The translations under genes were made by a program, and so were the position numbers. Positions 1-64,000 of a stretch of 64,000 nt of DNA are shown here, piece after piece. Numbering within the stretch: position 1 is the first letter of the stretch; every line of letters starts with the position of its first letter. The notes beneath the pieces were generated by a model. The model searched no databases and had not been told where the DNA came from. It saw nothing but the letters and a program-made list of their open reading frames with translations. Origin of the DNA: Geobacter sp. AOG1 (GTDB lineage: Bacteria > Desulfobacterota > Desulfuromonadia > Geobacterales > Geobacteraceae). The stretch spans positions 1,314,513 to 1,378,512 of the forward strand of contig NZ_BLIZ01000001.1 in assembly GCF_019972315.1 (NCBI RefSeq). Reading direction: 5' to 3'.

Positions 1-555
1 AAGGTTTCCCAGCTTCAGATGACCGGCCAGGGAAGCCGCCTCCTGGCTGATCCCCTCCATCAGGTCGCCGTCGCTCACCAGGGCGTAGACCCGGTGGGCG
101 ATGGGGGAAAAGAGGTCGTCGTTGAAGCGGTCGGCCGCCATCCGTGTTGCCAGGGCCATCCCCACACCGTTGGCAAATCCCTGTCCCAGCGGGCCGGTGG
201 TAACCTCCACCCCCGGTGTTACGCCGTACTCTGGATGCCCGGGCGTCCTGCTCCCCCACTGGCGGAATCTCTCTAACTCTGTCAGGGGAAGATCGTAGCC
301 GAACAGGTGAAGGAGGCCATAGAGGAGCATGGAGCCGTGCCCAGCCGAGAGAATGAAACGGTCCCGGTCGGGCCAGGCCGGATCTGCCGGGTTGAAGCGG
401 AGCCGGTTGTGCCAGAGGGGGAAGGCGTAGTCGGCGGCTCCCATGGGGAGGCCAGGGTGCCCCGAATTGGCCTGCTCTACCCCGTCCACCGCCAGCATGC
501 GCAGGGTATCTGCGCCCAGACGGGCCTCACGGTCGGTCAACGTGGCATGTTCCAT
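1..555 (-). CDS. tkt: Transketolase, N-terminal part (cut by left edge)
   Basis: Reading leftward from an ATG at 555, 185 codons stay open to the window edge. The translation has the thiamine-diphosphate-domain hallmarks of transketolase: [14 protein letters not shown] near residue 30, [16 protein letters not shown] near 65, a GHPE segment followed by [16 protein letters not shown], and the [13 protein letters not shown] metal and ThDP segment. It would act in the non-oxidative pentose phosphate pathway. Only the N-terminal third is visible, so whether it continues as a full-length enzyme is unknown. It diverges from the flavoprotein gene that starts at 621. Confidence 0.93.
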
Positions 556-620
556 GGGTTTTCCCTTTCATGGTGCGAAGACGGTGCGGTTACGGTACAC
601 TGGAAACAGGAGGCAGACCA

Positions 621-2027
621 ATGGCTGACAAACAGGACCTGGTAATCCTCGGCTCCGGCTCCACCGCATTTGCTGCGGCGCTCCGGGCCCAGTCCCATGG
701 CGCCCGTGTGCTCATGATTGAAAAGAGCGTGCTGGGGGGGACTTGTGTCAACTGGGGATGCATTCCGAGCAAGACCCTCATCCACGCCGCACAATTCTAC
801 CAGGATGGCCGTCTCGGGGCAAGGGTCGGACTCGGCCTCCGGGAGGAAGGGGTGGATTTCGCCCGGCTTACGGACCACAAGGAGCTGGTGGTCGGGCACC
901 TCCGCCAGACCCGCTACCTGGATGTCCTTAAGAATGTACCGGGATTGACCCTTCTCAGGGGGACCGGTCGTTTCCTCGACCCCCGGACGCTGGAGGTGGG
1001 GGATCAGCAGGTCCGGGGGGAGAAATTCCTGATAGCCACCGGCGGCTACCCCCGCATTCCCGCCATTCCCGGCCTTACAGATGGAGGATTCCTCACCAGC
1101 CGGACCGCCCTCCTCCTCAGGGAACTCCCCCGATCGCTGGTCATCATCGGCGGGGGGGTCATCGCCCTGGAAATGGGACAGATGTACCGGCGCCTCGGTA
1201 CCCGTGTGACGGTTCTGGAACACGGGTACCGGGTTCTGCCGACGGTGGATAGTGACGTGGCCCTGGCGGTGCAGGAGGCGCTACGCTGCGAGGGGATGGA
1301 TATCGTGCTGGATGTGACGGTCTGCGGAGTGACCCGCCGGAATGGCGCAACGATCGTGCAGTGCGAGCAGGGGGGTGGGCCGGTGGAATTTGTCGCCGAG
1401 CGGCTCCTTGTGGCGGTCGGAACCGCGCCGGCCACGGCCGACATCGGTTTGGACCGGGCGGGGGTGGAGATTGACCCGAAGGGGTTCGTGCGGGTCGATG
1501 AACGGCTGCGCACCTCGGCGTCTGGTATCTGGGCTGCCGGCGACGCGATCGGCGGAATGATGATTGCGACGGCAGGGGCTCGGGAGGGGATAGTGGCGGT
1601 TGACGACATGTTCACTCCGGGGTGTGGTTGCACCATGGACCATCTCGTGACCCCCATGGCGATCTTCACCGATCCGGAGGTGGGGCTGGTCGGCCATACG
1701 GAGACCACGGCACGGGAGGCAGGCTACGAGGTAGTGAGCAACATCCTGCCGGTGTCCGCCATCCCCAAGGCCCATGTCACCGGGCAGACGGCCGGTGTGA
1801 TCAAGCTGGTGGCCGATGCCGCCACCGGACGGATACTGGGTGCCCATCTGGCATGCCACCGTGGAGCGGATATCATCAACGAGGCGGCCCTGGCCGTCCA
1901 GTTCCGGTTGACGGTAGCCAATCTGGCAAACAGCTTGCATGTTTACCCGACAATGGGGGAAGGACTGCGGCTCTGTGCCCAGGGGTTCGACCGGGATGTG
2001 AGCATGCTTTCCTGCTGCGCAGAATGA
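621..2027 (+). CDS. merA: Mercuric-reductase-type flavoprotein disulfide reductase
   Basis: A 468-residue pyridine nucleotide-disulfide oxidoreductase. Visible are the N-terminal FAD motif (GSGSTAFAAAL), the redox pair in GGTCVNWGCIPSK, the NAD(P) motif (IIGGGVIALEMGQ) and the second FAD segment (GIWAAGDAIGG). The C-terminus ends in LSCCAE, matching the vicinal cysteine pair that delivers Hg(II) in MerA and that dihydrolipoamide dehydrogenase lacks. The extra N-terminal HMA domain of many MerA proteins is absent. I chose ATG 621 because AGGAGGC (608-614) precedes it; upstream in-frame ATGs have no such site. No merR, merT or merP is nearby, so mercury as the real substrate is likely but not proven. 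Confidence 0.85.
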   Translation: MADKQDLVILGSGSTAFAAALRAQSHGARVLMIEKSVLGGTCVNWGCIPSKTLIHAAQFYQDGRLGARVGLGLREEGVDFARLTDHKELVVGHLRQTRYLDVLKNVPGLTLLRGTGRFLDPRTLEVGDQQVRGEKFLIATGGYPRIPAIPGLTDGGFLTSRTALLLRELPRSLVIIGGGVIALEMGQMYRRLGTRVTVLEHGYRVLPTVDSDVALAVQEALRCEGMDIVLDVTVCGVTRRNGATIVQCEQGGGPVEFVAERLLVAVGTAPATADIGLDRAGVEIDPKGFVRVDERLRTSASGIWAAGDAIGGMMIATAGAREGIVAVDDMFTPGCGCTMDHLVTPMAIFTDPEVGLVGHTETTAREAGYEVVSNILPVSAIPKAHVTGQTAGVIKLVADAATGRILGAHLACHRGADIINEAALAVQFRLTVANLANSLHVYPTMGEGLRLCAQGFDRDVSMLSCCAE

Positions 2028-2130
2028 AATCCTCCGGAAATCCGCAATAAACCTGGATTTTTCCCGTCGTCTGGTACTCGACGTCGGTGGAGCGTAAGCG
2101 ATTTTCTGAGATGACAGCAGAGGATTTGCC

Positions 2131-2928
2131 ATGGAAGGCCCCGCAAAATTTGCAAGCCTGGACCCGGATTTGTCACGTCGCCTCCACCGGGCACTGACCG
2201 CCAGCAAGGATGAGCTGTACGAGGTGCTCCTCGACCCCTCCATGGAAGTGCTCCAGGCGGCTGTCAGAAATCCCAGCCTGGCCGAGAACCATCTGCTGGC
2301 CTTGTTGAAGCGGCGGGACCTTTCGGAAGATTTCCTCAAGGCCCTCTACCGAAACCGGTTTGTCGCAGAAAGCCATGGACTGAAGGTTGCCATGGTGCAC
2401 AATCCCGGCACGCCGGGACAGATAATTCTTGCGCTCCTTCCCCACCTCTACCTGTTCGAACTGGTTGACATCTGTTTTCTTGCCGGCGGGACTCCCGATC
2501 AGAAGCTGGCCGCCGAGCGTGCCATCGTCCAGCGACTCCCCACCACTCCCCTTGGCAACAAGCTGACCCTGGCCCGCCGCGGGACATCGACCGTGGTGGA
2601 GGCCCTGCTCCGGGAGGGGGATTCGCGGCTCGTGGAACCCTGCCTTGATAACCCGCGGCTCAAGGAGTCTACGATATTCCAGTTTCTCAACAGCTCGAAG
2701 TCGACGGCGGAGACCATCTCCATGGTGGCCCGCCATCCCCGCTGGAAGGGACGCCCTAACCTTCAGCTTGCCATCCTCAAGAATCCCCGCACTCCGGCGG
2801 TCTGGTTCAACCTCTTCCTCTCCCATTTCGGCGTTGCCGATCTCCAGGGGATCATCGCCTCCCGCCGCCTCACACCTGCCCAGAAAAAGCTGGTCACGGA
2901 CGAACTGAAGCGGCGCGGACATGGGTAG
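2131..2928 (+). CDS. Conserved hypothetical protein, helical-repeat type
   Basis: A 265-residue soluble protein with no signal peptide or membrane segment. The sequence is rich in Leu, Arg and Ala and reads as repeated amphipathic helices with recurring NP turns (RNPSLAENHLLALL, DNPRLKESTIFQFL, KNPRTPAVWFNLFL). This resembles HEAT-like or leucine-rich-repeat-variant scaffolds. I recognise no catalytic motif. It lies 103 bp after merA and is convergent with the peptidase gene that ends 3 bp away. A role in protein-protein interaction is only a guess from the fold. Confidence 0.7.
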   Translation: MEGPAKFASLDPDLSRRLHRALTASKDELYEVLLDPSMEVLQAAVRNPSLAENHLLALLKRRDLSEDFLKALYRNRFVAESHGLKVAMVHNPGTPGQIILALLPHLYLFELVDICFLAGGTPDQKLAAERAIVQRLPTTPLGNKLTLARRGTSTVVEALLREGDSRLVEPCLDNPRLKESTIFQFLNSSKSTAETISMVARHPRWKGRPNLQLAILKNPRTPAVWFNLFLSHFGVADLQGIIASRRLTPAQKKLVTDELKRRGHG

Positions 2929-2931
2929 GTC

Positions 2932-3822
2932 CTACCGTTCCGCCGGATACCAGCGGCGAAGGACGAACCCCTTCCCCTTGCCGGTGCCGTAATCATCGAG
3001 CGGCTTCCGGTGCCGTACGAGGTCGGTAATCGCCTCCCGAAGCGGCCTCACCGTAACTCCCCCTTTGCCGCCGCACTCCAGCCGGCTTTCAATGAGCCGC
3101 TCCCGGTCCAGCACGATCTGCACATGTCCCCCCCAGACGATGAGGTCGAGGGGTTCCACCTTCTGTACAATCTCGCCGGGGGTGAGTCCGGCGATTGGAA
3201 TGCCCCTGCCATAATTGACCAGGGCGCTGGTGTTGCGGGGGGTGAAGCCGTCGGTCGCCTCGTAGAGGAGGCCGGAGCAGTCCAGTCCGGCGAGTTCCCA
3301 CTGCTGGTCAAGCCGTGCGGAATGCGGCACACCGGGCGTCGGTGGGTACAGCTCCCACATTTCCGGTACCCCTCCGCTGACGTTTCCCCCCCAGACGTAG
3401 CCCTTTCCACGGGCGGCCAGCAGCCGGGCAGCGATTTCCCCTTGCCGTGGCAATTGGCGCGTCCGTTCCGGTGGCGGCTCCAGGCTGGTCGAAACGAAGC
3501 GGCTGTCGATGTAATAACCGGCAGTGGATGGATAGGGATAATCGCTGCTCGTTACCCGGTAGATGGTGGCCGTCCCCTGGGGGACTACCGCTTCGATCCG
3601 GAAGGGGGTGCCGGGGAGGGCGATGAACTCCAGTTCCCGGATCTGGCCGCAGCGGTCGAGTTTCAGGGTGGCGCCGTCTTTCCCGCCGAAGACAGAGGCG
3701 AACGCGGGGGTATTGAGGACCGGCGTCGGTTGCCGGGCGACGACGTAGCGGGGACTGGGTTCTCCTGCGAGAACGGGCAGGGGAAGGACAATAAGGAGAA
3801 TGAAGAATGTCCGCAGTTTCAT
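2932..3822 (-). CDS. Secreted NlpC/P60-family cysteine peptidase
   Basis: A 296-residue protein with an N-terminal signal peptide (MKLRTFFILLIVLPLPVLAGE). The C-terminal half carries GLDCSGLLYEATDGFTPRNTS, the usual NlpC/P60 catalytic-cysteine segment, and a later GGHVQIVL segment that fits the catalytic histidine. The middle part looks like an SH3b-type region. Such enzymes cut peptide bonds in peptidoglycan or related cell-wall peptides in the periplasm. The ATG at 3822 is chosen because the signal peptide starts there; the frame runs further upstream but without plausible sequence. Its start overlaps the stop of the DUF3147-like gene by 4 bp, so the two are probably coupled. Confidence 0.85.
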   Translation of the reverse strand: MKLRTFFILLIVLPLPVLAGEPSPRYVVARQPTPVLNTPAFASVFGGKDGATLKLDRCGQIRELEFIALPGTPFRIEAVVPQGTATIYRVTSSDYPYPSTAGYYIDSRFVSTSLEPPPERTRQLPRQGEIAARLLAARGKGYVWGGNVSGGVPEMWELYPPTPGVPHSARLDQQWELAGLDCSGLLYEATDGFTPRNTSALVNYGRGIPIAGLTPGEIVQKVEPLDLIVWGGHVQIVLDRERLIESRLECGGKGGVTVRPLREAITDLVRHRKPLDDYGTGKGKGFVLRRWYPAER

Positions 3823-4151
3823 TTCACCAACCACTGGTGGACGAGCGCCCCCGTCAGCCAGACGCCGAAACCGGCGGAGAGGGCGAGAGGAAGGGTTGTC
3901 TGACGGCGAAAGCAGAGCCAGACCGCCATGAAGAAAAGAATGGTGGGAATGATCCCCCAGAGAACGCCGCGGGTATAGGCGGTTAAGAGCCGGTAATCGC
4001 CGGGATTGTCGGCAGCAAGCCAGAGGAGCACCAGCAGCGAGGTGAGCGGCATGGTGGCGATGAGGCCGCTCGTTGAGGGGAGCCGTTTGCCGAGCTGGGC
4101 ACAGCCGATGATGACGGCGTTGGTGACGATGAGTTTGAAGAGAAAGGGCAT
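3819..4151 (-). CDS. Small integral membrane protein, DUF3147-like
   Basis: A 110-residue protein with about four hydrophobic helices (FLFKLIVTNAVIIGCAQ, SGLIATMPLTSLLVLLWLA, VLWGIIPTILFFMAVWLCF, LPLALSAGFGVWLTGALV). The length and arrangement fit the DUF3147 family, whose function is unknown. The start at 4151 follows the family pattern; an upstream ATG at 4181 would add ten hydrophilic residues. It is translationally coupled (ATGA, 3819-3822) to the NlpC/P60 peptidase downstream, which suggests a joint role at the cell envelope. Confidence 0.7.
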   Translation of the reverse strand: MPFLFKLIVTNAVIIGCAQLGKRLPSTSGLIATMPLTSLLVLLWLAADNPGDYRLLTAYTRGVLWGIIPTILFFMAVWLCFRRQTTLPLALSAGFGVWLTGALVHQWLVK

Positions 4152-4249
4152 GGGGGCCTCTGCGTGGTGCGGGGATTTCACGCGGGACTATAGCAGAAAA
4201 GGGTCGGGAAAGGAAGGAGCTGCATGGCGGGTGCGGTATACTGATAGCC

Positions 4250-4714
4250 ATGGAGCAGAGATTTTTCGCCGATACGATGCTCGGGAAGCTGGCCCGCTGG
4301 CTCAGGGTCGTCGGCTGTGACGTCGCCTATGCCCCGGCGCTGGACGACGCCGGGCTGGTGGCGCGGGCGCGGGAGGAGGGGCGGCTGATCCTGACCCGTG
4401 ATACCCTGTTGATCCGCCGCCGCTGGGCACGGGAGCACCACTTCTTCGTCGTGGGGGACCACTGGCGTGACCAGCTGCGCCAGGTTGTCACGGCCTTTGA
4501 TATCGACCCGTTCCGACGTTTCCTCACCCGTTGCCTGGAGTGCAACGAGCCGCTGCGGGATGTGGCGCGGGTGGAGGTGGCGGACCGGGTGCCCCCCTAT
4601 GTCCATGACACCCGGGAGCTGTTCCGGGAATGCCCGGCCTGCGGCCGGCTCTACTGGGGAGGCACCCACCGGGAGCGGATGGTGGCGGAGCTGGAAAAAC
4701 TGCTGAGGAAGTAA
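4250..4714 (+). CDS. Mut7-C type RNase-domain protein with zinc ribbon
   Basis: A 154-residue protein. The N-terminus FFADTMLGKLARWLRVVGCDV and the later ILTRDTLLIRRR are typical of the Mut7-C domain, a PIN-like nuclease fold with conserved acidic residues. The C-terminal third holds two CxxC pairs (CLECNEPL and CPACGRLYW) forming the usual zinc ribbon. Family members are predicted RNases; the target is unknown. It is a single gene between two leftward genes. Confidence 0.82.
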   Translation: MEQRFFADTMLGKLARWLRVVGCDVAYAPALDDAGLVARAREEGRLILTRDTLLIRRRWAREHHFFVVGDHWRDQLRQVVTAFDIDPFRRFLTRCLECNEPLRDVARVEVADRVPPYVHDTRELFRECPACGRLYWGGTHRERMVAELEKLLRK

Positions 4715-4727
4715 CGGGATAGTCGGT

Positions 4728-5756
4728 TCAGGGGGAGGTGGTGAAGGCCCGGGCCAGCGGCAGGAGGTGGAGATGGCCCGACGTGAAGAGCGTCAGGGCT
4801 TTTTTTATGCCCGGCGGCTCGTTGCCGTTGCCGTGGACGAGGATGAAGCTTCCTTTCTCCGGTGTTTCTCCCTTGGCGAGCCAGGCGTCCGCACCCAAGG
4901 GGATGAGGCCGAGCTCCCGTAGCTTTCGGATGAGGGTACCGTCGGCCACCAGACCGGGGAAGCGGAAATAGGGGGAGGGGGTGAGGCCGTTCTCCAGGAG
5001 GAGTACCTCAGTGGCGAGGACCTCCCGTTCCAGGTCGGTTCCCGGCGTGAGGAGGAAGGTCCGTTCCAGGGGGACCCGGGGATCGTAGGGGTGGTTGAAG
5101 GAGTGATTGACCCAGGTGATGGCGAGCCGGCCGTCTGTTGCCTGTTCCTTCAGCCAGGCCAACTCCTTCGGGTGCTGCTCAAGCCAGCGGCCGGTCATGG
5201 CGACGGCCACCGGCACCGGTCCCCCCTTCCCCTGGGGGAGCCGGCCTACAGCGGCAAAAAATTCCCGTTCGAAGGGGCGTACCGACGGGCACATGTCTAC
5301 CGTCAGAAAGGCGCCGTCAACCGGCTGGTCTGCATGGCGGGCGCCATCGTTCTGCAGATGGTACGGGGGTGAGGTATGGCGGTCGAGAGCCCGGAGGTAG
5401 GGGGTTGCCTTGAGGGTTGCAGAATCGACCGGCTTGCCGAAGTCCAGATCGGACTCCTTTGCCGTGGCGGTGGCGAGGGTCGCCGGGTTGACGATGAGGA
5501 GCCGGGGGAGGCCGTTCTGCCGGAACCGGCGGATGGCGATCTGGAGGGTGCCGGTCGTGTCGTGGCCGGCACGAAAGATGGGGGTGTAGCCGGTGATCGT
5601 GGCGGCGGTTGCCCAGGGCGCATGAATAAGGAGAAACGATGCCGTGAGGAGAAGGATGAGGAGGAGAGTCGATCCCCGCTTGTCGGGGCGTTTCGCTCCC
5701 GTGTCCCGTTTTTTCGGTTTTACTCGCGTCCCTCTGGGGTGAAGCCTGTCAGGCAT
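4728..5756 (-). CDS. Secreted polysaccharide-deacetylase-like protein
   Basis: A 342-residue protein with a basic N-terminus and one membrane/signal segment (STLLLILLLTASFLLIHAPWATAA). FLTVDMCPS and the segment WVNHSFNHPYD resemble motifs 1 and 2 of the NodB fold (acidic residue plus HSxxH-like metal site), and YFRFPGLVADGTLI resembles motif 3. It is therefore probably a periplasmic or outer-face carbohydrate esterase. The motifs are not canonical, so activity is uncertain. Its start overlaps the end of the DUF116 gene by 8 bp, making it the last gene of the def-fmt-DUF116 run. Confidence 0.72.
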   Translation of the reverse strand: MPDRLHPRGTRVKPKKRDTGAKRPDKRGSTLLLILLLTASFLLIHAPWATAATITGYTPIFRAGHDTTGTLQIAIRRFRQNGLPRLLIVNPATLATATAKESDLDFGKPVDSATLKATPYLRALDRHTSPPYHLQNDGARHADQPVDGAFLTVDMCPSVRPFEREFFAAVGRLPQGKGGPVPVAVAMTGRWLEQHPKELAWLKEQATDGRLAITWVNHSFNHPYDPRVPLERTFLLTPGTDLEREVLATEVLLLENGLTPSPYFRFPGLVADGTLIRKLRELGLIPLGADAWLAKGETPEKGSFILVHGNGNEPPGIKKALTLFTSGHLHLLPLARAFTTSP

Positions 5757-6516
5757 AGGTCAGCACCGACGCGATGGCGGCGTCGATCTTTTCCGTGTCC
5801 ACCCTGGTGTTGAAGCAGGGGCCGAAGGGGCGGTCGTTGAGGACCCCGATGACCGGGAGGGGGTAGCAGTCCTTGATCCCCGAGGTGAGGTCCCGCTCGC
5901 AAGCGACCGCCACGACGAGTTTGGGGCGCTTTTCGATGATCACCTTGCGGGCCAGGGTGCCGCCGGTGGCGACGGAGATGTCCACCTGGTATTTCCGGGC
6001 CAGTTCCGCAAGGCCCATGATGTCGCAGCGGCCGCAACGGACGCACTTGTTGATGTCCCCGGTCACCTTGATCTCGCAGTCGAACAGCTGGAGGCAGTGG
6101 GGGAGCAGGATCAGTATCCGGTCAGCCGGCACCAGCAGGCGCTGGGACTGGACCAGGCTGTTGTTCATGGCGATGAACGACTGGCGGATGGTGTCCTTGG
6201 AGATGCCGAGCAGTTTTCCCATCGCTTCGATCACGGGGAGGAGGAACTTGATCACCACCAGGCGCATGAAGCGGGTAAAGAGGATATCCTTCCCCAGGGC
6301 GGTGGTCAGGACCAGCAGGGCGGTGCCGCAGAGGGCGAGGCCGGAGAGGATGCCGGTGAGGATGCCGACGATGTGGGGGAGGTTGGGGTGGATGTTGGCC
6401 AGGCCCCGGGTCGGTATCCACCACATGAGGTAGATGAGCCCCACGATGATGATACAGGTCACCCCCATGAGGGCGATGAAAAGCCGTTTGCGCGGCGGCG
6501 CCGGCGTGTCGTTCAT
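5749..6516 (-). CDS. DUF116 membrane protein with cysteine cluster
   Basis: A 255-residue protein. Two N-terminal membrane helices (LFIALMGVTCIIIVGLIYLMWW and HIVGILTGILSGLALCGTALLVL) are followed by a soluble domain with INKCVRCGRCDIMGL, a CxxCxxC set able to hold an Fe-S cluster or zinc, and later conserved cysteines in VACERDLTSGIKDCYPLP. This is the DUF116 architecture; the function is unknown. ATG 6516 lies 1 bp from the fmt stop. The order def-fmt-DUF116 is common in Geobacter-like genomes, which helps place the organism. Confidence 0.85.
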   Translation of the reverse strand: MNDTPAPPRKRLFIALMGVTCIIIVGLIYLMWWIPTRGLANIHPNLPHIVGILTGILSGLALCGTALLVLTTALGKDILFTRFMRLVVIKFLLPVIEAMGKLLGISKDTIRQSFIAMNNSLVQSQRLLVPADRILILLPHCLQLFDCEIKVTGDINKCVRCGRCDIMGLAELARKYQVDISVATGGTLARKVIIEKRPKLVVAVACERDLTSGIKDCYPLPVIGVLNDRPFGPCFNTRVDTEKIDAAIASVLTYA

Positions 6517-6517
6517 G

Positions 6518-7468
6518 TCAGCCACGTACTGTTTCCTTGGAGCCCAGGATGGTGCCCGGGGCGATTTTGACGCCGGCCAGGAATTCCTGGACCGGGAGGC
6601 GCTTGCGCCCTTCCAGCTGCAGTTCCTCAATGAACAAGCTGCCGCTGCCGCAGGCGACTTCCAGTCCGCTCTTGTCGGCCCCCAGCACGGTCCCCGGCTC
6701 GCCGTGTCCGTCACCCGTCCGGACCCGGCACACCTTGAGGGCCTTGTCCTCCAGGGTCGTGAATGCGCCCGGCCAGGGGGTAAGACCCCGCACCAGGTTC
6801 TTGACGACCGGGGGTTCCTTTGTCCAGTCGATGAGGCCGTCTTCCTTTTTCAGCATCGGCGCGTAGTTGGAGAGGCTGTCGTCCTGTTTTTCCGGCACGA
6901 GCCGTCCGGCGACAAGAAGGTCGAGGGTCTCGGCCATGGCTGTGGCACCGAGCACTGCCAGCCGGTCGTGGAGCGACTGGGCATCCTCGTCCGAGTCGAT
7001 GGGGAGGGCCTTTTTCACCAGCATGTCTCCCGTATCGAGCCCCACGTCCATGAGCATGGTGGTGACACCCGTTTCGGTCTCACCGTTGACGATGCACCAG
7101 TTGAGGGGGGCTGCGCCGCGGTAGCGGGGGAGGAGCGAGGCGTGGACGTTGATGCATCCCTTGGGGGGGATGTCCAGGAGCGCTTTGGGGAGGATCTGGC
7201 CGAAGGCGATCACCACGATGAGGTCGGGGCGGAGTTCACGGAGGGCATCGATGACTTCCGGGGCGCGTACCTTCAGTGGTTGCAGCACCGGCACGCCGTG
7301 CTGCTCGGCGAGAACCTTCACCGGCGGCGGGGTCAGCTTCTGGCCGCGCCCCTTGGGGCGGTCGGGCTGGGTGACCACGGCAATGACCTCCTCACCCCGG
7401 TCGAACAGCATCTGCAGCGTGGGACAGGCGAACTCCGGTGTCCCCATGAATACGATGCGGAGGGGCAT
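6518..7468 (-). CDS. fmt: Methionyl-tRNA formyltransferase
   Basis: A 316-residue enzyme that formylates Met-tRNA(fMet) with 10-formyl-tetrahydrofolate in the cytosol. The N-terminal RIVFMGTPEFACPTL, the folate-site signature INVHASLLPRYRGAAPLNW and the normal full length make the call clear. It starts 2 bp after the def stop, so both are in one operon, as in most bacteria. Confidence 0.97.
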   Translation of the reverse strand: MPLRIVFMGTPEFACPTLQMLFDRGEEVIAVVTQPDRPKGRGQKLTPPPVKVLAEQHGVPVLQPLKVRAPEVIDALRELRPDLIVVIAFGQILPKALLDIPPKGCINVHASLLPRYRGAAPLNWCIVNGETETGVTTMLMDVGLDTGDMLVKKALPIDSDEDAQSLHDRLAVLGATAMAETLDLLVAGRLVPEKQDDSLSNYAPMLKKEDGLIDWTKEPPVVKNLVRGLTPWPGAFTTLEDKALKVCRVRTGDGHGEPGTVLGADKSGLEVACGSGSLFIEELQLEGRKRLPVQEFLAGVKIAPGTILGSKETVRG

Positions 7469-7470
7469 GA

Positions 7471-7977
7471 TTACTCTTCCTCTTCCCGGGAACGGCGGTA
7501 GCGCTTGCGGAACATTTCCCGTTTGAGGGGGGAGAGGTGGTCCACGAACAGGATGCCGTCCAGGTGGTCTATTTCATGCTGGAAGGCGATGGCCAGCAGT
7601 TCGTCAGCCTTGTGGGTGACCTCGTTGCCGTCCAGATCGAGAGCCTTTACCACTACACGGGCGTGGCGGCGGACGTTGGCCGCATACTTGGGGACGGAGA
7701 GGCACCCCTCTTCTTCGTAGGATTCGCCGTCGGCGTGAATAATGACTGGATTGATGGCGACGATGAGATCGGGCTGCTCGTCCTTGGCGGAGACGTCGAT
7801 GACGACGATCCGCTGATGGACTCCGATCTGGGGGGCTGCCAGCCCGACGCCGGGGGCGGCGTACATGGTCTCCGCCATGTCCCGCACCAGGGCGCGGGTT
7901 GCGTCGTTGATCACCGTCACCGGCGTGGATTTCTTCTTCAGTTCCGGGTCGGGAAAGTGGAGTATCGTTCGTATCAT
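7471..7977 (-). CDS. def: Peptide deformylase
   Basis: A 168-residue metalloenzyme that removes the formyl group from nascent proteins. All three family motifs are present: GVGLAAPQIG, EEGCLSVP (metal cysteine) and QHEIDHLDG (two metal histidines plus catalytic Glu). I chose the ATG at 7977 (MIRTILHFPDPEL), which matches the family N-terminus; upstream in-frame ATGs would add an unrelated extension. First gene of the def-fmt-DUF116-deacetylase run. Confidence 0.97.
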   Translation of the reverse strand: MIRTILHFPDPELKKKSTPVTVINDATRALVRDMAETMYAAPGVGLAAPQIGVHQRIVVIDVSAKDEQPDLIVAINPVIIHADGESYEEEGCLSVPKYAANVRRHARVVVKALDLDGNEVTHKADELLAIAFQHEIDHLDGILFVDHLSPLKREMFRKRYRRSREEEE

Positions 7978-8105
7978 AGCGTGCCTTTTCGGGTTAATGC
8001 ATCCCATTAATATATAAACTTGCCGAGAAAAAAGCAAATCATTCCTCGTTGCTGTTTCAGTTCCCACTACGGGTTTCCTCTCTTTTCCGGCAGGCACATT
8101 CCCCC

Positions 8106-8144
8106 TTGACATTTTTATTTCATGGATGTACCTACCGTTAGGTA
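8106..8144 (+). promoter_or_regulatory. Promoter with palindromic TetR-type operator
   Basis: A -35 TTGACA (8106-8111) is followed after 17 bp by a -10-like TACCTA (8129-8134). The -10 is the left arm of a perfect dyad TACCTA-CCGT-TAGGTA (8129-8144). It sits 34 bp before the tetR start, the classic place for an autorepression operator of the divergently unlinked TetR-pump unit. Confidence 0.7.
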
Positions 8145-8177
8145 AATTGCGTTTGGCGTTACACATGCGGAGGAAAC

Positions 8178-8792
8178 ATGGGACAGCAGATCAAGGGGGA
8201 GCGGGTCGACGCGGCGGTGCGGCAGCGGCTTTTGGCGGCGGCACTGGATAGTTTTACCCGGAAGGGGTACGCCGCGACGTCAGTCCGGGAGGTCGTGGCT
8301 GCGGCCGGCGTTACCAAGCCGGTCCTCTACTATTACTTCGGGAGCAAAGAGGGTATCTACCTCGAACTGATGAACGACACCTATGCCTTGTTCGCAAAAC
8401 GCCTTGATCTCCTTGCCGCCTGCCAGGGTTCGGTGCGGGAGCGTCTCATCGCCTTCTGCACCGGTTGCTTCGACGGGTTCGTGGAGCATGTCCAGGTGGT
8501 GCGGCTCATCTATTCCATCTATTTCGGCCCATCCCAGGGGGCGCCTCCCTTTCCCTACGAGGAGCCGTTCGACCGGATGCTGGCGATCCTGGCCGGCTTC
8601 GTGCGGGACGGGATTGCCGCGGGGGAACTGGTGGCGGTGGACGAAAAGGATGCCACCTGGGCCATTATCTCCTGTCTCAATACCGTCATGGAAGAGCAGT
8701 TGTGTCACACTCCCCCCCGCATCGACCGGCAGGGGCTGGTGCGGATACTCAATCTGATCCTCAACGGATTTTCCCAAGGAGTGAAACCATGA
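8178..8792 (+). CDS. TetR-family repressor of the RND efflux operon
   Basis: A 204-residue regulator. The N-terminal helix-turn-helix is clear: LLAAALDSFTRKGYAATSVREVVAAAGVTKPVLYYYFGSKEGIY. The C-terminal ligand domain is variable, as usual. The stop overlaps the adaptor gene by 4 bp, so it is the first gene of the pump operon and probably represses it from the palindrome at 8129-8144. The inducing compound cannot be read from sequence. Confidence 0.9.
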   Translation: MGQQIKGERVDAAVRQRLLAAALDSFTRKGYAATSVREVVAAAGVTKPVLYYYFGSKEGIYLELMNDTYALFAKRLDLLAACQGSVRERLIAFCTGCFDGFVEHVQVVRLIYSIYFGPSQGAPPFPYEEPFDRMLAILAGFVRDGIAAGELVAVDEKDATWAIISCLNTVMEEQLCHTPPRIDRQGLVRILNLILNGFSQGVKP

Positions 8793-9970
8793 AAAAAACA
8801 GGGGCGTTGCTGCTCGTCACGGCAGCTCTGGTCTGCGCGTCCATTGCCGGCGGCTGCACGAAAAAAAGCGGTGAAAAGGGTGAGGGGGGGACGGCGGCCA
8901 AGCAGCCGGTTGCCGTGGAAGTTGCCGTGGCTGGGGCAACTGATCTGTCCGAGGGGATGGAAGTGACCGGGAGTCTTGAGCCGAAGTTCTCGGCCGACGT
9001 GAAGACCCAGATTCCCGGCCTCGTGAAGCAGGTTTACGTGACGGAATGGGTGCGGGTGAGAAAGGGGCAACCCCTGGCCAGCATCGACGTGGGAGAAACG
9101 GAAGCACAGGTCAAACGTACGGAAGCGGGGGTAGAATCGGCAAAAGCCGGGTTGGCCCAGGCTCAGGTGCAATTGACCCGCTCCGAACGTGAACTGGCGA
9201 GGATGCTCAAGCTGAAGGAATCTGGCCTTGCCACCCAGCAGGCGGTGGACGATGCCCGCACCGAGGTCGCCGCTACCACGGCCCGGGTGGAGGCGGCCCG
9301 GGCCCAGATCCGGGCTGCCGAAGAGGAGGTGCGTCAGGCCCGGGTACGGCTCCGCAAGGGGCTCGTCACTTCCCCCATGGACGGCGTGGTCGCCCTGCGC
9401 GATGTGAACGTGGGGGATCTGGCGGGTGATGCTGCTGCCGTCAAGCCGGTGTTTCGCATCGTGGATAACCGCATTCTCAACCTGACAGTCACCGTTTCTT
9501 CCGCCGATTCGGCCCGGGTGAAAATCGGGCAGCCACTGGAATTCACGGTGGATGCCATTCCGGGAAGGACCTTTACCGGCCGGGTGATGTTCGTCAATCC
9601 CGAACTGTCCGCGACTGACCGTTCCCTCAAGGTCATTGCCGAGGTCAGAAACGACGGCGAGCTTCTCAAGGGGGGACTGTTCGTCAAGGGGAGAATCCTT
9701 CTCGGTATGCGCAAGGGGGTCATCCAGGTTCCCCGGAATGCTTTGGCGGCGTGGGACACAACGGCCCGGAAGGCAAACGTCTTTGTGGTGGAGAACGGCA
9801 CTGCACGGCTCCGTCCCGTCACCACCGGGACGGTAAACGGCGAGCAGGTGGAGGTGACCGCCGGGCTCAAGGGGGGGGAGCGGTACGTGACGCGGGGCGG
9901 CTTTACCCTTAGGGACGGGGACCGGGTGACGATGGCCGTGGGGCCGAGCAATGGAGGAACCGTACGATGA
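8789..9970 (+). CDS. RND efflux periplasmic adaptor lipoprotein
   Basis: A 393-residue membrane fusion protein of the AcrA/MexA type. It starts with a lipoprotein signal peptide (LVCASIAGGC, lipid-bearing Cys23). Lipoyl-like segments flank a coiled-coil hairpin rich in Ala, Glu and Arg (about residues 110-185), then a beta-barrel domain with VDAIPGRTFTGRVMFVNPE. It bridges the inner-membrane pump and the outer-membrane channel. The start overlaps the tetR stop (ATGA), and its stop overlaps the YdcZ-like gene in the same way. Confidence 0.92.
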   Translation: MKKTGALLLVTAALVCASIAGGCTKKSGEKGEGGTAAKQPVAVEVAVAGATDLSEGMEVTGSLEPKFSADVKTQIPGLVKQVYVTEWVRVRKGQPLASIDVGETEAQVKRTEAGVESAKAGLAQAQVQLTRSERELARMLKLKESGLATQQAVDDARTEVAATTARVEAARAQIRAAEEEVRQARVRLRKGLVTSPMDGVVALRDVNVGDLAGDAAAVKPVFRIVDNRILNLTVTVSSADSARVKIGQPLEFTVDAIPGRTFTGRVMFVNPELSATDRSLKVIAEVRNDGELLKGGLFVKGRILLGMRKGVIQVPRNALAAWDTTARKANVFVVENGTARLRPVTTGTVNGEQVEVTAGLKGGERYVTRGGFTLRDGDRVTMAVGPSNGGTVR

Positions 9971-10404
9971 ACCAGATGCTGCTGCTTTTTCTCATGTTCT
10001 GCGGAGGGGCTGCCGTCGCGTTTCAGCCCTCCATCAACGGACGGCTGGCCCAGAAGACCGGGGTCCTGGAGAGTTCCTGCATCTCCTTTTCGGTGGGGGC
10101 CTTGGCCTTGCTGATACTGGTCTTCCTTGTCGGGAAGGGTGATTTGAGGGGGATTGGCAGTGCCACATGGTGGGAACTGAGCGGTGGCCTGCTCGGCGCC
10201 TTCTTCGTCACCATGACGATTGTCGCTGTCCCGCGCATCGGTACGACCGCCGCCATGGCCTCAGTCATAGCGGCCCAGCTGGCGACCGGCGTCCTGCTCG
10301 ACCACTTCGGGATGTTCGGTTTCCGGGAAATCCCCCTGGACGGCAAGCGGGCTTTCGGCATAGCGCTGCTGATGGCAGGAACGGCGCTGGTCGTCAGAAG
10401 GTAG
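9967..10404 (+). CDS. YdcZ/DMT-superfamily small membrane protein
   Basis: A 145-residue protein with about five hydrophobic helices and the YdcZ (DUF606) pattern: AFQPSINGRLAQKTG near the N-terminus and a closing FGIALLMAGTALVVRR. Half-size DMT transporters of this kind usually work as dimers; the substrate is unknown. It overlaps the adaptor gene by 4 bp and precedes the RND pump gene by 72 bp. Such a gene inside an RND operon is unusual. Confidence 0.82.
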   Translation: MNQMLLLFLMFCGGAAVAFQPSINGRLAQKTGVLESSCISFSVGALALLILVFLVGKGDLRGIGSATWWELSGGLLGAFFVTMTIVAVPRIGTTAAMASVIAAQLATGVLLDHFGMFGFREIPLDGKRAFGIALLMAGTALVVRR

Positions 10405-10476
10405 CAACACTTCACAGCATGGAGCAGTGACCGACATGGCACAGACCCCGCCGGACACCCTATTTTCGGAGTTTAC

Positions 10477-13400
10477 ATGATTCTTTCCGACCTATCCATC
10501 AAGCGCCCCATCTTCGCCGCGGTGATGATCCTGGCGCTTGTCACCCTCGGCCTCTTCTCCTACAAGCGTCTTGCCGTCGAGATGTTTCCCAACGTGGAAT
10601 TTCCGCTGGTTTCGGTGGTTACCACCTTTCCCGGCGCCTCGCCGGAGACGGTGGAACGGGAGATATCCAAGCGGATCGAGGAATCGGTGAACCAGATCGC
10701 CGGGGTGAAGCATGTATTCTCCACCTCCCGTGAAGGGGTTTCCACGGTAACCATCCAGTTCCAGCTGGAACAGAAGGTGAACGACTGCGCCCAGGAGGTG
10801 CGGGCCAAGATCGGCTCCATCCGCGGCATTCTTCCCCAGGGGATCGAGGAGCCGATCATTCAGAAGCTCGACTTCAACGCCGCGCCGGTAGCGTCCCTGG
10901 CGGTGCAGTCCAACACCCTCTCTCCCCGGGAACTGACGACTCTGGTGGAGAAGCGGATCAAGAAACGGTTCGAGAGCGTGGCCGGGGTCGGCAAGGTGGA
11001 GATGGTCGGCGGCCAGAAGCGCGAGATCAGTGTGGAGATCGACCCGGTACGGCTCGACAGCCTGGGGCTCGGCGTCAACGATGTGGTTAACGGTATCCGC
11101 TCCGAGAACACCAACACTCCGCTGGGGCGGCTGACCAGGGGGACGGCCGAATATCCCATGCGCATCGAAGGGAAGCCGGACCGGGCCGAGGAATACCGCC
11201 GCATGGCCGTCACCCAGAGGGGGGGGCGTCCCATCCCCCTGGGAGAAGTGGCGGCCGTTGCCGACGGCACCGAGGAACGACGCAAGCTGGCGCTGGTCAA
11301 TGGCCAGCCGGCCATCGGTCTCGACATCTACAAACAGTCGGGGGGGAACGAGGTGGAGCTGGTGGACACGGTCAAGAAAAACATGGCCAGGGTCCAGAAG
11401 GAATTGCCGCCGGGGGTTATCCTGACAATGGTGCGCGACGGCACCATCATGACCCGCGAGTCCCTGGCCGACGTAAAGGAGACCCTGATCATCGGCGGCA
11501 TCCTGACGGTGCTCATTGTCTTCTGCTTCATCAACTCCTGGCGTTCCACGGTCATCACTGGCGTGACCCTCCCCATCTCGGTCATGTCGTCCTTTATCAT
11601 CATGAATGTCATGGGGATGACCCTCAATGTCATGACCCTGATGGCGCTGTCGCTGGCCATCGGGCTCCTGATCGACGATGCCATCGTGGTGCGGGAGAAT
11701 ATCGTCCGCCACCTGGAGATGGGGAAGGACCACATGGAGGCGTCCCGTTTCGGCACCAGCGAGATCGGCCTGGCGGTCTTCGCCACCTCCATGTCCATCG
11801 TTGCCGTCTTCATCCCGGTTGCCTACATGCGCGGCATCGTGGGGCGCTTCTTCTTCCAGTTCGGTATCAGTGTCGCCTTCGCCGTGCTGGTCTCCCTGTT
11901 CGTCTCTTTTACTCTCGACCCGATGCTGTCGTCCCGCTGGCACGATCCGTCCATTCACCTGCAGGGGCGGCGGAAGGGGCTGGCGCGATGGCTGGAGCGC
12001 TTCAACGACTGGTTCGACCTGACGGCGGACAAGTACCGCAGGGCCATCGGCTGGGCCCTTGACCATCGCAAAACGGTGATGCTCTCGGCCGTCGCTGCGT
12101 TCATCGGCGGGATCGTCATCTTCGGCACCCTGGAATCCTCCTTCATGTCCAAGGAGGACAAGGGAGAGTTCCAGATATCCTTCAAAACCTCTCCCGACGC
12201 GGCGCTTGCCGAGACCGAGGACAGGCTGAACGCCGTGCTCGCGACTGTCAGGGCGATTCCGGAGATCGACCACACCTACGCCACCATCGGCGCCGGCGAC
12301 AGCGGTACCGTCCGGGACGGCCTGCTCTATGTCAAGCTGAAGGAGCGCAAGGAGCGCAAACGGAACCAGTTCGAGCTGCAGCGCGATGTACGCCGCCGCC
12401 TCCAGAGGATTGCCGGTATCACCTTCTCCATCGAGGAGGTGGGGCAGATGGGGGGCGCCCAGAAACCGCTCAACGTGAACCTGAAGGGGGACGACCTGGC
12501 GACCCTGAAGCAGCTGGGACAGCGTCTCAAGGAAGAGCTGTACACGGTGCCGGGGATCGAGGACCTTTCTGTCACCCTGGAGCATGACATCCCCGAGTAC
12601 CGGATGAAGGTGGATCGGGAAAAGGCGTTTTCCGCGGGGGTCACCACCAATGACGTGGTAGCCGCGCTCTCCCGCCTGGTGGGGGGGGAGGCTATCTCAA
12701 CCTACGAAGACGAGGACGGGGACGCGGTCGACGTGCGGGTGCGGCTGCCCGAGTCCCTGCGGCGCAATCCGGGGCAGGTTGCCGATCTGAAGATTTCGGT
12801 GCCGGCCGCCTCCGGCGGCAGCAAGCTGGTGCCGCTGGCAAGCCTAGTCAGCACCCGCGTTGCCACCAGCCCGACCGAGATTAACCGCCGCGACCTGGCC
12901 CGCCAGGTGACGGTCTCCGCCAACCTGGACAACCTCCCCATCGGCACGGCGGTCAAGCATGTGGAGGCGGCGGCCAAACGGATCAACATGCCGCCGGGGT
13001 ACAGTATCAGCATGTCGGGGGAGGCGGAAGACATGGCCGAGTCCTTCGGCTACATGGCCGAGTCACTGCTGCTGGCGATCATCTTTGTCTATCTGATCCT
13101 GGCGGCCCAGTTCGAGTCGTTCTTCGAACCGCTGGCGATCATGCTGTCGCTCCCCCTCTCCATCGTCGGGATGGCGGGGATGCTCAAACTGACCGGCGAC
13201 ACGGTGAACATCATGGCGCTGATCGGCCTGATCATGCTGATGGGGCTGGTGACCAAGAATGCCATTCTGCTGGTGGACTACACCAAGGTGCTCAGGCGGC
13301 GGGACGGCATCCCCCGGCGCGAGGCGATCATCCAGGCGGGACGGACGCGGCTGCGACCGATCATCATGACCTCACTGGCCATGATTTTCGGCATGCTGCC

Positions 13401-13581
13401 GCTCTTTCTCGGGATCGGCGCCGGCGGCGAAGGGCGCGCCCCCATGGCCCGGGCGGTGGTGGGGGGGCTTCTGACCTCGACGCTTTTGACCCTCTTGGTG
13501 GTGCCGGTCATGTACACCTACATGGACGACCTGGGGGGGTGGGTGAAGCGGAAGTTCGGGGGGAAGGGGAAGGTGGCATGA
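10477..13581 (+). CDS. RND multidrug efflux transporter, HAE1/AcrB type
   Basis: A 1034-residue inner-membrane proton-driven pump of full family length. Proton-relay residues are visible: the Asp pair in GLLIDDAIVVREN of TM4 and the Lys in GLVTKNAILLVDY of TM10. N-terminal FAAVMILALVTLGLFSY and the large periplasmic loops fit the HAE1 branch. GGAG before the ATG supports the start. The stop overlaps the outer-membrane factor gene by 4 bp. Together with the adaptor and channel it forms a complete tripartite exporter; substrates are unknown. Confidence 0.95.
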   Translation: MILSDLSIKRPIFAAVMILALVTLGLFSYKRLAVEMFPNVEFPLVSVVTTFPGASPETVEREISKRIEESVNQIAGVKHVFSTSREGVSTVTIQFQLEQKVNDCAQEVRAKIGSIRGILPQGIEEPIIQKLDFNAAPVASLAVQSNTLSPRELTTLVEKRIKKRFESVAGVGKVEMVGGQKREISVEIDPVRLDSLGLGVNDVVNGIRSENTNTPLGRLTRGTAEYPMRIEGKPDRAEEYRRMAVTQRGGRPIPLGEVAAVADGTEERRKLALVNGQPAIGLDIYKQSGGNEVELVDTVKKNMARVQKELPPGVILTMVRDGTIMTRESLADVKETLIIGGILTVLIVFCFINSWRSTVITGVTLPISVMSSFIIMNVMGMTLNVMTLMALSLAIGLLIDDAIVVRENIVRHLEMGKDHMEASRFGTSEIGLAVFATSMSIVAVFIPVAYMRGIVGRFFFQFGISVAFAVLVSLFVSFTLDPMLSSRWHDPSIHLQGRRKGLARWLERFNDWFDLTADKYRRAIGWALDHRKTVMLSAVAAFIGGIVIFGTLESSFMSKEDKGEFQISFKTSPDAALAETEDRLNAVLATVRAIPEIDHTYATIGAGDSGTVRDGLLYVKLKERKERKRNQFELQRDVRRRLQRIAGITFSIEEVGQMGGAQKPLNVNLKGDDLATLKQLGQRLKEELYTVPGIEDLSVTLEHDIPEYRMKVDREKAFSAGVTTNDVVAALSRLVGGEAISTYEDEDGDAVDVRVRLPESLRRNPGQVADLKISVPAASGGSKLVPLASLVSTRVATSPTEINRRDLARQVTVSANLDNLPIGTAVKHVEAAAKRINMPPGYSISMSGEAEDMAESFGYMAESLLLAIIFVYLILAAQFESFFEPLAIMLSLPLSIVGMAGMLKLTGDTVNIMALIGLIMLMGLVTKNAILLVDYTKVLRRRDGIPRREAIIQAGRTRLRPIIMTSLAMIFGMLPLFLGIGAGGEGRAPMARAVVGGLLTSTLLTLLVVPVMYTYMDDLGGWVKRKFGGKGKVA

Positions 13582-14900
13582 AAGTACTCTGCGTTACGTG
13601 CATCTGCTTTTTACTGGCTATGATCTGTTCTTCGCAGATTTCCCGCGCTGCCGAGGTCCGCACTCTCACCCTGGACCAGGCCCTGAAAATTGCCGTTGAC
13701 CGCAACCGGGACATCCTCAGGGCACGGGAGTTCTATAATCAGGTACAGGGTAAATACGTGGAGGAGCGGTCCGCTGCTCTTCCCCAGCTCACCCTCACCG
13801 GACAGCTTTCCCGGCAGCAGGATGACAGCCAGAAGGTTCTGACGGGGGGGCTGATTCCCACCCGCCAGGACACGGGGGTGGCGGAACTGGGTCTTTCCCA
13901 GGTGATCTACTCCTGGGGGAAGGTGGGGGCCGCCATCCGCGCCGCCGACATCGGCTTCCGGACCGCCGACGAGCGTCTGCGCATGGCCCGCCAGGGGACG
14001 TACCGCGATGTCTCCACCGCCTTCTACGACATATTGCTGGCCAGGGAACTGCACGTCATCTCCCGGCAGAACCTGGAACAGAAGAGCCGCCATCTGGACG
14101 AGGCCCAGCGCAAGTACGCGGCCGGCGTCGCCACCGACTACGACGTCCTGGCGGCGGAGGTTTCGGTGCAGAATGCCCGTCCCGACCTGATCCGGACCGG
14201 AAACCAGCTCCGGAGCACCGGCGACCGGCTTCGTTTCCTGCTTGCCCTGGAGGAGGATTTGGACGTGGTCGGAGGACTTGATGCAGCGCCGGAACCGGTT
14301 CCCTCCTATGAAGAATCGTTGGCGGTGGCCCGCAAGCGCCGGCCGGAGCTGGAGGAGCTGAGACGCCGTAAGGAGATCGCCGGCGAGCTCGTGACCATTG
14401 CCAATGCCGACGACAAGCCCCGCCTCGACATCAAGGGGGGATACGGCTGGAGGCGGCTGGAGGCGGGAGACGCCCGGGGTGATGGCCAGGCCTGGAACGT
14501 CGGCCTCTACCTTTCATTTCCCTTCTTCGACGGACTGAAGACGCGCGGCAAGGTGGCGCAGGCGGAAAGCGAGCGGCACGCCCTGGAGATCGACGAAGCG
14601 AAGCAGACCGACGCCATTTCCCTGGAGATCCGCGATGCCCTCAACCACGTGCGGGAGGCGCGGGAGATCGTCACCGCCCTGACCGGAACGGTGGCACAGG
14701 CGGAGCGGCTCCTGGCCATGGCGGAGAAGGGGTATGAACTGGGAGTGAAGATCCGGCTGGAAGTCGACGATGCCGAACTGAACCTCAACCAGGCCAGGGG
14801 AAACCTTGCCCTCGCACGGCGCGATTATCTGGCGGCCCTTGTCAACCTGAAATGGACGACGGGGGTCCTCGGCGAAGGGGATGTTTCAGCGTCCCCCTGA
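13578..14900 (+). CDS. TolC-type outer membrane efflux protein
   Basis: A 440-residue protein with a signal peptide ending near ISRAAEV, then two OEP repeats rich in long Ala/Glu/Arg helices (QVIYSWGKVGAAIRAADIGF and YLSFPFFDGLKTRGKVAQAE). This is the TolC/OprM architecture: a trimeric channel crossing the outer membrane and periplasm. The ATG at 13578 overlaps the pump stop; a longer frame upstream is not supported. Last gene of the TetR-RND operon. Confidence 0.92.
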   Translation: MKVLCVTCICFLLAMICSSQISRAAEVRTLTLDQALKIAVDRNRDILRAREFYNQVQGKYVEERSAALPQLTLTGQLSRQQDDSQKVLTGGLIPTRQDTGVAELGLSQVIYSWGKVGAAIRAADIGFRTADERLRMARQGTYRDVSTAFYDILLARELHVISRQNLEQKSRHLDEAQRKYAAGVATDYDVLAAEVSVQNARPDLIRTGNQLRSTGDRLRFLLALEEDLDVVGGLDAAPEPVPSYEESLAVARKRRPELEELRRRKEIAGELVTIANADDKPRLDIKGGYGWRRLEAGDARGDGQAWNVGLYLSFPFFDGLKTRGKVAQAESERHALEIDEAKQTDAISLEIRDALNHVREAREIVTALTGTVAQAERLLAMAEKGYELGVKIRLEVDDAELNLNQARGNLALARRDYLAALVNLKWTTGVLGEGDVSASP

Positions 14901-14993
14901 TTTTCCCATTTCGTCGGACTGCTGTTGCAAAACGCCGCCGGTTGACTATACTGGGGCGGCGGCAGGATGACTCCTGCGCGGGAGAATGGTTTC

Positions 14994-16142
14994 ATGCTCA
15001 AACGGATAAACATGCTCAGGGAGTTTTCCATTCCCCTCATCGCCGGGGTGGTGATGGCGCTCTTCTGGGCGAACCTCGATCCTCCGGGGTACCACCGCTT
15101 CGTCCACGCTCCACTGGTCGGCCCTCTCAGCTTCCACTTCATCTCCAACGAACTGTTCATGGTGTTCTTCTTCGGCATCGCGGCGGTGGAGATCACCCAG
15201 AGTTGCCTGCCGGGGGGAGACCTCAACCCGCCGCGCAAGGCGGTCAATCCCCTTCTGGCGACCCTAGGGGGGGTGTTGGGGCCGGTTGCGGTCTACCATC
15301 TGCTCAACGGCGTCATCGGCTCTCCGGCACTCACCAACGGCTGGGGGATTCCCACTGCCACGGACATCGCCCTGGCCTGGCTGGTGGCGCGGCTGGTGTT
15401 CGGCGCCAACCATCCGGTCATCTCCTTCCTTCTTCTCCTTGCCATTGCCGACGATGCCATCGGCCTTGCCATCATCGCCGTCTTTTACCCTGATCCCGCT
15501 TTTCCCGTGGCACCAGTCTGGCTCGGGCTGACGGTGGCGGGGATGATCGTCGCCTGGCTCATGCGCCGCTGCGGGATCGGAAGCTACTGGCCCTACCTCG
15601 TCGCCGGAGGAGTGCCAAGCTGGCTCGGGCTTCATTATGCTCACCTCCATCCCGCCCTGGCCCTCGTCTTCATCGTCCCGTTCCTCCCCTCTTCACCTCG
15701 GGAGAAGAAGCACCTGTTCGAGGAGGATATCCGTGATGTTTCCCCTCTGGCTAACTTCGAGCACGAGTGGAAGGTGCTCGTCGATTTTGGTCTTTTTACC
15801 TTCGGTCTGGCCAATGGGGGGGTGGAATTCTCCGCCGCCGGTCCGGTCACCTGGCTGGTCCTGGTGGCGCTCCTGGTGGGGAAAACCTTGGGGGTTTTCG
15901 GCTGTGGTCTTCTGGGGAGGGGGCTCGGATTTCCTCTGCCGTCGGGGATGGGAACGCGCCACCTTCTGGTGGCAGGGATGATTGCCGGCATCGGCTTCAC
16001 CGTGGCCCTGTTCGTGGCGGGGGAGGCATTCGCCGACCCACTGGTGCAGGGTGCCGCCAAGATGGGGGCGATGCTGAGTATCGTTATTGCGCTCCTGGCC
16101 TTTCTGGTTGCGAAACTGCTGGGGATCAGGAAGGTGCCGTAG
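14994..16142 (+). CDS. nhaA: NhaA-type Na+/H+ antiporter
   Basis: A 382-residue membrane antiporter. TNGWGIPTATDIALAW and LLLAIADDAIGLAIIAVFY carry the conserved Asp pair that binds Na+/H+ in NhaA. MGTRHLLVAGMIAGIGFTVALFVA matches the C-terminal helices. The ATG at 14994 is preferred because GGGAG lies 9 bp upstream; an ATG at 14967 would add nine residues. The gene is monocistronic and convergent with the kinase gene. Confidence 0.9.
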   Translation: MLKRINMLREFSIPLIAGVVMALFWANLDPPGYHRFVHAPLVGPLSFHFISNELFMVFFFGIAAVEITQSCLPGGDLNPPRKAVNPLLATLGGVLGPVAVYHLLNGVIGSPALTNGWGIPTATDIALAWLVARLVFGANHPVISFLLLLAIADDAIGLAIIAVFYPDPAFPVAPVWLGLTVAGMIVAWLMRRCGIGSYWPYLVAGGVPSWLGLHYAHLHPALALVFIVPFLPSSPREKKHLFEEDIRDVSPLANFEHEWKVLVDFGLFTFGLANGGVEFSAAGPVTWLVLVALLVGKTLGVFGCGLLGRGLGFPLPSGMGTRHLLVAGMIAGIGFTVALFVAGEAFADPLVQGAAKMGAMLSIVIALLAFLVAKLLGIRKVP

Positions 16143-16175
16143 GAAAGCACGGGGAAACGCAACGGCAGTTCCTGT

Positions 16176-18125
16176 TCAGCTTGACATGGGTTGTTTCCCT
16201 GGCTCTTTCCCGTCACCGGGGATAGACCTCTCCGCCGGAAGTTTGATAATGAACTCCGCTCCCTCCGGCGTATTCCGAACCGCGATGTTCCCCCCCATGT
16301 TTTTTTCAACGATCATTTTCGACATGTAGAGCCCGATACCGGTCCCCTTTCCCTTGTCTTTGGAGGTGAAATAGAGTTCGAAAATCCTGTCGATATCACC
16401 GGCCCTGACCCCTCCACCGTTGTCTTTTACGGTTATGACTGCCATATCGCCCTCCTGGCGGCAGCAAATCTCCACGGAGGGGTGCGCAACGGCGCGGTCG
16501 AGCAGGACATCCCTGGAATTGTAAAGGATGTTCAGGAGTGCGTGGGAAAATTCGTTGGGATAGCCGTTAACCAGGATGTCGGGGGCATGGTTCACGAAGC
16601 GGAGGTCGATGGCATTCTGGGCAAAGTATGACTGGACGAAGATGACGCTCCGCTCGATTGCCTTGTCGAGGCTGAACTGGTAGGGAGTTCGTTCCGGACG
16701 GAAAAAGTTCCGAAAGTCGGTAATGGTGTCGGCCAGGTAGTCGAGCTTGTCCAGGCAGGCTTCCACTTCCCGGTCGAATATCTCGGGGGTGAGTTCTTTG
16801 TCGTGGTACGCCTGCTGCAGGTACTGGAACCGGAGCCCGATAGTGGTCAGGGGTTGGCTCCACTGGTGGCCTATGAAGTTGATCATCTCTCCCATGGAGG
16901 CCTGGCGGGCCTGCTGGTACATGATCCGTTCCTTGCGGTTGTTTTTCTCCACCTCTTCGGCGACCCTCTGCTCCAGAGTTGCGTTCAACCCCTCCAGCTG
17001 CAATTGCTTTACTACCAGTCCATCCTGGGCCGCTTGTCGCTCCCGTTCCCGCTCCTCCAGCTTCCGGGCCATGGTGTCGAAGGCCCTTCCCAGTTCCCCC
17101 AGCTCTCCCCCCGCCACATGGTCGGCAACCCTGACATCAAGATTCCCCTGAGCCATGGTGTCGACAGTGTTCTTAAGAGTGGTGACCCGGTCGACGATGG
17201 AACGTCGGCCAAGGTAGAGGACAACCATGAACGATACGATCAGAAAGGGGGTCAGAAGTACGATGTCGCGGACAAGGGCGCTGTTTGCCTCGGCCACCGC
17301 ATCACCGTAGGGGATGCCGGTGCGGATGTACATGTAGGGGGTCTCTTCGTGTTCCAGGCGCTGTTTTCTGAAGACGATGAGTCGCTCCAGGCCGTCGTGC
17401 GCCACCCCCCGGAAAGAGCCGATCCCTTCGGTCCCCTGCATCTGCGCGAAATACTCCTTCTTGTCAGTCTTCCCCACCAGCTTGGGTTCGCGGCCGCTGA
17501 AGAGGATGGTCCCTCTGTGGTCGAGGATGATATAGGATGTGGCAGCAGGAAGGCCTGTGTTGAGGAGTATCTTCCTGAAATTCCCCAGATCGACGGCAAA
17601 ATTGAACACCCATGTGATGGAGCCGCTCTTGTCCTTGATGGGGAGTGCGAAATCGAGGGCGAAATCCCGGTCTTCCGTCGCAGGACGGTATTCCCCCGAA
17701 GAAAGGCGGCCCGTTGACAGGGCGTTCACGAACTGCCGCTGGTCTGCGATGGATTCATTGTCGTTCAGAGGGGGGGTCGCTGCCGCCCATATTTTCCCGC
17801 TGGTGTCTGCGAGTGCCAGGTGTCTGATTTGGGGATTGCGCTGGCTGATTTCGCTTAAGAGCTGACTGACCTTCGCCCTGTCCCTGCTCTTGACACGGTC
17901 GAGTCGCGCCACGGTCTCCAGGAGCTGCTGGGTACTGTTCAGGAACTGGTCCTGCGCGAGGCCGATATTGTTGGCCAGTTCCTGGATGTTTTTCGTCGCG
18001 GTATTAAGGGCGTCCTGGCGTTGATCCAGCCCCGAATAGATAATGATGCCGATGGTCGGGAGAGCCAGCAGCAGGGCGAGGGTAGCCAGTTGGATACGTA
18101 TGGGCAACGATAAAAAACGCTTCAT
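16176..18125 (-). CDS. Membrane sensor histidine kinase with Cache-type sensor
   Basis: A 649-residue protein: N-terminal helix (LATLALLLALPTIGIIIY), a periplasmic domain of about 240 residues that looks like a double Cache sensor, a second helix (IVLLTPFLIVSFMVVLYLG), a HAMP linker, a coiled coil and the kinase core. The phosphorylation box reads GEMINFIGHQWSQPL, the variant seen in PAS/Cache kinases with GHQWRQPL-type H-boxes. N box (NEFSHALLNILYNSRD), G1 (VKDNGGGV) and G2 (GKGTGIGLYMSK) are intact. No response regulator is adjacent, so it is an orphan kinase here. Start at 18125 (MKRFLSLPIRIQ). Confidence 0.9.
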   Translation of the reverse strand: MKRFLSLPIRIQLATLALLLALPTIGIIIYSGLDQRQDALNTATKNIQELANNIGLAQDQFLNSTQQLLETVARLDRVKSRDRAKVSQLLSEISQRNPQIRHLALADTSGKIWAAATPPLNDNESIADQRQFVNALSTGRLSSGEYRPATEDRDFALDFALPIKDKSGSITWVFNFAVDLGNFRKILLNTGLPAATSYIILDHRGTILFSGREPKLVGKTDKKEYFAQMQGTEGIGSFRGVAHDGLERLIVFRKQRLEHEETPYMYIRTGIPYGDAVAEANSALVRDIVLLTPFLIVSFMVVLYLGRRSIVDRVTTLKNTVDTMAQGNLDVRVADHVAGGELGELGRAFDTMARKLEERERERQAAQDGLVVKQLQLEGLNATLEQRVAEEVEKNNRKERIMYQQARQASMGEMINFIGHQWSQPLTTIGLRFQYLQQAYHDKELTPEIFDREVEACLDKLDYLADTITDFRNFFRPERTPYQFSLDKAIERSVIFVQSYFAQNAIDLRFVNHAPDILVNGYPNEFSHALLNILYNSRDVLLDRAVAHPSVEICCRQEGDMAVITVKDNGGGVRAGDIDRIFELYFTSKDKGKGTGIGLYMSKMIVEKNMGGNIAVRNTPEGAEFIIKLPAERSIPGDGKEPGKQPMSS

Positions 18126-18198
18126 CTGCAGAATTCCTGTGCCACTCACCTTCTGACAGCACTTTGGCAAGGATCGTGTGGGCGGACCGCGGGTTGGG

Positions 18199-18480
18199 TC
18201 ACGGCTGCCGGTTTATGGCGTGCCTCAAAATAGTGCTCGGCTTGAACGTCAGGACCTTGCGGGCGGATATCCTGATTGCTTCCCCCGTATGGGGGTTTCT
18301 CCCCCGGCGGTCAAGTTTCTGTTTCACCTCGAAATTGCCGAATCCGGTGATTCTGATGTTCTCGCCCGCCTCAAGGGTGCTCTTGATGATGCTGAAGGCC
18401 GTCTCCAGTATGTCGGCGGACTCTTTCAGGGAAAAACCGGTGGTGACATGGATCTTTTCGGCGATGCAGGCTTTGGTCAT
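18199..18480 (-). CDS. ihfA: IHF/HU-family DNA-bending protein
   Basis: A 93-residue protein with the family signature GFGNFEVKQKLDRRGRNPHTGEAI and the C-terminal VLTFKPSTILRHAIN. The N-terminus (MTKACIAEKIHVTTGFSLKESADILETAF) looks more like IHF alpha than HU, but the assignment to a subunit is not certain. It bends DNA and supports promoter architecture and recombination. It lies 73 bp upstream of the kinase in the same direction. Confidence 0.82.
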   Translation of the reverse strand: MTKACIAEKIHVTTGFSLKESADILETAFSIIKSTLEAGENIRITGFGNFEVKQKLDRRGRNPHTGEAIRISARKVLTFKPSTILRHAINRQP

Positions 18481-18925
18481 GGAATACCTCGTCAGGGAGA
18501 ATTGTCGGTATGCTGATTTGATATGTTCGTATCACAAAACATCATTGCAGACCAGTATTAATGTAGTGGAATTCAACAGTTTTTTCAATCGACCGCGAAA
18601 TTTTTGCAATATCCTTGCCGGCCGGGGCGACTCTGTCGTATCGGGAGGAAAAGGCGGTGCCAAGATGGCGATAGTGAGGCCAGGAAAGCCCATGGCTGGC
18701 AGGTTTGGACGGCTGGCGGCGGCATGTGCCATGGGACAGCGAAGTTCAGGTTGCGGATAACTCTGTCCCCGACATCGGGAGAAGAGGGAGACGCTGTCGT
18801 TCAGATGGTGGTATGGAGCAGTCGATTCCGTTGTATGGCGGGATGGAGCTGATTATAGCACCATCATGCTTTACTCCATCTGGGCACCGGGTTCACCGAA
18901 AGATTTCCGGCGATGAAATTATCAA
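18481..18925. other. Intergenic stretch without recognisable gene
   Basis: About 445 bp between the divergent ihfA and cimA genes. Short open frames exist on both strands, but none shows a ribosome site plus a recognisable product. The left end should hold the ihfA promoter, which I could not place with confidence. The right end leads into the cimA promoter. Confidence 0.5.
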
Positions 18926-18975
18926 TTGACAGAATGCGATTACTGCATATAAATTACATGTAAAATTGCATGAAA
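18926..18975 (+). promoter_or_regulatory. cimA promoter with class A operator (copy A1)
   Basis: TTGACA (18926-18931), a 16-bp spacer and TATAAA (18948-18953) form a good sigma70-type promoter. Immediately after, half-sites TTACATGTAA (18954-18963) and TTGCATGAAA (18966-18975) lie 2 bp apart and would cover the transcription start. That position fits a repressor. The same 22-bp dyad occurs at 24835, 29843, 39765, 51489 and 54642. Confidence 0.75.
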
Positions 18976-19010
18976 AAATATACGGGCTACGTTGGCTGGA
19001 GGAGGGTGTT

Positions 19011-20579
19011 ATGGGGCTCATAAAGATTTACGACACGACGCTACGGGATGGTACCCAGGGTGAGGACGTATCATTCCAGGTCAAAGACAAGATCAGCATT
19101 GCCCACAGGCTTGACGAGCTCGGCATCCATTACATCGAGGGGGGGTGGCCGGGAAGCAACCCCAAGGACATCGCCTTTTTCAAGGAGATCAAGAAGGAGA
19201 CGCTGTCGCAGGCAAAGATTGCGGCCTTCGGTTCCACCCGCCGGGCCAAGATCACCCCCGACAAGGACCACAACATCAGGACCCTCGTGGCGGCGAAGCC
19301 GGACGTCATCACCATCTTCGGCAAGACATGGGACTTCCACGTCCGCGAGGCGTTGCGCATCTCCCTGGAGGAAAACCTGGAACTCATCAACGATTCCCTT
19401 GCCTTCCTGAAGGAGAATGTCGGCGAGGTCATCTACGACGCGGAGCATTTTTTCGACGGGTACAAGGCGAATCCGTCGTATGCCATCAAGACCCTGCAGG
19501 CGGCGGAGGCGGCGAAGGCCGACTGCATCGTCCTGTGCGATACCAATGGCGGCAACATGCCCTACGAGATCACGGAGATCATCAAAACGGTCCAGAAGCA
19601 GATCACGACCCCCCTGGGGATCCACACCCACAACGACAGCGAGTGTGCCGTCGCCAATACCCTGCATGCCGTCAGGCAGGGGGTCGTCCATGTCCAGGGA
19701 ACGATAAACGGTTTCGGAGAGCGGTGCGGGAACGCCAACCTCTGTTCCATCCTGCCGGGTATCCGGCTCAAGCTGAATAAGGAGTGCATCTCCGACGAGC
19801 AGCTGCGCCGCCTGCGCGAAGTCTCCCGGTATGTGTACGAACTGGCGAACATCGCCCCCGAAAAGCACCAGGCGTACGTGGGAAATTCGGCCTTCGCCCA
19901 CAAGGGGGGGGTACATGTGAGCGCCATCCTGCGCAATACGGAAACCTACGAGCACATCAGGCCGGAGGTGGTGGGGAATGCCACGAGGGTGCTCGTGTCC
20001 GACCTGTCCGGGAAGTCGAACATTCTTGCCAAGGCCGAAGAATTCAAGATCGACATCAACAGCAAGGACCCGGTGACCCAGGAGATTCTGGAAAAGATCA
20101 AGAATATGGAGCATTGCGGTTATCAGTTCGAGGGGGCCGAGGCCTCATTCGAGTTGCTCATGAAAAAGTCCCTCGGCACCCACCGGAACTACTTCTCCGT
20201 GCTCGGTTTCCGGGTCGTGGACGAGAAGCGAACCGATGACCAGCGACCGTCATCCGAGGCGACGGTGCTGGTCAAGGTAGGGGGGAAGACCGAACATACG
20301 GCGGCCCTCGGCAACGGCCCCGTCAACGCCCTCGACAATGCCATCCGCAAGGCGCTGGAGAAGTTCTACCCGAAACTCAGGGATTTGAAACTGCATGACT
20401 ACAAGGTGCGCGTGCTGCCAAGCGGCAACGGCACTGCCTCTTCGACACGGGTGCTGATAGAGTCGGGAGACCGGCAGGCGCGGTGGGGAACGGTGGGGGT
20501 ATCGGACAACATCATCGATGCGTCCTACCTTGCCCTCATCGACAGCATCGACTACAAGCTGCACAGTGACGACAAGTGA
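19011..20579 (+). CDS. cimA: Citramalate synthase (CimA-type)
   Basis: A 522-residue enzyme of the DRE-TIM/LeuA family. [17 protein letters not shown] is the catalytic DRE-like start and [16 protein letters not shown] holds the metal-binding histidines. The C-terminal 130 residues look like the LeuA allosteric dimer domain. Length and sequence fit the CimA branch that condenses pyruvate and acetyl-CoA to citramalate for isoleucine synthesis, a route known from Geobacter. Start at 19011 follows GGAGGAGG. Because an island-specific operator precedes it, it may serve the catabolic island as well as, or instead of, isoleucine synthesis. A different 2-oxoacid substrate is possible. Confidence 0.83.
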
Positions 20580-21496
20580 TGGTGGACGTGACACGCAAAC
20601 CCATGGACGGAACCGGCGTGACGATCATGGTCGTGCTCTGCGTGTTTCTCGGCCTGCACCAGGTGGTCATCAAGATGGCAGCTCCGGACATGGCGCCGGT
20701 CCTGCAAATAGCACTCCGCTCCGGCCTGAGCGCCCTGCTCATAGCACTTCTCATCGCCTGGCGGCGGGAAGGGTTCACCTTGCGGGACGGGACGCTGCTC
20801 CCCGGTCTTCTGGTCGGTACCGCGTTTTCGGTGGAGTTCATGTTCGTGGCGGAGGGGCTCCGCTTCACCACCGCCTCCCACATGTCCGTCTTCCTCTACA
20901 CGGCCCCCATCTTTACCTCCCTGACCCTGCACCGGTTCCTGCCGGCGGAACGGCTCCACCGCCACCAATGGATAGGCATCGGCCTGGCGTTTTGCGGCAT
21001 CGTGGCGGCCTTCGCGGGGGGGATCCTTGACTCCGGCTTCAATGCCCGGCTTCTGCATGGGGATATTCTGGCGCTTCTGGGGGGGATATTCTGGGCGAGC
21101 ACGACGGTCCTCATACGGTGTACCCGACTGGCCGACGCGCCGGCGACCAAGACCCTGCTGTATCAGCTGGTTGCCGCTTTCGTCCTGCTGCTCGGTTATG
21201 CCGTCGGTACCGGCCAGACGAAGTTTTCCCCAACCCCCCTGGCGTGGGGTAGCGTGCTGTTTCAGGGTATCGTGATCACCTTTGCCGTCTATCTCGTCTG
21301 GTTTTCCATCCTGCGCCGCTACAATGCCTCCCAGCTCTCCGTCTACCTCTTTCTTGCCCCCCTGTTCGGCGTCTCCTTCGGTGTGCTCCTGCTGCACGAA
21401 TCCATCGATATCTTCTTCGCCGTGGGAGCCATCCTGGTGCTCGCCGGATTGACCCTGGTGAGCAAACCGACCCTGTCCCGCCGGAATGCTGCCTGA
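20579..21496 (+). CDS. EamA/DMT-family membrane transporter
   Basis: A 305-residue protein with ten hydrophobic helices and two EamA repeats; AEGLRFTTASHMSVFLYTAPIF and YNASQLSVYLFLAPLFGVSFGVLLLHE are typical conserved stretches. Such proteins export or import metabolites such as amino acids; the substrate is unknown. Its ATG overlaps the cimA stop by one base (TGATG), so it is cotranscribed and may export a product related to cimA. Confidence 0.87.
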   Translation: MVDVTRKPMDGTGVTIMVVLCVFLGLHQVVIKMAAPDMAPVLQIALRSGLSALLIALLIAWRREGFTLRDGTLLPGLLVGTAFSVEFMFVAEGLRFTTASHMSVFLYTAPIFTSLTLHRFLPAERLHRHQWIGIGLAFCGIVAAFAGGILDSGFNARLLHGDILALLGGIFWASTTVLIRCTRLADAPATKTLLYQLVAAFVLLLGYAVGTGQTKFSPTPLAWGSVLFQGIVITFAVYLVWFSILRRYNASQLSVYLFLAPLFGVSFGVLLLHESIDIFFAVGAILVLAGLTLVSKPTLSRRNAA

Positions 21497-21581
21497 TCCA
21501 GGCTGCGATCGCTAAACCGCTCGTCGACGGAAGTCCGCCCGGTCGAAATACTGTTCCCGACAACAGTCCCGTTGAGGATAC

Positions 21582-22844
21582 TTATCTGTTTCCAGGTTTC
21601 GTCAGTACTGTGGAGCGCCGATGCCGGATGGCGAACAGGGCGAGGGTGCAGGCCAGGCCGCAGATGGGGATGAGAAAGGCGCCATGGTAGGCCGCCGGGG
21701 GGTGTCCGACGGGACCGCGGGGGAACGAATGGATGTAGTGGCCCATGACATGCTGCATCACCGCCGCTCCCATGAGGAGAAAGAAATTCACGCCGGTCAT
21801 GGCGGTGGCGGCATACCGAAAGGGGACCAGCCTTCGCGCCAGGGGGTAGATGATCACCCCCGAGGCCGAAGCCAGGCCGACCGTGAAGAAAATAGCCGCC
21901 AGAACAGGCCGTGAGGCATGGTCAGCCGGCCCCAGCATGGCGGTCATGGTCACGAGCAGGATGGTCTGGCCGCAAAGTATGGTCTTTTCCAGGGAGCCGC
22001 CGAACCAGTCGACTACCTTTCCCACCATAAGCGAGCCGATGATGTAGCCGAGCGACGTGCAGAGCAGGATGGTACCGGACTGGGAGCGGGTCATTCCCAC
22101 GGTTTCTATCAGGTAGGGCCCCCCCCAGAGCGCCATGAGCACCATGTAGTTGGCATACCAGAAGAAGGCGATGAGTGACGTCATCCAGTAGTCGGTGGAG
22201 GAGAGGAGTCCCTTCCAGACCGCGAAAACAGAGCTGTCCCCTTCTTCGGCTTGATCCGGTAGCGGGGGAAACGGCTTAGCGCCATCTGTCGGTGTGTCGC
22301 GGACGAACAGGAATACGGACAGCGTAACCAGGGCCTGGACAAAGGCCATCGCCAGGAAGGTGGGGCGCCAGGTGAAAACAGTGATGGCATAGGCGAGCGG
22401 TGCGGTGGCGATGACACTCCCCAGGTTCCCTGCGGCAATCATGAATCCCGAGACCTTGGGGAACTCCTGGGGCGAAAACCAGTGGGTAAAGATCTTCAGG
22501 GACCCCATCAGCACGCAGGCGGTTCCCAGGCCGAGGAGCGCCCGGCCCGCTGCTGCGGAGAGCTCCCCCGAAGCCAGGGCGAATACCAGCGACCCGGCCG
22601 TGGTGACGATTCCCATGGCGGAAATCATCAGCCTGCCGCCGATGCGGTCGATGAGCGGTCCGAGGGGGATCTGGGCAACGGCGAAGATGTAGAAGAAAAT
22701 CCCCGATACTATCCCGAGCTGGGCCGCGGTGAGACCGAGATCGGTAACGAGGTCACGGGATACCACCGCCATGGAGATGCGGTAGAAAAAGCCGACCAGG
22801 AACATGAGGGCCAGGGTGGCGAATACTTTCCATCTTTCCGTCAC
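21582..22844 (-). CDS. Major facilitator superfamily transporter
   Basis: A 420-residue protein with twelve predicted membrane helices. The loop 2-3 motif reads IDRIGGRLMIS and the N-terminus FLVGFFYRISMAVVSRDL resembles anion:cation or hexuronate-type MFS members. It is the last gene of the leftward moaC operon, 13 bp after the thioesterase gene. By context it could import an aromatic acid handled by the island; this is inference. Confidence 0.85.
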   Translation of the reverse strand: MTERWKVFATLALMFLVGFFYRISMAVVSRDLVTDLGLTAAQLGIVSGIFFYIFAVAQIPLGPLIDRIGGRLMISAMGIVTTAGSLVFALASGELSAAAGRALLGLGTACVLMGSLKIFTHWFSPQEFPKVSGFMIAAGNLGSVIATAPLAYAITVFTWRPTFLAMAFVQALVTLSVFLFVRDTPTDGAKPFPPLPDQAEEGDSSVFAVWKGLLSSTDYWMTSLIAFFWYANYMVLMALWGGPYLIETVGMTRSQSGTILLCTSLGYIIGSLMVGKVVDWFGGSLEKTILCGQTILLVTMTAMLGPADHASRPVLAAIFFTVGLASASGVIIYPLARRLVPFRYAATAMTGVNFFLLMGAAVMQHVMGHYIHSFPRGPVGHPPAAYHGAFLIPICGLACTLALFAIRHRRSTVLTKPGNR

Positions 22845-22857
22845 GGCTGAATCCGCC

Positions 22858-23262
22858 TCAATCGAAGTACCGATAGGTGGCTTCGCCGATGGCGATGAGG
22901 GTCCCCTTTTCGTCGGTTATGTCGACGGTGGCGACGAATATCCGTCGGCCACCGGAGCGTTTGCGCCCGATCGCCCTGATGGTTCCGGAAGAAGCGGGCG
23001 CGAGGAAGCTCGTGGTGAGGGAGAGGGTCACCGCCTTTCGGGTGTTCTTCGAGGTGGGGCAGTAACAGCCTGCCAGTCCTCCCGTGTTGTCGATCATGGT
23101 CGCCAGTACCCCGCCATGGATGCTCCCCTGGCTGTTGATGTGCCGGGAGTCGATGGTCAGTTCCATAACGGCGTGGCCGGCGCCCAGTTCCGTTGTCCGG
23201 AGGTCGATTGTCTGGCGGAATCCATTGGGTGCTATGCTGTCGGGGGTGTGGTGAAGGTCCAT
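22858..23262 (-). CDS. PaaI-type hotdog-fold acyl-CoA thioesterase
   Basis: A 134-residue single hotdog domain. The signature GSIHGGVLATMIDNTGGLAG and the closing GTLIAIGEATYRYF match the PaaI group, which hydrolyses aromatic and other acyl-CoA thioesters in the cytosol and releases CoA from dead-end intermediates. It sits between the molybdenum-cofactor fusion gene and the MFS gene in one leftward unit. Confidence 0.87.
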   Translation of the reverse strand: MDLHHTPDSIAPNGFRQTIDLRTTELGAGHAVMELTIDSRHINSQGSIHGGVLATMIDNTGGLAGCYCPTSKNTRKAVTLSLTTSFLAPASSGTIRAIGRKRSGGRRIFVATVDITDEKGTLIAIGEATYRYFD

Positions 23263-23289
23263 CGGTTTCCTCGGTATTGAAGCAAGGTG

Positions 23290-24315
23290 CTATTTCCCGT
23301 GGGAATGGCGTGGGTTAAGGAAGCGCTTCTCGATGAAGGAGGCGATTCCCGGCGCATCGTCGATAGGGAAGCACGGGACATCCAGTTCCAGTTCCCGGTC
23401 ACTGGCAACGGCGATGAGGGTCGGATCATCGACCTCCCCCCGGCAGAGCAGCGTTTCGCTCCGCTCCCTGCGGTTCACCTCGATCTTCGGGAGGTCGCTC
23501 TGCTTGAACCCTTCGGTGAGGACGATATCCACGTCGGTGCAGTAGGTGGCGAGCAGTTCCCGGATCGAGGGGGCGGCCCCGTGCCGCTTGATCAGGGCCA
23601 GTTTCTCCGGCGAACAAATGAGCATGGTGTCGGCGCCGGCGACGGTAAGGCGGTGGGAGTCCTTGCCGGGGTGGTCGATGTCGAACCGGTGGGCATCGTG
23701 CTTGACCACCCCCACCCGCCAACCCCGCTCCTTCAGGAGGGGGATCACCTTCTCCAGCAGGGTGGTCTTGCCGGTGCCCGAGGTGGCGACGAAGGAGACG
23801 GCGGGAACGCCGATGGGTGGTGCGGGGCGGGAATCGGCACAGTCGGCGGGGTCCCCCTGAATCTTGGCGACGCCGTGGGGGATAGCGGCCCAGATGGCGG
23901 CCAGGTTCTCGATGGCACCCTTGGGGCTGCCGGGGAGGTTGACGATCATGGCCGACTTCCGAATCCCCGCAATGGCACGGGAGAGAATGGCGTGGGGGGT
24001 GATGGCGGCGCTTGCTCTGCGCATCTCCTCCCCCAGTCCGGGTATCTCCCGGTCCAGCACCCTCCTGGTCGCTTCAGGGGTGACGTCCCGCGGTGATACG
24101 CCGGTTCCGCCGCAGGTGACGATCAGGTCGATGCTGCCGCTGTCGGCCCACTCCCGGAGGGTTGACTCGATCAGTCCTGCCTCGTCGGGGATTATCGCCC
24201 TCCGCACGATCGCCACCTCATGCCCGGAGAGCCATTCCTCAAGCGCCGGCCCGCTGCCGTCCACCCGCTCCCCCCGTGCCCCCTTGTCGCTCAGGATAAG
24301 AATGGCCGCTTTCAT
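23290..24315 (-). CDS. Molybdenum cofactor fusion: MogA-like plus MobB-like
   Basis: A 341-residue two-domain protein. Residues 1 to about 160 form a MogA/MoaB domain (ILILSDKGARGERVDGSG, VTCGGTGVSPRDVTPEA, NLPGSPKGAIENL) that adenylylates molybdopterin for metal insertion. Residues from about 175 form a MobB GTPase domain with P-loop ATSGTGKTTLLEKV and VGVVKHDAHRFDIDHPGKDSHR, associated with making the bis-MGD form. Domains that are usually separate are joined here. The ATG at 24315 overlaps moaC by 4 bp. Bis-MGD is the cofactor of the DMSO-reductase-family enzymes at 39842 and 61990. Confidence 0.9.
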   Translation of the reverse strand: MKAAILILSDKGARGERVDGSGPALEEWLSGHEVAIVRRAIIPDEAGLIESTLREWADSGSIDLIVTCGGTGVSPRDVTPEATRRVLDREIPGLGEEMRRASAAITPHAILSRAIAGIRKSAMIVNLPGSPKGAIENLAAIWAAIPHGVAKIQGDPADCADSRPAPPIGVPAVSFVATSGTGKTTLLEKVIPLLKERGWRVGVVKHDAHRFDIDHPGKDSHRLTVAGADTMLICSPEKLALIKRHGAAPSIRELLATYCTDVDIVLTEGFKQSDLPKIEVNRRERSETLLCRGEVDDPTLIAVASDRELELDVPCFPIDDAPGIASFIEKRFLNPRHSHGK

Positions 24316-24794
24316 GGCATCTCCTCCCGCCGGTAGACGCCACTCTTTCCCCCTTCCTTGTAGAGGAGCCTGATGTCGCCGATGGTAATCCCCTTGTCCG
24401 TCCCCTTGCACATATCGTAGACGGTGAGCGCCGTTACCGCCGCTGCGGTCATCGCCTCCATCTCGACACCGGTCCGTTCCAGGGCCTTGACCGTGGCCGT
24501 TATCCCGATGCGCCCCGCATTCCGGTCCACGGTGAAATCGACCGTCACGTGATGGAGGGCCAGGGGGTGGGAGAGGGGAATAAGGTCGGCGGTTTTCTTG
24601 GCTGCCGCGATGCCTGCCAGGCGTGCCACGGCCAGCACATCCCCCTTGCTGGTCCGCTTCTCCTCGATAGCCGTCACGATGGGGGGCGAGAGGAGCACCG
24701 TGGCGGCGGCGACTGCAATCCTCATGGTGGGCTGCTTGTGGCTCACATCGACCATGATCGCCTGGCCCGACTCGTCAAAGTGGTTGAATTCCAT
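24312..24794 (-). CDS. moaC: Cyclic pyranopterin monophosphate synthase
   Basis: A 160-residue enzyme for the second half of the first step of molybdopterin synthesis. Family motifs MVDVSHKQPTMRIA, LIPLSHPLALHHV and GVEMEAMTAAAVTALTVYDMCK are all present. Start at 24794 (MEFNHFDESGQAIMVDVS). First gene of the leftward cofactor operon, with a class A operator 41 bp upstream. Confidence 0.96.
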   Translation of the reverse strand: MEFNHFDESGQAIMVDVSHKQPTMRIAVAAATVLLSPPIVTAIEEKRTSKGDVLAVARLAGIAAAKKTADLIPLSHPLALHHVTVDFTVDRNAGRIGITATVKALERTGVEMEAMTAAAVTALTVYDMCKGTDKGITIGDIRLLYKEGGKSGVYRREEMP

Positions 24795-24834
24795 GGGTGT
24801 CTCCCTGAATTGAGGTAAGCGGCTCAAACATCGT

Positions 24835-24884
24835 TTACATGTTTTGTTGCATGTAATAGTACACAGTGCCTGACCGTATGTCGA
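24835..24884 (-). promoter_or_regulatory. moaC promoter with class A operator (copy A2)
   Basis: On the minus strand, TCGACA (24884-24879), a 17-bp spacer and TACTAT (24861-24856) form a sigma70-like promoter for moaC. The class A dyad, half-sites TTACATGTTT (24835-24844) and TTGCATGTAA (24847-24856), begins right at the -10 and covers the start of transcription. This mirrors the layout at cimA and fits repression of cofactor synthesis together with the catabolic genes. Confidence 0.7.
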
Positions 24885-24969
24885 GTACTAGGTGGAACCA
24901 GCTGAATATTCACGGTCCGTTCGTGGGTCTGGACCGCGAAAACGCAGTTTTGATTACGGCGGATTCTCC

Positions 24970-25080
24970 TTGACTTTACCGCAACAAGTTGTATTATGCA
25001 ACTATAAATGTAATGTGGCGGATGGGAATCCGCGACATGTTTTTTTGAGTGAATAGTTGTATTTTGCAACTAAAAGTTGC
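24970..25080 (+). promoter_or_regulatory. U32-operon promoter with two class B operators
   Basis: TTGACT (24970-24975), a 16-bp spacer and TATTAT (24992-24997) form the likely promoter. The dyad AGTTGTATTATGCAACT (24987-25003) lies directly over the -10. A second copy, AGTTGTATTTTGCAACT (25055-25071), lies 68 bp further on and extends into a GCAACT-AAA-AGTTGC palindrome (25066-25080) just before the ribosome site. Two copies bracketing the start suggest a looping or double-site repressor. The same dyad recurs at 59820. Confidence 0.72.
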
Positions 25081-25101
25081 GGCGGGCGGAAGGAGTGCGG
25101 T

Positions 25102-26262
25102 ATGATCAAGGGACAGAAGCAGCAGAAAAGGGGGCTGAAGGTCCCCTTTAACTGGGACATCGACCTGTTTGGGGAGATGGCGAAAATCAATGCCGCCAGC
25201 CGGACCCTGTTCCCGATAATGGAAGTTTATGCAGCCGATAAATTTTCGGTGATGGGGTCGGGACGTACCTCCAATACGGTGCATGAAAGGACGCTCCCCC
25301 TTGAAGCGTACATAGAAGAGGCCCACCGCCACAATATAAAGTTCGAATATATCTGGAACGCGATAACGATGGGGGGGAACGAATGGGATACCACGTTCCA
25401 GGAACGGCTGTATGGGGAATCGAAAAAACTCGTCGATGCGGGGGTGGACAGCTTCACCGTCACCAATACGCTTCTCTGCCTGAAGTTCAAGAAGTGGTTC
25501 CCCGGCATAACCGTCACGTCGAGCGTGAACAATCATCTGGATTCCGTTGAAAGGGTAAAGCAGCTTATCGAGTACACCGATATCGACAGGATCATGCTCG
25601 ACAACAGGCACAGCCGGAACGTCGGACTCATCAAGAAGGTACACCGGAAATACCCCCAGCATCCCATCATTGTCCTGGTGAATGAGGCCTGCCTGCCGGA
25701 CTGTTCGCTCCAGGCCTACCACCAGGAGCATACGGCCCATTCATCGCGGCTGGGAAGCGGTTACCATGCGCCGGACCTGTGCAGGATACTCTGTACCACG
25801 GCGAAGATGAAGAACCCCGTCTATTCACTCAAGGCTCCCTGGGTGCGGCCGGAAGACATCCACTATCTCTTCGATGCCGGAGCGAGCCTCATGAAACTCG
25901 CCGGGCGAACGGAAAGTTCCGACTGGATTCTCCGCATGTGCCGGGCGTACGCGTACGGAAGTTATGAGGGGGACATCTGGGAGTTCATCGAGAAGCCGGG
26001 CTCCATCCGTCCGGAGTGGGAAACTGCTGCCGGCAGGAAGCTGGAGCCGTGCCGGTTCAGGGTCAACAACCGGGACCTGGACGGATTTATCGAGCCGTTC
26101 ATCGAGGGGTCGGTTCCCTGCGTGAAGACCCAGAACGGGTGTGGCACCTGCAAGTGGTGCGACCGGTGGATGCATGCGGTCACCTGCCCCACGAATCTTC
26201 TGGAAAGAATGAAAGACCTGGAAAAGATCTATGACCATGCGGTAGGGCATGGTAAGTTGTGA
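25102..26262 (+). CDS. U32-like TIM-barrel protein, probable Fe-S enzyme
   Basis: A 386-residue soluble protein resembling the peptidase U32 (YhbU/UbiU) superfamily. Cysteines are arranged in three groups: NEACLPDC near residue 195, DLCRILC near 230 and NGCGTCKWC near 355; this would suit at least one Fe-S cluster. The classical U32 HGALC signature is not evident, so it is a divergent branch. U32 proteins such as UbiU/UbiV, TrhP and RlhA take part in O2-independent hydroxylations and are reported to depend on prephenate. A matching role here is inference. Start at 25102 has GGAAGGAG 6 bp upstream. It heads an operon ending with DAHP synthase. Confidence 0.62.
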   Translation: MIKGQKQQKRGLKVPFNWDIDLFGEMAKINAASRTLFPIMEVYAADKFSVMGSGRTSNTVHERTLPLEAYIEEAHRHNIKFEYIWNAITMGGNEWDTTFQERLYGESKKLVDAGVDSFTVTNTLLCLKFKKWFPGITVTSSVNNHLDSVERVKQLIEYTDIDRIMLDNRHSRNVGLIKKVHRKYPQHPIIVLVNEACLPDCSLQAYHQEHTAHSSRLGSGYHAPDLCRILCTTAKMKNPVYSLKAPWVRPEDIHYLFDAGASLMKLAGRTESSDWILRMCRAYAYGSYEGDIWEFIEKPGSIRPEWETAAGRKLEPCRFRVNNRDLDGFIEPFIEGSVPCVKTQNGCGTCKWCDRWMHAVTCPTNLLERMKDLEKIYDHAVGHGKL

Positions 26263-27560
26263 ATTCGTTGATAGAGCGCACTCCCACACATATTACGATC
26301 TCGCTGTTCCGCGGGTGGCTGGTTGTCGCCGCGGCAGTTGCCATGGGGATTGTGTTCGGCATCCTGTACAGCTGGAGCGTCGTCAAGGCCGGAATCCCCG
26401 AGGCCTGGGGCTGGTCCAATGCCGACAAGGCATTGCCCTATTCGGTCATGTGCATCATGTTTGCGTTGATCATGGTGCCGGCCGGTCGTCTGCAGGACCG
26501 CTTCGGACCACGCTGGGTGGTTCTTCTGGGAGGGGCGCTTGCCGGCCTGGGGTGCGTTATCGCCGGGGTGGGGGATGGTTCGAAGCTTGCGTATGTCATC
26601 GGTTTCGGGGTGTTCACCGGTATCGGGGTCGGATTCGGCTATTCCGCCCTGACCCCCGCGGCGATCAAATGGTTCCCCCCCCAAAATACCGGTCTGATTG
26701 CCGGTATCGTCGTCGCGGGGAGCGGATTGGCGCCGGTGTTTCTCGCCCCCCTGACAAGTTGGCTGCTCAACAGGTTCGCGGTGACCGCCGCTACGGGGAT
26801 TGTCAAACAGGGGGTGTCCCAGGCCATGATTGCCCTGGGGGTGCTCATATGGCTCGTGGTGGGAGCCCTCTTTTGGGTCATCGAAAACCCCCCCCTGGGG
26901 TTTGCCGCCGTACCGGGCACCCATGACCGGCGGACATTCACCCTACAGGAAACAAGCTGGCAGCGGATGGTACGGACACCCCAGTTCTGGCTGATGTATC
27001 TGATGTATTTTGCCGGTGCCTCGGCCGGTTTGACGTTCATCAGCGTTGCCGCCGACCTTGGCCGGCAGACCCTGGGAGAACTTGCCTTCCTGGCGGTTGT
27101 GGTGCTTTCCCTTGGCAATACGCTCGGCCGCGTAATCGCCGGGGCGATTTCCGACAAGATCGGCCGGCACCTCACGTTGTTTGCCGAGTTTTTGTTCCAG
27201 GGGGGGATGATCGGCGCACTCTTCTGGGTGTCAAAGCAGGCGACGGGGAACGGGCTTGTTATTCTCGCGGTTCTCTTCTGCGTCGGGCTCAATTATGGGG
27301 CAAATCTGGCCATTTTCCCGGCGGCCTGTAAGGATCAGTTCGGGATTCGCTATTTTGGTCTCAACTATGGCTGTCTCTTCACGGCTTTCGGCCTGGCCGG
27401 TCTGGTCATGCCGCTGTTGAACGGGTTGATCAAGGATATGACCGGGAATCTGGACATGTCGTATGTCCTGATCATGGGAATGATGGGGATTGCTGCCCTG
27501 TTGGCTCTTCTGAGTCATTATTCTGCTTTCTCGCGCAGCGGCCAGACGGAAAGGGGCTGA
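26259..27560 (+). CDS. OFA-type MFS transporter (oxalate/formate antiporter family)
   Basis: A 433-residue twelve-helix transporter. The N-terminus FRGWLVVAAAVAMGIVFGILYSWSVV and the loop GRLQDRFGPRWVV are characteristic of the OFA branch, which moves small carboxylates. It starts with GTG that overlaps the U32 stop (GTGA), so the two are translationally coupled. The substrate may be the aromatic or carboxylate that the operon handles; the sequence does not tell which. Confidence 0.85.
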   Translation: MNSLIERTPTHITISLFRGWLVVAAAVAMGIVFGILYSWSVVKAGIPEAWGWSNADKALPYSVMCIMFALIMVPAGRLQDRFGPRWVVLLGGALAGLGCVIAGVGDGSKLAYVIGFGVFTGIGVGFGYSALTPAAIKWFPPQNTGLIAGIVVAGSGLAPVFLAPLTSWLLNRFAVTAATGIVKQGVSQAMIALGVLIWLVVGALFWVIENPPLGFAAVPGTHDRRTFTLQETSWQRMVRTPQFWLMYLMYFAGASAGLTFISVAADLGRQTLGELAFLAVVVLSLGNTLGRVIAGAISDKIGRHLTLFAEFLFQGGMIGALFWVSKQATGNGLVILAVLFCVGLNYGANLAIFPAACKDQFGIRYFGLNYGCLFTAFGLAGLVMPLLNGLIKDMTGNLDMSYVLIMGMMGIAALLALLSHYSAFSRSGQTERG

Positions 27561-27562
27561 CC

Positions 27563-28375
27563 ATGGCGATAGTGACGATATCACGGGGTACCTACAGCGG
27601 GGCAAAAACAATTGCCGAACAACTTGCACGGGAGCTTGGTTACCCCTGTGTCAGCCAGGAAAACATATTCTCTGCGGCCAAGGACTTCGGTGTCCCTGAA
27701 TCCGAGATCAATGCCGCACTGATCAAACCCCCCAGTATTCTCCGCTTGTCACCCGGCAAAAGAACGGCGATTCTCAACGTAATCAGGGCTGCACTGTTGA
27801 AGCTGTCACACGACGGCAATCTGGTGTATCATGGGTTTGCGGGGCACCTGCTTCTGGGGGGGGCCTTTCATGTCCTGCGGGTCCGGGTGATCGCCAGTAT
27901 GGAGTACCGTATCGATGCAGCCATGCGGCGGCACGCGGCGACCCGTGAACAGGCTATCGCCAGAATCAGGCGTCGGGACAAGCAAAGCGTCTATTGGTCC
28001 AGGTACCTGTATGGCGTCGACTGGCAGGACCCCACCCTCTACGACATTGTTCTGAACATTGAACGGATAAGCATCGACGATGCGGTGCAGACACTGGTGC
28101 GGATGACCGGCCTGGGGAGCTTCCAGCCGGACGAAGCGACGCGGCAGGCCTTTGATGACCTGCTGTTGGAGAGCCTGGTCTGGGCGGAACTCCACCTGAA
28201 CCCTGATACGCAATCGGCAGATGTGCGTGTCGAGGCGCAGAACGGCCAGGTCGTCATCACGGGGAGTGCCGGTTCGGAGCAGGTGGTGCGGGCAATTCCG
28301 GACGTGGCCCGACGGGTAAAGGGTGTCGGTACCGTGATGTGCGAAGTCGGGGTCGGTTCCCACTGGTACTGGTGA
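27563..28375 (+). CDS. Cytidylate-kinase-like domain fused to BON domain
   Basis: A 270-residue protein. The N-terminal 190 residues fit the cytidylate-kinase-like family: MAIVTISRGTYSGAKTIAEQLAREL replaces the classical P-loop (it lacks GxxGxGK[ST]), and arginine-rich RHAATREQAIARIRRRDK resembles a lid. The last 75 residues (VWAELHLNPDTQSADVRVEAQNGQVVITG...VARRVKGVGTV) form a BON domain, normally a ligand or membrane-binding module. The role is unknown. It sits between the OFA transporter and DAHP synthase with 2 and 37 bp gaps, so it belongs to their operon and may be a regulator or sensor of it. Confidence 0.7.
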   Translation: MAIVTISRGTYSGAKTIAEQLARELGYPCVSQENIFSAAKDFGVPESEINAALIKPPSILRLSPGKRTAILNVIRAALLKLSHDGNLVYHGFAGHLLLGGAFHVLRVRVIASMEYRIDAAMRRHAATREQAIARIRRRDKQSVYWSRYLYGVDWQDPTLYDIVLNIERISIDDAVQTLVRMTGLGSFQPDEATRQAFDDLLLESLVWAELHLNPDTQSADVRVEAQNGQVVITGSAGSEQVVRAIPDVARRVKGVGTVMCEVGVGSHWYW

Positions 28376-28412
28376 CGTACGCCGAGAGAGAACGTATGGA
28401 GGAGGTCAGAAG

Positions 28413-29762
28413 ATGAGTGGGCATGAATGGAATAAATCGGCCTGGCGTTCGTATCCGGCCCGGCAGCAGCCGAACTGGCCCGACCGGAATGCGTACGAGG
28501 GGGTTCTGAGTGAGATGGCGGAGCTTCCCCCGCTCGTGTTTGCCGGGGAAGTGAGGACCCTCCGTGAGCAATTGGCGCAGGCGGGAGAGGGGAAGGCCTT
28601 CGTGCTGCAGTGCGGTGATTGCGCCGAGGACTTTTCTCGCTGCACCGGGCCGGCCATCAGAGAGATGCTGAAGGTTATCCTGCAGATGTCGGTCATCCTC
28701 GCCTACGCGGGGGAGCGGCGTGTCGTCAAGATCGGCAGGATGGCAGGCCAGTACGCCAAGCCCCGTTCATCAGACACGGAACTGGTGGACGGAGTGGAAA
28801 TCCCGAGCTACCGTGGGGACATGGTCAACAATCCCGAGCCGACGCTGGAGGCCAGGACTCCCGATCCGCGAAGAATGCAGGAGGGGTATTTCCGGGCGGC
28901 CGCCACCCTCAACCTTGCACGGGCATTCACTGCGGGGGGGTATGCAGCGCTGGATCACGTCCGGGAATGGCACCGGCAGTCCCTCGACGCGCTCCCCTCG
29001 TCGGAGAAGTACGAACAGCTCGCTCGGGAGATCGGGAAGACCATCAACTTCCTGAGCGCCATCGGGCTCGACAGCCATAATCCCATCATGGGTCAGGTGA
29101 CCCTGTTCACCTCCCACGAGGCACTGCTCCTCGGTTACGAAGAGGCCATGACCCGTATGGATTCTACGACCGGCGACTGGTACGACTGCAGTGCCCACAT
29201 GCTCTGGATCGGCGACCGGACGCGGCAGATTGACGGCGCCCACGTGGAATTCCTCAGGGGGGTGCGCAATCCGCTCGGCGTGAAGGTCGGTCCTGCCCAT
29301 GAGATCGACGACATCAAGCGGCTGGCGCACATCCTCAACCCGGCCAACGAACCGGGGCGACTTACCCTCATTACCCGGTTCGGAACGGAGAAGATCGATC
29401 GCTTCCTCCCTCCGCTTGTCAGGGAGATTCAGCGGGAAGGGTTGAAGGTGGTCTGGAGTTGCGATCCGATGCACGGCAATACCTACCAGAACGATTTCGG
29501 GCAGAAAAGCAGGAATTTCAGCGATATCCTGGGCGAAATACGGGCATTCTTCGATATCCACCGCGCCGAAGGGAGCATCTCCGGCGGTGTCCATCTGGAG
29601 CTGACGGGTGACAACGTGACTGAGTGCACGGGGGGCAGCCGGCAACTGCTCGACGAGCATCTCGGACAGAACTACCAGACCACGTGCGATCCGCGGCTGA
29701 ATGCCGAACAGAGCGTAGAGCTCGCGTTCGAGCTGGCCGGGATGTTCAGGGGGCGCAGCTAG
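28413..29762 (+). CDS. Class II (plant-type) DAHP synthase
   Basis: A 449-residue enzyme that condenses phosphoenolpyruvate and erythrose 4-phosphate to open the shikimate pathway. Class II motifs are plain: FVLQCGDCAEDF with the metal cysteine, KIGRMAGQYAKPRSS, GQVTLFTSHEALLLGYE and VEFLRGVRNPLGVKVGP. AGGAGG precedes the ATG. A biosynthetic entry enzyme at the end of a U32-transporter operon is unexpected; class II copies often serve specialised pathways. I infer it boosts chorismate or prephenate for this operon. Confidence 0.93.
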   Translation: MSGHEWNKSAWRSYPARQQPNWPDRNAYEGVLSEMAELPPLVFAGEVRTLREQLAQAGEGKAFVLQCGDCAEDFSRCTGPAIREMLKVILQMSVILAYAGERRVVKIGRMAGQYAKPRSSDTELVDGVEIPSYRGDMVNNPEPTLEARTPDPRRMQEGYFRAAATLNLARAFTAGGYAALDHVREWHRQSLDALPSSEKYEQLAREIGKTINFLSAIGLDSHNPIMGQVTLFTSHEALLLGYEEAMTRMDSTTGDWYDCSAHMLWIGDRTRQIDGAHVEFLRGVRNPLGVKVGPAHEIDDIKRLAHILNPANEPGRLTLITRFGTEKIDRFLPPLVREIQREGLKVVWSCDPMHGNTYQNDFGQKSRNFSDILGEIRAFFDIHRAEGSISGGVHLELTGDNVTECTGGSRQLLDEHLGQNYQTTCDPRLNAEQSVELAFELAGMFRGRS

Positions 29763-29779
29763 GATGTAGGGGGAGTATG

Positions 29780-29811
29780 GGACGTATAGGTCCTCTATGA
29801 CCTATATGTCC
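29780..29811. repeat. Imperfect stem-loop after DAHP synthase
   Basis: Arms GGACGTATAGGTC (29780-29792) and GACCTATATGTCC (29799-29811) pair in 12 of 13 positions around a 6-base loop. No U-tract follows, so it is a poor intrinsic terminator. It could instead stabilise the 3' end of the message or be an operator for the next unit. Confidence 0.5.
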
Positions 29812-29827
29812 TATCATCAAATATGTC

Positions 29828-29864
29828 TTGCTAAATGTAAGATTGCATGTAATATTGCACGCAA
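29828..29864 (+). promoter_or_regulatory. Promoter with triple class A half-sites (copy A3)
   Basis: TTGCTA (29828-29833) and TAATAT (29850-29855), 16 bp apart, make a plausible promoter. Three decamer units are spaced exactly 12 bp: CTAAATGTAA (29831), TTGCATGTAA (29843) and TTGCACGCAA (29855). The last two match the 22-bp class A dyad, and the first adds a third half-site. The array overlaps both promoter elements. Confidence 0.7.
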
Positions 29865-29891
29865 TATGCGATTGATGAAGAGGAGTTATTT

Positions 29892-29951
29892 ATGAAACTG
29901 GGCGATAGTTCTTTGTTTACGGTAGCTGCGGCCCTGGTAGGTGAGTCATGA
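29892..29951 (+). CDS. 19-residue leader peptide coupled to MFS gene
   Basis: An excellent ribosome site AGAGGAG (29879-29885) lies 6 bp before this ATG. The ORF encodes MKLGDSSLFTVAAALVGES and its TGA overlaps the next ATG (ATGA at 29948-29951). The MFS gene itself has a weaker site, so translation is probably handed on from the leader. It may simply be a coupling device; I see no codon bias suggesting attenuation. Confidence 0.55.
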   Translation: MKLGDSSLFTVAAALVGES

Positions 29952-31165
29952 AGATCAAGACCGGTACGGCCCCATTTTCCGCACTGTTGGGTGGAATCAC
30001 TGCCCTGGCGGCACTTTCCATCGATATGAGCCTTCCGACCCTCCCGGCCATGACTGCCGCCCTGTCGGCAGGGAGCGCCGCGGCGCAATGGACACTGTCG
30101 CTCTTCGTGCTCGGCTTCGCGGGAGGGCAGCTCTTTCTCGGGCCGCTTTCCGACCGGATCGGCCGCCGACCGGTCCTGCTCTGGGGACTGGCGGGCTATG
30201 TCATCACCGGTATCGCCTGTGCCCTGGCACCTTCCATCCAGGTGCTCGTCTCCATGCGGTTTCTGCAGGGGTTGAGTGCGTGTGCCGGTGCCGTCATCGC
30301 GCGCGCCATCATCCGTGATGTCTACGACCGCCAGGCCGCCGCGGCCAAGCAGTCGATCCTGACCGTCGTCACCACCCTGGCGATGCTCATCGCCCCCATC
30401 GTGGGGGCATGGTTGCTCGGTATAACCGGCTGGCGAGGAGTCTTTGCTCTCCTTCCCACGGTGGGTGCGATGGTGTTGATTCTTTCCCTGCTCATCATCC
30501 CGGAGACCAGGCCGGTGACGACCGAAAAGCGGGTGGGGGTGCTCCATTCCTACGTGCTGGTATTGCAGGAGCCGATCATGTTAGGCAACGCCTTTGTCGC
30601 CGCGTTCATTTTCGGGGGGCTGTTCGTCTTCATTGCCGATTCCTCGACGGTTTTCATCCGGACCCTGAAGATTTCACCTCAGGGGTTCAGCTGGATGTTC
30701 GCCATTGTCGCCCTCGGCCAGCTTGCCGGCTCTCTCCTCAACCGCTCGCTGGCGCTTCGGATCAACCCGGTCAGGTTGGTCCGCGTAGGGGGGGGGATAA
30801 CCGTCGTTGCCACGCTGCTGATCGCTCTGTTCGCCATCTGGGAGGTGAATATCTATGCCCTGCTGCTGGCGATCGCACTCTACGCGTTCGCTCTGGGGAT
30901 GACCAATCCCAATGCCATTGCCGCCGCAATGGTCCCCCTTCCCCAGTATGCCGGCGCGGCCTCCGCCGTGATCGGCTTCCTCTATTTCACCATGGCAAGT
31001 TTTGGCGCCTCCCTGTCGGGGTACCTTCTGCCAGGGACTGTCAAGGGAATGCTCGGAATCATGGCCGGATTCGGCACGGCGGGGCTCATTGTCCTCGGCC
31101 TCCTGGAGGTGTATCAGGCGAAGCGCGCCAAGGTGCCGGTGTGCGCATCCGAGGCGCAGAACTGA
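29948..31165 (+). CDS. Bcr/CflA-type MFS efflux transporter
   Basis: A 405-residue twelve-helix transporter. IDMSLPTLPAM in helix 1, GPLSDRIGRRPVLLWG in loop 2-3 and RFLQGLSACAGAVIARAIIRDVYDR are characteristic of the Bcr/CflA branch. These export drugs and small metabolites by proton antiport. Its place under a class A operator suggests export of an aromatic or a toxic intermediate such as pyrogallol; that is inference. Confidence 0.87.
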   Translation: MKIKTGTAPFSALLGGITALAALSIDMSLPTLPAMTAALSAGSAAAQWTLSLFVLGFAGGQLFLGPLSDRIGRRPVLLWGLAGYVITGIACALAPSIQVLVSMRFLQGLSACAGAVIARAIIRDVYDRQAAAAKQSILTVVTTLAMLIAPIVGAWLLGITGWRGVFALLPTVGAMVLILSLLIIPETRPVTTEKRVGVLHSYVLVLQEPIMLGNAFVAAFIFGGLFVFIADSSTVFIRTLKISPQGFSWMFAIVALGQLAGSLLNRSLALRINPVRLVRVGGGITVVATLLIALFAIWEVNIYALLLAIALYAFALGMTNPNAIAAAMVPLPQYAGAASAVIGFLYFTMASFGASLSGYLLPGTVKGMLGIMAGFGTAGLIVLGLLEVYQAKRAKVPVCASEAQN

Positions 31166-31215
31166 TACGCACGGATTCAGGTAATTGATAAAACAAAACG
31201 CCATTAGTTTTTTTA

Positions 31216-31277
31216 TTGACAAGGAAACGCTGTTTCGGTAATATGATAATACAATATAGAGTATGACAATGTAATAC
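31216..31277 (+). promoter_or_regulatory. Promoter with class C operator (copy C1)
   Basis: TTGACA (31216-31221), 17 bp, TAATAT (31239-31244) form a sigma70-like promoter. The near-palindrome GTATGACAATGTAATAC (31261-31277) lies just beyond the predicted start. Related sequences occur at 31674-31690 and 38885-38901. Position and dyad suggest a repressor site, possibly of the IclR protein at 38924. Confidence 0.62.
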
Positions 31278-31306
31278 ATGCTTGGTTCAGCAGGAAGGGG
31301 CATACG

Positions 31307-31606
31307 ATGGCAGACGTTCTGGTTAGCAATGCAGTGTCCGACGTCGATGGCGACCGGTTTTCGCTGCAGCCCCTCTTAAGGCTGGAAGAGGCAGCGGGGG
31401 AGTTCGTAGAGGGAGAAACGGTTGGCGAAACCTTCTATGAGGAGCAGGATATAAGCACTGCCTGCTATCTCTGCCATGGCCAGTGCGCCAATTTCGGCGT
31501 CCATGGCAAAGGGGTGAGACCGTGTGCCAGGGGGGTGACGGAGCTCATCAGCCGCCGCCGCGAAGCACGGCGACATGCACGGTCGGAGCGCGAAGGAGAG
31601 AACTGA
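31307..31606 (+). CDS. Small cysteine-motif protein of unknown function
   Basis: A 99-residue protein with CYLCHGQCANFGVHGKGVRPCARG (residues about 48-70, here split as CxxCxxxC and a later Cys) and an Arg-rich tail. The spacing resembles the N-terminal Fe-S segment of molybdopterin oxidoreductases, but no catalytic domain follows. It may be a free-standing Fe-S or zinc module, or a decayed fragment of a larger gene. AGGAAGG precedes the ATG. It is the first gene after the class C promoter and lies upstream of dsrC. Confidence 0.5.
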   Translation: MADVLVSNAVSDVDGDRFSLQPLLRLEEAAGEFVEGETVGETFYEEQDISTACYLCHGQCANFGVHGKGVRPCARGVTELISRRREARRHARSEREGEN

Positions 31607-31673
31607 TCTTTTTTTTGCGCAAAATATTTTAATGACACAATGTTTTATTGATTGGCCAATATGGCGATAAGCA

Positions 31674-31690
31674 GTATGACATTGTAGTAT
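31674..31690. promoter_or_regulatory. Class C operator-like site before dsrC (copy C2)
   Basis: GTATGACATTGTAGTAT matches the class C element at 31261 in 14 of 17 positions and lies 45 bp before the dsrC start. A partial copy (AATGACACAATGT) lies about 40 bp further upstream. I could not place a convincing -35/-10 pair here. Confidence 0.5.
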
Positions 31691-31735
31691 TTCATCGGAG
31701 TGATGCAGCAAACAACAACGTACAGGAGGATGACC

Positions 31736-32053
31736 ATGCTAGAGTACAAGGTGGAAGACAGGTCGTATGAGGTGGATGAAGAGGGATTTTTGCAGGAGCC
31801 TGAGCTCTGGACCGAAGAAGTCGCCAAGGATTTTGCCCTGACGGAGAATATTGCCGAGCTGAATGAGGACCACTGGAAGCTCATCAATTTTGTCCGCTGG
31901 TACTTCGTTCAGTATGGTATTGCCCCCATGGTGCGCAAGGTGTGTAAGGAGACCGGTTTCGAGCTCCAGAAAATCTACGAAATGTTCCCGTCCGGCCCGG
32001 CCAAAGGGGTTTGCAAAGTAGCCGGCCTGCCCAAGCCTACCGGCTGCGTGTAG
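31736..32053 (+). CDS. dsrC: DsrC sulfur-carrier protein
   Basis: A 105-residue protein of the DsrC/TusE family. Its C-terminal arm ends GVCKVAGLPKPTGCV: the penultimate cysteine and a second cysteine separated by exactly ten residues, the pair that defines true DsrC able to form the intramolecular disulfide or trisulfide. TusE has only the last one. In sulfur metabolisers DsrC shuttles sulfur or electrons between DsrAB and DsrMKJOP. ATG 31736 is used because CAGGAGG ends 6 bp upstream; the ATG at 31730 touches it. dsrAB is absent from the window. Confidence 0.92.
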   Translation: MLEYKVEDRSYEVDEEGFLQEPELWTEEVAKDFALTENIAELNEDHWKLINFVRWYFVQYGIAPMVRKVCKETGFELQKIYEMFPSGPAKGVCKVAGLPKPTGCV

Positions 32054-32059
32054 TGTGCG

Positions 32060-32515
32060 ATGAGCACGGAAGACGCCATACTTGAGCGATGGTTTGCACG
32101 GACGGTGGAAGCCTATCCCGGAGAAACGGTGCTGTTTCTCACCACGGAAAGGGACCAGTTCCGCAATCCTGTCGGGCATATCCTGAGGGAGAACCTGGAG
32201 GTTCTCCTTCGGGAGCTTCTCGGCGGCATGGAGTTATCCCGTACGAAGCCGGCGCTAGAGGCGATCATCCGGGTGCGGGCGGTGCAGGACTTTACGGCCA
32301 CCCAGGCGGTGGGGTTCATTTTCATGTTGAGGTCAGTTGTGGGCGAGTTTGCGCCGGAGCATGATGTGCTCTCCATCGGCCAGAAGGTCGATCAGTTGGC
32401 ACTCATGGCCTTCGACGAGTATGTCCGCTGTCGTGAAAAACTGTACGAGATCCGGCTGAACGAGAGCAGACGCGCGCTGTCGGTTCCGGCCGCAATGGCG
32501 CGAGTGGGGTCGTAG
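32060..32515 (+). CDS. RsbRD-N-terminal-domain protein of the dsr operon
   Basis: A 151-residue all-helical cytosolic protein (ILERWFARTVEAYPGETVLFL..., FTATQAVGFIFMLRSVVGEF). It resembles the RsbRD_N domain of stressosome-type sensors. Small proteins of this kind are often encoded beside dsrM in sulfate reducers; their role is unknown. It lies 6 bp after dsrC and 3 bp before dsrM, so it is part of the operon. Confidence 0.72.
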   Translation: MSTEDAILERWFARTVEAYPGETVLFLTTERDQFRNPVGHILRENLEVLLRELLGGMELSRTKPALEAIIRVRAVQDFTATQAVGFIFMLRSVVGEFAPEHDVLSIGQKVDQLALMAFDEYVRCREKLYEIRLNESRRALSVPAAMARVGS

Positions 32516-32518
32516 CGA

Positions 32519-33517
32519 ATGGACCTTTTATCCTCTTTTCTCATCATGGCTGCACTGGTCGCGGTCCCACTCCTGGCTGGCGTGGCAGGGGGAGGGCAGG
32601 GGGTGTTGCTCGTCGGCATTCCCTATGCGGCGTTTGCCATTTTTATCGTCGGGCTCTGCTGGCGGGTCGTCGGCTGGGCCCGTTCCCCCGTCCCCTTCCG
32701 CATCCCGACTACCTGCGGCCAGCAGAAATCGCTTCCCTGGATAAAAAGTGCCACCCTGGACAACCCCTCCACCGGCACCGGCGCGGTCGGGCGGATGGCG
32801 CTCGAAGTGTTGCTGTTCCGCTCCCTGTTCCGGAACAATCGTGCCGAGATGTATGGCCAGCGCTACGTTTTCGGTGACAGCAAGTGGCTCTGGCTGGGGG
32901 CGCTGGCGTTCCACTGGTCGCTGCTGGTCATCGTGCTGCGCCATCTGCGGCTTTTTGTGCAGCCGGTGCCGGCGTGCGTGCTTGCCCTGGGGAAGGTGGA
33001 CAGCTTCTTCCAGATCGGCGCCCCGGCACTCTACCTCTCCAACGTCATCGTTCTCTGCGCCCTGATGTATCTGATGCTGCGGCGGTTGTGGGACCTGCGC
33101 CTCCGCTACATCTGCCAGTTCTCCGATTATTTCGCCCTTTTCCTGCTTCTCGGCATCGCCCTCTCCGGTGTTCTCATGCGCTACGGGACGAGGGTGGACG
33201 TGGTGGCGGTAAAACAGCTGGCGATCGGCCTGGCGACCTTTCAGCCGGTGATACCGGCGGGCTTGGGGCTCGTCTTCCCGGTCCACGTGCTCCTGGTCAG
33301 CACGCTGGCCGCCTATTTCCCGTTCAGCAAACTCATGCACATGGGGGGGGTATTCCTGAGCCCCACGCGCAACCTTGCCAATAACAGCCGGATGAAGCGG
33401 CACGTCAATCCGTGGAACTATCCCGTGAAGACCCATACCTACGCGGAGTGGGAGGAGGAGTTCCGGGACAAGCTCACGATGGCGGGGATTCCGCTCGACG
33501 AGGCAAAAAATGACTGA
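32519..33517 (+). CDS. dsrM: DsrM, membrane cytochrome b subunit
   Basis: A 332-residue NarI-like integral membrane protein. Helices carry histidines placed for two b-hemes (FHWSLLVIVLRHLRLF, LVFPVHVLLV, SKLMHMGG). DsrM is expected to exchange electrons between menaquinol and the cytoplasmic DsrK subunit. C-terminal MKRHVNPWNYPVKTHTYAEWEEEF is typical of this subunit. Its end overlaps dsrK by 8 bp. Confidence 0.9.
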   Translation: MDLLSSFLIMAALVAVPLLAGVAGGGQGVLLVGIPYAAFAIFIVGLCWRVVGWARSPVPFRIPTTCGQQKSLPWIKSATLDNPSTGTGAVGRMALEVLLFRSLFRNNRAEMYGQRYVFGDSKWLWLGALAFHWSLLVIVLRHLRLFVQPVPACVLALGKVDSFFQIGAPALYLSNVIVLCALMYLMLRRLWDLRLRYICQFSDYFALFLLLGIALSGVLMRYGTRVDVVAVKQLAIGLATFQPVIPAGLGLVFPVHVLLVSTLAAYFPFSKLMHMGGVFLSPTRNLANNSRMKRHVNPWNYPVKTHTYAEWEEEFRDKLTMAGIPLDEAKND

Positions 33518-35129
33518 CGATCGCCACCAGATTGAGCAGAAGCCGCCACGGTCGGACTGGCGGGACCCGGCGGTCGAATTCCGCAAGGGGACCTATTGCC
33601 ACAGCGCGGGTGCCAAGTACGTGGAGGCGCTCGGCCTCCCCAATCCCCGCGACTGGAATCCTGCCGATGCCGACTGGAAACTCCCTCCCGACTGGAAGCA
33701 GATCATTCTGGATGGGATGGCGGAGCGCCTCGAAAAATACCGCTCCTTCAAGCTGTTCATGGATGTCTGCGTCCGCTGCGGGGCCTGTGCCGACAAGTGC
33801 CATTACTACCTGGGTTCCAGCGATCCGAAGAACATGCCGATGGTGCGGGCCGAACTGATCCGCTCCGTGTATCGCCGTTACTTCACCCCGGCGGGACGCG
33901 TCTTCGGCTCCCTGGCCGGTGGCCGCGAGCTGACGGAAGAGGTGATCAAGGAGTGGTTCTACTACTTCTACCAGTGCAGCGAGTGTCGCCGCTGCTCAGT
34001 CTTTTGCCCCTTCGGCATCGATACGGCCGAGATCACCATGATCGGCCGGGAACTGCTGAACCTGATCGGCTGCAACATCAACTGGGTCACCAAGCCGGCG
34101 GCCGATTGCTTCCGGGTCGGGAACCATCTCGGCATCCAGCCCCATGCCTTCAAGGACAGCCTGGAGTTCGCCGCCGACGAACTGGAAGAGGTCACCGGCA
34201 TCAAGGTGGACATACCGATCAACCGGAAGGGGGCCGAAGTCCTGTTCGTCATGCCCTCGGCCGACTATTTCGCCACCCCCCACTACTACACCCTGCTCGG
34301 CTATATGTCGCTCTTCCATGAGATTGGCCTCGACTTCACCTACAGTGCCTACGCCTCGGAAGGTGGCAATTTCGGCCTCTTCAGCTCCCACGAGATGATG
34401 AAGCGCCTGAACGCCAAGATCTACGACGAGGCGCGCCGCCTGGGGGTGAAATGGATACTGGGGGGGGAGTGCGGCCATATGTGGCGGGTGCTCCACCAGT
34501 ATATGGAGACCATGAACGGTCCTGCCGACTTCCTGGAGGCGCCGGTCTCACCGGTCACCGGGACCCGGTTCGACCATGCGCGCTCCACGAGCATGGTGCA
34601 CATCTGCGAATTCACCGCCGACCTCCTTTACCATGACAAGCTCAAGCTTGACCCGAAGCGGAACGACAAATGGGTGGTCACCTACCACGACTCCTGCAAT
34701 CCAGCCCGCGGCATGGGGCTTCTGGAGGAGCCGCGCTACGTCCTGAAACGGGCCTGCAACCAGTTCCACGAGATGCCGGAGAATACGATCCGCGAGCAGA
34801 CCTTCTGCTGCGGGAGCGGTTCGGGGCTCGGCACGGACGAGAACCTGGAGATGCGCCTGCGCGGCGGTTTCCCGCGTGCCAATGCCGTCCGGCATGTCCG
34901 GGAAAAGCAGGGGGTCAACCTGCTCGCCTGCATCTGCGCCATCGACAAGGCCACCATGCCAACCCTCATGGATTACTGGGTTCCCGGCGTGGAGGTGGCG
35001 GGGGTCCACGAACTTCTGGGGAACGCGCTGGTCATGACGGGGGAGAAGGAACGGACGACGAACCTGCGCGGCGAGCCCCTGCAGCCCGCCGTTCCCGAAA
35101 CGCCGCCTGAGGAGGTGCCCCATGGGTGA
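33510..35129 (+). CDS. dsrK: DsrK, HdrD-like Fe-S catalytic subunit
   Basis: A 539-residue cytosolic protein. Two 4Fe-4S motifs lie near residues 88-99 (CVRCGACADKCHYY) and 155-165 (CSECRRCSVFCPFG). The C-terminal half has CCG-domain features (TYHDSCNPARGMG and EQTFCCGSGSGLG) that bind the noncubane cluster reducing disulfides in HdrB/D. DsrK is the likely site of DsrC disulfide chemistry. It overlaps dsrM and dsrJ by 8 bp each. Confidence 0.93.
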   Translation: MTDDRHQIEQKPPRSDWRDPAVEFRKGTYCHSAGAKYVEALGLPNPRDWNPADADWKLPPDWKQIILDGMAERLEKYRSFKLFMDVCVRCGACADKCHYYLGSSDPKNMPMVRAELIRSVYRRYFTPAGRVFGSLAGGRELTEEVIKEWFYYFYQCSECRRCSVFCPFGIDTAEITMIGRELLNLIGCNINWVTKPAADCFRVGNHLGIQPHAFKDSLEFAADELEEVTGIKVDIPINRKGAEVLFVMPSADYFATPHYYTLLGYMSLFHEIGLDFTYSAYASEGGNFGLFSSHEMMKRLNAKIYDEARRLGVKWILGGECGHMWRVLHQYMETMNGPADFLEAPVSPVTGTRFDHARSTSMVHICEFTADLLYHDKLKLDPKRNDKWVVTYHDSCNPARGMGLLEEPRYVLKRACNQFHEMPENTIREQTFCCGSGSGLGTDENLEMRLRGGFPRANAVRHVREKQGVNLLACICAIDKATMPTLMDYWVPGVEVAGVHELLGNALVMTGEKERTTNLRGEPLQPAVPETPPEEVPHG

Positions 35130-35547
35130 CCGGCCATTGATCTATGCCGGACTCTTCCTGTTCGTGGCGCTGGTCACCCTCCCCGTCTGGCAGGGGATAG
35201 CGGCACAGAGTTCCACCGTCGGGCCGGAGCTGAAGGCGCCTGCCCATAAGAAACAGTGCGTGGCTCCGCGCGCCTACATGCGCGAGGCGCACATGGAACT
35301 GCTCATGGCGTGGCGGGACGGCAAGGTGCGCAAGCATGAACGGCACTACACTGCCGCTGACGGCACGGTGTACAACGTCAGCCTGACCGGTACCTGTCTG
35401 ACCCAGTGCCATGGCAGCAAGGAGAAGTTCTGCGATCGCTGCCATGAGTACGCAGGGGTCTCTGCACCGAATTGCTGGGGCTGTCACACATCACCGCCGG
35501 CAGAGCCGGGCGGGGTGGCCGCCGTAGCCGCAGGGGGGATGCGATGA
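35122..35547 (+). CDS. dsrJ: DsrJ, periplasmic triheme cytochrome c
   Basis: A 141-residue protein with one N-terminal helix (LIYAGLFLFVALVTLPVW) and three CxxCH heme sites: CLTQCH, CDRCH and CWGCH. This is the DsrJ pattern, including three hemes of probably different ligation. It faces the periplasm with DsrO. Starts within the dsrK end and overlaps dsrO by 4 bp. Confidence 0.92.
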   Translation: MGDRPLIYAGLFLFVALVTLPVWQGIAAQSSTVGPELKAPAHKKQCVAPRAYMREAHMELLMAWRDGKVRKHERHYTAADGTVYNVSLTGTCLTQCHGSKEKFCDRCHEYAGVSAPNCWGCHTSPPAEPGGVAAVAAGGMR

Positions 35548-36308
35548 AGCTCACGAGGAAGGATTTCCTGCGCGTTCTGGCCGGCTCCGCGGTAGCGGTC
35601 GGCGCCGGCACACTGGTGCATGCCGTCGGCTCCGCCAACGACAAGGAGTCGGCCGGGTCGACGGTCGGGAAAAAACGCTGGGGGATGGCGGTCGACCTGC
35701 GGAAGTGCCGCGAGGAAAAGGGGTGCGACCTGTGCAGCCGCGCCTGTCATCGGACACACAACGTCCCGCAGATTCCCGACCGGGCCCATGAGGTGAAGTG
35801 GCTCTGGAACGAGCGTCACGACAAGGTGTTCCCCTTCCAGCAGAACGACTACACGCGCCAGGCGCTGGGCGAAACCGTGCCGATTCTCTGCAACCACTGC
35901 ACCAATCCAGCCTGCGTCCGCGTCTGTCCCACCCAGGCCACCTGGAAACGGACGGACGGAGTCGTGATGATGGACTACCACCGCTGCATCGGATGCCGCT
36001 ACTGCATGGCGGCCTGTCCCTACGGCTCGCGCAGTTTCAATTATGTCGATCCCCGGCCCTACCTCGGCACGCCCAATCCCGACTTTCCCACCCGCACGAC
36101 CGGCGTGGTGGAGAAATGCAACTTCTGCGAGGAACGGCTGGCCGACGGCAAGCAGCCGGCGTGCGTGGAGGCGTGTCCGCGCAATGCCATGGTCTTCGGC
36201 GATCTGAACGACGGTAACTCACCCATCCGGCAGCTGCTGAGCGGTCGCTACGCCGTGCAGCGCCAGCCGGAACTTGGGTGCGGGCCGTCCATCTTCTACC
36301 TGGTCTGA
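35544..36308 (+). CDS. dsrO: DsrO, periplasmic ferredoxin-like subunit
   Basis: A 254-residue protein with a Tat-like leader (TRKDFLRVLAGSAVAVGAG); the second arginine of the twin pair is replaced by Lys. Four 4Fe-4S groups can be seen (CDLCSRACHRTHN, CNHCTNPACVRVCPTQA, CIGCRYCMAACPYG, CNFCEERLADGKQPACVEACP). It passes electrons between DsrJ and the membrane subunit DsrP. ATGA overlap with dsrJ. Confidence 0.92.
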   Translation: MKLTRKDFLRVLAGSAVAVGAGTLVHAVGSANDKESAGSTVGKKRWGMAVDLRKCREEKGCDLCSRACHRTHNVPQIPDRAHEVKWLWNERHDKVFPFQQNDYTRQALGETVPILCNHCTNPACVRVCPTQATWKRTDGVVMMDYHRCIGCRYCMAACPYGSRSFNYVDPRPYLGTPNPDFPTRTTGVVEKCNFCEERLADGKQPACVEACPRNAMVFGDLNDGNSPIRQLLSGRYAVQRQPELGCGPSIFYLV

Positions 36309-36315
36309 GGCGGTT

Positions 36316-37473
36316 ATGATCATGCTCGACAAGGCATTTACGGGAAGCGGCAGGTACTGGGGGTGGATTGCCTTTCTCCTGGTCCTGATTGCCGTCGGCT
36401 TCGCCTGCTACCTCCGGCAGCTCGAGTACGGCCTGGGGATAACCGGCCTCTCCCGCGACGTGAGCTGGGGGATCTATATCGCCCAGTTCACCTTCTTCGT
36501 CGGGGTCGCCGCATCGGCGGTCATGGTGGTCCTCCCCTACTACCTCCACAATGTGCAGCAGTTCGCCAGGATCACCATCCTGGGGGAACTGCTGGCGGTC
36601 GCGGCCGTCACCATGTGCATGCTGTTCATCTTCGTGGACATGGGGCAGCCGGCGCGCGTTCTCAACGTGCTCCTCTATCCGACCCCCCATTCCATGATGT
36701 TCTGGGACATGGTCTCCCTCTCCGGCTACCTGGTGCTCAACTTGGTCATCGCCTACGTCATGCTGGCCGCCGAGCAGAAGGGGGTCCCGGCCCCCCACTG
36801 GATCAAACCGGTGATCATCCTTTCCATCCCCTGGGCGGTCAGCATCCACACCGTCACGGCATTCCTCTACAACGGACTCCCCGGCCGCCCGCTCTGGTTC
36901 ACGGCAATCCTCGCCCCCCGTTTCCTGGCATCGGCGTTTGCCTCGGGCCCCGCGCTCCTCATCCTGCTCTGCCTGGCGCTGCGGCGGCTCACGACCTTCG
37001 ATGCGGGACATGAGGCGATCCGCAGGCTGGGGGTGATCGTCGCCTATGCCATGACGGTGAATGTCTTCTTCCTTTTCCTGGAACTGTTCACGGCGCTCTA
37101 CAGCGGCATGCCCGACCATGCCGAGCCGTTCGCGTACCTCTTCTTCGGGATTGACGGCAAGAACGGGCTGGTGCCGGTCATGTGGCTGTCGGTGGTGCTT
37201 GCGCTGGCCGCGCTTCTGGCGCTCCTGGTTCCCCGCTTCCGCCGGAACGAACGGGTACTGGCGCTGGCTTCCCTGGCGGTCTTCGTTTCCCTCTGGCTGG
37301 AAAAGGGGATGGGGCTCATCGTCGCCGGCTTCGTGCCGTCGCCGCTCCGGACGGTGACCTCTTATGCACCGACTGCGCCGGAGTGGGGGATCGTGGGTGG
37401 GGTATGGGCCGTGGGGGCGCTGATGCTGACCCTGTTCTACAAGATCACGGTGTCGGTCCGCGAGGCCGACTGA
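36316..37473 (+). CDS. dsrP: DsrP, NrfD-family membrane subunit
   Basis: A 385-residue protein with ten hydrophobic helices of the NrfD/PsrC family (GLSRDVSWGIYIAQFTFFVGVAASAVMVVLPYY near the N-terminus is the conserved quinone-site helix pair, given here in part for orientation as SRDVSWGIYIAQF). It completes the DsrMKJOP complex as a quinone-reactive anchor for DsrO. The ATG at 36316 follows TGAGGCGG; ATG 36322 is a close alternative. Confidence 0.9.
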   Translation: MIMLDKAFTGSGRYWGWIAFLLVLIAVGFACYLRQLEYGLGITGLSRDVSWGIYIAQFTFFVGVAASAVMVVLPYYLHNVQQFARITILGELLAVAAVTMCMLFIFVDMGQPARVLNVLLYPTPHSMMFWDMVSLSGYLVLNLVIAYVMLAAEQKGVPAPHWIKPVIILSIPWAVSIHTVTAFLYNGLPGRPLWFTAILAPRFLASAFASGPALLILLCLALRRLTTFDAGHEAIRRLGVIVAYAMTVNVFFLFLELFTALYSGMPDHAEPFAYLFFGIDGKNGLVPVMWLSVVLALAALLALLVPRFRRNERVLALASLAVFVSLWLEKGMGLIVAGFVPSPLRTVTSYAPTAPEWGIVGGVWAVGALMLTLFYKITVSVREAD

Positions 37474-37514
37474 CGGTGTGGAACCGTTGCCGAGGAGTGG
37501 GGGGGAGGTAGACC

Positions 37515-38714
37515 ATGGAACATTCAAAAGACCTCATCTATTTCGATAATGCCGCCACGTCGTGGCCGAAGCCGGAGCATGTCTACAGCTTCATGATGGA
37601 GTTCTACCGGGCGACCGGTGTCAACCCGGGGCGAAGCGGGTTCGACCTCGCCATCGAGGCGGGCTCCCTCCTCGATCGCCTGCGTCTGCGGCTGACCCGG
37701 TTCTTCGGCGGCGACGAGGATACGCCCGAGCGTCTCTGCTTCGGCTACAACGCCACCGATGCCCTGAATCTCATCATCGGCGGCGTACTTGAGCGGGGCG
37801 ATCACGTCATCACCACCAACCTGGAACACAACTCCGTGATCCGCCCCATCAACCACCTGGTCCGGGACGGCGGTGTGGAGGCGACCTTCATCCCCTTCGA
37901 CGGGGCGGGGTTCGTCGATCCCGACGACATCGCGAAAGCGATCCGTCCGGCGACGAAGCTCGTCATCGTCAATCACGGTTCCAACGTCATCGGCACCATC
38001 CAGCCGGTGAAGGAGATCGGCCGCATCTGCCGCGAACGGGGGGTGACGTTTGTCATCGACACGACCCAGACCGCGGGTATCGTCCCGATCGACATGAAAG
38101 AGATGAACGTGGATGCGCTGGCGTTCACCGGCCATAAGGCGCTCATGGGAACTACCGGCATCGGCGGCCTCTGCATCAGGAAGCACCTCCTCTTGCGGCA
38201 GACCCGGGCCGGCGGAACGGGGGTGGAATCCATTTATCCCTATCACCTGGAAGAGTACCCCTGGCGGATGGAGTTCGGCACCCCCAACATGCTCGGGGTG
38301 GCATCCCTCTGGGCGGGACAGGATTGGCTCGACGAGCAGGGGGTGGAAAACATCCACGCCCGGGAGATGGTGCTTGCGAAGAAACTTGTGGAAGGCCTGC
38401 GTCGGATCGAGGGGGTGCGTTTCTACTGCTGCGACAGCCTGGAGAACCACCTGTCGACCTTCATGATCAACATCGACGGGCTGGACGCGGGGGATGTGGG
38501 GATGATGCTCGATGTGGACCACAACATCGCGACGCGCACCGGCCTCCACTGCGCCCCCCTCGTCCACACCCAGCTTGGGACGGTCGACATCCACGGTGGT
38601 GTCCGCTTCTCCGTAGGTGCGTTCAATACCGACGAGCAGGTGGATGTGGCCATCGGCGCGGTCACGGCAATCGCCCGCTGGAGTGCCGAGCGAAGAAGGC
38701 GGGGCACGGCGTAG
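37515..38714 (+). CDS. Class V aminotransferase, probable cysteine desulfurase
   Basis: A 399-residue PLP enzyme. IYFDNAATSWPKPEHV at the N-terminus, the PLP lysine in LAFTGHKALMGTTG and the active-site loop TRTGLHCAPLVHTQLGT with its cysteine match the SufS/CsdA-like branch. It would release sulfur from cysteine as a persulfide. GGAGGT lies 6 bp before the ATG. It follows dsrP by 41 bp and may load sulfur onto DsrC, which would give a sulfite-independent way to feed the Dsr proteins; this is inference. Confidence 0.88.
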   Translation: MEHSKDLIYFDNAATSWPKPEHVYSFMMEFYRATGVNPGRSGFDLAIEAGSLLDRLRLRLTRFFGGDEDTPERLCFGYNATDALNLIIGGVLERGDHVITTNLEHNSVIRPINHLVRDGGVEATFIPFDGAGFVDPDDIAKAIRPATKLVIVNHGSNVIGTIQPVKEIGRICRERGVTFVIDTTQTAGIVPIDMKEMNVDALAFTGHKALMGTTGIGGLCIRKHLLLRQTRAGGTGVESIYPYHLEEYPWRMEFGTPNMLGVASLWAGQDWLDEQGVENIHAREMVLAKKLVEGLRRIEGVRFYCCDSLENHLSTFMINIDGLDAGDVGMMLDVDHNIATRTGLHCAPLVHTQLGTVDIHGGVRFSVGAFNTDEQVDVAIGAVTAIARWSAERRRRGTA

Positions 38715-38848
38715 GCGGTCACACCTGCGGCACACGTTTAGCACTGGGGTTGAAAGACAGCCATAGCCCTTTGTAACTGGAGAGATGGGGCTTATTCAGG
38801 TCATCTCCGAAATAAATTCCCCGATGCGTAAAACAATGATTTATTTAA

Positions 38849-38901
38849 TTGACAGGGGAAAAAAGTTCGGTTATTATTGCCTCAGTTTGATAATGTAATA
38901 A
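38849..38901 (+). promoter_or_regulatory. iclR promoter with class C site (copy C3)
   Basis: TTGACA (38849-38854), 17 bp, TATTAT (38872-38877) form a strong sigma70-like promoter. GTTTGATAATGTAATAA (38885-38901) covers the predicted start and matches the class C sites at 31261 and 31674. IclR proteins commonly autoregulate, so this suggests the IclR protein as the class C binder. Confidence 0.62.
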
Positions 38902-38923
38902 AAGATATGGAATGGTCATACAT

Positions 38924-39682
38924 ATGGCGATTCAATCCGTTAAAAGAGCAACCGACATCATCTCCCTCTTTTCCTCGTCCCAGCCGGCGCTCGGGATCAC
39001 CCAGATCGCTGCGGCCCTGGGGCTGAACAAGGCGACCGCCTGGGGCCTCGTGACCACCCTGGAAAAGCAGGGGTTTCTGCAGCAGGATCCCGAGACGCTC
39101 AAGTACGGCATCGGTTCGAAGCTCTTCGAACTGGGGATGGTGTACTTCAGCAACCTGGAGATCAATGCCAAGTCGTCGCGCCTGGCGCAGGGGCTTGCCA
39201 ATCGCACCGGCGTCGTTACCCGCGTCGGGGTATGGGACAGCGGTTCCATCCTCATAACGCTGGTGGCGCTCCCCAAGTCGGAAGACAACCTCTCGCACCA
39301 GCTGGGTCCCCGGGTCCCCGCCTACTGTTCTGGCATAGGAAAGGCGGTGCTCCCCTTCCTGGATCCGGAAGAGGTAGATAGCTATCTGCGCGACCTCGAT
39401 TTTGTCCGGCACGCCCGAGCGACCATCCTGAATCCCGAAGAACTCCGTCATGACATGGAGCAGACCAGGGAACGGGGGTATGCGATTTCGAGTGAAGAGA
39501 TGATACCCGGTCTTGCCGCCCTCGGGGCACCGGTATTCGGCAGGTCGCGGCGGGTGGTCGGCGGTATCAGCCTTTCCGATACCCCGGCAAACCTGCTGGG
39601 AAAGAACAAGGATACGCTGGCGGATGACCTGCTGCATACGGCGGCCGAGATATCCCGGAAGATGGGGTACTACACGACATGA
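38924..39682 (+). CDS. IclR-family transcriptional regulator
   Basis: A 252-residue regulator. The winged helix (IISLFSSSQPALGITQIAAALGLNKATAWGLVTTLEKQGFL) is followed by the IclR effector domain, which in relatives binds aromatic or other small acids. The start is taken at MAIQSVKRATDI by family pattern; an in-frame ATG at 38912 is possible. It lies between the dsr operon and the transhydroxylase genes and is the best local candidate to sense the aromatic substrate. Confidence 0.9.
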   Translation: MAIQSVKRATDIISLFSSSQPALGITQIAAALGLNKATAWGLVTTLEKQGFLQQDPETLKYGIGSKLFELGMVYFSNLEINAKSSRLAQGLANRTGVVTRVGVWDSGSILITLVALPKSEDNLSHQLGPRVPAYCSGIGKAVLPFLDPEEVDSYLRDLDFVRHARATILNPEELRHDMEQTRERGYAISSEEMIPGLAALGAPVFGRSRRVVGGISLSDTPANLLGKNKDTLADDLLHTAAEISRKMGYYTT

Positions 39683-39764
39683 TTTTCGGCTGGAATTCCC
39701 CCATGGTTGAGATACGCGGGGGCGTGCGGAGCGTTGTTCGGGATTATGAGTGTTGTCGCATGTA

Positions 39765-39798
39765 TTGCATGTAATATTTTATGCAATATTGCAGCTGC
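39765..39798. promoter_or_regulatory. Class A operator before athLS (copy A4)
   Basis: Half-sites TTGCATGTAA (39765-39774) and TTTTATGCAA (39777-39786) form the class A dyad; a weaker third unit starting TTGCA follows at 39789, again 12 bp on. A further GCATGTA lies upstream at 39758. TAATAT (39772-39777) could be a -10, but no good -35 is visible, so an activator may help here. Confidence 0.68.
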
Positions 39799-39841
39799 TG
39801 GGTATTTGTTACACACAACGACGGAAGGAGGTCCACAACGC

Positions 39842-42454
39842 ATGTCAGATACAAAAGGCGACAAGACAGTATTCAGATCCCTCGGGCTTGGCGGTTTTTA
39901 CGGCGGTGGCGCGGAGGGGATGGTCGATGTCAAGGACGGAAAGATTCTGCGGGTCAGGCCGTTCCGCTTCGACTACAAGTATGACCGGGAGTCGATCCGG
40001 ACCTGGAAGTTCGAAAAGAACGGCAAGACGCTGGAACCGACCTGGAAGTCGATGCCGTCCCCCTTCTCCCTGGCCTACAAGAAGCGGGTGTATTCACCCA
40101 ACCGGATCAAGTATCCGCTCATACGGGTCGACTGGGACCCCAATGGCGAAAGAAACCCCCAGAACCGCGGCAAGAGCAAGTACCGGCGGATTTCGTGGGA
40201 TGATGTGACCACGATCATTGCCAACGAGATTACCCGCATCCATGGGAAGTACGGCGTCAATGCCATTCTCATGCAGGGGGACGGTCACGGCGAGTGCAAG
40301 ACCATCAATACGCCCCATGGCCAGCCCGGCATCCTGCTCGACCACATGGGTGGTTTTACCCTCCAGGTGCGCAATGCCGACAGCTGGGAAGGGTGGTACT
40401 GGGGAGCGAAGCATGTGTGGGGGCAAGGTGTCCAAGGCATGTACTGGCCGGCCCACAACATAGTCAAGGACTCCACCGAACACTCGGAAATGGTGCTGTT
40501 CTGGGGGTGCGATCCGGAGACGACCCCGTGGGGATTTACCGGCCAGTTTACCAGCAGCCTGATGTATTACTGGAAAGATATCGGCATCAAGCAGGTTTAC
40601 ATCTGTCCCGATCTGAACTACGGCGCCGCGATCCATGCCGACAAGTGGATTCCGGTCCTGCCTAATACCGATGCGGCCCTGCAGTTGGCGATTGCCTATA
40701 TCTGGATCACCGAAGGCCTCTACGACAAGGAATACGTGGAAACACATGTCGTCGGCTTCGATAAGTTTTCCGACTACGTACTCGGTAAAGTTGACGGCGT
40801 TGTTCATACTCCCGAATGGGCGTCGGGCAAGTGCGGCGTGCCTGAATGGACCATCAAGGCACTGGCCAGGGAATTCGCCCGCAAGGTGACCTCCATCGCC
40901 CACTACTTCGGTGGCGGGTACATCCGCGGTCCGTGGTCCCACGAGCCGGCACGATTGGAAATCTGTCTGTTGGGGATGCAGGGCTTGGGCAAGCCGGGTG
41001 TTCACCAGCACCAGCTCTCTTACTTCGGCATGCCCCGCATGGAAGGTCTTACCGGCACCTCCTTCTGGAACCCGGAGATCATGGAAAGGCTGGCACTGCC
41101 CGTGCTGTCGTCGGTTGCCAACTGGCAGGAATCGGCGCTGCCGAAGACCCTTGTCCATAAAGCCCTGGCGAACAAGTCGACGGAGCCGCTGAAGTTCATG
41201 GGTACCGGCGCCATCGAAGGGTCCGTCGCCTCCCAGTTCAAGGAACACAGTTTCCCCCTTGTAACGGAGCCGGAAACGAGAATACGGATGATGTGGACGG
41301 ACACCCCCTGCAGGACTACCTGCTGGAACGGCGGCAACGAGACCGAGGAAGCGCTGCGCAGCCCCGAGGTCGAATGCATCCTGGCCCAGCACCCCTGGCT
41401 GGAGAACGACTGCCTGTTTGCCGATATCATTTTGCCGGCCAACACCCACATGGAAGTTGAGGACATCGTTACGAACATACGGCAGGGAGGGCAGTTTGCC
41501 GACGTCATGCTCTGCCACAAGGCAGTGGAGCCGGTAGGGGAGTCAAAGAGCGACTTTGAAATCGTGCTCGAGGTCGCCAAAAAACTCGGCTACGGAGAGC
41601 AGGTTTCCGAGGGGGCAACCACCGAAGAGATCCAGAAGAAGGTGTTCGAGTACATGAACCTGGACAAACTGACCACCTGGGAGGAGTTCAGCGAGAAGGG
41701 ATATTATCTCTACTCCGCTGCCAAGGACTGGGAGAGCGATCCCGCCGGATTCAGCCGGTTTGCGGAGAATCCGGAAAAAAGTCCGCTCGGAACCCCCTCG
41801 CGGAAGCTTGAGTTCTACTCGGAGCGGCTGGCCAAGCACTTCCCCGATGACAAGGAACGGCCCCCCAGCCCGCAGTGGATCGAAAAAAGCGACATGCATG
41901 ACGAGAGATTGTCGAGCGTCAGGACGAAGGACTATCCGCTGCTCCTCATGTCCAACCATGGCAGGTGGCGGGTACATTCGCAGTGCGACGACATTACCTG
42001 GACCAGGGAGGCACCGACCTGCAAGATCACCGGGTTCGATGGCTACAAGTACGAGCCGCTCTGGCTGCATACGTCGGAAGCCGCGAAACGTGGCATCAAG
42101 CACGGCGACGTCATCAAGGTATTCAACGAGCGCGGCATCGTTCTGGTCGGCGCATACGTGACGGAGCGGCTGATGCCGGGCGTCGCCTACATCGACCACG
42201 GGGCCCGCATCGACCCGATCATACCGGGGAAAGTAGACCGGGGCGGCGCGATCAACACCATTTCTCCCGACGGCATCACCTCCGAGAACTGCGTTGGTCA
42301 GGCTACCAGCGGATACCTGGTGCAGGTCGGCAAGGTTTTGCCCGAAGAGTGGGCAGAGTGGAGAAGCGAAAACCCGGCGGCCTTCGAGAGAACGTATGAT
42401 TCCGCCGCGGGACTCCGTTTTGACGCGTGGGTCATTAACGACAGGGAGGTGTAG
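39842..42454 (+). CDS. athL: Pyrogallol-phloroglucinol transhydroxylase, large subunit
   Basis: An 870-residue DMSO-reductase-family molybdoenzyme, close to the about 875 residues of the Pelobacter acidigallici enzyme. It lacks the N-terminal Fe-S cysteines, as that enzyme does. NADSWEGWYWGA near residue 180 matches the known Asp-Ser-Trp active-site triplet (Ser ligating molybdenum), and QGDGHGEC supplies the active-site His near 149. The enzyme moves a hydroxyl between pyrogallol and 1,2,3,5-tetrahydroxybenzene to give phloroglucinol, without net redox change. AAGGAGG lies before the ATG. The small subunit follows 3 bp later. A related hydroxylase activity cannot be excluded. Confidence 0.9.
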   Translation: MSDTKGDKTVFRSLGLGGFYGGGAEGMVDVKDGKILRVRPFRFDYKYDRESIRTWKFEKNGKTLEPTWKSMPSPFSLAYKKRVYSPNRIKYPLIRVDWDPNGERNPQNRGKSKYRRISWDDVTTIIANEITRIHGKYGVNAILMQGDGHGECKTINTPHGQPGILLDHMGGFTLQVRNADSWEGWYWGAKHVWGQGVQGMYWPAHNIVKDSTEHSEMVLFWGCDPETTPWGFTGQFTSSLMYYWKDIGIKQVYICPDLNYGAAIHADKWIPVLPNTDAALQLAIAYIWITEGLYDKEYVETHVVGFDKFSDYVLGKVDGVVHTPEWASGKCGVPEWTIKALAREFARKVTSIAHYFGGGYIRGPWSHEPARLEICLLGMQGLGKPGVHQHQLSYFGMPRMEGLTGTSFWNPEIMERLALPVLSSVANWQESALPKTLVHKALANKSTEPLKFMGTGAIEGSVASQFKEHSFPLVTEPETRIRMMWTDTPCRTTCWNGGNETEEALRSPEVECILAQHPWLENDCLFADIILPANTHMEVEDIVTNIRQGGQFADVMLCHKAVEPVGESKSDFEIVLEVAKKLGYGEQVSEGATTEEIQKKVFEYMNLDKLTTWEEFSEKGYYLYSAAKDWESDPAGFSRFAENPEKSPLGTPSRKLEFYSERLAKHFPDDKERPPSPQWIEKSDMHDERLSSVRTKDYPLLLMSNHGRWRVHSQCDDITWTREAPTCKITGFDGYKYEPLWLHTSEAAKRGIKHGDVIKVFNERGIVLVGAYVTERLMPGVAYIDHGARIDPIIPGKVDRGGAINTISPDGITSENCVGQATSGYLVQVGKVLPEEWAEWRSENPAAFERTYDSAAGLRFDAWVINDREV

Positions 42455-42457
42455 AAC

Positions 42458-43273
42458 ATGAAAGCTTTTATCGTTGATCTTTCAATATGCAACGGATGTT
42501 ACTGCTGCCAGATTGGCTGCAAGGATGAGCACGTGGCAAACGACTGGACCCCTTACGCCAAGCCGCAGCCCGATACCGGCCAGTTCTGGATCAAGGTTCA
42601 GGAGACGATCAGAGGCAGCGTGCCAAAGGTCAAGATGGCCTATACCCCGAATATGTGCTTGCACTGCGACGATGCCAAATGCATGGCCCAGTGCAAATCG
42701 GGGGCGATCTACCGGCGCCCGGACGGCCTGATTGTCATAGATCCGCAGAAATGTACCGGCTGCAAGCTGTGCCCGGATACCTGCCCGAACGGCATGATCT
42801 ATTTCAACGAGGACCTCAATATCTCCCAGAAGTGTACCGGTTGCGCCCATCTGATCGACGATAACTGGGATGTTCCCCGTTGCGTTGATTCCTGCCCGAC
42901 CGGAGCCCTGAAATTCGGCGAAGAGTCCGATTTCGCGGAGCAGATCGCCAAAGCCGAGCCGCTCAAGGCCAATAGCTGCAAAGGACGGGTTTACTATCTG
43001 AACGCACCCAAGGATTTTGTCGCCGGAACCATCTATGACCCGGTCGAGAAAGAGGTCGTGATTGGCGCGGTCTGCACTCTGAAGGACAAGGCCGGCGATC
43101 AGACCCTTACGGTGGAAACCGACAACTTCGGTGACTTCTGGTTCAATGACCTGCCCGGTGAAAAACGGGAGTACTCGTTGACCATCGAGAAAAGCGGCAA
43201 AACGCAAGTGATCGATACGATCGACGCGACAAACGCGGTAAATCTGGGTGACATACCGATGAAACTGGTGTAG
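42458..43273 (+). CDS. athS: Transhydroxylase small subunit, 3x[4Fe-4S] plus beta domain
   Basis: A 271-residue electron-transfer subunit. Cysteine groups CNGCYCCQIGC, CLHCDDAKCMAQC, CTGCKLCPDTC and CTGC...CVDSC fit three [4Fe-4S] clusters. The last 85 residues (VIGAVCTLKDKAGDQTLTVETDNFGDFWF...) form a beta-sandwich of carboxypeptidase-regulatory or transthyretin type. Exactly this extra domain and a length of about 274 residues characterise the P. acidigallici transhydroxylase beta subunit, which supports the athL call. A strong terminator follows. Confidence 0.92.
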   Translation: MKAFIVDLSICNGCYCCQIGCKDEHVANDWTPYAKPQPDTGQFWIKVQETIRGSVPKVKMAYTPNMCLHCDDAKCMAQCKSGAIYRRPDGLIVIDPQKCTGCKLCPDTCPNGMIYFNEDLNISQKCTGCAHLIDDNWDVPRCVDSCPTGALKFGEESDFAEQIAKAEPLKANSCKGRVYYLNAPKDFVAGTIYDPVEKEVVIGAVCTLKDKAGDQTLTVETDNFGDFWFNDLPGEKREYSLTIEKSGKTQVIDTIDATNAVNLGDIPMKLV

Positions 43274-43296
43274 TTTTCACCAGGCCGATCCGTACA

Positions 43297-43328
43297 GAAA
43301 CCGGGGCCTTGTGCCCCGGTTTCGTTTT
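43297..43328. terminator. Intrinsic terminator after athLS
   Basis: A perfect 11-bp stem, GAAACCGGGGC (43297-43307) and GCCCCGGTTTC (43313-43323), with a 5-base loop, is followed by GTTTT. It ends the athLS message and separates it from the radical SAM gene. Confidence 0.88.
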
Positions 43329-43402
43329 AACCGGCGGGAATTCTCCCGCGTTTACCCCAACGATTCTGTCCGGATTTTCAGCGTTACAAGAGGACCGTCA
43401 GC

Positions 43403-45037
43403 ATGAGCAGCCACGACGTCATTATCATACATCCGCCGGCGGTCTACGATTTTCGCAAGAAGCCCCTCTTCCCCGGTGCCCTGGGCGCCTCGGTGGAACA
43501 GGTGCAGTTCAACAAGGTCCCCATCGGCATGCTCAGCATGGCCGAGTACCTGGACCGGCACGGCTACCGGGCGAAGGTGGACAATCTGGGGGACCGGATG
43601 GTTGCCAGCCCCACCTTCGATGCCGATGAGCATCTCAGAAACCTGTCGGCCCCGATCATCGCCATCGGTCTCCATTTCCAGCAACATGCCCAGGGGGCGC
43701 TGGAGGTGGCGCGGCTCTGCAAGAAGTTTCACCCCGGCTCCGTCGTCGTCATGGGGGGGCTGACCGCCACCCGTTTCCACGAAGAAATCATCCGCAAGTA
43801 CGACTTCGTCGATGCCGTCATCCGGGCCGAGGGGGAGAAAGCACTGCTGCAGTTCGTGCGGGCCTATGAGCAGCACGGCCGGATCACCGACACCCCCAAC
43901 CTGACCTACCGGACCGGGGAGGGGGAGGTGCGGGTAACCCCCCTCATGCCGGCCAGCACCGACCTGGACGACTTCGAGTTCACCCGCTTCGACCTCCTGG
44001 AGCCGGGGACCTCGGTCTATCCCCCCAATGCACCCCCCCGCTGGAGTCTGACGGTCTGCCGCGGCTGCATCTACAACTGCGCCATCTGCGGCGGCTCGGC
44101 TTACACCTACAAGACCCACCTGGGGATGGGGAAGCCCGCCTTCCGGAGCCCGGCGAAGATCATCACCGACATCAAGAAGCTCAACGACCAGGGGGTCCAC
44201 TTCATCGGCCTCTACCAGGACCCCCGCATGGGGGGGAGGAAGTACTGGCGGGAGCTCCTGTCCGGCCTTGCCAAGGAAAAAGTGGAGATCGAGCGGCTCT
44301 CCCTGGACCTGCTCGTCCCGGCGGACGAGGAATTCATCCGGGAGGCGTCCAAGATCGGCCGGCAGGTGGTGATGCATCTCTGCCCGGACACCGGCTCGGA
44401 CGAGGTGCGCCGGAGGCTGGGGCGTCCCTACTCCAACGAAGAACTGCTCCGGACCGTCGAGCTCTGCCACAAGTACCGCCTGCCGGTCACCACCTTCTTC
44501 TCCGTGGGGTTGGCGGGAGAAACCGCCGATGACGTGAAGAAGACCTGGGAGATATGGGAGAAGCTCACCGCCATCGACCGCTCTTCCCAGGCGGCCGGCA
44601 TGGTCGACGTCCCGCTGGGTGGCCCCATTGTCGGCCCCATCGTCCTCGATCCCGGCTCCCCGGCGTTCGACGATCCGGAGAAGCACGGCTACAAGCTCCT
44701 CTACAAAAATCTCGAAGAGTACGTCGGCGGCCTCTCCCAGCCCTCCTGGCACCAGTGGCTTAACTACGAGACCGAGCTCATGGACAATGCCACGCTGGTG
44801 GATCTCATTCTCGACACCGTGCGGTTCTCCACCGAGCAGCGGGAGAAGTCCGGCCTCTATGATTACAAGCAGGCCCTTGCCGAGCGGATACGGACCGTCC
44901 TGGACCGGGAGGTGGTTGCGGAGATAAACCGGATCATGACGATGGGGGAGGGGGCGGAGCGGGAAGCCGCCGTGGCGGCGCTGAAGCTCAAGCACGAGCA
45001 CTTTCTCAATCGGCCGGTGGAGTCGTTTCTTCAATAG
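43403..45037 (+). CDS. B12-binding-domain radical SAM protein
   Basis: A 544-residue protein. The N-terminal 150 residues look like a cobalamin-binding Rossmann domain (HPPAVYDFR, VVVMGGLTATRFHEEI), and the radical SAM motif is CRGCIYNCAIC (CxxxCxxC-like) near residue 220. C-terminal residues form a helical extension. B12-radical SAM enzymes methylate unreactive carbons or rearrange skeletons; the substrate here is unknown. It lies between two terminators as its own unit. No class A or B operator was seen in front of it. Confidence 0.82.
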   Translation: MSSHDVIIIHPPAVYDFRKKPLFPGALGASVEQVQFNKVPIGMLSMAEYLDRHGYRAKVDNLGDRMVASPTFDADEHLRNLSAPIIAIGLHFQQHAQGALEVARLCKKFHPGSVVVMGGLTATRFHEEIIRKYDFVDAVIRAEGEKALLQFVRAYEQHGRITDTPNLTYRTGEGEVRVTPLMPASTDLDDFEFTRFDLLEPGTSVYPPNAPPRWSLTVCRGCIYNCAICGGSAYTYKTHLGMGKPAFRSPAKIITDIKKLNDQGVHFIGLYQDPRMGGRKYWRELLSGLAKEKVEIERLSLDLLVPADEEFIREASKIGRQVVMHLCPDTGSDEVRRRLGRPYSNEELLRTVELCHKYRLPVTTFFSVGLAGETADDVKKTWEIWEKLTAIDRSSQAAGMVDVPLGGPIVGPIVLDPGSPAFDDPEKHGYKLLYKNLEEYVGGLSQPSWHQWLNYETELMDNATLVDLILDTVRFSTEQREKSGLYDYKQALAERIRTVLDREVVAEINRIMTMGEGAEREAAVAALKLKHEHFLNRPVESFLQ

Positions 45038-45067
45038 GTGCGGAAGGCGGAAGTGAAGCAGAATGGG

Positions 45068-45111
45068 AAACGCCGTGCAGTCCTTGAATCAAGGGACGCA
45101 CGGCGTTTTTG
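45068..45111. terminator. Long intrinsic terminator after radical SAM gene
   Basis: Outer arms AAACGCCGTGC (45068-45078) and GCACGGCGTTT (45098-45108) pair perfectly, and CCTTG/CAAGG pair again inside. A run of T follows the right arm. It marks the end of the left half of the catabolic island before the defence-type segment. Confidence 0.85.
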
Positions 45112-45199
45112 TTGTCTGTGGCGAGGGGGGCTGTGGCTTGAACGTCACAAGGCGCACCGGCGGAGCGCAGCGAAGACCGTGTGCCGCCGCGGGTTGGGC

Positions 45200-45973
45200 C
45201 TAGGGATCTGGAAATTTCTTTGCCAATTCAACAAGTACCGGCAACGTTGATTTAAAAGTTCCGACATCTTTTATTGAGAAATGTAGCATGTACAGGCTGC
45301 CTGATGCATTCAACATAACCTCAGTAACATGGCTGGGTTTTCTGTGGCTGGAAACGAACACCCGAAACATGTATCCACCACCTGCAAACTCGACGACAGA
45401 GTGCCCGTCTATTTTGTTTCGAAAAGGCAAATAAATCAGGTTTTTCGTAGTGTCAGCATCAATAAACTTAACTACTTGTACTGGGTAGGTAGAGTCATCC
45501 TTGCATTGTGGGTTTCGGTAAAGTTCTCTCATCCTTTTGAAATGCTTGTCCACAAGAAGATAATTTCCTTCTTTCTGTTCCGCCAAGTGACTCCGCAACA
45601 CGCAGGCATAGACAAACTTCTGCAATTTACAAAAATCAACGTTCTGCCAGTGGCTATAATGCTGATCACCTGTACTTGTATGGCCGGAGCGTTGTGCAAC
45701 CACAATTGAAGCAACCTCAGGAGCCTGAGCATTCTTATTTCCGAGGATTAAGCTGCCATACCGGTCATAAACCTGAGATTCAATTTCACAGGTTTCGCAG
45801 ATGATAGTTTCGTAATATCCCTTCTGTTTTTTGTTTACGTGACGCCTGTCAACTTTGACGTTAATCAGCTTGTGGCGGCTGTCATACACCTCGCTGTACA
45901 TCCACTCAGGAAGCAGATGGCTCCTACGGTGGAGTGTTGTTGTATCTTTTTCGCAGAGAGGGCACTTTTTCAT
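45200..45973 (-). CDS. HNH-like zinc-binding protein, unknown function
   Basis: A 257-residue protein. CPLCEKDTTTLHRRSHLLPEWM and, about 55 residues on, IICETCEIE give two CxxC pairs flanking a His-rich segment, a layout seen in HNH-type or zinc-finger proteins found in defence loci. The remainder (FVYACVLRSHLAEQ, FAGGGYMFRVFVSSHRKPSH) is not recognised. It is A+T-richer than the flanking catabolic genes, and lies next to the STAND gene, so a defence role is plausible but unproven. Confidence 0.5.
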   Translation of the reverse strand: MKKCPLCEKDTTTLHRRSHLLPEWMYSEVYDSRHKLINVKVDRRHVNKKQKGYYETIICETCEIESQVYDRYGSLILGNKNAQAPEVASIVVAQRSGHTSTGDQHYSHWQNVDFCKLQKFVYACVLRSHLAEQKEGNYLLVDKHFKRMRELYRNPQCKDDSTYPVQVVKFIDADTTKNLIYLPFRNKIDGHSVVEFAGGGYMFRVFVSSHRKPSHVTEVMLNASGSLYMLHFSIKDVGTFKSTLPVLVELAKKFPDP

Positions 45974-46036
45974 TTTCGGTCCAACTCGTAATTGGAAGAT
46001 CTCTCTTCTCTAATATCCTATATTTTGGGAGGTTAC

Positions 46037-46256
46037 TTAATATGTTCCTGGCCCGGGAGGTTCTGGAATATCGAGTGTAACCGTAGAATCATAGAAAGTG
46101 ACTCCTTGTGTACGCAGGTGATTGAAGAAGGGGTCAGCAAGTGCTGGGTCATTGCGCCTAGATGGGGTGAGCCATCCCTGTCCAATAGCTTCGTATAACA
46201 ACAGCCAGTGTTGCTCATTAAGACTTGAATTATTAACGATGTTTTTCCAGTTTGAA
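46037..46256 (-). pseudogene. Start-less ORF remnant
   Basis: Reading leftward, an open stretch encodes NEQHWLLLYEAIGQGWLTPS and ends with PPGPGTY and a TAA at 46039-46037. Upstream the frame meets a TAA within the inverted repeat and has no start codon. It looks like the 3' end of a gene whose front was lost when the repeats arrived. The family is not recognised. Confidence 0.4.
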
Positions 46257-46437
46257 AAATAGGGACACTTCCCAATTTAATGGTCAAATATGGGAAGTGT
46301 CCCTATTTATCCCTAAGGGGGACAGAAAATAAATCTGTCCCCCTTTTTGTTCTTTTTTTTGTGCTTTTTGTTTCAATAACTAAAGGATCGAAGCCGAAAA
46401 ATAGGGAAGTGTCCCTATTTATTCCTATTTATTCCTG
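46257..46437. repeat. Cluster of nested inverted repeats (REP-like)
   Basis: Two perfect dyads stand side by side. First, AAATAGGGACACTTCCCA (46257-46274) pairs with TGGGAAGTGTCCCTATTT (46291-46308) over 18 bp. Second, AAGGGGGACAGA (46315-46326) pairs with TCTGTCCCCCTT (46334-46345), followed by T-rich DNA. A third, partial copy (AGGGAAGTGTCCCTATTT) starts near 46403. GGGACA-type repeats of this kind resemble REP/REPIN elements mobilised by RAYT transposases. No transposase is in the window. Confidence 0.7.
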
Positions 46438-46528
46438 CATTATTACACTATTTATTCATTTATTCCATTTATGTACGCCCCACTGACTTCTCCTGAACTA
46501 CAGAACGTCGCATAAGCCTTTCCTTAGC

Positions 46529-49417
46529 TCAACCACGCAGGAAAGCGAGGAATTTCCGCATGGTTGAATCTGTATAGTTGTCGGTTAATAGCCTCCTCAC
46601 GCTAGGCCTGAACCCATCGGCAATTTCATAAAAGTTATCGATCTCCTTTTCGCGCTTTAATGTAACGTAACCAGCGCTAACAATTCGATCAAACTTTTTG
46701 TCGGCAAGTCCCGGCACCTTCGTTGAGAATTTAATATGAGCCTTCTTGTTGTCTGTAAAGCGATCTCCTTTGAAAAAACTGTGTAAGAACTTTCTTGCTT
46801 CTGCCTCAACCATACGATTTTCAGCCTGTTTTCCAGCACGCGCGAGTGTCAGAAATTCACGCAGGTCTCCTAGTTCGCAAGTTTGATCGAGCGACTGAGG
46901 ATCAAGAGAGGACGTCTGTATTGACTGATCGAAACAAAGATCGAACGAACAGTACATGAATCGCGTATTCTGAAATTTGCAGGCAAGTAACTTTTTATAT
47001 CCAGTAAAGCGAGAATTGGTAACCGTCAGATTAGAGAAATCCATCGTTGGAAATTCGCCTCGCAAGTGAAGGCCAGATATTGTTACCGATGAACCAATCA
47101 TTGGATTCATGCCGTAAAGCCTGAGGACAGTTTCGGTTATGTGCTGAGCGGAGCCTCCGACAACTTGAGCCGCTAAGTTGAGGAGTGACGCAATTGCACG
47201 ACGAGTCAGTTCTACATCAGTCTGACGAGCGGGGTCTTGCTGTTCCGCGTTTTTTCGAAGGCGTGATATTAGAGTTGCTGCCGACTGAATGAGTTCGTCT
47301 CTGCGCGTTGAAAAGTATCGTTTGAGTTCACGGAACTCGTTGGCTTCTATGCTAAGACGGGCAAGAGATCTTATGAATTCCCGCTCAAGGCTATGGCGAT
47401 ATAATCCATCAAGCAGGTGTACGACCTCGAAGTATGACGCCAGAAAGCTGTAGCGCAACTCAATGCTGTCTTCGGTTTGAACAAGAAGTGGGTTCAGTCC
47501 AATCTTTGCATTAAGCACAGGCCCTCTGTTATCGTAAAGGAGTGTGAGCCTTTCGAGCATCTCTGAAATTGGCCAGCGTTTTGAAAAGTCCGCCACCAGA
47601 CCCGAGAGAAGCTGAACAACATCACCGACAGACAAATCTAGGCCATGTCGAACTTCTTCCCGACGCATCACTGAGTGAATGATGTGGTCAGTAAGATCAT
47701 TGTTGGAGGGGTAGGGAGTGGGGTCCTCACTGATTTCTAGTTCTTCCGACCTGTTATCTTTCAGCCCGTCTTCAACGACCGTAGCTGCAATATCAGCGAA
47801 GAAAGGAACAACCCTTCCGTCTTGATCGTGCAGTTGGACCTTGTCGATCTGTGACAGAACCTTTGCGACAATAACTTTACCGTCGGAGTACTTTTTGAAA
47901 CGACGATTCAGGTATGCTTCACAGGTCGACCTGTCGAAGCCGAGCAAATCGTATCTTTCAATCGAAAGCTCCTCAAGTCTAGCCTGTTCAACAAGCTGGC
48001 TGTTTCGTGTTGTCAGGAGGACAGCGCTACTCCCCAGTTCGCCATGGAATTGAGCGAGTGAGGCGAGGAAGACATCTAGATTAAAAGTGTCTGGGAATAG
48101 CGATACAAACTCGTCTAGACCATCAATGATGACAACTAGGTTGCCACTAAGAAATGCTAGTTCAAACGTGTTGCGATCGAATACTTGGTCGAAATGATGG
48201 TGCCGTGCATAAAGTTCGTATAACTGAAAGACCGAATCAATTCGAGCACCCAGCACACCGTTCTCCGCAACGTATCTCTTGATAGACTCTGCCTGGACCA
48301 GAATTACTGATGAGTGCAGGTCTTGCCTATTGTGAAGAGTTGCGGCAACAGCAAGACAAAGTGATGTCTTGCCCATCCCGCCTGAAGCAATAACTAGATG
48401 AGCGCTCGTAGACGATGGTTGTTGCAGTTGGTTAACGAGCAAATCCCTTGCAGAAGGTGCAACAACCAGATCACGTTGGTCATTCTCATAGTTGAGACTT
48501 TGATCAGTGTAGTTGGCAATCTCAGAAGGGGGATCAGAGCCCTTCAAACTTTCATCGATGCAGAACTTCCATATATAGTCCTTATATGTGAGCTCATGAA
48601 TTTGTGTACGAATGCCAGCCTGACTGAATAACCCTGGGATTAACGCCTGTTCAACGCGTCCAGATCGAGGCCGAAGTACCGTAAGGTCGGTAGGCCGAAT
48701 TCCAGATATTTTGAATTGTTCAATTGCGTGGTTCACTGTTTGAGTAATATTGATGTTACTGGCGAGCGCAAGATAATAGGCGAGGGCTGGCGATTTCGTT
48801 TCCCATAGCTCATACTTGATACGATTCGAGCCTGAAAAATTTGTCCCCTGCTCTTTGTTAACGATAGGCCGTCGATTCGTGTGACCAATTCTTATGAGAT
48901 CTTCTACTTTGGTGAACGTGTAAATGTGCTCATCTGATGTAAGACTACGGCGTTTTTGTGGACGTGAAACTGTTGACTCATTTCTTAAGTATTGCAGAAG
49001 GATGGCCTCGGACTCATTGTATCTTTCGTCGACTGTAAAATCGATGTGTAGGTGGCCCTTCAAGTAATTGGGAACGGAGTCGGGTTCTCGCAGAGCAACA
49101 ATTACCTTAGTTTTGTCCTGCTTCTGGAGCCCATCCCAATGAACGGCTGAAGCAAGATATGTCTCAATGCCTACACCGCCTAAACGATTGTCGGCTTTTT
49201 CTTTATACTTCTTTGTCGCGGTAACAATAATGTAGTCTGATTCGTAGATGCCCGCTTCCATAAATTTATTTTTGTCTGTGAGAGCATCTAAGTCGTATCC
49301 ATCCCAAACGACGTGTAGCTCTTTAAATTCTTCCAGCGCGTCGGCTAGCTTCCGAACCCATTCTTTGTGAGTCTCTGAGTCCCAACTGTAAGAGAGGAAT
49401 ATCTTTGTTTTGTTCAT
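46529..49417 (-). CDS. SEFIR-NACHT STAND protein with pentapeptide-like C-terminus
   Basis: A 962-residue protein with NLR-like layout. Residues 1-150 form a SEFIR/TIR-like domain (FLSYSWDSETHKEWVRKLADAL). A NACHT-type NTPase follows, with Walker A ASGGMGKTSLCLAVAA near residue 348 and Walker B LVVIIDGLDEF near 428. After a long helical region, residues near 785-835 carry pentapeptide-like repeats (GLHLRGEFPTMDFSNLTVTN). Bacterial STAND NTPases with effector domains of this kind act in abortive phage defence by sensing a phage component. SEFIR as the effector suggests nucleotide (NAD-type) signalling or hydrolysis, by analogy with TIR. Confidence 0.8.
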   Translation of the reverse strand: MNKTKIFLSYSWDSETHKEWVRKLADALEEFKELHVVWDGYDLDALTDKNKFMEAGIYESDYIIVTATKKYKEKADNRLGGVGIETYLASAVHWDGLQKQDKTKVIVALREPDSVPNYLKGHLHIDFTVDERYNESEAILLQYLRNESTVSRPQKRRSLTSDEHIYTFTKVEDLIRIGHTNRRPIVNKEQGTNFSGSNRIKYELWETKSPALAYYLALASNINITQTVNHAIEQFKISGIRPTDLTVLRPRSGRVEQALIPGLFSQAGIRTQIHELTYKDYIWKFCIDESLKGSDPPSEIANYTDQSLNYENDQRDLVVAPSARDLLVNQLQQPSSTSAHLVIASGGMGKTSLCLAVAATLHNRQDLHSSVILVQAESIKRYVAENGVLGARIDSVFQLYELYARHHHFDQVFDRNTFELAFLSGNLVVIIDGLDEFVSLFPDTFNLDVFLASLAQFHGELGSSAVLLTTRNSQLVEQARLEELSIERYDLLGFDRSTCEAYLNRRFKKYSDGKVIVAKVLSQIDKVQLHDQDGRVVPFFADIAATVVEDGLKDNRSEELEISEDPTPYPSNNDLTDHIIHSVMRREEVRHGLDLSVGDVVQLLSGLVADFSKRWPISEMLERLTLLYDNRGPVLNAKIGLNPLLVQTEDSIELRYSFLASYFEVVHLLDGLYRHSLEREFIRSLARLSIEANEFRELKRYFSTRRDELIQSAATLISRLRKNAEQQDPARQTDVELTRRAIASLLNLAAQVVGGSAQHITETVLRLYGMNPMIGSSVTISGLHLRGEFPTMDFSNLTVTNSRFTGYKKLLACKFQNTRFMYCSFDLCFDQSIQTSSLDPQSLDQTCELGDLREFLTLARAGKQAENRMVEAEARKFLHSFFKGDRFTDNKKAHIKFSTKVPGLADKKFDRIVSAGYVTLKREKEIDNFYEIADGFRPSVRRLLTDNYTDSTMRKFLAFLRG

Positions 49418-49525
49418 AATAATTCCTTATTTATTTCATTGTGACCAACGGGGCTGCGCTTGACCTGCCGGGCGCCTCGTACCCGGTCATGGTCTGATCG
49501 CTGGTTATGGTGTTTTCGTCGTATA

Positions 49526-50194
49526 TTAATATCCGTACGCACTCAAGGTCTTCAATAATTCATCAAAAAATTTGCCGTAATTATCCAGAGCACGATAAAC
49601 GAGAGGTGCCTTTAATTTCATTGTTCCTGTTGTCTTGTTGTTAATGGTTGTCTCAGATAACTCAGTTTCACCTCTGTATGACGCTTTACAATAATCATAA
49701 ACAACTTTGTGGTTTTTGTTGTCCAGGTCTAGAAATCCACCGGTATGGACTATAACGTTTCTTATTTTGCAGAAGTTTGAAATATGTTTCCACTCATCTG
49801 TAGCAAATGGCGTTGATATTTCATAAACTTTACTCAAATAAATCTTGCATTGTTCTATTCCGCTACCAGCAATATCCTTTAAAGTTATCTTATTCTTCGT
49901 ATATACTTGAAGATGCTTACAAATATCACTTAGCTTTACTTCAAATAAGTTATAAGCTGTGCAGTATATTGAATTCCAATGAATGTCAGAGAATTCTTCC
50001 CCAATTTGGTACATCATGCTTCCATAATATTCCCCCATAGAGTACTTTACACCGTCATCTACATTTTTTAATTTTAATTCGTATTCTTCATTTAGCCTCT
50101 TAACTTCTTGGTCGATCAAAGATTCTATAAAATTGCAGAAATCTTTCAACATATGAAATTCATGCACGACAAAAAAACCAATCATATTTTTCAC
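49526..50194 (-). CDS. HEPN-domain protein, putative RNase
   Basis: A 222-residue helical protein, notably A+T-rich. The segment CKIRNVIVHTGG contains the RxxxxH motif (R-N-V-I-V-H) that forms the catalytic pair of HEPN RNases. It starts with GTG at 50194, preceded by AGAGG at good distance; ATG 50185 is the alternative. Its place directly upstream of the STAND gene, in the same direction, suggests a two-gene defence module. It could also be an independent toxin. Confidence 0.62.
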   Translation of the reverse strand: MKNMIGFFVVHEFHMLKDFCNFIESLIDQEVKRLNEEYELKLKNVDDGVKYSMGEYYGSMMYQIGEEFSDIHWNSIYCTAYNLFEVKLSDICKHLQVYTKNKITLKDIAGSGIEQCKIYLSKVYEISTPFATDEWKHISNFCKIRNVIVHTGGFLDLDNKNHKVVYDYCKASYRGETELSETTINNKTTGTMKLKAPLVYRALDNYGKFFDELLKTLSAYGY

Positions 50195-50624
50195 TGAGAA
50201 CCTCTGGCAAAGTGCTGTGTTTATTGCCGTCTCTTTGAGTTCCCTTTACGCAAAATAAACCCAATAGCGCGAGAAATGACGACAATTGCTACGGCGGCGG
50301 TCTATATGCTTTTACAATTCCGTTCAGTCGTACTGCCATTGCGAATCGATAATGTATTGACGCAAAACGCCCGGCCGGTTCTGAGCCTGTGCGGGCGTTC
50401 TGATTGAAGAGATTGGGCAGTTTCATGGCGATTCGTCCCCTGTGGCTGCAGCGTTGTGTCGATTAGACGGTTGTAATCCTCTCGACGGCGGGTGTCAAGG
50501 AAGTTTTTGCCCCTGCATCCCCGTAGTATGGGCGACTACGCGATGGGGTCGTTAGAATCAGCCATCGGTGTGGATTCCCGTCGCGCTCGTTGCGCCGTCG
50601 CGTGAGCCCCGGCCGTTCTTGCCG
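50195..50624. other. Intergenic stretch with one hairpin
   Basis: No gene is supported in these 430 bp. One stem (AACGCCCG at 50366-50373, CGGGCGTT at 50392-50399) is followed on the minus strand by a short T-run, so it could stop leftward transcription coming from the toxin-antitoxin pair. The G+C content climbs back here, which I take as the right edge of the A+T-rich segment. Confidence 0.45.
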
Positions 50625-50655
50625 AAAAAAAGGCCCCTTCGGGTGAAGGGGCCTT
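50625..50655 (-). terminator. Intrinsic terminator of the tumE-tumA unit
   Basis: AAGGCCCCTTC (50630-50640) and GAAGGGGCCTT (50645-50655) form a perfect 11-bp stem with a 4-base loop. Read leftward it is followed by a T-tract (complement of the A-run 50625-50630). It lies 25 bp after the antitoxin stop. Confidence 0.88.
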
Positions 50656-50679
50656 GGAAGGAATTTAGAGGGATTCCCC

Positions 50680-51042
50680 TCACGCCGCCAGTCGGATCTC
50701 CGCAATCACCCGATCCCATGGCGCCGACAGACGCTTGTCGGCAGTGCGTATAATCAGCCCCACGCGCTCCAGCGCCTGAACATCGTTGTAGACGTTCTTG
50801 TAATCCCGCGACAGTTTTTTGGCGAGAGCGCGCACGCTTTCCGGCCCGTCATCGTGCAGCCGCCTGAGGAGTTCGAGCCGGCGCGGCGTCAGCGCCTGGA
50901 GCAGTACGCCGAGATCCTGGAAGTAGAGCCGTTCAACCGGCTCTTCAACCGGCTCGCCAGCTTCGGCCCGCCGCCAGGCCTTGACGAACTCCTGGGCAGA
51001 GTCTTCCGCATCCCTGATTTCAACCCGTATGTTTTTGTCCAT
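50680..51042 (-). CDS. TumA-type antitoxin (HTH, HVO_A0114-like)
   Basis: A 120-residue protein with a C-terminal winged helix (LTPRRLELLRRLHDDGPESVRALAKKLSRDYKNVYNDVQALERVGLI). This arrangement is typical of the HVO_A0114-like regulators that pair with TumE toxins. It follows the toxin gene by 2 bp, the reverse of the more common antitoxin-first order, as in other tumE-tumA loci. It should neutralise the toxin and repress the pair. Confidence 0.78.
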   Translation of the reverse strand: MDKNIRVEIRDAEDSAQEFVKAWRRAEAGEPVEEPVERLYFQDLGVLLQALTPRRLELLRRLHDDGPESVRALAKKLSRDYKNVYNDVQALERVGLIIRTADKRLSAPWDRVIAEIRLAA

Positions 51043-51044
51043 CC

Positions 51045-51329
51045 CTACTCTCCTCGAATACGCTTGATGTCAGCCAGAAAATCAGCGACGAGTGCATCGA
51101 CATCCGTAAAACGATAGGGTTGTTCCCCATCGATTCCGTGTCGGTGATCCCCCTTGCCCCGTTCGTTGTCGTACCGCACCAGGCAATTCCCCTCGCTATC
51201 CCCGTAGTAGAGCCGGTATTTCAGGCCATCCGGATGATGAATCGTGCTCGGCACCTGCCAGAGAACCATTTCTCGCAGAGAGCCGTCGTCATAAACAAAT
51301 CTGGAGCGATGAAGAAGTTTCGCGGCCAT
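51045..51329 (-). CDS. TumE-type toxin
   Basis: A 94-residue basic protein. LREMVLWQVPSTIHHPDGLKYRLYYG and LVRYDNERGKGDHRH match the TumE family; the YDNERGKGDHRH stretch is its most conserved part. TumE proteins are thought to act on RNA. Start at 51329 (MAAKLLHRSRFVYDDG); the frame continues upstream without plausible sequence. Confidence 0.82.
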   Translation of the reverse strand: MAAKLLHRSRFVYDDGSLREMVLWQVPSTIHHPDGLKYRLYYGDSEGNCLVRYDNERGKGDHRHGIDGEQPYRFTDVDALVADFLADIKRIRGE

Positions 51330-51473
51330 ATGGTGTAATATGCCATCAATAAGACGGCAGGGCAAGAATAAATATTCAAGAGCAGGGGCGGGGAATGTGG
51401 CAGAATAACTCCTGCGCTCTTTCCCGCGCCTTTCGCGTAAATTCCGCACCGCACGTTCCTGAAAAAATATTTG

Positions 51474-51510
51474 TTGACAAATGCAACATTACATGTAATA
51501 TTGCATGAAA
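51474..51510 (+). promoter_or_regulatory. Amidohydrolase promoter with class A operator (copy A5)
   Basis: TTGACA (51474-51479), 16 bp, TAATAT (51496-51501). The class A dyad, half-sites TTACATGTAA (51489-51498) and TTGCATGAAA (51501-51510), lies across the -10. An ATGCAA fragment (51481-51486) forms a weak extra unit 12 bp upstream. It differs from the cimA copy at 2 of 22 positions. Confidence 0.75.
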
Positions 51511-51565
51511 ACAAACCGCGATACTTAATCGTGCAACCAATCATGGTGAAAAGGGGGAAGGGAAA

Positions 51566-52564
51566 ATGGCGACGGCGAAAGACTTCTTAATCATTGATTG
51601 TGAGGCGCATACCATGCCTCTCGACTTCAGGAAGCATATCAACTACTACCCTGGCACGCGCTATTTTTCCAAACCCGAAGAATCGCCGACGGGGAGATGG
51701 TGGTGCACCAATCCCGTTACGGGCGAGCGGCGTGAAAAGCCGGCCGACTGGACCAAGGAAGGGCTGATTGCCGACATGGACACTGCGGGCATCGACATGG
51801 CCTGCATGCTGCGTGAGTCGTTCCTCGGCCTTTCCTACAACGGCGTTCCCTGCTCCACCAACTACCATGTCATCGAGGCAATGGAGCAGTATCCGAACCG
51901 GATCATCGGCTGCTCCAACGTCGGCCCGCACCTCAACCGCGGCGTCAAGAATGCCATCAAGGAGCTGGAGATCCTCCACACGGAGTACGGTTTCAAGTGC
52001 ACCAAGGTCTATTCGCCGGAAGACGGCGGGCCGATCAACCACAAGGATATGATGCCTTTTTACGAAAGGTGCCAGGAGCTGGGCGTTGTGGTGTTCATCC
52101 ATACCGGCCTCGCCGTCGGAGGGCATTCTGACTATTGCAGACCGATGCAACTTGATGATATATGTTTAGCGTTTCCGGAGCTCAAGATCGTCGCCTACCA
52201 CTTCGGCTGGCCCGAACACGAAACGCTGAACGCCCTTGCCTGGAAGCACAAGAATCTTTATATCGGGATGAGCGGCATGCTCGGACCGCTCTACTACGCG
52301 CCGGTCAAGCTTGCCCACATGGTCGGCAGCATCATGAACATGATGCTCGGCAGCGAAAAAATCGTGTTCGGCACCGACTGGCCGGCCGCTCCCGCCGATC
52401 TGCAGGTCCAGGCGATCCTCAACCTCAAGATTCCGAAGGATCTGCAGGAAGGGTGGGGATATCCTCCCATCACGGACCAGGATCGGGCGAACATGCTGGG
52501 GATAAATCTGGCGAAGCTCCTGAACATCGAAGTGCCTAAAAAATACAAAAAATGGGTGAAGTGA
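51566..52564 (+). CDS. Amidohydrolase-2 family enzyme, decarboxylase-type metal site
   Basis: A 332-residue TIM-barrel metalloenzyme. The first metal motif is DCEAHT, i.e. Glu-x-His, as in gamma-resorcylate decarboxylase, rather than the His-x-His of hydrolases. VVFIHTG supplies the next histidine and VFGTDWP the catalytic aspartate. Non-oxidative decarboxylation of a hydroxybenzoate (for example gallate to pyrogallol, which would feed athLS) is the attractive option; a ring hydrolase or hydratase is the alternative. First gene of the right-hand half of the island, under a class A operator. Confidence 0.72.
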   Translation: MATAKDFLIIDCEAHTMPLDFRKHINYYPGTRYFSKPEESPTGRWWCTNPVTGERREKPADWTKEGLIADMDTAGIDMACMLRESFLGLSYNGVPCSTNYHVIEAMEQYPNRIIGCSNVGPHLNRGVKNAIKELEILHTEYGFKCTKVYSPEDGGPINHKDMMPFYERCQELGVVVFIHTGLAVGGHSDYCRPMQLDDICLAFPELKIVAYHFGWPEHETLNALAWKHKNLYIGMSGMLGPLYYAPVKLAHMVGSIMNMMLGSEKIVFGTDWPAAPADLQVQAILNLKIPKDLQEGWGYPPITDQDRANMLGINLAKLLNIEVPKKYKKWVK

Positions 52565-52636
52565 CATGGTGGTGGGGCGGGGTTGTCCTACGGGCAACCC
52601 CGCCCCACCGCGGTCCACTTCAAAGGATTGGTGACT

Positions 52637-53278
52637 ATGGGCGAGAGAAATCTGAATAATGTTGTCTACCAGAAGATTAAACAGATGATGCTCGATTACG
52701 AAATTACTCCGGGGCAGCGCCTGACGTTTGCGGATCTGGCGGAAAAGCTCGGGGTGAGTCGCACCCCGGTCAACAACGCCCTGAGCCTCCTCAACAAGGA
52801 GGGGTTTCTGGATTTTACCCCCAACCAGGGGTATACGGTCCACCAGATTACCAAGGAAGAGGCGGACCAGTTGTACGAACTGAGGACGATACTGGAACTC
52901 GGCGCCATCGAAAAGACCATCCAGAATCTGACCCCGGCGAAATTCAAAGAGCTGGAGAAGCGGGAGCGCCTGTTCAAGCAGTCGGTGGATGAAAAGCAGA
53001 GCAGGGGCAGATTCAGCCTTGACGAGGAGTTCCATGCCTACATCGTCGAGATGTCGGGGAACTATTATCTGGCCGAGTATTTCCGCGAGGTGTACCAGCG
53101 GATATTCCTCCGGCACCGGATCCGCCCCCTGAAGGGGGAGCGGGTGGTGCAGGTTCCCGCCGAGCACCACGAACTGGTGGAGGCGATCGGCCAGCGTGAC
53201 GTGGAAAGGGCGAAGCGGATCGTGGCGGAGCACATTGAGAGCGGCAAGCAGTACATCTATTCGTTCATCTTCGATTGA
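52637..53278 (+). CDS. GntR-family regulator, FadR/FCD type
   Basis: A 213-residue regulator: winged helix at residues 8-65 (YEITPGQRLTFADLAEKLGVSRTPVNNALSLLNKEGFL) and an all-helical FCD ligand domain with the usual metal histidines (DEEFHAYI, AEHHELVEAI, VAEHIESG). FCD domains bind carboxylic acids. It is the second candidate regulator for the island's operators. AAAGGA precedes the start. It lies 72 bp after the amidohydrolase and 14 bp before MmgE/PrpD. Confidence 0.9.
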   Translation: MGERNLNNVVYQKIKQMMLDYEITPGQRLTFADLAEKLGVSRTPVNNALSLLNKEGFLDFTPNQGYTVHQITKEEADQLYELRTILELGAIEKTIQNLTPAKFKELEKRERLFKQSVDEKQSRGRFSLDEEFHAYIVEMSGNYYLAEYFREVYQRIFLRHRIRPLKGERVVQVPAEHHELVEAIGQRDVERAKRIVAEHIESGKQYIYSFIFD

Positions 53279-53292
53279 TCGGAGCTTGATCC

Positions 53293-54639
53293 ATGTCGAC
53301 TTCCGGCGAACATAACCTGGCACTCTCCCTCGCGCAGCGTGTCATCGAGATTCGCACCGCCACCCTGAGCGATGATGCGGTCCGCAAGGTCCGGCAGCAC
53401 CTCCTCGACGGGATGGCATCGGCATTCATCGGCTGTCGGAGCGCGGTCTTCGCTGACATCGCGGCCGGCATCCTCCCCAAGTGGGGTGGGGTTCTTCCCC
53501 GGGGAGAGGACAGCGCCATGGCCTGGGCCTTTGCCATCAACGGCTCCGTGTCCGAGGACGGCTCCCGGGAGGGGGCCTGCCATCCGGCGGCTGTTGTGGT
53601 GCCGGTCATTCTCGCCTTTGGCGAGGGGAAATCACCGGAAACCATCGACCGGGCCATGGTCGCGGGATACGACGTCATGATCCGCCTGGCCCGGGCGGGT
53701 AATCCGCATTTTGCGCGCAAGGGGTTCCATGGCACGGCGGTCACGGCCCCCTTCGGTGCCGCGGCAACGCTGGCGCAACTGCGGGGTTATGATCTGGCGA
53801 CCACCAGCCAAGCCCTCTGTCTTGCCGCCCTGGGTGGTTCGGGCCTGATGGCGGCATTCAAGAACGGCAGCACCCAGCCGCTGCAGGTCGGCTGGGGCGT
53901 GCGAAACGGCGTTGACGCCGCCCTGCTCGCGGAAAAAGGGCATGGGGGGTACGGGAATGTCCTGGAAGAGGGATTCTTCCCGGCATACCTGGAAAAGGGT
54001 CTGCACGAATCGGTCATGGCGCCGCTCGAGAAAGAGTATGCCATCGAAGGGTGTTATCTGAAGCCGTATCCGGGATGTCGCCATATGCATGCCTCCCTGG
54101 AGGCGTTCAGTACCATCGTCGAACGGCACGGGGTCGGGCATGGGGAGATCACGGCCGTCCGGGTGGGGACCTACCGGATTGCCCTGGAGACCGGCATCAA
54201 GAACGTGAAGAAACGTGGCGACGCCTATTTCAACATCCCCTATGCCATCGCCGCCCGGGCCGTTCTCGGAGCTGCCACCTACGATTCCTTTGACGAGAAA
54301 CACTTTGCCGATCCCGATATCGTGCGGATGACCCGCCTCGTCACCGAGTGTGTCGATCCCGACATCGAATCCCGTTATCCCGGGCAGCGCGGGTCCCGCG
54401 TGGAGGTCGAACTGGCCGACGGCAGAACCTTCTCCCACAGCGTCAGCTATCCGCTGGGTGAGCCGGAAGCCCCCCTCTCCCTGGCGGTTACCCGGGATAA
54501 ATTCGTCAGCTGCACGGACGGGTACCTGTCCGATGGCGAGCGTGCCGATATCCTTCGCCGCATGGAAGGGCGTTCGGGCGAACCTGCGGGACCCGATATT
54601 TGCGAAGTGCTGTCGAGGCGCCTTTTTTGTAACCGCTAG
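53293..54639 (+). CDS. MmgE/PrpD-family protein
   Basis: A 448-residue protein of the family that includes 2-methylcitrate dehydratase, cis-aconitate decarboxylase and iminodisuccinate epimerase. Characteristic stretches are HLLDGMASAFIGCRSAVF, SEDGSREGACHPAAVVVPV, FHGTAVTAPFGAAATLAQL and LKPYPGCRHMHASLEA. The activity is likely hydration, dehydration or decarboxylation of a tricarboxylic-like acid; the substrate is unknown. It directly follows gntR in the amidohydrolase unit. Confidence 0.85.
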   Translation: MSTSGEHNLALSLAQRVIEIRTATLSDDAVRKVRQHLLDGMASAFIGCRSAVFADIAAGILPKWGGVLPRGEDSAMAWAFAINGSVSEDGSREGACHPAAVVVPVILAFGEGKSPETIDRAMVAGYDVMIRLARAGNPHFARKGFHGTAVTAPFGAAATLAQLRGYDLATTSQALCLAALGGSGLMAAFKNGSTQPLQVGWGVRNGVDAALLAEKGHGGYGNVLEEGFFPAYLEKGLHESVMAPLEKEYAIEGCYLKPYPGCRHMHASLEAFSTIVERHGVGHGEITAVRVGTYRIALETGIKNVKKRGDAYFNIPYAIAARAVLGAATYDSFDEKHFADPDIVRMTRLVTECVDPDIESRYPGQRGSRVEVELADGRTFSHSVSYPLGEPEAPLSLAVTRDKFVSCTDGYLSDGERADILRRMEGRSGEPAGPDICEVLSRRLFCNR

Positions 54640-54641
54640 CA

Positions 54642-54663
54642 TTACATGTAAAAATACATACAA
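54642..54663. promoter_or_regulatory. Class A operator before the mutase gene (copy A6)
   Basis: Half-sites TTACATGTAA (54642-54651) and ATACATACAA (54654-54663). It begins 2 bp after the MmgE/PrpD stop and lies 27 bp before the mutase start, so it marks a new or internally controlled unit. No clear promoter boxes were seen. Confidence 0.62.
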
Positions 54664-54689
54664 AAGAACATGGCAGACCGGAGATCCCT

Positions 54690-56348
54690 ATGAAAAGCGA
54701 TGAATGGAAGAAGTCTCTTGAGGCGGATTACGCAAAGCGTGGGCGCAGGAAGCCGGTGTATTACTCCGAGTCCAAGATCGAACTGAATGACGTCTATGAT
54801 CAGGACGATCTCAAGGCGGCCGGCTTCGAGGCTGAAAGGGACATCTCTTTGCCGGGCCAGTATCCGTATACCCGGGGGATATATCCCTCCATGTACCGTG
54901 CCGATTTCTGGGCGATGGGGCAATACGCCGGATTCGGAAACCCGGAAGCTACCAACCTGAGGTACAAGTACCTGATGTCCAAGGGGCAGACCGCCCTGGC
55001 CGTTGCGCTGGATCTTCCGACTCAGCTGGGGGTCGAGTCCGACGATGAACTGGCGGACGGGGAAGTGGGGAAAGCGGGAGTGGCGATCAACAGCCTCAAG
55101 GATATGGAGGCACTGTTCGACGGCATCCCCCTGAATACCACGCGCCAGATCTTCACCACCGCCAATGCCATCGGCCCGATCATGCTGGCCCTCTTCCTTG
55201 CGACGGGGGACAAGCAGGAGGTCGATCCGTCCGAGTATGTCGTGGTACTGCAGAACGATATCCTCAAGGAGTACGTGGCCCGCGGGGCCTATGTCTTCCC
55301 GCCGACCCCCTCCCTGAAATTCGCCGTCGATGCCATCGAGTACTGCACGAAGCACCATCCCAAGTTCAAGCCGATCTGCATCTGCGGTTCCCACATGCGC
55401 CAGGGGGGTGCCACCGCCGCCCAGGAGATCGCGTTCACCCTTGCCAACGCCCAGGCCTATATCGATGAGGCGTTGAGCCGCGGCCTGCATATCGATGATT
55501 TCGCACCGCTTCTGGAGTGCCAGCTATCGGTCCCCATGAACCTGTTCGAGGAGATCTGCAAGTACCGGGCGTTCCGGCGGATGTGGGCGCGCATGATGAA
55601 AGAGCGCTACCATGCGCAAAAAGAAGAGAGCATGAAATGCGTGATCCGCGTCTACACCACCGGCTATACAATGACGGCCCAGCAGCCGATGAACAACATC
55701 GTGCGGGTGACCATGGAATGTCTGGCAGCCATTCTCGGCGGGGTACAGAGCCTCTCCGCCAATGCCATGGACGAGGTCATCTCCATACCGACCGAAAAGG
55801 CCGCCAAGGTAGCACTCATGACGCAGCACATCCTTGCCAACGAGACCGGCATCGCCGACGTGGCGGACCCGCTGGGAGGGTCCTATTACATCGAGTCCCT
55901 GACCAATGAGCTGGAGAAGAATGCGCTGGCCATCATGGAAGAGATCGCCGCCAAGGGGGGCGCCCAGAAAGCCATCGAGGAGGGGACGTACCAGTCCCAC
56001 TGCCGGAAGTCCGCCAGCGAATACCAGCAGCAGATAGAAAGCGGGGAGCGGGTCATCGTCGGGCTGAACAAATTCCAGGATGCCGATGACGTGGTCGACG
56101 CCGAGAGCTTCAAGTCCGAAGAGGGGATTCAGGAGCGGATCATCGCCAAGATGCAGCAGGTCAAGGCGGACCGGGACAACGGTGAGGTCGCCCGTTGCCT
56201 GAAGAAGCTGGAAGAGGATGTGCGGGCCGGCAAAAATACTGTCCCGGCCCTGATCGACTGCGTCAAGGCCTACGCCACCATCGGGGAGATGTGCAAGGTC
56301 CTCGGTGGAGTATGGGGATATTACAAGGAGGGGTCATCATGGATGTAG
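54690..56348 (+). CDS. Acyl-CoA-mutase-like large subunit, atypical active site
   Basis: A 552-residue homologue of the catalytic subunit of B12-dependent methylmalonyl-CoA-type mutases (YPYTRGIYPSMY, LQNDILKEYVAR, SLSANAMDEVISIPTEKAAKVAL). By alignment to the Propionibacterium enzyme, Tyr79, Gln188, Arg198 and His235 keep the positions of Tyr89, Gln197, Arg207 and His244. The usually invariant RxWTxRQ segment is DFWAMGQ, so the equivalents of Arg82, Thr85 and Arg87 are Asp, Ala and Gly. Arg198 suggests a carboxylated substrate, but the CoA contacts look different. The B12 domain is on the next gene, overlapping by 10 bp. Confidence 0.82.
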   Translation: MKSDEWKKSLEADYAKRGRRKPVYYSESKIELNDVYDQDDLKAAGFEAERDISLPGQYPYTRGIYPSMYRADFWAMGQYAGFGNPEATNLRYKYLMSKGQTALAVALDLPTQLGVESDDELADGEVGKAGVAINSLKDMEALFDGIPLNTTRQIFTTANAIGPIMLALFLATGDKQEVDPSEYVVVLQNDILKEYVARGAYVFPPTPSLKFAVDAIEYCTKHHPKFKPICICGSHMRQGGATAAQEIAFTLANAQAYIDEALSRGLHIDDFAPLLECQLSVPMNLFEEICKYRAFRRMWARMMKERYHAQKEESMKCVIRVYTTGYTMTAQQPMNNIVRVTMECLAAILGGVQSLSANAMDEVISIPTEKAAKVALMTQHILANETGIADVADPLGGSYYIESLTNELEKNALAIMEEIAAKGGAQKAIEEGTYQSHCRKSASEYQQQIESGERVIVGLNKFQDADDVVDAESFKSEEGIQERIIAKMQQVKADRDNGEVARCLKKLEEDVRAGKNTVPALIDCVKAYATIGEMCKVLGGVWGYYKEGSSWM

Positions 56349-57148
56349 CGAAACCAACCCGCAGACCGCGGGCGTTGATAGGGAAGATCGGCCTGGACGG
56401 CCACAATCGCGGCGCCTACGTCGTAGCCCACGGCCTCAGTCTCCAGGGGGTCGAGGTTATCTACACCGGCCTGCGTCAGACCGCCTCGACGGTGGCGAAG
56501 GCTGCCGTACAGGAAGACGTGGACGTGATCGGCATCTCCTCCATGGTCGGGGCCCATCTTGCCATCGTCAAGAAGCTGAGAGCCGAGCTGGAAAAGCTGG
56601 ATGCCCTCGATATCCCCATAACCATCGGCGGGATCATCCCGCGGGACGATTACGATCAGCTGTACGCCATGGGGGTCCAGAAGATATATCCCACCGGCAC
56701 GGAGGTGAAGGAGATCGCCGAATACGTTTTTTCACTGGTAACGGAGAAGGAGTGGAAGTGCGCCGTGCCGGGAACCCTGAAGGGAAAGACCCTTCAGCAG
56801 ATGTACCTGGTCGGCACGGAATGTTCCGGCTGCAACCGCACCTATTTCCCGAAGCGTCGCAATTGTCCTCACTGCCTGGACGATGCCCATGTGAAGGAGG
56901 TCGAGCTGAGCCGGACCGGGAAGCTGCAGAGTTTTGTCGTCACCAAGGCGGCTCCCCCCGGCTATTCCGTCCCCCACGCCCAGGGATACGTGACCCTCGG
57001 CGACAACGGGCCGACGCTCTTCACGCTCCTCACGGAGTATGACGAGAGCCAATTGCAGACAGGTTGTACCATGGGTTTGACGTGCGTCGAAACCCGTCGG
57101 GATGAGAACAACGAGCCGATCATCGGTTACCGGTTCAAGCCGGTTTAA
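56339..57148 (+). CDS. B12-binding mutase subunit fused to DUF35 zinc-ribbon/OB domain
   Basis: A 269-residue two-domain protein. Residues 10-140 are the cobalamin-binding small subunit with the lower-ligand motif GLDGHNRGAYVV, then ISSMVG and IGGIIP. Residues 150-269 are a DUF35 module: zinc ribbon CSGCNRTYFPKRRNCPHC and an OB fold. DUF35 proteins normally bind SCP-x thiolases, as BbsA does with BbsB in benzylsuccinate oxidation. The fusion therefore ties the mutase to the thiolase encoded 17 bp downstream. I am not aware of this combination as a described architecture. Confidence 0.88.
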   Translation: MDVAKPTRRPRALIGKIGLDGHNRGAYVVAHGLSLQGVEVIYTGLRQTASTVAKAAVQEDVDVIGISSMVGAHLAIVKKLRAELEKLDALDIPITIGGIIPRDDYDQLYAMGVQKIYPTGTEVKEIAEYVFSLVTEKEWKCAVPGTLKGKTLQQMYLVGTECSGCNRTYFPKRRNCPHCLDDAHVKEVELSRTGKLQSFVVTKAAPPGYSVPHAQGYVTLGDNGPTLFTLLTEYDESQLQTGCTMGLTCVETRRDENNEPIIGYRFKPV

Positions 57149-57165
57149 CGGGAGGAGAATCCGTC

Positions 57166-58329
57166 GTGAGAGATACATACGTACTCGGTGTGGGAATGAG
57201 CAATTTCGGCAAGCACCTGGACAAAAGTCTGAAGGATCTTGCCTATGACCCGATATGGGACGCGATCCGCGACTCCAAAATCGATCCCCACGACATCGAC
57301 ATCGCCTTTGTCGGCAATGCCTATGGCGGCGTCCTGCAGGGGCAGGAGTCGGTGCGGGGGCAGGTGATCATGCGCGAAGCGGGGATCACCGGCATTCCGA
57401 TCATCAACGTGGAAAACGCCTGCGCGTCGGGGTCTACGGCATTTTACCTCGCCCACCGCGCCGTTGCCGCGGGGCAGGCCGAACTGGCCCTGGCCGTTGG
57501 AGTGGAAAAGCTTTTCTGCGGCGACACTCCCACGAGCCTCAAGGCGCTCTCGACCTCCACGGACGTGGGGATAGAGGGGCAGATGGGGATGCTCTTCGCC
57601 GGGATCTACGCCATGCGCTTCCGGAGCTACATGGCTAAATACGGCGTCACCCGGGAGCAACTGGCGAAGGTCGCGGCAAAGAACCACTTCCATGGTTCGC
57701 TGAACCCCCATTCCCAGTACCGCAAACCCTATTCCGTGGAAGAGATCCTGGAATCACGGACGATTGCCGACCCGATCACCCTGCTCATGACCTGCCCGCT
57801 GGGGGATGGCGCCGCGGCCCTGCTCGTCGGAACGAAAGAGATGGCGGAGCGGATGGGGAAACGGCCCATCAAGGTGGGGTCGAGCATGCTCGGGAGCTTC
57901 GACATCAGCGGTCGCGAAGAGCTGTCCATCGCGGCACGTACCTCGCGGAAGGCCTATGCCGAAGCAGGGGTAACCGCCAAGGATATCCAGGTCGCGGAGA
58001 TCCATGACGCCGTCGCACCTATCGAGCTCTATCTCTACGAGGAGCTCGGTTTCTGCGAGCCGGGTGGCAGTGGCCGCATGATCGACGACGGGGCGACCCG
58101 CTATGACGGGAAACTGCCGGTCAATACCTCAGGTGGCCTGACGGCCAAGGGGCATCCCGCGGGGGCGACGGGGATTGCCCAGCTTGCCGAAGTCACCTGG
58201 CAGATGCGGGGCGAGGCGGGAGGTCGCCAGATTTCACCCCCGCCGAACGTCGGCATGACGGAAAACGGTGGCGGCAACATGGCGGGAGAGACCGCCGTGG
58301 TCGCGGTCAATATTCTTAAAGGGGAGTAA
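57166..58329 (+). CDS. SCP-x-type thiolase
   Basis: A 387-residue thiolase. The acyl-accepting cysteine lies in VENACASGSTAFYLA, the His pair in EIHDAVAPIELYLYEE and NTSGGLTAKGHPAGATG, and the end GMTENGGGN matches the nondecarboxylating SCP-x group. It would cleave a 3-oxoacyl-CoA with CoA, probably in a complex with the DUF35 domain of the preceding protein. It starts with GTG, with GGGAGGAG 8 bp upstream. Confidence 0.9.
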   Translation: MRDTYVLGVGMSNFGKHLDKSLKDLAYDPIWDAIRDSKIDPHDIDIAFVGNAYGGVLQGQESVRGQVIMREAGITGIPIINVENACASGSTAFYLAHRAVAAGQAELALAVGVEKLFCGDTPTSLKALSTSTDVGIEGQMGMLFAGIYAMRFRSYMAKYGVTREQLAKVAAKNHFHGSLNPHSQYRKPYSVEEILESRTIADPITLLMTCPLGDGAAALLVGTKEMAERMGKRPIKVGSSMLGSFDISGREELSIAARTSRKAYAEAGVTAKDIQVAEIHDAVAPIELYLYEELGFCEPGGSGRMIDDGATRYDGKLPVNTSGGLTAKGHPAGATGIAQLAEVTWQMRGEAGGRQISPPPNVGMTENGGGNMAGETAVVAVNILKGE

Positions 58330-58396
58330 CCCCTTACTATTCGCACAACGCAAGAATCACCGGGAAAAAAGCACTACACACATTGAGGAGACAGAT

Positions 58397-59641
58397 ATGG
58401 GAAATCAGATCAAGAAACCATTGGAAGGCATTAGAATTGTAGACCTGACGGCCTGGCTCTCCGGGCCGTACACCACGGAAATCATGGCGCACCTCGGCGC
58501 GGAGGTGATCAAGATCGAAAAGCACGACGGCGGCGACGCCGTCCGCAGCAACGGTCCCTACTTCGGACCCAACGGCATCACCCTCAAGCGCACCGACCCG
58601 CGCGACATCTCCCTCTGCATCCTCAAGCGCTCCCGGGGCAAGAAGAGCGTCTCCCTCAACCTCAAGTCGGAGGAGGGGAAGGATATCCTGCGCAAGCTGA
58701 TCGCCACCGCCGACGTGGTGGCGGAGAACTTCCTGCCGGGGACCATGGAGAAGCTCGGCTTCGGGTATGAGGATCTGAAGAAGATCAAGTCCGACATCAT
58801 CCTCGGGTCCTGCTCCGGTTTCGGCCAGGACGGCCCCTACAAGAATCTGGCCGCCTTCGATCCGGTCGTCGAGGCGATGAGCGGGGTCATGGAGGTTACC
58901 GGTTATGCGGAGAACGCTCCGGTGCGCCTCGGGGTCGCCGGCGGAGATTTGATCTCGGCCCTCTATCTCGCCATCGGCCTGCAGGCTGCGCTGCGCTTTC
59001 GCGACCAGACCGGCAAGGGGCAGCACGTCGATGTCTCCATGCTCGACTCCCTCTTCTCCTTCCTCATGGAAGAGAGCCTCGACGTCTTCCTCGACAACAA
59101 CATCCCGATCCGCACCGGCAACCGGCGCCTGCGTCTCACCCCCTTCAACTCCTACCAGTGCAAGGACGGCTATGCCGTGATCTGCAGCGCGGCCGACAGC
59201 CACTGGGTCGGCCTCTGCAAGGCGATGGGGCGCGAAGAGCTGATCAAGGACCCGCGCTGCGAGAAGCTCGACTACCGGCAGCAGCACGCCGACTTCGTCG
59301 ACGAGACGGTGGAGGCCTGGACCAAGACCCTGACCAAGAAGGAGGTCGTTGCCAAGGTCCGCGCCGCCGGGGTCGCCTCCGGCGAAGTGGCGACCATCCC
59401 CGAGGTCCTGGACGATCCGCAGCTCAAGCATCGCGGCATGATCACCGATCTCTATCATCCGGAGTTCGGCAAGGTAACGGGTGCGGTCGGCCACGATTTC
59501 CCCTTCCGCTTCACCGAGGCCGAAATCGGTTTCGAACTGCCGGGGGGGTACCTGGGAGCGCAGAACGAGGAGGTGTTGTGCGGCATCCTCGGTTACTCCA
59601 AGGACGACCTGGTCAAATTCAAGGCAGACGGTATCATCTGA
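58397..59641 (+). CDS. Class III CoA-transferase (CaiB/BaiF family)
   Basis: A 414-residue enzyme that moves CoA between carboxylic acids. N-terminal GIRIVDLTAWLSGPYTTEIMAHLGAEVIKIEK, LNLKSEEGKDILRKLIATADVVAENF and GFGQDGPYKNLAAFDPVVEAMSGVM are family signatures; Asp155 in AFDPVV occupies the place of the catalytic aspartate. In anaerobic aromatic pathways such enzymes activate acids (BbsEF with succinyl-CoA). Here it probably activates the mutase or thiolase substrate. GAGGAG precedes ATG 58397. Confidence 0.88.
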   Translation: MGNQIKKPLEGIRIVDLTAWLSGPYTTEIMAHLGAEVIKIEKHDGGDAVRSNGPYFGPNGITLKRTDPRDISLCILKRSRGKKSVSLNLKSEEGKDILRKLIATADVVAENFLPGTMEKLGFGYEDLKKIKSDIILGSCSGFGQDGPYKNLAAFDPVVEAMSGVMEVTGYAENAPVRLGVAGGDLISALYLAIGLQAALRFRDQTGKGQHVDVSMLDSLFSFLMEESLDVFLDNNIPIRTGNRRLRLTPFNSYQCKDGYAVICSAADSHWVGLCKAMGREELIKDPRCEKLDYRQQHADFVDETVEAWTKTLTKKEVVAKVRAAGVASGEVATIPEVLDDPQLKHRGMITDLYHPEFGKVTGAVGHDFPFRFTEAEIGFELPGGYLGAQNEEVLCGILGYSKDDLVKFKADGII

Positions 59642-59677
59642 TGATGTAGAACGCAGGTTTAGTAATATGCCTGTGGC

Positions 59678-59728
59678 ACCACGCGACCCCGCGCGGGGAT
59701 GTATCAGGGATGAACTCCCCCGCGTGGT
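59678..59728. repeat. Compound inverted repeat after CoA-transferase gene
   Basis: Outer arms ACCACGCG (59678-59685) and CGCGTGGT (59721-59728) enclose a CCCCGCGCGGGG palindrome (59687-59698). It could end the mutase-thiolase-transferase message, although no T-run follows. Confidence 0.5.
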
Positions 59729-59801
59729 TGTGCAGCAGCCATGGGCGATTGAGCAGTCAGCAGCGATTTTCGACACCCAAATTCGGCACTATAAAAAACT
59801 G

Positions 59802-59836
59802 TTGCATTGTTAGTACAATAGTTGTATAGTGCAACT
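59802..59836 (+). promoter_or_regulatory. Promoter with class B operator (copy B3)
   Basis: TTGCAT (59802-59807), 17 bp, TATAGT (59825-59830). The dyad AGTTGTATAGTGCAACT (59820-59836) covers the -10, as at the U32 operon. A further palindrome ATTGT-TAGT-ACAAT (59806-59819) fills the spacer. Confidence 0.7.
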
Positions 59837-59857
59837 ATCCCGATGCGGAGGACCCCT

Positions 59858-61897
59858 ATGTCAAAGATACCCGAACTATTGGCCAAGCCCGGCAAGATAG
59901 GCACGATGGAGCTCAAAAACAGGCTGATCATGCCGGCCATGTGCACCAATTATACCCGCAACGGTCATTTTACCGATGCGGCATGCCATTACTACGGGCT
60001 CCGTGCCCAGGGGGGGGTCGGCCTCATCATCATCGAGGCGGCGGCCATCGACTATCCCATCGGCCGCTCGGTCATCAACTGCGCCATCTCCGACGACTCC
60101 TACATCGCCAGCCACAAGAAGCTGACCGACAGCGTCCATGCCGGGGGGGCCAAGATCGCCCTGCAGATCATGCATTCCGGCCGGCAGACCTCCACGGAGA
60201 CGGCCGGTACGCAGCCACTTTCCTGTTCCTCCTTCGGCAGCGCCGAAGCGCTCGGCTATGCCACGCCACGGGAGATGACGCTGTATGAATGCAAGAAGAC
60301 GCTGCGGCAGTTCGGCGAAGGTGCCCTACGGGCGAAGCAGGCCGGCTACGATGCGGTAGAAGCCCACTTTGCCCACGGCTACATGCTCAGTTCATTCCTT
60401 TCCTCCTTCATCAACAAGCGTACCGACGAGTACGGCGGGATGGAGGGGGGGCTCAAGTTCTGCAGCGAGGTGATCCAGGAGATCAAGCGGACCTGCGGCG
60501 ACGACTATCCGGTGATCTGCCGGATCAATGGCGACGATTACTATCCGGCCGGCGGGGTGACCCACGTCGATTCCCGGATGATATCCGTCGCCCTGGAAAA
60601 GGCCGGCGCCGACATGATCAACGTTTCCTCCGGACTGCGCGAATCCAATCATCGTCTGCACGACCAGACCATGGCATCGCCGCGGGGTTCGTGGGTCTAC
60701 ATGGCGGAGGGGATCAAGAAGACGGTGAAGATTCCGGTCGCCGTCGCCAAGAGAATCTCCGAGGACATGGTGGAAGGTATCCTGGAGAAGAACCAGGCCG
60801 ACTTCGTCTGTATCGGCCGTCCCCAGATATCCGATCCCGACTATGCGAAAAAGATCCTCAGCGGCAACGCGGAGGACATCCTCCCCTGCATCTGGTGCTG
60901 CCAGGGATGCTTCGACGTGCTCTGGATGCTCTATCCGACCACCTGCCTGACCAATCCGGCGGCAGGTCTGCTCGACGAAAAGTCCCTCGACCAGTACGGA
61001 GCCGCGTCCGAGAAGAAAAAAGTCATGGTGGTCGGTGGTGGCCCGGCCGGCCTGGAAGCGGCCCTCATTGCTGCCCGGCGCGGCCATGAGGTGACCCTCT
61101 ATGAACGGTCCGCAAGGATCGGCGGCGCCTACCGCCTTGCGTCCACGTCCCCCACCAAGGCGGAGACCGAGCGCCTCTTCACGTTCTTCGAGCATGCATT
61201 GCCAAAGGCGGGGGTCAAGCTGGTCCTGAATACCGACGTCACCCCCGACCTGGTGGAGCAGGTCAAGCCCGATGTGGCGGTTCTGGCGGTCGGTACGGAC
61301 CCGGCAGTCCCGGCAAAAACCCCCGGTGTCGACGGCAGGAACATTGTCGATGCCCGTGACATCATGAGCGGCAAAGCGACCGTGGGCGAAAAAGTCGTCA
61401 TCTGGACCTGCAGCTACCAGTGCAGCTACACCTGCGGCGCCAAGCCCGCCCCCATCGAGGGGGACCCGACCGGGACCCATTCCAAGTACAGCTACGCCTG
61501 CTGTGCCGGCTATGCCGCGGTCGATACGGCCGAGTACCTGGCCTCCCAGGGGAAACTGGTCAGCATCGTCACCGAGCGCGAGAACGTCGTCCCCGGCATG
61601 GGGTACACTTCGCGCAACTACCTGATCAAGCGGTTCTACCCGGCCAACGTCAGGGTTTGCACCAGCGCCAAGGTGAAAGAGATCAACGAAAACGGCGTCC
61701 TGATCGAGAAGGCCGGCGTCGAGTTCCTCCTGGATGCGGACAGCGTGATCGTAAGCGTCGGCGAGCGCTCCAACAAGACCCTTGCCAAGGCGCTGGAAGG
61801 CAAGGTCAAGGAACTGTACCAGGTGGGTGACGGTGCAAAGGTCGGCAACGCGATGAAGGCGATCGAATCGGCGTTCAAGGTTGCCGTCACGATATGA
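59858..61897 (+). CDS. 2,4-dienoyl-CoA-reductase-like OYE flavoenzyme, Cys-rich insertion
   Basis: A 679-residue three-part enzyme. The N-terminal old-yellow-enzyme barrel (FMN; MELKNRLIMPAM, ALQIMHSGRQTS, YDAVEAHFAHGYMLSSFLS) leads to an Fe-S motif CIWCCQGCF...CLTNP and a FAD motif VMVVGGGPAGLEAAL. The second dinucleotide site, usually GxGxxG, is replaced by a segment with Cys518, 522, 526, 548 and 549 and the sequence CCAGYAAVDTAEYL. It may reduce a conjugated or cyclic enone or enoyl-CoA, but its electron donor may not be NAD(P)H. GCGGAGGA precedes ATG 59858. Confidence 0.85.
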   Translation: MSKIPELLAKPGKIGTMELKNRLIMPAMCTNYTRNGHFTDAACHYYGLRAQGGVGLIIIEAAAIDYPIGRSVINCAISDDSYIASHKKLTDSVHAGGAKIALQIMHSGRQTSTETAGTQPLSCSSFGSAEALGYATPREMTLYECKKTLRQFGEGALRAKQAGYDAVEAHFAHGYMLSSFLSSFINKRTDEYGGMEGGLKFCSEVIQEIKRTCGDDYPVICRINGDDYYPAGGVTHVDSRMISVALEKAGADMINVSSGLRESNHRLHDQTMASPRGSWVYMAEGIKKTVKIPVAVAKRISEDMVEGILEKNQADFVCIGRPQISDPDYAKKILSGNAEDILPCIWCCQGCFDVLWMLYPTTCLTNPAAGLLDEKSLDQYGAASEKKKVMVVGGGPAGLEAALIAARRGHEVTLYERSARIGGAYRLASTSPTKAETERLFTFFEHALPKAGVKLVLNTDVTPDLVEQVKPDVAVLAVGTDPAVPAKTPGVDGRNIVDARDIMSGKATVGEKVVIWTCSYQCSYTCGAKPAPIEGDPTGTHSKYSYACCAGYAAVDTAEYLASQGKLVSIVTERENVVPGMGYTSRNYLIKRFYPANVRVCTSAKVKEINENGVLIEKAGVEFLLDADSVIVSVGERSNKTLAKALEGKVKELYQVGDGAKVGNAMKAIESAFKVAVTI

Positions 61898-61989
61898 CGG
61901 CAGGGGATCGAAGAGCCCTGATACGGCTTTGAGCGCGAAGGGAAACAGTCAGGCAACGCTATGGGCAGAACGAACTTGAGGAGGAGCGT

Positions 61990-64000
61990 ATGAAGTATTC
62001 GACGAAGGATGAGCAGCAATATGTGAACTGTACCCTCAGCGGACCGGTCAGGGTCTTTGTCAAGGACAAGAAGATCGTACGTATCCTGCCGCTGGAGTAC
62101 ACCCAGGAAGACGACGCCAAGCCCTGGTCCATAACGGCGCGGGGCGAAACGTTCGTCCGGCCGAACAAGGCCGGCATCGCCTGCTGGGTGCAGGGGAGCA
62201 AGCAGCAGATCTACTCCAAGGACCGCCTGCTCACCCCCCTGAAAAGGGTCGATTTTGATCCGAACGGGGAGCGGAACCCGCAGAACCGTGGCGTTTCCGG
62301 GTACGAGCCGATCACCTGGGACGAGGCCCTGACCATCGTCGCCAACGAGACCGAGCGGGTGAAGGACCAGTACGGGCCGTCCGCCATCGCCGTCACCGGC
62401 TCCTCCCACGACTCCTGGGGGAATATCGGCTACCGGATGAGCGCCCTGGAGCGGTTCTGGAACCTGGTGGGGTGCACCTGGATCGACCATGACCCGGACA
62501 GCTGGCAGGGGTCCTACTGGGGCGCCATCCATTCCTGGGGTTTCCACTGGCGTCTCGGTCAGCCCCCCGCCTTCGACCTCCTGGGGGATACGTTCGAGCA
62601 CACCGACATGATCGTCTTCTGGAGCTCCGATCCCAACACCACCTCCGGCGACTACGCCTGGAACGAGACCGATCACTGGCGCTTCCACATGAAGAAGCTC
62701 GGGATCAAGTTCGTCTTCATCGATCCCCACTGCAACTACACCTCCGTCATCGACGGTGACAAGTGGATCAAGCCCAAGCCTGGCACCGACGTGGCCATGG
62801 CCCTGGCGATTGCCTACACCTGGATCAAGGAGGGGACCTACGACAAAGAGTACATTGCAAGCCACACAGTCGGTTTCGACAAGTGGGAATCCTACGTCAT
62901 GGGTAACGAAGACGGCCAGCCGAAAACCCCCGAGTGGGCCGAGCAGAAAAGCGGCGTAGAGGCGAACGTGATCGTTGCCCTGGCCCGGGAATGGGCGAAG
63001 AAGCGGACCACCCTGGCTGGTGGCGGCCGTTCCGGCATGGGACATGTCATGCGCTCTTCCTACGGCCATGAGTGGTCCCGCGCCATGGTTCTCCTCATGG
63101 GGATGCAGGGGCTCGGCAAGCCGGGCGTCAACTACTACTCCACCACCGGCGGGGCGCCGGCCGATTGGGATTTCTTCTTCCCCGGCTACGCCGACGGCGG
63201 CATCAGCGGCGGCAGCGCCGGCCCGAAGGACCTGGGACCGCGCGGCTTCCCGAAACGGGCCACGGCCAGTCAGATCCGCCAGCGGATCAACCGTGCCTGT
63301 CTGCCGGAATGCGTCATCAAACCGCCGTATACCTGGCGGGGCGTGTACGGCTACTACGGGCAGAGCGCCCAGCAGCAGTTCACCGAGTGCACCTTCCCGT
63401 TCCCCGGCTATTCTGAGATCAAGATGATCTACCGTCAGGGGGCGTCGTATATCGGCACCATGATGGAGACGAACCGGTTTGCCCGCATGTACCGGGACCC
63501 GAAGCTGGAGTTCGTCGTCAACCAGACCATCTACAACGAGCCGGAGGCGAAGTTCGCCGACATCATCTTCCCGGTCTGTACCAACTTCGAGCGGTGGGAC
63601 ATCGGCGAGTGGGCCAAGATTTCCGGCTACTCCAACAAACTGAGCCCGACCAACGCCCGTGTCGTGGTCCTGCAGCAGCAATGCATCCAGCCGCGCGGCC
63701 AGTCGAAACCCGACTACCAGATTTACGCGCTGCTTGCCGAACGGCTCGGAATAGGCGAGCAGTTCACCGAAGGGCATCCGGACGAAATGAGTTGGATCAA
63801 GCGGATGTACGAGGTCTCCGACCTGCCCAAGGTCATCAGCTGGGAGAAGTTCCAGAAGAAGGGGTACTACATCATTCCCCCCAAGATGGACAAGAAGCCG
63901 GCTCCGGCCCTCAGGTGGTTCTACGACCAGCGTCCCATCGACATCCCGGACAAGCCCATGTCCTCAGACCGGCCGACCAACAGGCCGGATGGGTTGGCAC
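61990..64000 (+). CDS. Second transhydroxylase-family molybdoenzyme (cut by right edge)
   Basis: The first 670 residues of a DMSO-reductase-family protein. HDPDSWQGSYWGA has the same Asp-Ser-Trp triplet as athL, and GSSHDSWGN the active-site His, so it belongs to the transhydroxylase/resorcinol-hydroxylase group. N-terminal Fe-S cysteines are lacking. It diverges clearly from athL, so it probably acts on another ring or a later intermediate. GAGGAGGAG precedes the ATG. It follows the flavoenzyme by 92 bp and is probably in its operon; its small subunit should lie beyond the edge. Confidence 0.85.
   Translation, partial: MKYSTKDEQQYVNCTLSGPVRVFVKDKKIVRILPLEYTQEDDAKPWSITARGETFVRPNKAGIACWVQGSKQQIYSKDRLLTPLKRVDFDPNGERNPQNRGVSGYEPITWDEALTIVANETERVKDQYGPSAIAVTGSSHDSWGNIGYRMSALERFWNLVGCTWIDHDPDSWQGSYWGAIHSWGFHWRLGQPPAFDLLGDTFEHTDMIVFWSSDPNTTSGDYAWNETDHWRFHMKKLGIKFVFIDPHCNYTSVIDGDKWIKPKPGTDVAMALAIAYTWIKEGTYDKEYIASHTVGFDKWESYVMGNEDGQPKTPEWAEQKSGVEANVIVALAREWAKKRTTLAGGGRSGMGHVMRSSYGHEWSRAMVLLMGMQGLGKPGVNYYSTTGGAPADWDFFFPGYADGGISGGSAGPKDLGPRGFPKRATASQIRQRINRACLPECVIKPPYTWRGVYGYYGQSAQQQFTECTFPFPGYSEIKMIYRQGASYIGTMMETNRFARMYRDPKLEFVVNQTIYNEPEAKFADIIFPVCTNFERWDIGEWAKISGYSNKLSPTNARVVVLQQQCIQPRGQSKPDYQIYALLAERLGIGEQFTEGHPDEMSWIKRMYEVSDLPKVISWEKFQKKGYYIIPPKMDKKPAPALRWFYDQRPIDIPDKPMSSDRPTNRPDGLA

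Follow-up and report, generated by a model that had tools for sequence, protein, structure and literature searches.

Geobacter sp. AOG1 (genome of 3.68 Mb, one contig) carries two adjacent genes, athL1 and athS1, whose products resemble the subunits of the pyrogallol-phloroglucinol transhydroxylase of Pelobacter acidigallici (Pa). An earlier note on this DNA took them for that enzyme in an unusual genomic setting. The question raised by the locus is whether the pair is a transhydroxylase of the P. acidigallici type or another enzyme of the same family. The window, i.e. the whole stretch of DNA analysed, is 64,000 nucleotides long.

The athL1/athS1 pair

39842..42454, + strand: athL1, molybdopterin large subunit of the Ser-ligated type, 870 aa, AthL1 core clade
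42458..43273, + strand: athS1, small subunit, 271 aa, with 16 cluster Cys (four 4Fe-4S motifs) and a C-terminal seven-stranded beta domain
39826..39831, + strand: ribosome-binding site AGGAGG of athL1
43297..43323, + strand: perfect 11-bp inverted repeat with a 5-nt loop 3′ of athS1, possible terminator

The ribosome-binding site and the ATG start of athL1 were read directly, and no Tat-type signal was visible at the N-terminus of AthL1 by the same reading. The best PDB matches were the two subunits of the P. acidigallici enzyme, 4v4c_A (875 aa, E 1.3e-121) for AthL1 and 4v4c_B (274 aa, E 8.4e-48) for AthS1, and the agreement in length noticed earlier is genuine. AthL1 contains PF21423 (the N-terminal AthL domain) and PF00384, both above cut-off. 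The same two chains were the top matches of the predicted models: Z 36.6 and rmsd 2.3 over 790 residues for AthL1, Z 27.0 and rmsd 2.6 over 260 residues for AthS1. The extra beta domain ascribed to the small subunit was also found: PF13620 corresponds to residues 188-262 of AthS1, and seven strands are present at 186-267 in the model (pLDDT 91).

Asp180-Ser181-Trp182 of AthL1 aligns with Asp174-Ser175-Trp176 of the Pa enzyme, as the earlier note had implied. However, this motif is present in all 103 of the 103 aligned AthL family members and is therefore uninformative on substrate. His144 (Pa numbering; His149 in AthL1) is likewise kept in all aligned members. Overall, AthL1 has full-length homology, the AthL domain and a Ser molybdenum ligand within Asp-Ser-Trp, and AthS1 has ferredoxin clusters and the C-terminal beta domain. 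The pair genuinely belongs to the RhL/PgtL (AthL) family of Ser-ligated MopB molybdenum enzymes.

A second pair and the AthL tree

61990..64000, + strand, cut by the window end: athL2, large subunit of the P. acidigallici type, 862 aa in full (L017:2503-5091)
L017:5063-5929, beyond the window end: athS2, small subunit, after athL2

The athL2 pair lies ~20 kb from athL1. Identity to Pa AthL is 48-50% for AthL2 and 34% for AthL1. A FastTree phylogeny of 109 sequences, from which a Burkholderia plasmid homologue was left out, placed Pa AthL, AthL2 and 16 others in a Pa-type clade of 18 members (clade II, support 0.999). AthL1 was not among these; it belongs to a core clade with 50 members (support 1.0) from Desulfobacterota, Chloroflexi, Actinobacteria and other taxa. 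The phylogeny of athL that had been suggested as a check therefore does not join AthL1 to the Pa enzyme. Judged by identity to Pa AthL and by placement in clade II, the classical P. acidigallici-type enzyme of this genome is AthL2, which has the same three-cluster small subunit.

Could AthLS1 then be orthologous to resorcinol hydroxylase (RhLS) or 3,5-dihydroxybenzoate hydroxylase (DbhLS)? This would be a special case of an electron-exchanging hydroxylase, to which a small subunit with four clusters (see below) would be suited. RhLS of Azoarcus anaerobius has been put in one family with PgtL, has a Ser ligand, is cytoplasmic and is said to perform an electron-donating hydroxylation (PMC10100899); AthLS1 is likened to it on this family description. 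Against orthology, no betaproteobacterial locus was found among the 80 best AthL1 matches, and we consider it unlikely. Plasmid homologues of Cupriavidus and Salipiger (~31-33% identity to AthL1) were considered as RhL candidates and rejected, as they fall in clade II.

Pocket residues of AthL1

Tyr152, Arg153, Trp354, Tyr404 and Tyr560 of the Pa enzyme are what we take to be the substrate-pocket residues of the transhydroxylase; their roles were reportedly described in the 2004 structure paper. In the aligned clade II sequences Tyr152, Tyr404 and Tyr560 are fixed, position 153 is Arg, Lys or Trp, and position 354 is variable. AthL1 has Thr157 and Pro158 at positions 152 and 153, and a gap or another residue at 354, 404 and 560. 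The AthL1 core clade lacks four or five of these residues and keeps His149 and Asp-Ser-Trp. The core clade has fixed residues of its own, among them Lys153, Tyr355, Cys490 and Cys494.

Four and three clusters in the small subunit

All 16 cysteines of four-cluster ferredoxin subunits are present in AthS1, whereas Pa AthS and AthS2 have no equivalents of its Cys79, Cys99, Cys102 and Cys105. These four align with cysteines of the four-cluster PsrB (2vpw_B). The fourth cysteine set was found in every scored partner of the AthL1 core (43/43) and in none of the clade II partners (0/15); deeper AthL1-like branches were mixed, 10 with four sets and 11 with three. Four clusters in the core may be an ancestral state that was merely retained. 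In DmsB and NarH the fourth (distal) cluster passes electrons to or from a partner. Such a cluster is dispensable for a redox-neutral transhydroxylase and is needed by a hydroxylase or dehydroxylase. No description of a split into four- and three-cluster branches was found in a narrow literature search, and we regard it as a new and testable point.

The earlier proposal, restated with these data, is that AthLS1 is a second, isofunctional pyrogallol-phloroglucinol transhydroxylase whose fourth cluster is vestigial. AthLS1 shares with Pa AthLS/PgtLS (4v4c) the family, the size, the Mo-ligand Ser, His149, the Asp-Ser-Trp with its Asp180, and the beta domain of the small subunit, and the Pa enzyme is its best PDB match both by sequence and by model. 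On the other hand, AthL1 falls in another clade than Pa AthL, is 34% identical to it and does not share its residues at five pocket-region positions, three of which are invariant in the Pa clade. In addition, the fourth cluster is kept throughout the scored core partners, and a much closer Pa homologue, AthL2, is encoded only 20 kb away. We regard an isofunctional second enzyme as quite improbable. Since three features of clade II, namely the grouping in the tree, the pocket residues and a small subunit with three clusters only, are all absent from AthL1/AthS1, the pair is better not classified among the P. acidigallici-type transhydroxylases. The earlier description was right about the family and about the unusual setting; the type that it assigned fits AthL2 and not this pair.

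Neighbouring genes

31700..32053, + strand: dsrC-like gene
32519..37473, + strand: dsrM, dsrK, dsrJ, dsrO and dsrP, all above NCBIfam cut-offs
37515..38714, + strand: cysteine desulfurase family protein
38912..39682, + strand: IclR-family regulator
43403..45037, + strand: B12-binding radical SAM protein, TIGR04190-like, below cut-off
51566..52564, + strand: amidohydrolase (PF04909), which opens the AthL2 cluster
52583..53278, + strand: GntR/FCD regulator
53293..54639, + strand: MmgE/PrpD family protein
54690..56348, + strand: methylmalonyl-CoA mutase-like large subunit
56195..57148, + strand: fusion of a mutase B12-binding domain with a BbsA-like domain; translation probably starts downstream of 56195
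57166..58329, + strand: BbsB-like thiolase
58268..59641, + strand: CoA-transferase family III; translation probably starts downstream of 58268
59822..61897, + strand: BaiCD/OYE-type flavin reductase

As had been reported for this locus, iclR and a dsr operon lie upstream of athL1, and the DNA is of high G+C content (59.6% in the window). The presence of DsrC and a complete DsrMKJOP could indicate dissimilatory sulfate reduction, which requires DsrAB in addition, but DsrA was not above cut-off (best genome match 46 bits versus a cut-off of 393) and the candidate was rejected. DsrA was also not found in the relatives G002 (same genus) or G110, the latter being 88% complete. DsrK was above cut-off in three of 147 relatives (G000, which is the present genome, G002 and G110), exactly those with AthL1. 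The order dsrMK, desulfurase, iclR, athL recurs in L024 and L025; DsrA is present in the genome behind L024. A functional link between dsr and AthL1 is possible; joint inheritance of one island explains the co-occurrence equally well. The earlier note mentions neither the homologue at 61990 nor the difference in AthS cysteines nor the missing dsrA.

The dsr genes are relevant to another explanation, in which AthLS1, like the catechol dehydroxylases of gut bacteria, would be a reductive dehydroxylase: electrons would enter through its four clusters and a polyphenol would lose a hydroxyl. A complete four-cluster chain would serve either direction, the next best structural matches are Ser-ligated reductases (DMSO/TMAO reductases), and the adjoining DsrMKJOP is by family definition a quinone-linked electron-transfer module. 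The catechol dehydroxylases of gut Actinobacteria are, as AthLS1 would be, bis-MGD molybdenum enzymes for hydroxylated rings, but they form a separate clade near acetylene hydratase and away from Pht (PMC7028382). Moreover, RhL and PgtL, the two named characterised members of the AthL family, both add hydroxyls (PMC10100899), and the N-terminus without a Tat-type signal also speaks against a dehydroxylase. Removal of a hydroxyl by AthLS1 thus appears improbable.

The AthL2 cluster is followed by succinyl-CoA ligase and beta-oxidation genes. The two AthL types share loci elsewhere too: a Pa-type AthL and an AthL1-core gene occur together within ~10 kb in 8 of the best 80 loci, and a Pa-type AthL and deeper AthL1-like genes in three further loci. 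The B12-binding radical SAM gene adjoins AthL1/AthS1 also in L023, L049 and G110 and is near both in L045; NrfD-type membrane genes are near AthL1 in L039, L045, L049 and L057. In six loci AthL1-type genes have nearby genes of the cyclase family, to which the dihydrophloroglucinol-cleaving enzyme belongs. L055, which has both AthL types, also holds SDR, BKACE, 3HCDH and thiolase genes, a content resembling the phloroglucinol pathway gene set of PMC10470551. A complete known phloroglucinol pathway was considered for the present genome and rejected: no gene for BKACE (triacetate lyase family) was found in it, and its one cyclase-family gene is located elsewhere. These neighbourhoods support a phenolic substrate for AthLS1, as far as gene content can indicate, without naming one.

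A palindrome common to both pairs

39763-39794 (feature 39769..39794), no strand: operator-like palindrome before athL1, differing from the best site by 5 mismatches
51481..51506, no strand: best palindrome copy, ATGCAACATTACATGTAATATTGCAT, which overlaps a promoter-like site (TTGACA-16-TAATAT) 5′ of the amidohydrolase gene

The operator postulated upstream of athL1 corresponds to an operator-like palindrome, whose half-site has 14 matches in the window versus 0.44 expected. When the genome was searched with a 19-base form allowing up to two mismatches, 11 matches were found and the reversed control gave 0. All 11 lie between 1,333,466 and 1,400,404, i.e. within ~67 kb. Further copies are near an HMGL-like gene, gene 25057, an MFS gene and downstream enoyl-CoA hydratase and ETF genes. 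Annotation of gene 25057 as a U32-peptidase rested on a motif impression and was dropped, with no support from Pfam or PDB. The palindromes before athL1 and before the amidohydrolase gene are present in the same places in G002 and G110. Because the palindrome precedes both pairs, recurs in relatives and is confined to this region, AthL1 and AthL2 are probably under a common regulator. The IclR, GntR or MarR proteins are candidates for this role.

Distribution and transfer

Any AthL match was found in only four of the 147 relatives and AthL1 in three; it is absent from G001, a genome of the same genus with 96% RpoB identity. At the same time, AthL1 is 79-81% identical in L024, L025 and L044, loci of unrelated MAGs whose RpoB shares only 59% identity with its G000 counterpart. 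This patchy presence and the disparity between AthL1 and RpoB support horizontal transfer of AthL1, one of two possibilities raised previously. A recent import recognisable by codon use was rejected: GC3 (0.78) and codon score (-0.97) of athL1 are inside the range of the flanking genes, and the proposed comparison did not flag it as foreign. Either the transfer was not recent, therefore, or the composition has adjusted.

The other possibility, extension of the enzyme to a different lineage, fared less well. Geobacterales and P. acidigallici belong to one class, Desulfuromonadia, and the AthL family is already known from other lineages: two AthLS-type complexes, annotated as pyrogallol-phloroglucinol transhydroxylase, have been reported for each of two Chloroflexi RBG genomes (PMC3971608). 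Among our loci, the RBG-named Chloroflexi L041, L043 and L052 hold AthL1-core pairs with 64-66% identity; they share the RBG name with the genomes of PMC3971608. No dsr genes were found beside these three pairs. For the related species Geomobilimonas luticola (Geobacteraceae), use of acetate, lactate, pyruvate and succinate with Fe(III) is on record; sulfate, phenol and benzoate are given as not used, and trihydroxybenzenes are not listed (PMC8516083).

Proposed function

We suggest, with the chances for and against about evenly balanced, that AthL1-AthS1 is an electron-exchanging hydroxylase acting on a phenolic ring, which works beside the three-cluster transhydroxylase AthL2-AthS2 in one operator-controlled catabolic region. 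AthL1-AthS1 would be cytoplasmic and would most likely hydroxylate a di- or trihydroxybenzene with oxygen from water, releasing two electrons that the four 4Fe-4S clusters would pass on to an outside acceptor. AthL2-AthS2 would be a redox-neutral transhydroxylase of the P. acidigallici type with three clusters. The same region encodes functions for CoA activation and beta-oxidation, together with a flavin reductase, a B12 mutase and a thiolase. A more specific and very doubtful extension is that in this non-sulfate-reducer an AthLS1-type polyphenol hydroxylase has recruited DsrMKJOP as its quinone-linked electron partner and would supply a hydroxylated co-substrate (e.g. 1,2,3,5-tetrahydroxybenzene) to the neighbouring redox-neutral AthLS2.

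Genes of this kind carry the annotation pyrogallol transhydroxylase, and pyrogallol fermentation by sediment bacteria is predicted from them. Should the four-cluster branch consist of redox hydroxylases, the reaction named in such predictions is wrong. Since four- and three-cluster enzymes are often paired in one locus, the origin of the tetrahydroxybenzene co-substrate of transhydroxylation also becomes a testable question.

The region flanking AthL1-AthS1

The radical SAM gene 3′ of athS1 and the amidohydrolase cluster bracket a region (45200-50194) that holds a TIR/SEFIR-NACHT gene flanked by two low-GC genes. These flanking genes have a GC content of 0.33-0.46 and a GC3 of 0.34-0.47, compared with approximately 0.67-0.88 elsewhere. 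Analysis of the corresponding place in G110, a relative carrying AthL1, detected no match to the TIR/SEFIR-NACHT gene and its flanking genes; there the radical SAM gene, a homologue of the gene at 25057 and the amidohydrolase gene are consecutive. The region 45200-50194 looks like an inserted defence-type island.

Genes in the window and in L030, an AthL locus of another genome

25057-26262, gene for a 401-aa protein that matches no Pfam family
27563-28375, cytidylate-kinase-like gene
46529-49417, minus strand, TIR/SEFIR-NACHT gene
L030:5341-6177, Cytidylate_kin2 gene directly 3′ of AthL1-AthS1

Two operator-like sites, at 24839 and 24996, lie immediately 5′ of the 25057 gene. DsrC and DsrMKJOP are encoded at 31700-37473 of this Geobacteraceae genome, in which no match to DsrA was found; DsrK scored above the cut-off in only three of 147 relatives. 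At 56195-57148 a methylmalonyl-CoA mutase B12-binding domain is joined in one protein to a domain resembling BbsA, a benzoylsuccinyl-CoA thiolase subunit, and a BbsB-like thiolase gene is located downstream.

AthL1-type loci in other genomes

In the dsr-desulfurase-iclR setting of loci L024 and L025, AthL1-type genes occur twice in tandem ahead of a single AthS. Near the AthL1 pair of L039, L045 and L049 there is another MopB enzyme, distinct from AthL1, that carries an Fe4S4 domain itself, as well as an NrfD membrane gene. This enzyme and NrfD could possibly serve as a quinone-linked partner.

Follow-up and report, generated by a model that had tools for sequence, protein, structure and literature searches.

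The closest described relatives of the enzyme considered here are the type III aryl-CoA reductases, 2-naphthoyl-CoA reductase (NCR) and AprB-E. They share with it a three-domain fold, FMN, FAD and a 4Fe-4S cluster; the published reports describe about one such cluster per monomer, one-electron donors, and a natural donor that is only postulated (PMC6502838, PMC13101529, PMC13365417, PMC12093976). According to the NCR report, the second alpha/beta domain of NCR lacks an NADPH site and is served by a one-electron donor, thought to be ferredoxin. Residues N540, I542, D569, M626, V653 and K655 form the hollow postulated for ferredoxin docking, in which the donor cluster would lie less than 14 A from FAD (PMC6502838).

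Other members of the superfamily differ in their redox partners. In the same source, the E. coli 2,4-dienoyl-CoA reductase (DCR, FadH) is an NADPH enzyme; trimethylamine and histamine dehydrogenases, which have the three-domain architecture as well, use the one-electron partner ETF instead of NAD(P)H, bind ADP in the place of FAD and release electrons via their single cluster (PMC6502838). A ferredoxin-dependent resorcinol reductase is described as a dearomatising enzyme with a dihydroxybenzene substrate (PMC10470551). Our literature search found no sequence for it, and it is likened to the present enzyme by activity only.

A three-domain old yellow enzyme in Geobacter

The window, i.e. the whole stretch of 64,000 nucleotides of Geobacter sp. 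AOG1 that was analysed, encodes an old yellow enzyme (OYE) of 679 amino acids (Table 1). It belongs to the three-domain Fe-S/FMN OYEs: the FMN barrel, the 4Fe-4S linker, the FAD domain and the second alpha/beta domain are all present, in this order. Pfam assigns residues 387-650 to a flavoprotein domain of the pyridine-nucleotide type, and no NCBIfam family reaches its cut-off among the best 25 of 81 matching families. NCR (PDB 6qkg, E = 3.3e-93) is the best PDB match and the closest solved enzyme by both sequence and fold. FadH (1ps9) shares the fold, the cofactor order and the 4Fe-4S ligands. The linker cysteines typical of DCR, trimethylamine dehydrogenase and NCR are found in 37/37 aligned sequences. 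A second three-domain OYE is encoded in the same genome (G000:C1:242327-244411; L003, L009); it is 34% identical over residues 6-497, has GGKLHG at the glycine loop and no Cys insert.

Table 1. Features of the OYE and of its gene neighborhood (positions in the window).
Feature	Position	Strand	Basis and remarks
Decarboxylase-type Amidohydrolase_2, opening the conserved cluster	51566..52564	+	PF04909 5.7e-29; also in L025, L061
MmgE/PrpD-family protein	53293..54639	+	PF03972/PF19305
Acyl-CoA mutase large subunit	54690..56348	+	TIGR00641 7.8e-176; best PDB 4r3u, 2-hydroxyisobutyryl-CoA mutase
B12-binding mutase subunit fused to ChsH2/DUF35 domain	56339..57148	+	PF02310, PF01796, PF12172
SCP-x/BbsB-like thiolase	57166..58329	+	NF004720 1.3e-111, NF053628 7.9e-77
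CaiB-type CoA-transferase	58403..59641	+	NF052585 1.7e-82
Three-domain OYE, 679 aa	59858..61897	+	open frame, ATG at 59858; PF00724 3.5e-61, PF07992 3.3e-22
FMN-binding TIM barrel, residues 10-337	59885..60868	+	PF00724 stretch
C29, goes with H170/H173/Y175	59942-59944	+	clade alignment
H170-x-x-H173-x-Y175, classical OYE carbonyl-binding pair and tyrosine	60365..60382	+	clade alignment
Known 4Fe-4S site, C344, C347, C351, C363	60887..60946	+	invariant in 11/11 clade members and 26/26 others
FAD-binding GGGPAG loop, residues 393-398	61034..61051	+	G393, G395, G398 in every alignment row
Insert segment, residues 516-554, four invariant Cys	61403..61519	+	alignments; replaces 7-residue NAD(P)H glycine loop
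Strand 2 end, T572-E573-R574; E/D in NAD(P)-type relatives	61571..61579	+	alignment
Pyrogallol-transhydroxylase-like Mo enzyme, large subunit	61990..64000, beyond window	+	4v4c 9.8e-214; full length in L023

Conservation of the cysteine-rich insert

In the window OYE 39 residues separate strand 1 (KVVI) from the helix VDTAEYLA; its relatives, NCR included, have seven there, which makes a net gain of 32. The alignments to NCR and to the two top-scoring NCBIfam models stop at residue 515 or 516; that to NCR resumes at 554. The earlier note had described about 30 extra residues with cysteines at 518, 522 and 526, and this numbering is exact. The segment contains C518 (61409-61411), C522, C526 and C548, spaced as CX3CX3CX21C, and C549 adjoins C548, followed by AGYAA.

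The search for homologues with the same insert, proposed in that note, yielded 11 distinct full-length members, one clade, in all of which the 39-residue length is constant and C518, C522, C526 and C548 are kept. A twelfth homologue, the split gene L018, has the same Cys motif. The window protein has 20 cysteines, nine of which are invariant in the clade: the four 4Fe-4S ligands, the four insert cysteines and C213. Even the most divergent member (L021 in genome G167, 49% identical) keeps the insert cysteines, and C29, C123 and C318 differ there. C549 is replaced by S, M, R, Q or A in other homologues. Thus the CC pair at 548-549 pointed out in the earlier note is not a family feature, as C548 holds and C549 does not, which argues against a redox disulfide between the two.

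Outside its cysteines and edges the insert is conserved to about the same degree as the rest of the protein (14/38 invariant columns in the insert vs 215/679 overall), which counts against the metal centre proposed below. The idea that it is an artefact of frameshift or misassembly, or neutral padding, draws on the single split copy and nothing beyond, and has a negligible probability: it is already refuted by the conservation of the segment in 11/11 homologues. Codon changes within the segment are predominantly synonymous relative to L010 and L011 (6 to 1 and 7 to 6, synonymous to non-synonymous), but the balance is reversed relative to L012 and L013 (10 to 14 and 8 to 11). The split copy itself (L018 3999-6031, Desulfobacteraceae MAG) does not form a single open frame but falls into three pieces; it is a pseudogene or an assembly error.

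A single pattern scan of genome contigs supplied nine of the loci, and genome searches supplied more. Exact duplicates (L019, L020, L022) were skipped, and sequences shorter than 500 amino acids were left out, namely L018 (two pieces), L002 and L043; the latter runs to the contig end and is 62% identical over residues 6-277. The alignment had 42 rows, of which the same-gene rows L034, L028, L030, L032 and L031 were dropped, leaving 37, 11 with and 26 without the insert. The insert-free relatives are homologues among the best-scoring loci of a longer list plus L003 of the same genome, and are not a random sample.

The insert variant is rare and patchily distributed. It was found in 4/395 genomes of the phylum, 3/46 in the class of G286, 2/23 in the class of G167, and 2/58 among relatives; the four sets overlap. 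No members were found among viral contigs. Of 72,556 plasmid records 143 match the enzyme, all below 60% identity (best row 32.6%). Searched as a profile in 177,635 distinct PDB sequences, the insert gave four matches at E up to 10 (best 0.048), all attributable to chance and none to an OYE. In the open-access literature we recognised no description of an OYE with such an insert.

Loss of the nucleotide-binding signature

A glycine loop and an acidic residue at the end of strand 2 are the hallmarks of NAD-binding Rossmann folds. Among the 26 insert-free relatives, the loop is strict GxGxxG in 18, GGNxxG or GGSxxG in seven, and GGKLHG in one, the own-genome L003. FadH keeps it as well (GCGGIG in the alignment) and has no such Cys insert. 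The NADPH loop of the 2,4-dienoyl-CoA reductase type is absent from the window OYE, where the 39-residue insert and xAGYAA stand instead. The residue ending strand 2 is T in all rows of the insert clade, vs E in 23, D in two and H in one of the 26 relatives. Both hallmarks are lost together in the clade, in agreement with the proposed departure from pyridine nucleotide. The wording that the glycine motif was replaced stands for the seven-residue loop, which is displaced by 39 residues, but a degenerate remnant, xAGYAA, survives directly behind the insert, so that the loop is more than simply replaced; C548 precedes this remnant, at the helix start.

In a tree of the 37 rows, computed with the insert columns removed, the 11 insert members form one branch with support 100/100, and therefore one origin is enough to explain them.

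The presence of the same segment in many ordinary relatives, named in advance as a refuting case, was ruled out for those compared: 26/26 keep the seven-residue loop and 0/26 have the segment. Relatives of about 675 amino acids have another insert, after the helix and with no Cys cluster.

One could still imagine that NADH or NADPH is used and bound in a non-canonical manner, the insert closing over the nucleotide. The AG and helix start (AGYAAVDTAE) do survive, and the NADPH-dependent E. coli DCR has the same fold. The AprB-E literature also gives 40% activity of AprC with NADH alone, which counts in favor of this view (among PMC13101529, PMC13365417, PMC12093976). However, the first glycine, the loop length and the acidic residue are lost in every member of the clade, and we consider retained nucleotide use rather improbable.

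Structural models and a putative second metal centre

Two AlphaFold models were built. The full-length model (nine alignment rows) has a mean pLDDT of 60.1, with the insert (519-549) mostly below 50, and was not used further. The model of residues 384-679 (ten rows) has a mean pLDDT of 70.5 and again mostly below 50 over 519-548. It predicts a strand (512-517), a loop, a helix (549-563) and a strand (567-572), i.e. the Rossmann turn would be opened up at the insert. In the structure model, a check proposed in the earlier note, the flanking strand and helix are thus predicted, and the insert itself is modeled with low confidence.

A fold search with this model placed NCR (6qkg) first (Z 25.2, rmsd 3.8, 257 aligned) and, of the remaining proteins, DCR (1ps9) second (Z 22.9, rmsd 4.0, 257 aligned); the model matches the C-terminal FAD/ADP and second alpha/beta domains of both. 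W459, which blocks the NADPH site in NCR, aligns with T437 here. The insert falls between the residues aligned to NCR 536 and 543, and therefore occupies the loop of the postulated ferredoxin hollow. By analogy, a four-Cys metal centre at the insert would stand where the ferredoxin cluster is expected in NCR.

We propose, with a probability of about 0.55, that the former NAD(P)H loop has been rebuilt as a four-Cys metal site, likeliest a second [4Fe-4S] cluster by the FAD, which passes ferredoxin electrons to FAD. Electrons of reduced ferredoxin, or of a ferredoxin-like subunit, would enter at the insert centre, move to FAD and then through the conserved 4Fe-4S cluster to FMN, which would transfer a hydride to a barrel-bound substrate of keto or hydroxy-aromatic type. 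The FAD, 4Fe-4S and FMN sites of this relay are supported by their conserved motifs. We infer the steps from ferredoxin through the insert centre to FAD, and with them metal binding by the insert cysteines, the Fe-S nature of the metal, ferredoxin as the donor and the substrate class.

Several observations argue for the second metal centre. Four of the nine invariant cysteines lie in the insert of a clade that forms one fully supported branch; none of its members retains the GG-loop or the acidic residue of strand 2; and the fold model best matches NCR, an enzyme described as taking one-electron donors with no NADPH site. Another metal centre, one of the roles suggested in the earlier note, is accordingly the likeliest, though putative, role of the four cysteines. 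On the other hand, given the low pLDDT of the insert in both models, the four cysteines may or may not meet, NCR works with no such centre, and a donor of very low potential would be needless for a keto substrate.

To our knowledge, CX3CX3CX21C corresponds to no named Fe-S motif, and zinc is possible. The four cysteines could then only stabilize the enlarged loop, ferredoxin reducing FAD directly as postulated for NCR. Four invariant cysteines fit a Zn(Cys)4 site, and NCR and AprB-E need just one 4Fe-4S cluster to use one-electron donors. We regard such a structural zinc as unlikely: the CX3CX3C spacing is unusual for zinc, and on the side of FAD where electrons are postulated to enter, a site that serves structure alone would be wasteful.

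Possible electron donors

The earlier note had named ferredoxin or a thiol protein, possibly DsrC, as the donor. The likeness to NCR, which is described as having no NADPH site, lends support to a ferredoxin. In G167, the divergent neighbors on the other strand are an aldehyde:ferredoxin oxidoreductase, two ferredoxin-type (Fer4) proteins, a Prismane/CODH-family protein and a flavoprotein; this single case is consistent with ferredoxin chemistry and counts for the second metal centre. Against it, the gene neighborhoods of the other members showed no conserved ferredoxin gene.

A DsrC domain is encoded in the window at 31.7 kb (31745-32044), about 28 kb from the OYE, and DsrC was found in 6/7 carrier genomes searched. 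This speaks for a reading in which the insert cysteines would form a dithiol/disulfide relay fed by DsrC, a thioredoxin-like protein or similar. We judge this very improbable, since C549 is not conserved and the other four cysteines, invariant together, look more like ligands than one redox pair. DsrC in particular is not supported as a donor: carrier G374 (95% complete) has the enzyme and no DsrC match, the congener G431 has DsrC and the insert OYE on different contigs, and the seven carrier genomes searched reveal no constant genomic partnership of the two.

The segment from the DsrC gene onwards (31745 to 37473) also encodes an Fe-S protein resembling DsrK/HdrD, a ferredoxin-type protein and NrfD. 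In the whole genome no match to DsrA exceeded the cut-off, making this an orphan DsrC module. The DsrK, DsrO and DsrP names beside DsrC are presumptive.

Taken together, the earlier reading points the right way on the missing NAD(P)H loop, a probable metal centre and a ferredoxin-type donor, errs on the CC pair, and finds no support for DsrC.

Active site and gene neighborhood

The barrel has what we take to be, by YqjM/OYE numbering, the classical OYE active site. In the insert clade H170 is present in 10/11, H173 in 11/11, Y175 in 11/11 and C29 in 10/11 members. The insert-free relatives mostly lack all of these except the tyrosine (H170 in 2/26, H173 in 1/26). The His pair suggests a non-CoA substrate, unlike those of the type III aryl-CoA reductases.

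The OYE gene is part of a conserved cluster with the order amidohydrolase, regulator, PrpD, mutase, B12/DUF35 subunit, thiolase, CoA-transferase or ligase, OYE and Mo enzyme; an Fe-S subunit and SucCD-like genes follow the transhydroxylase-like Mo large subunit. Other members have a UbiD decarboxylase and, by eye, UbiX and TRAP transporters among their neighbors. The GntR, SucCD, TRAP, UbiX and AMP-ligase labels are presumptive. The classical active site and the neighbor genes together point to a hydroxy-aromatic or cyclic ketone substrate; more broadly, the sequences of the operon and the His pair suggest a keto or hydroxy-aromatic compound (cyclic ketone, phenolic).

The SCP-x-type thiolase gene follows the gene of the B12/DUF35 fusion (56339-57148), and the ChsH2/DUF35 zinc-ribbon/OB domain is the partner domain of SCP-x-type thiolases; this suggests a physical coupling between mutase and thiolase. 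Our guess is that the mutase and the DUF35-thiolase might convert a 4-oxoacyl-CoA to a 2-methyl-3-oxoacyl-CoA and then cleave the product.

The window contains two transhydroxylase-type Mo enzymes with Fe-S subunits, at 39707-43273 and from 61990 onwards (L023 503-3929). The small subunit of the second has a C-terminal carboxypeptidase-regulatory-like domain. A large protein on the minus strand (46529-49417) has, by eye, a TIR/SEFIR-like start and then an NTPase-like part, and is a possible defence gene.

Implications

Tentatively, this OYE branch may have converted the NAD(P)H pocket to a second, built-in [4Fe-4S] cluster and could be the ferredoxin-driven, missing resorcinol-reductase-like ring reductase of an undescribed anaerobic pathway. 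The same joint and equally speculative reading would place in that pathway the transhydroxylase-like Mo enzyme, the B12 mutase with its fused partner domain for a thiolase, and the BbsB-like thiolase. For NCR and AprB-E, three-domain OYEs that break aromatic rings, the natural donor is only postulated, and the insert clade would be a case of natural rewiring where its electrons are postulated to enter. The conserved uncharacterised cluster around it may serve the anaerobic breakdown of keto or hydroxy-aromatic compounds.
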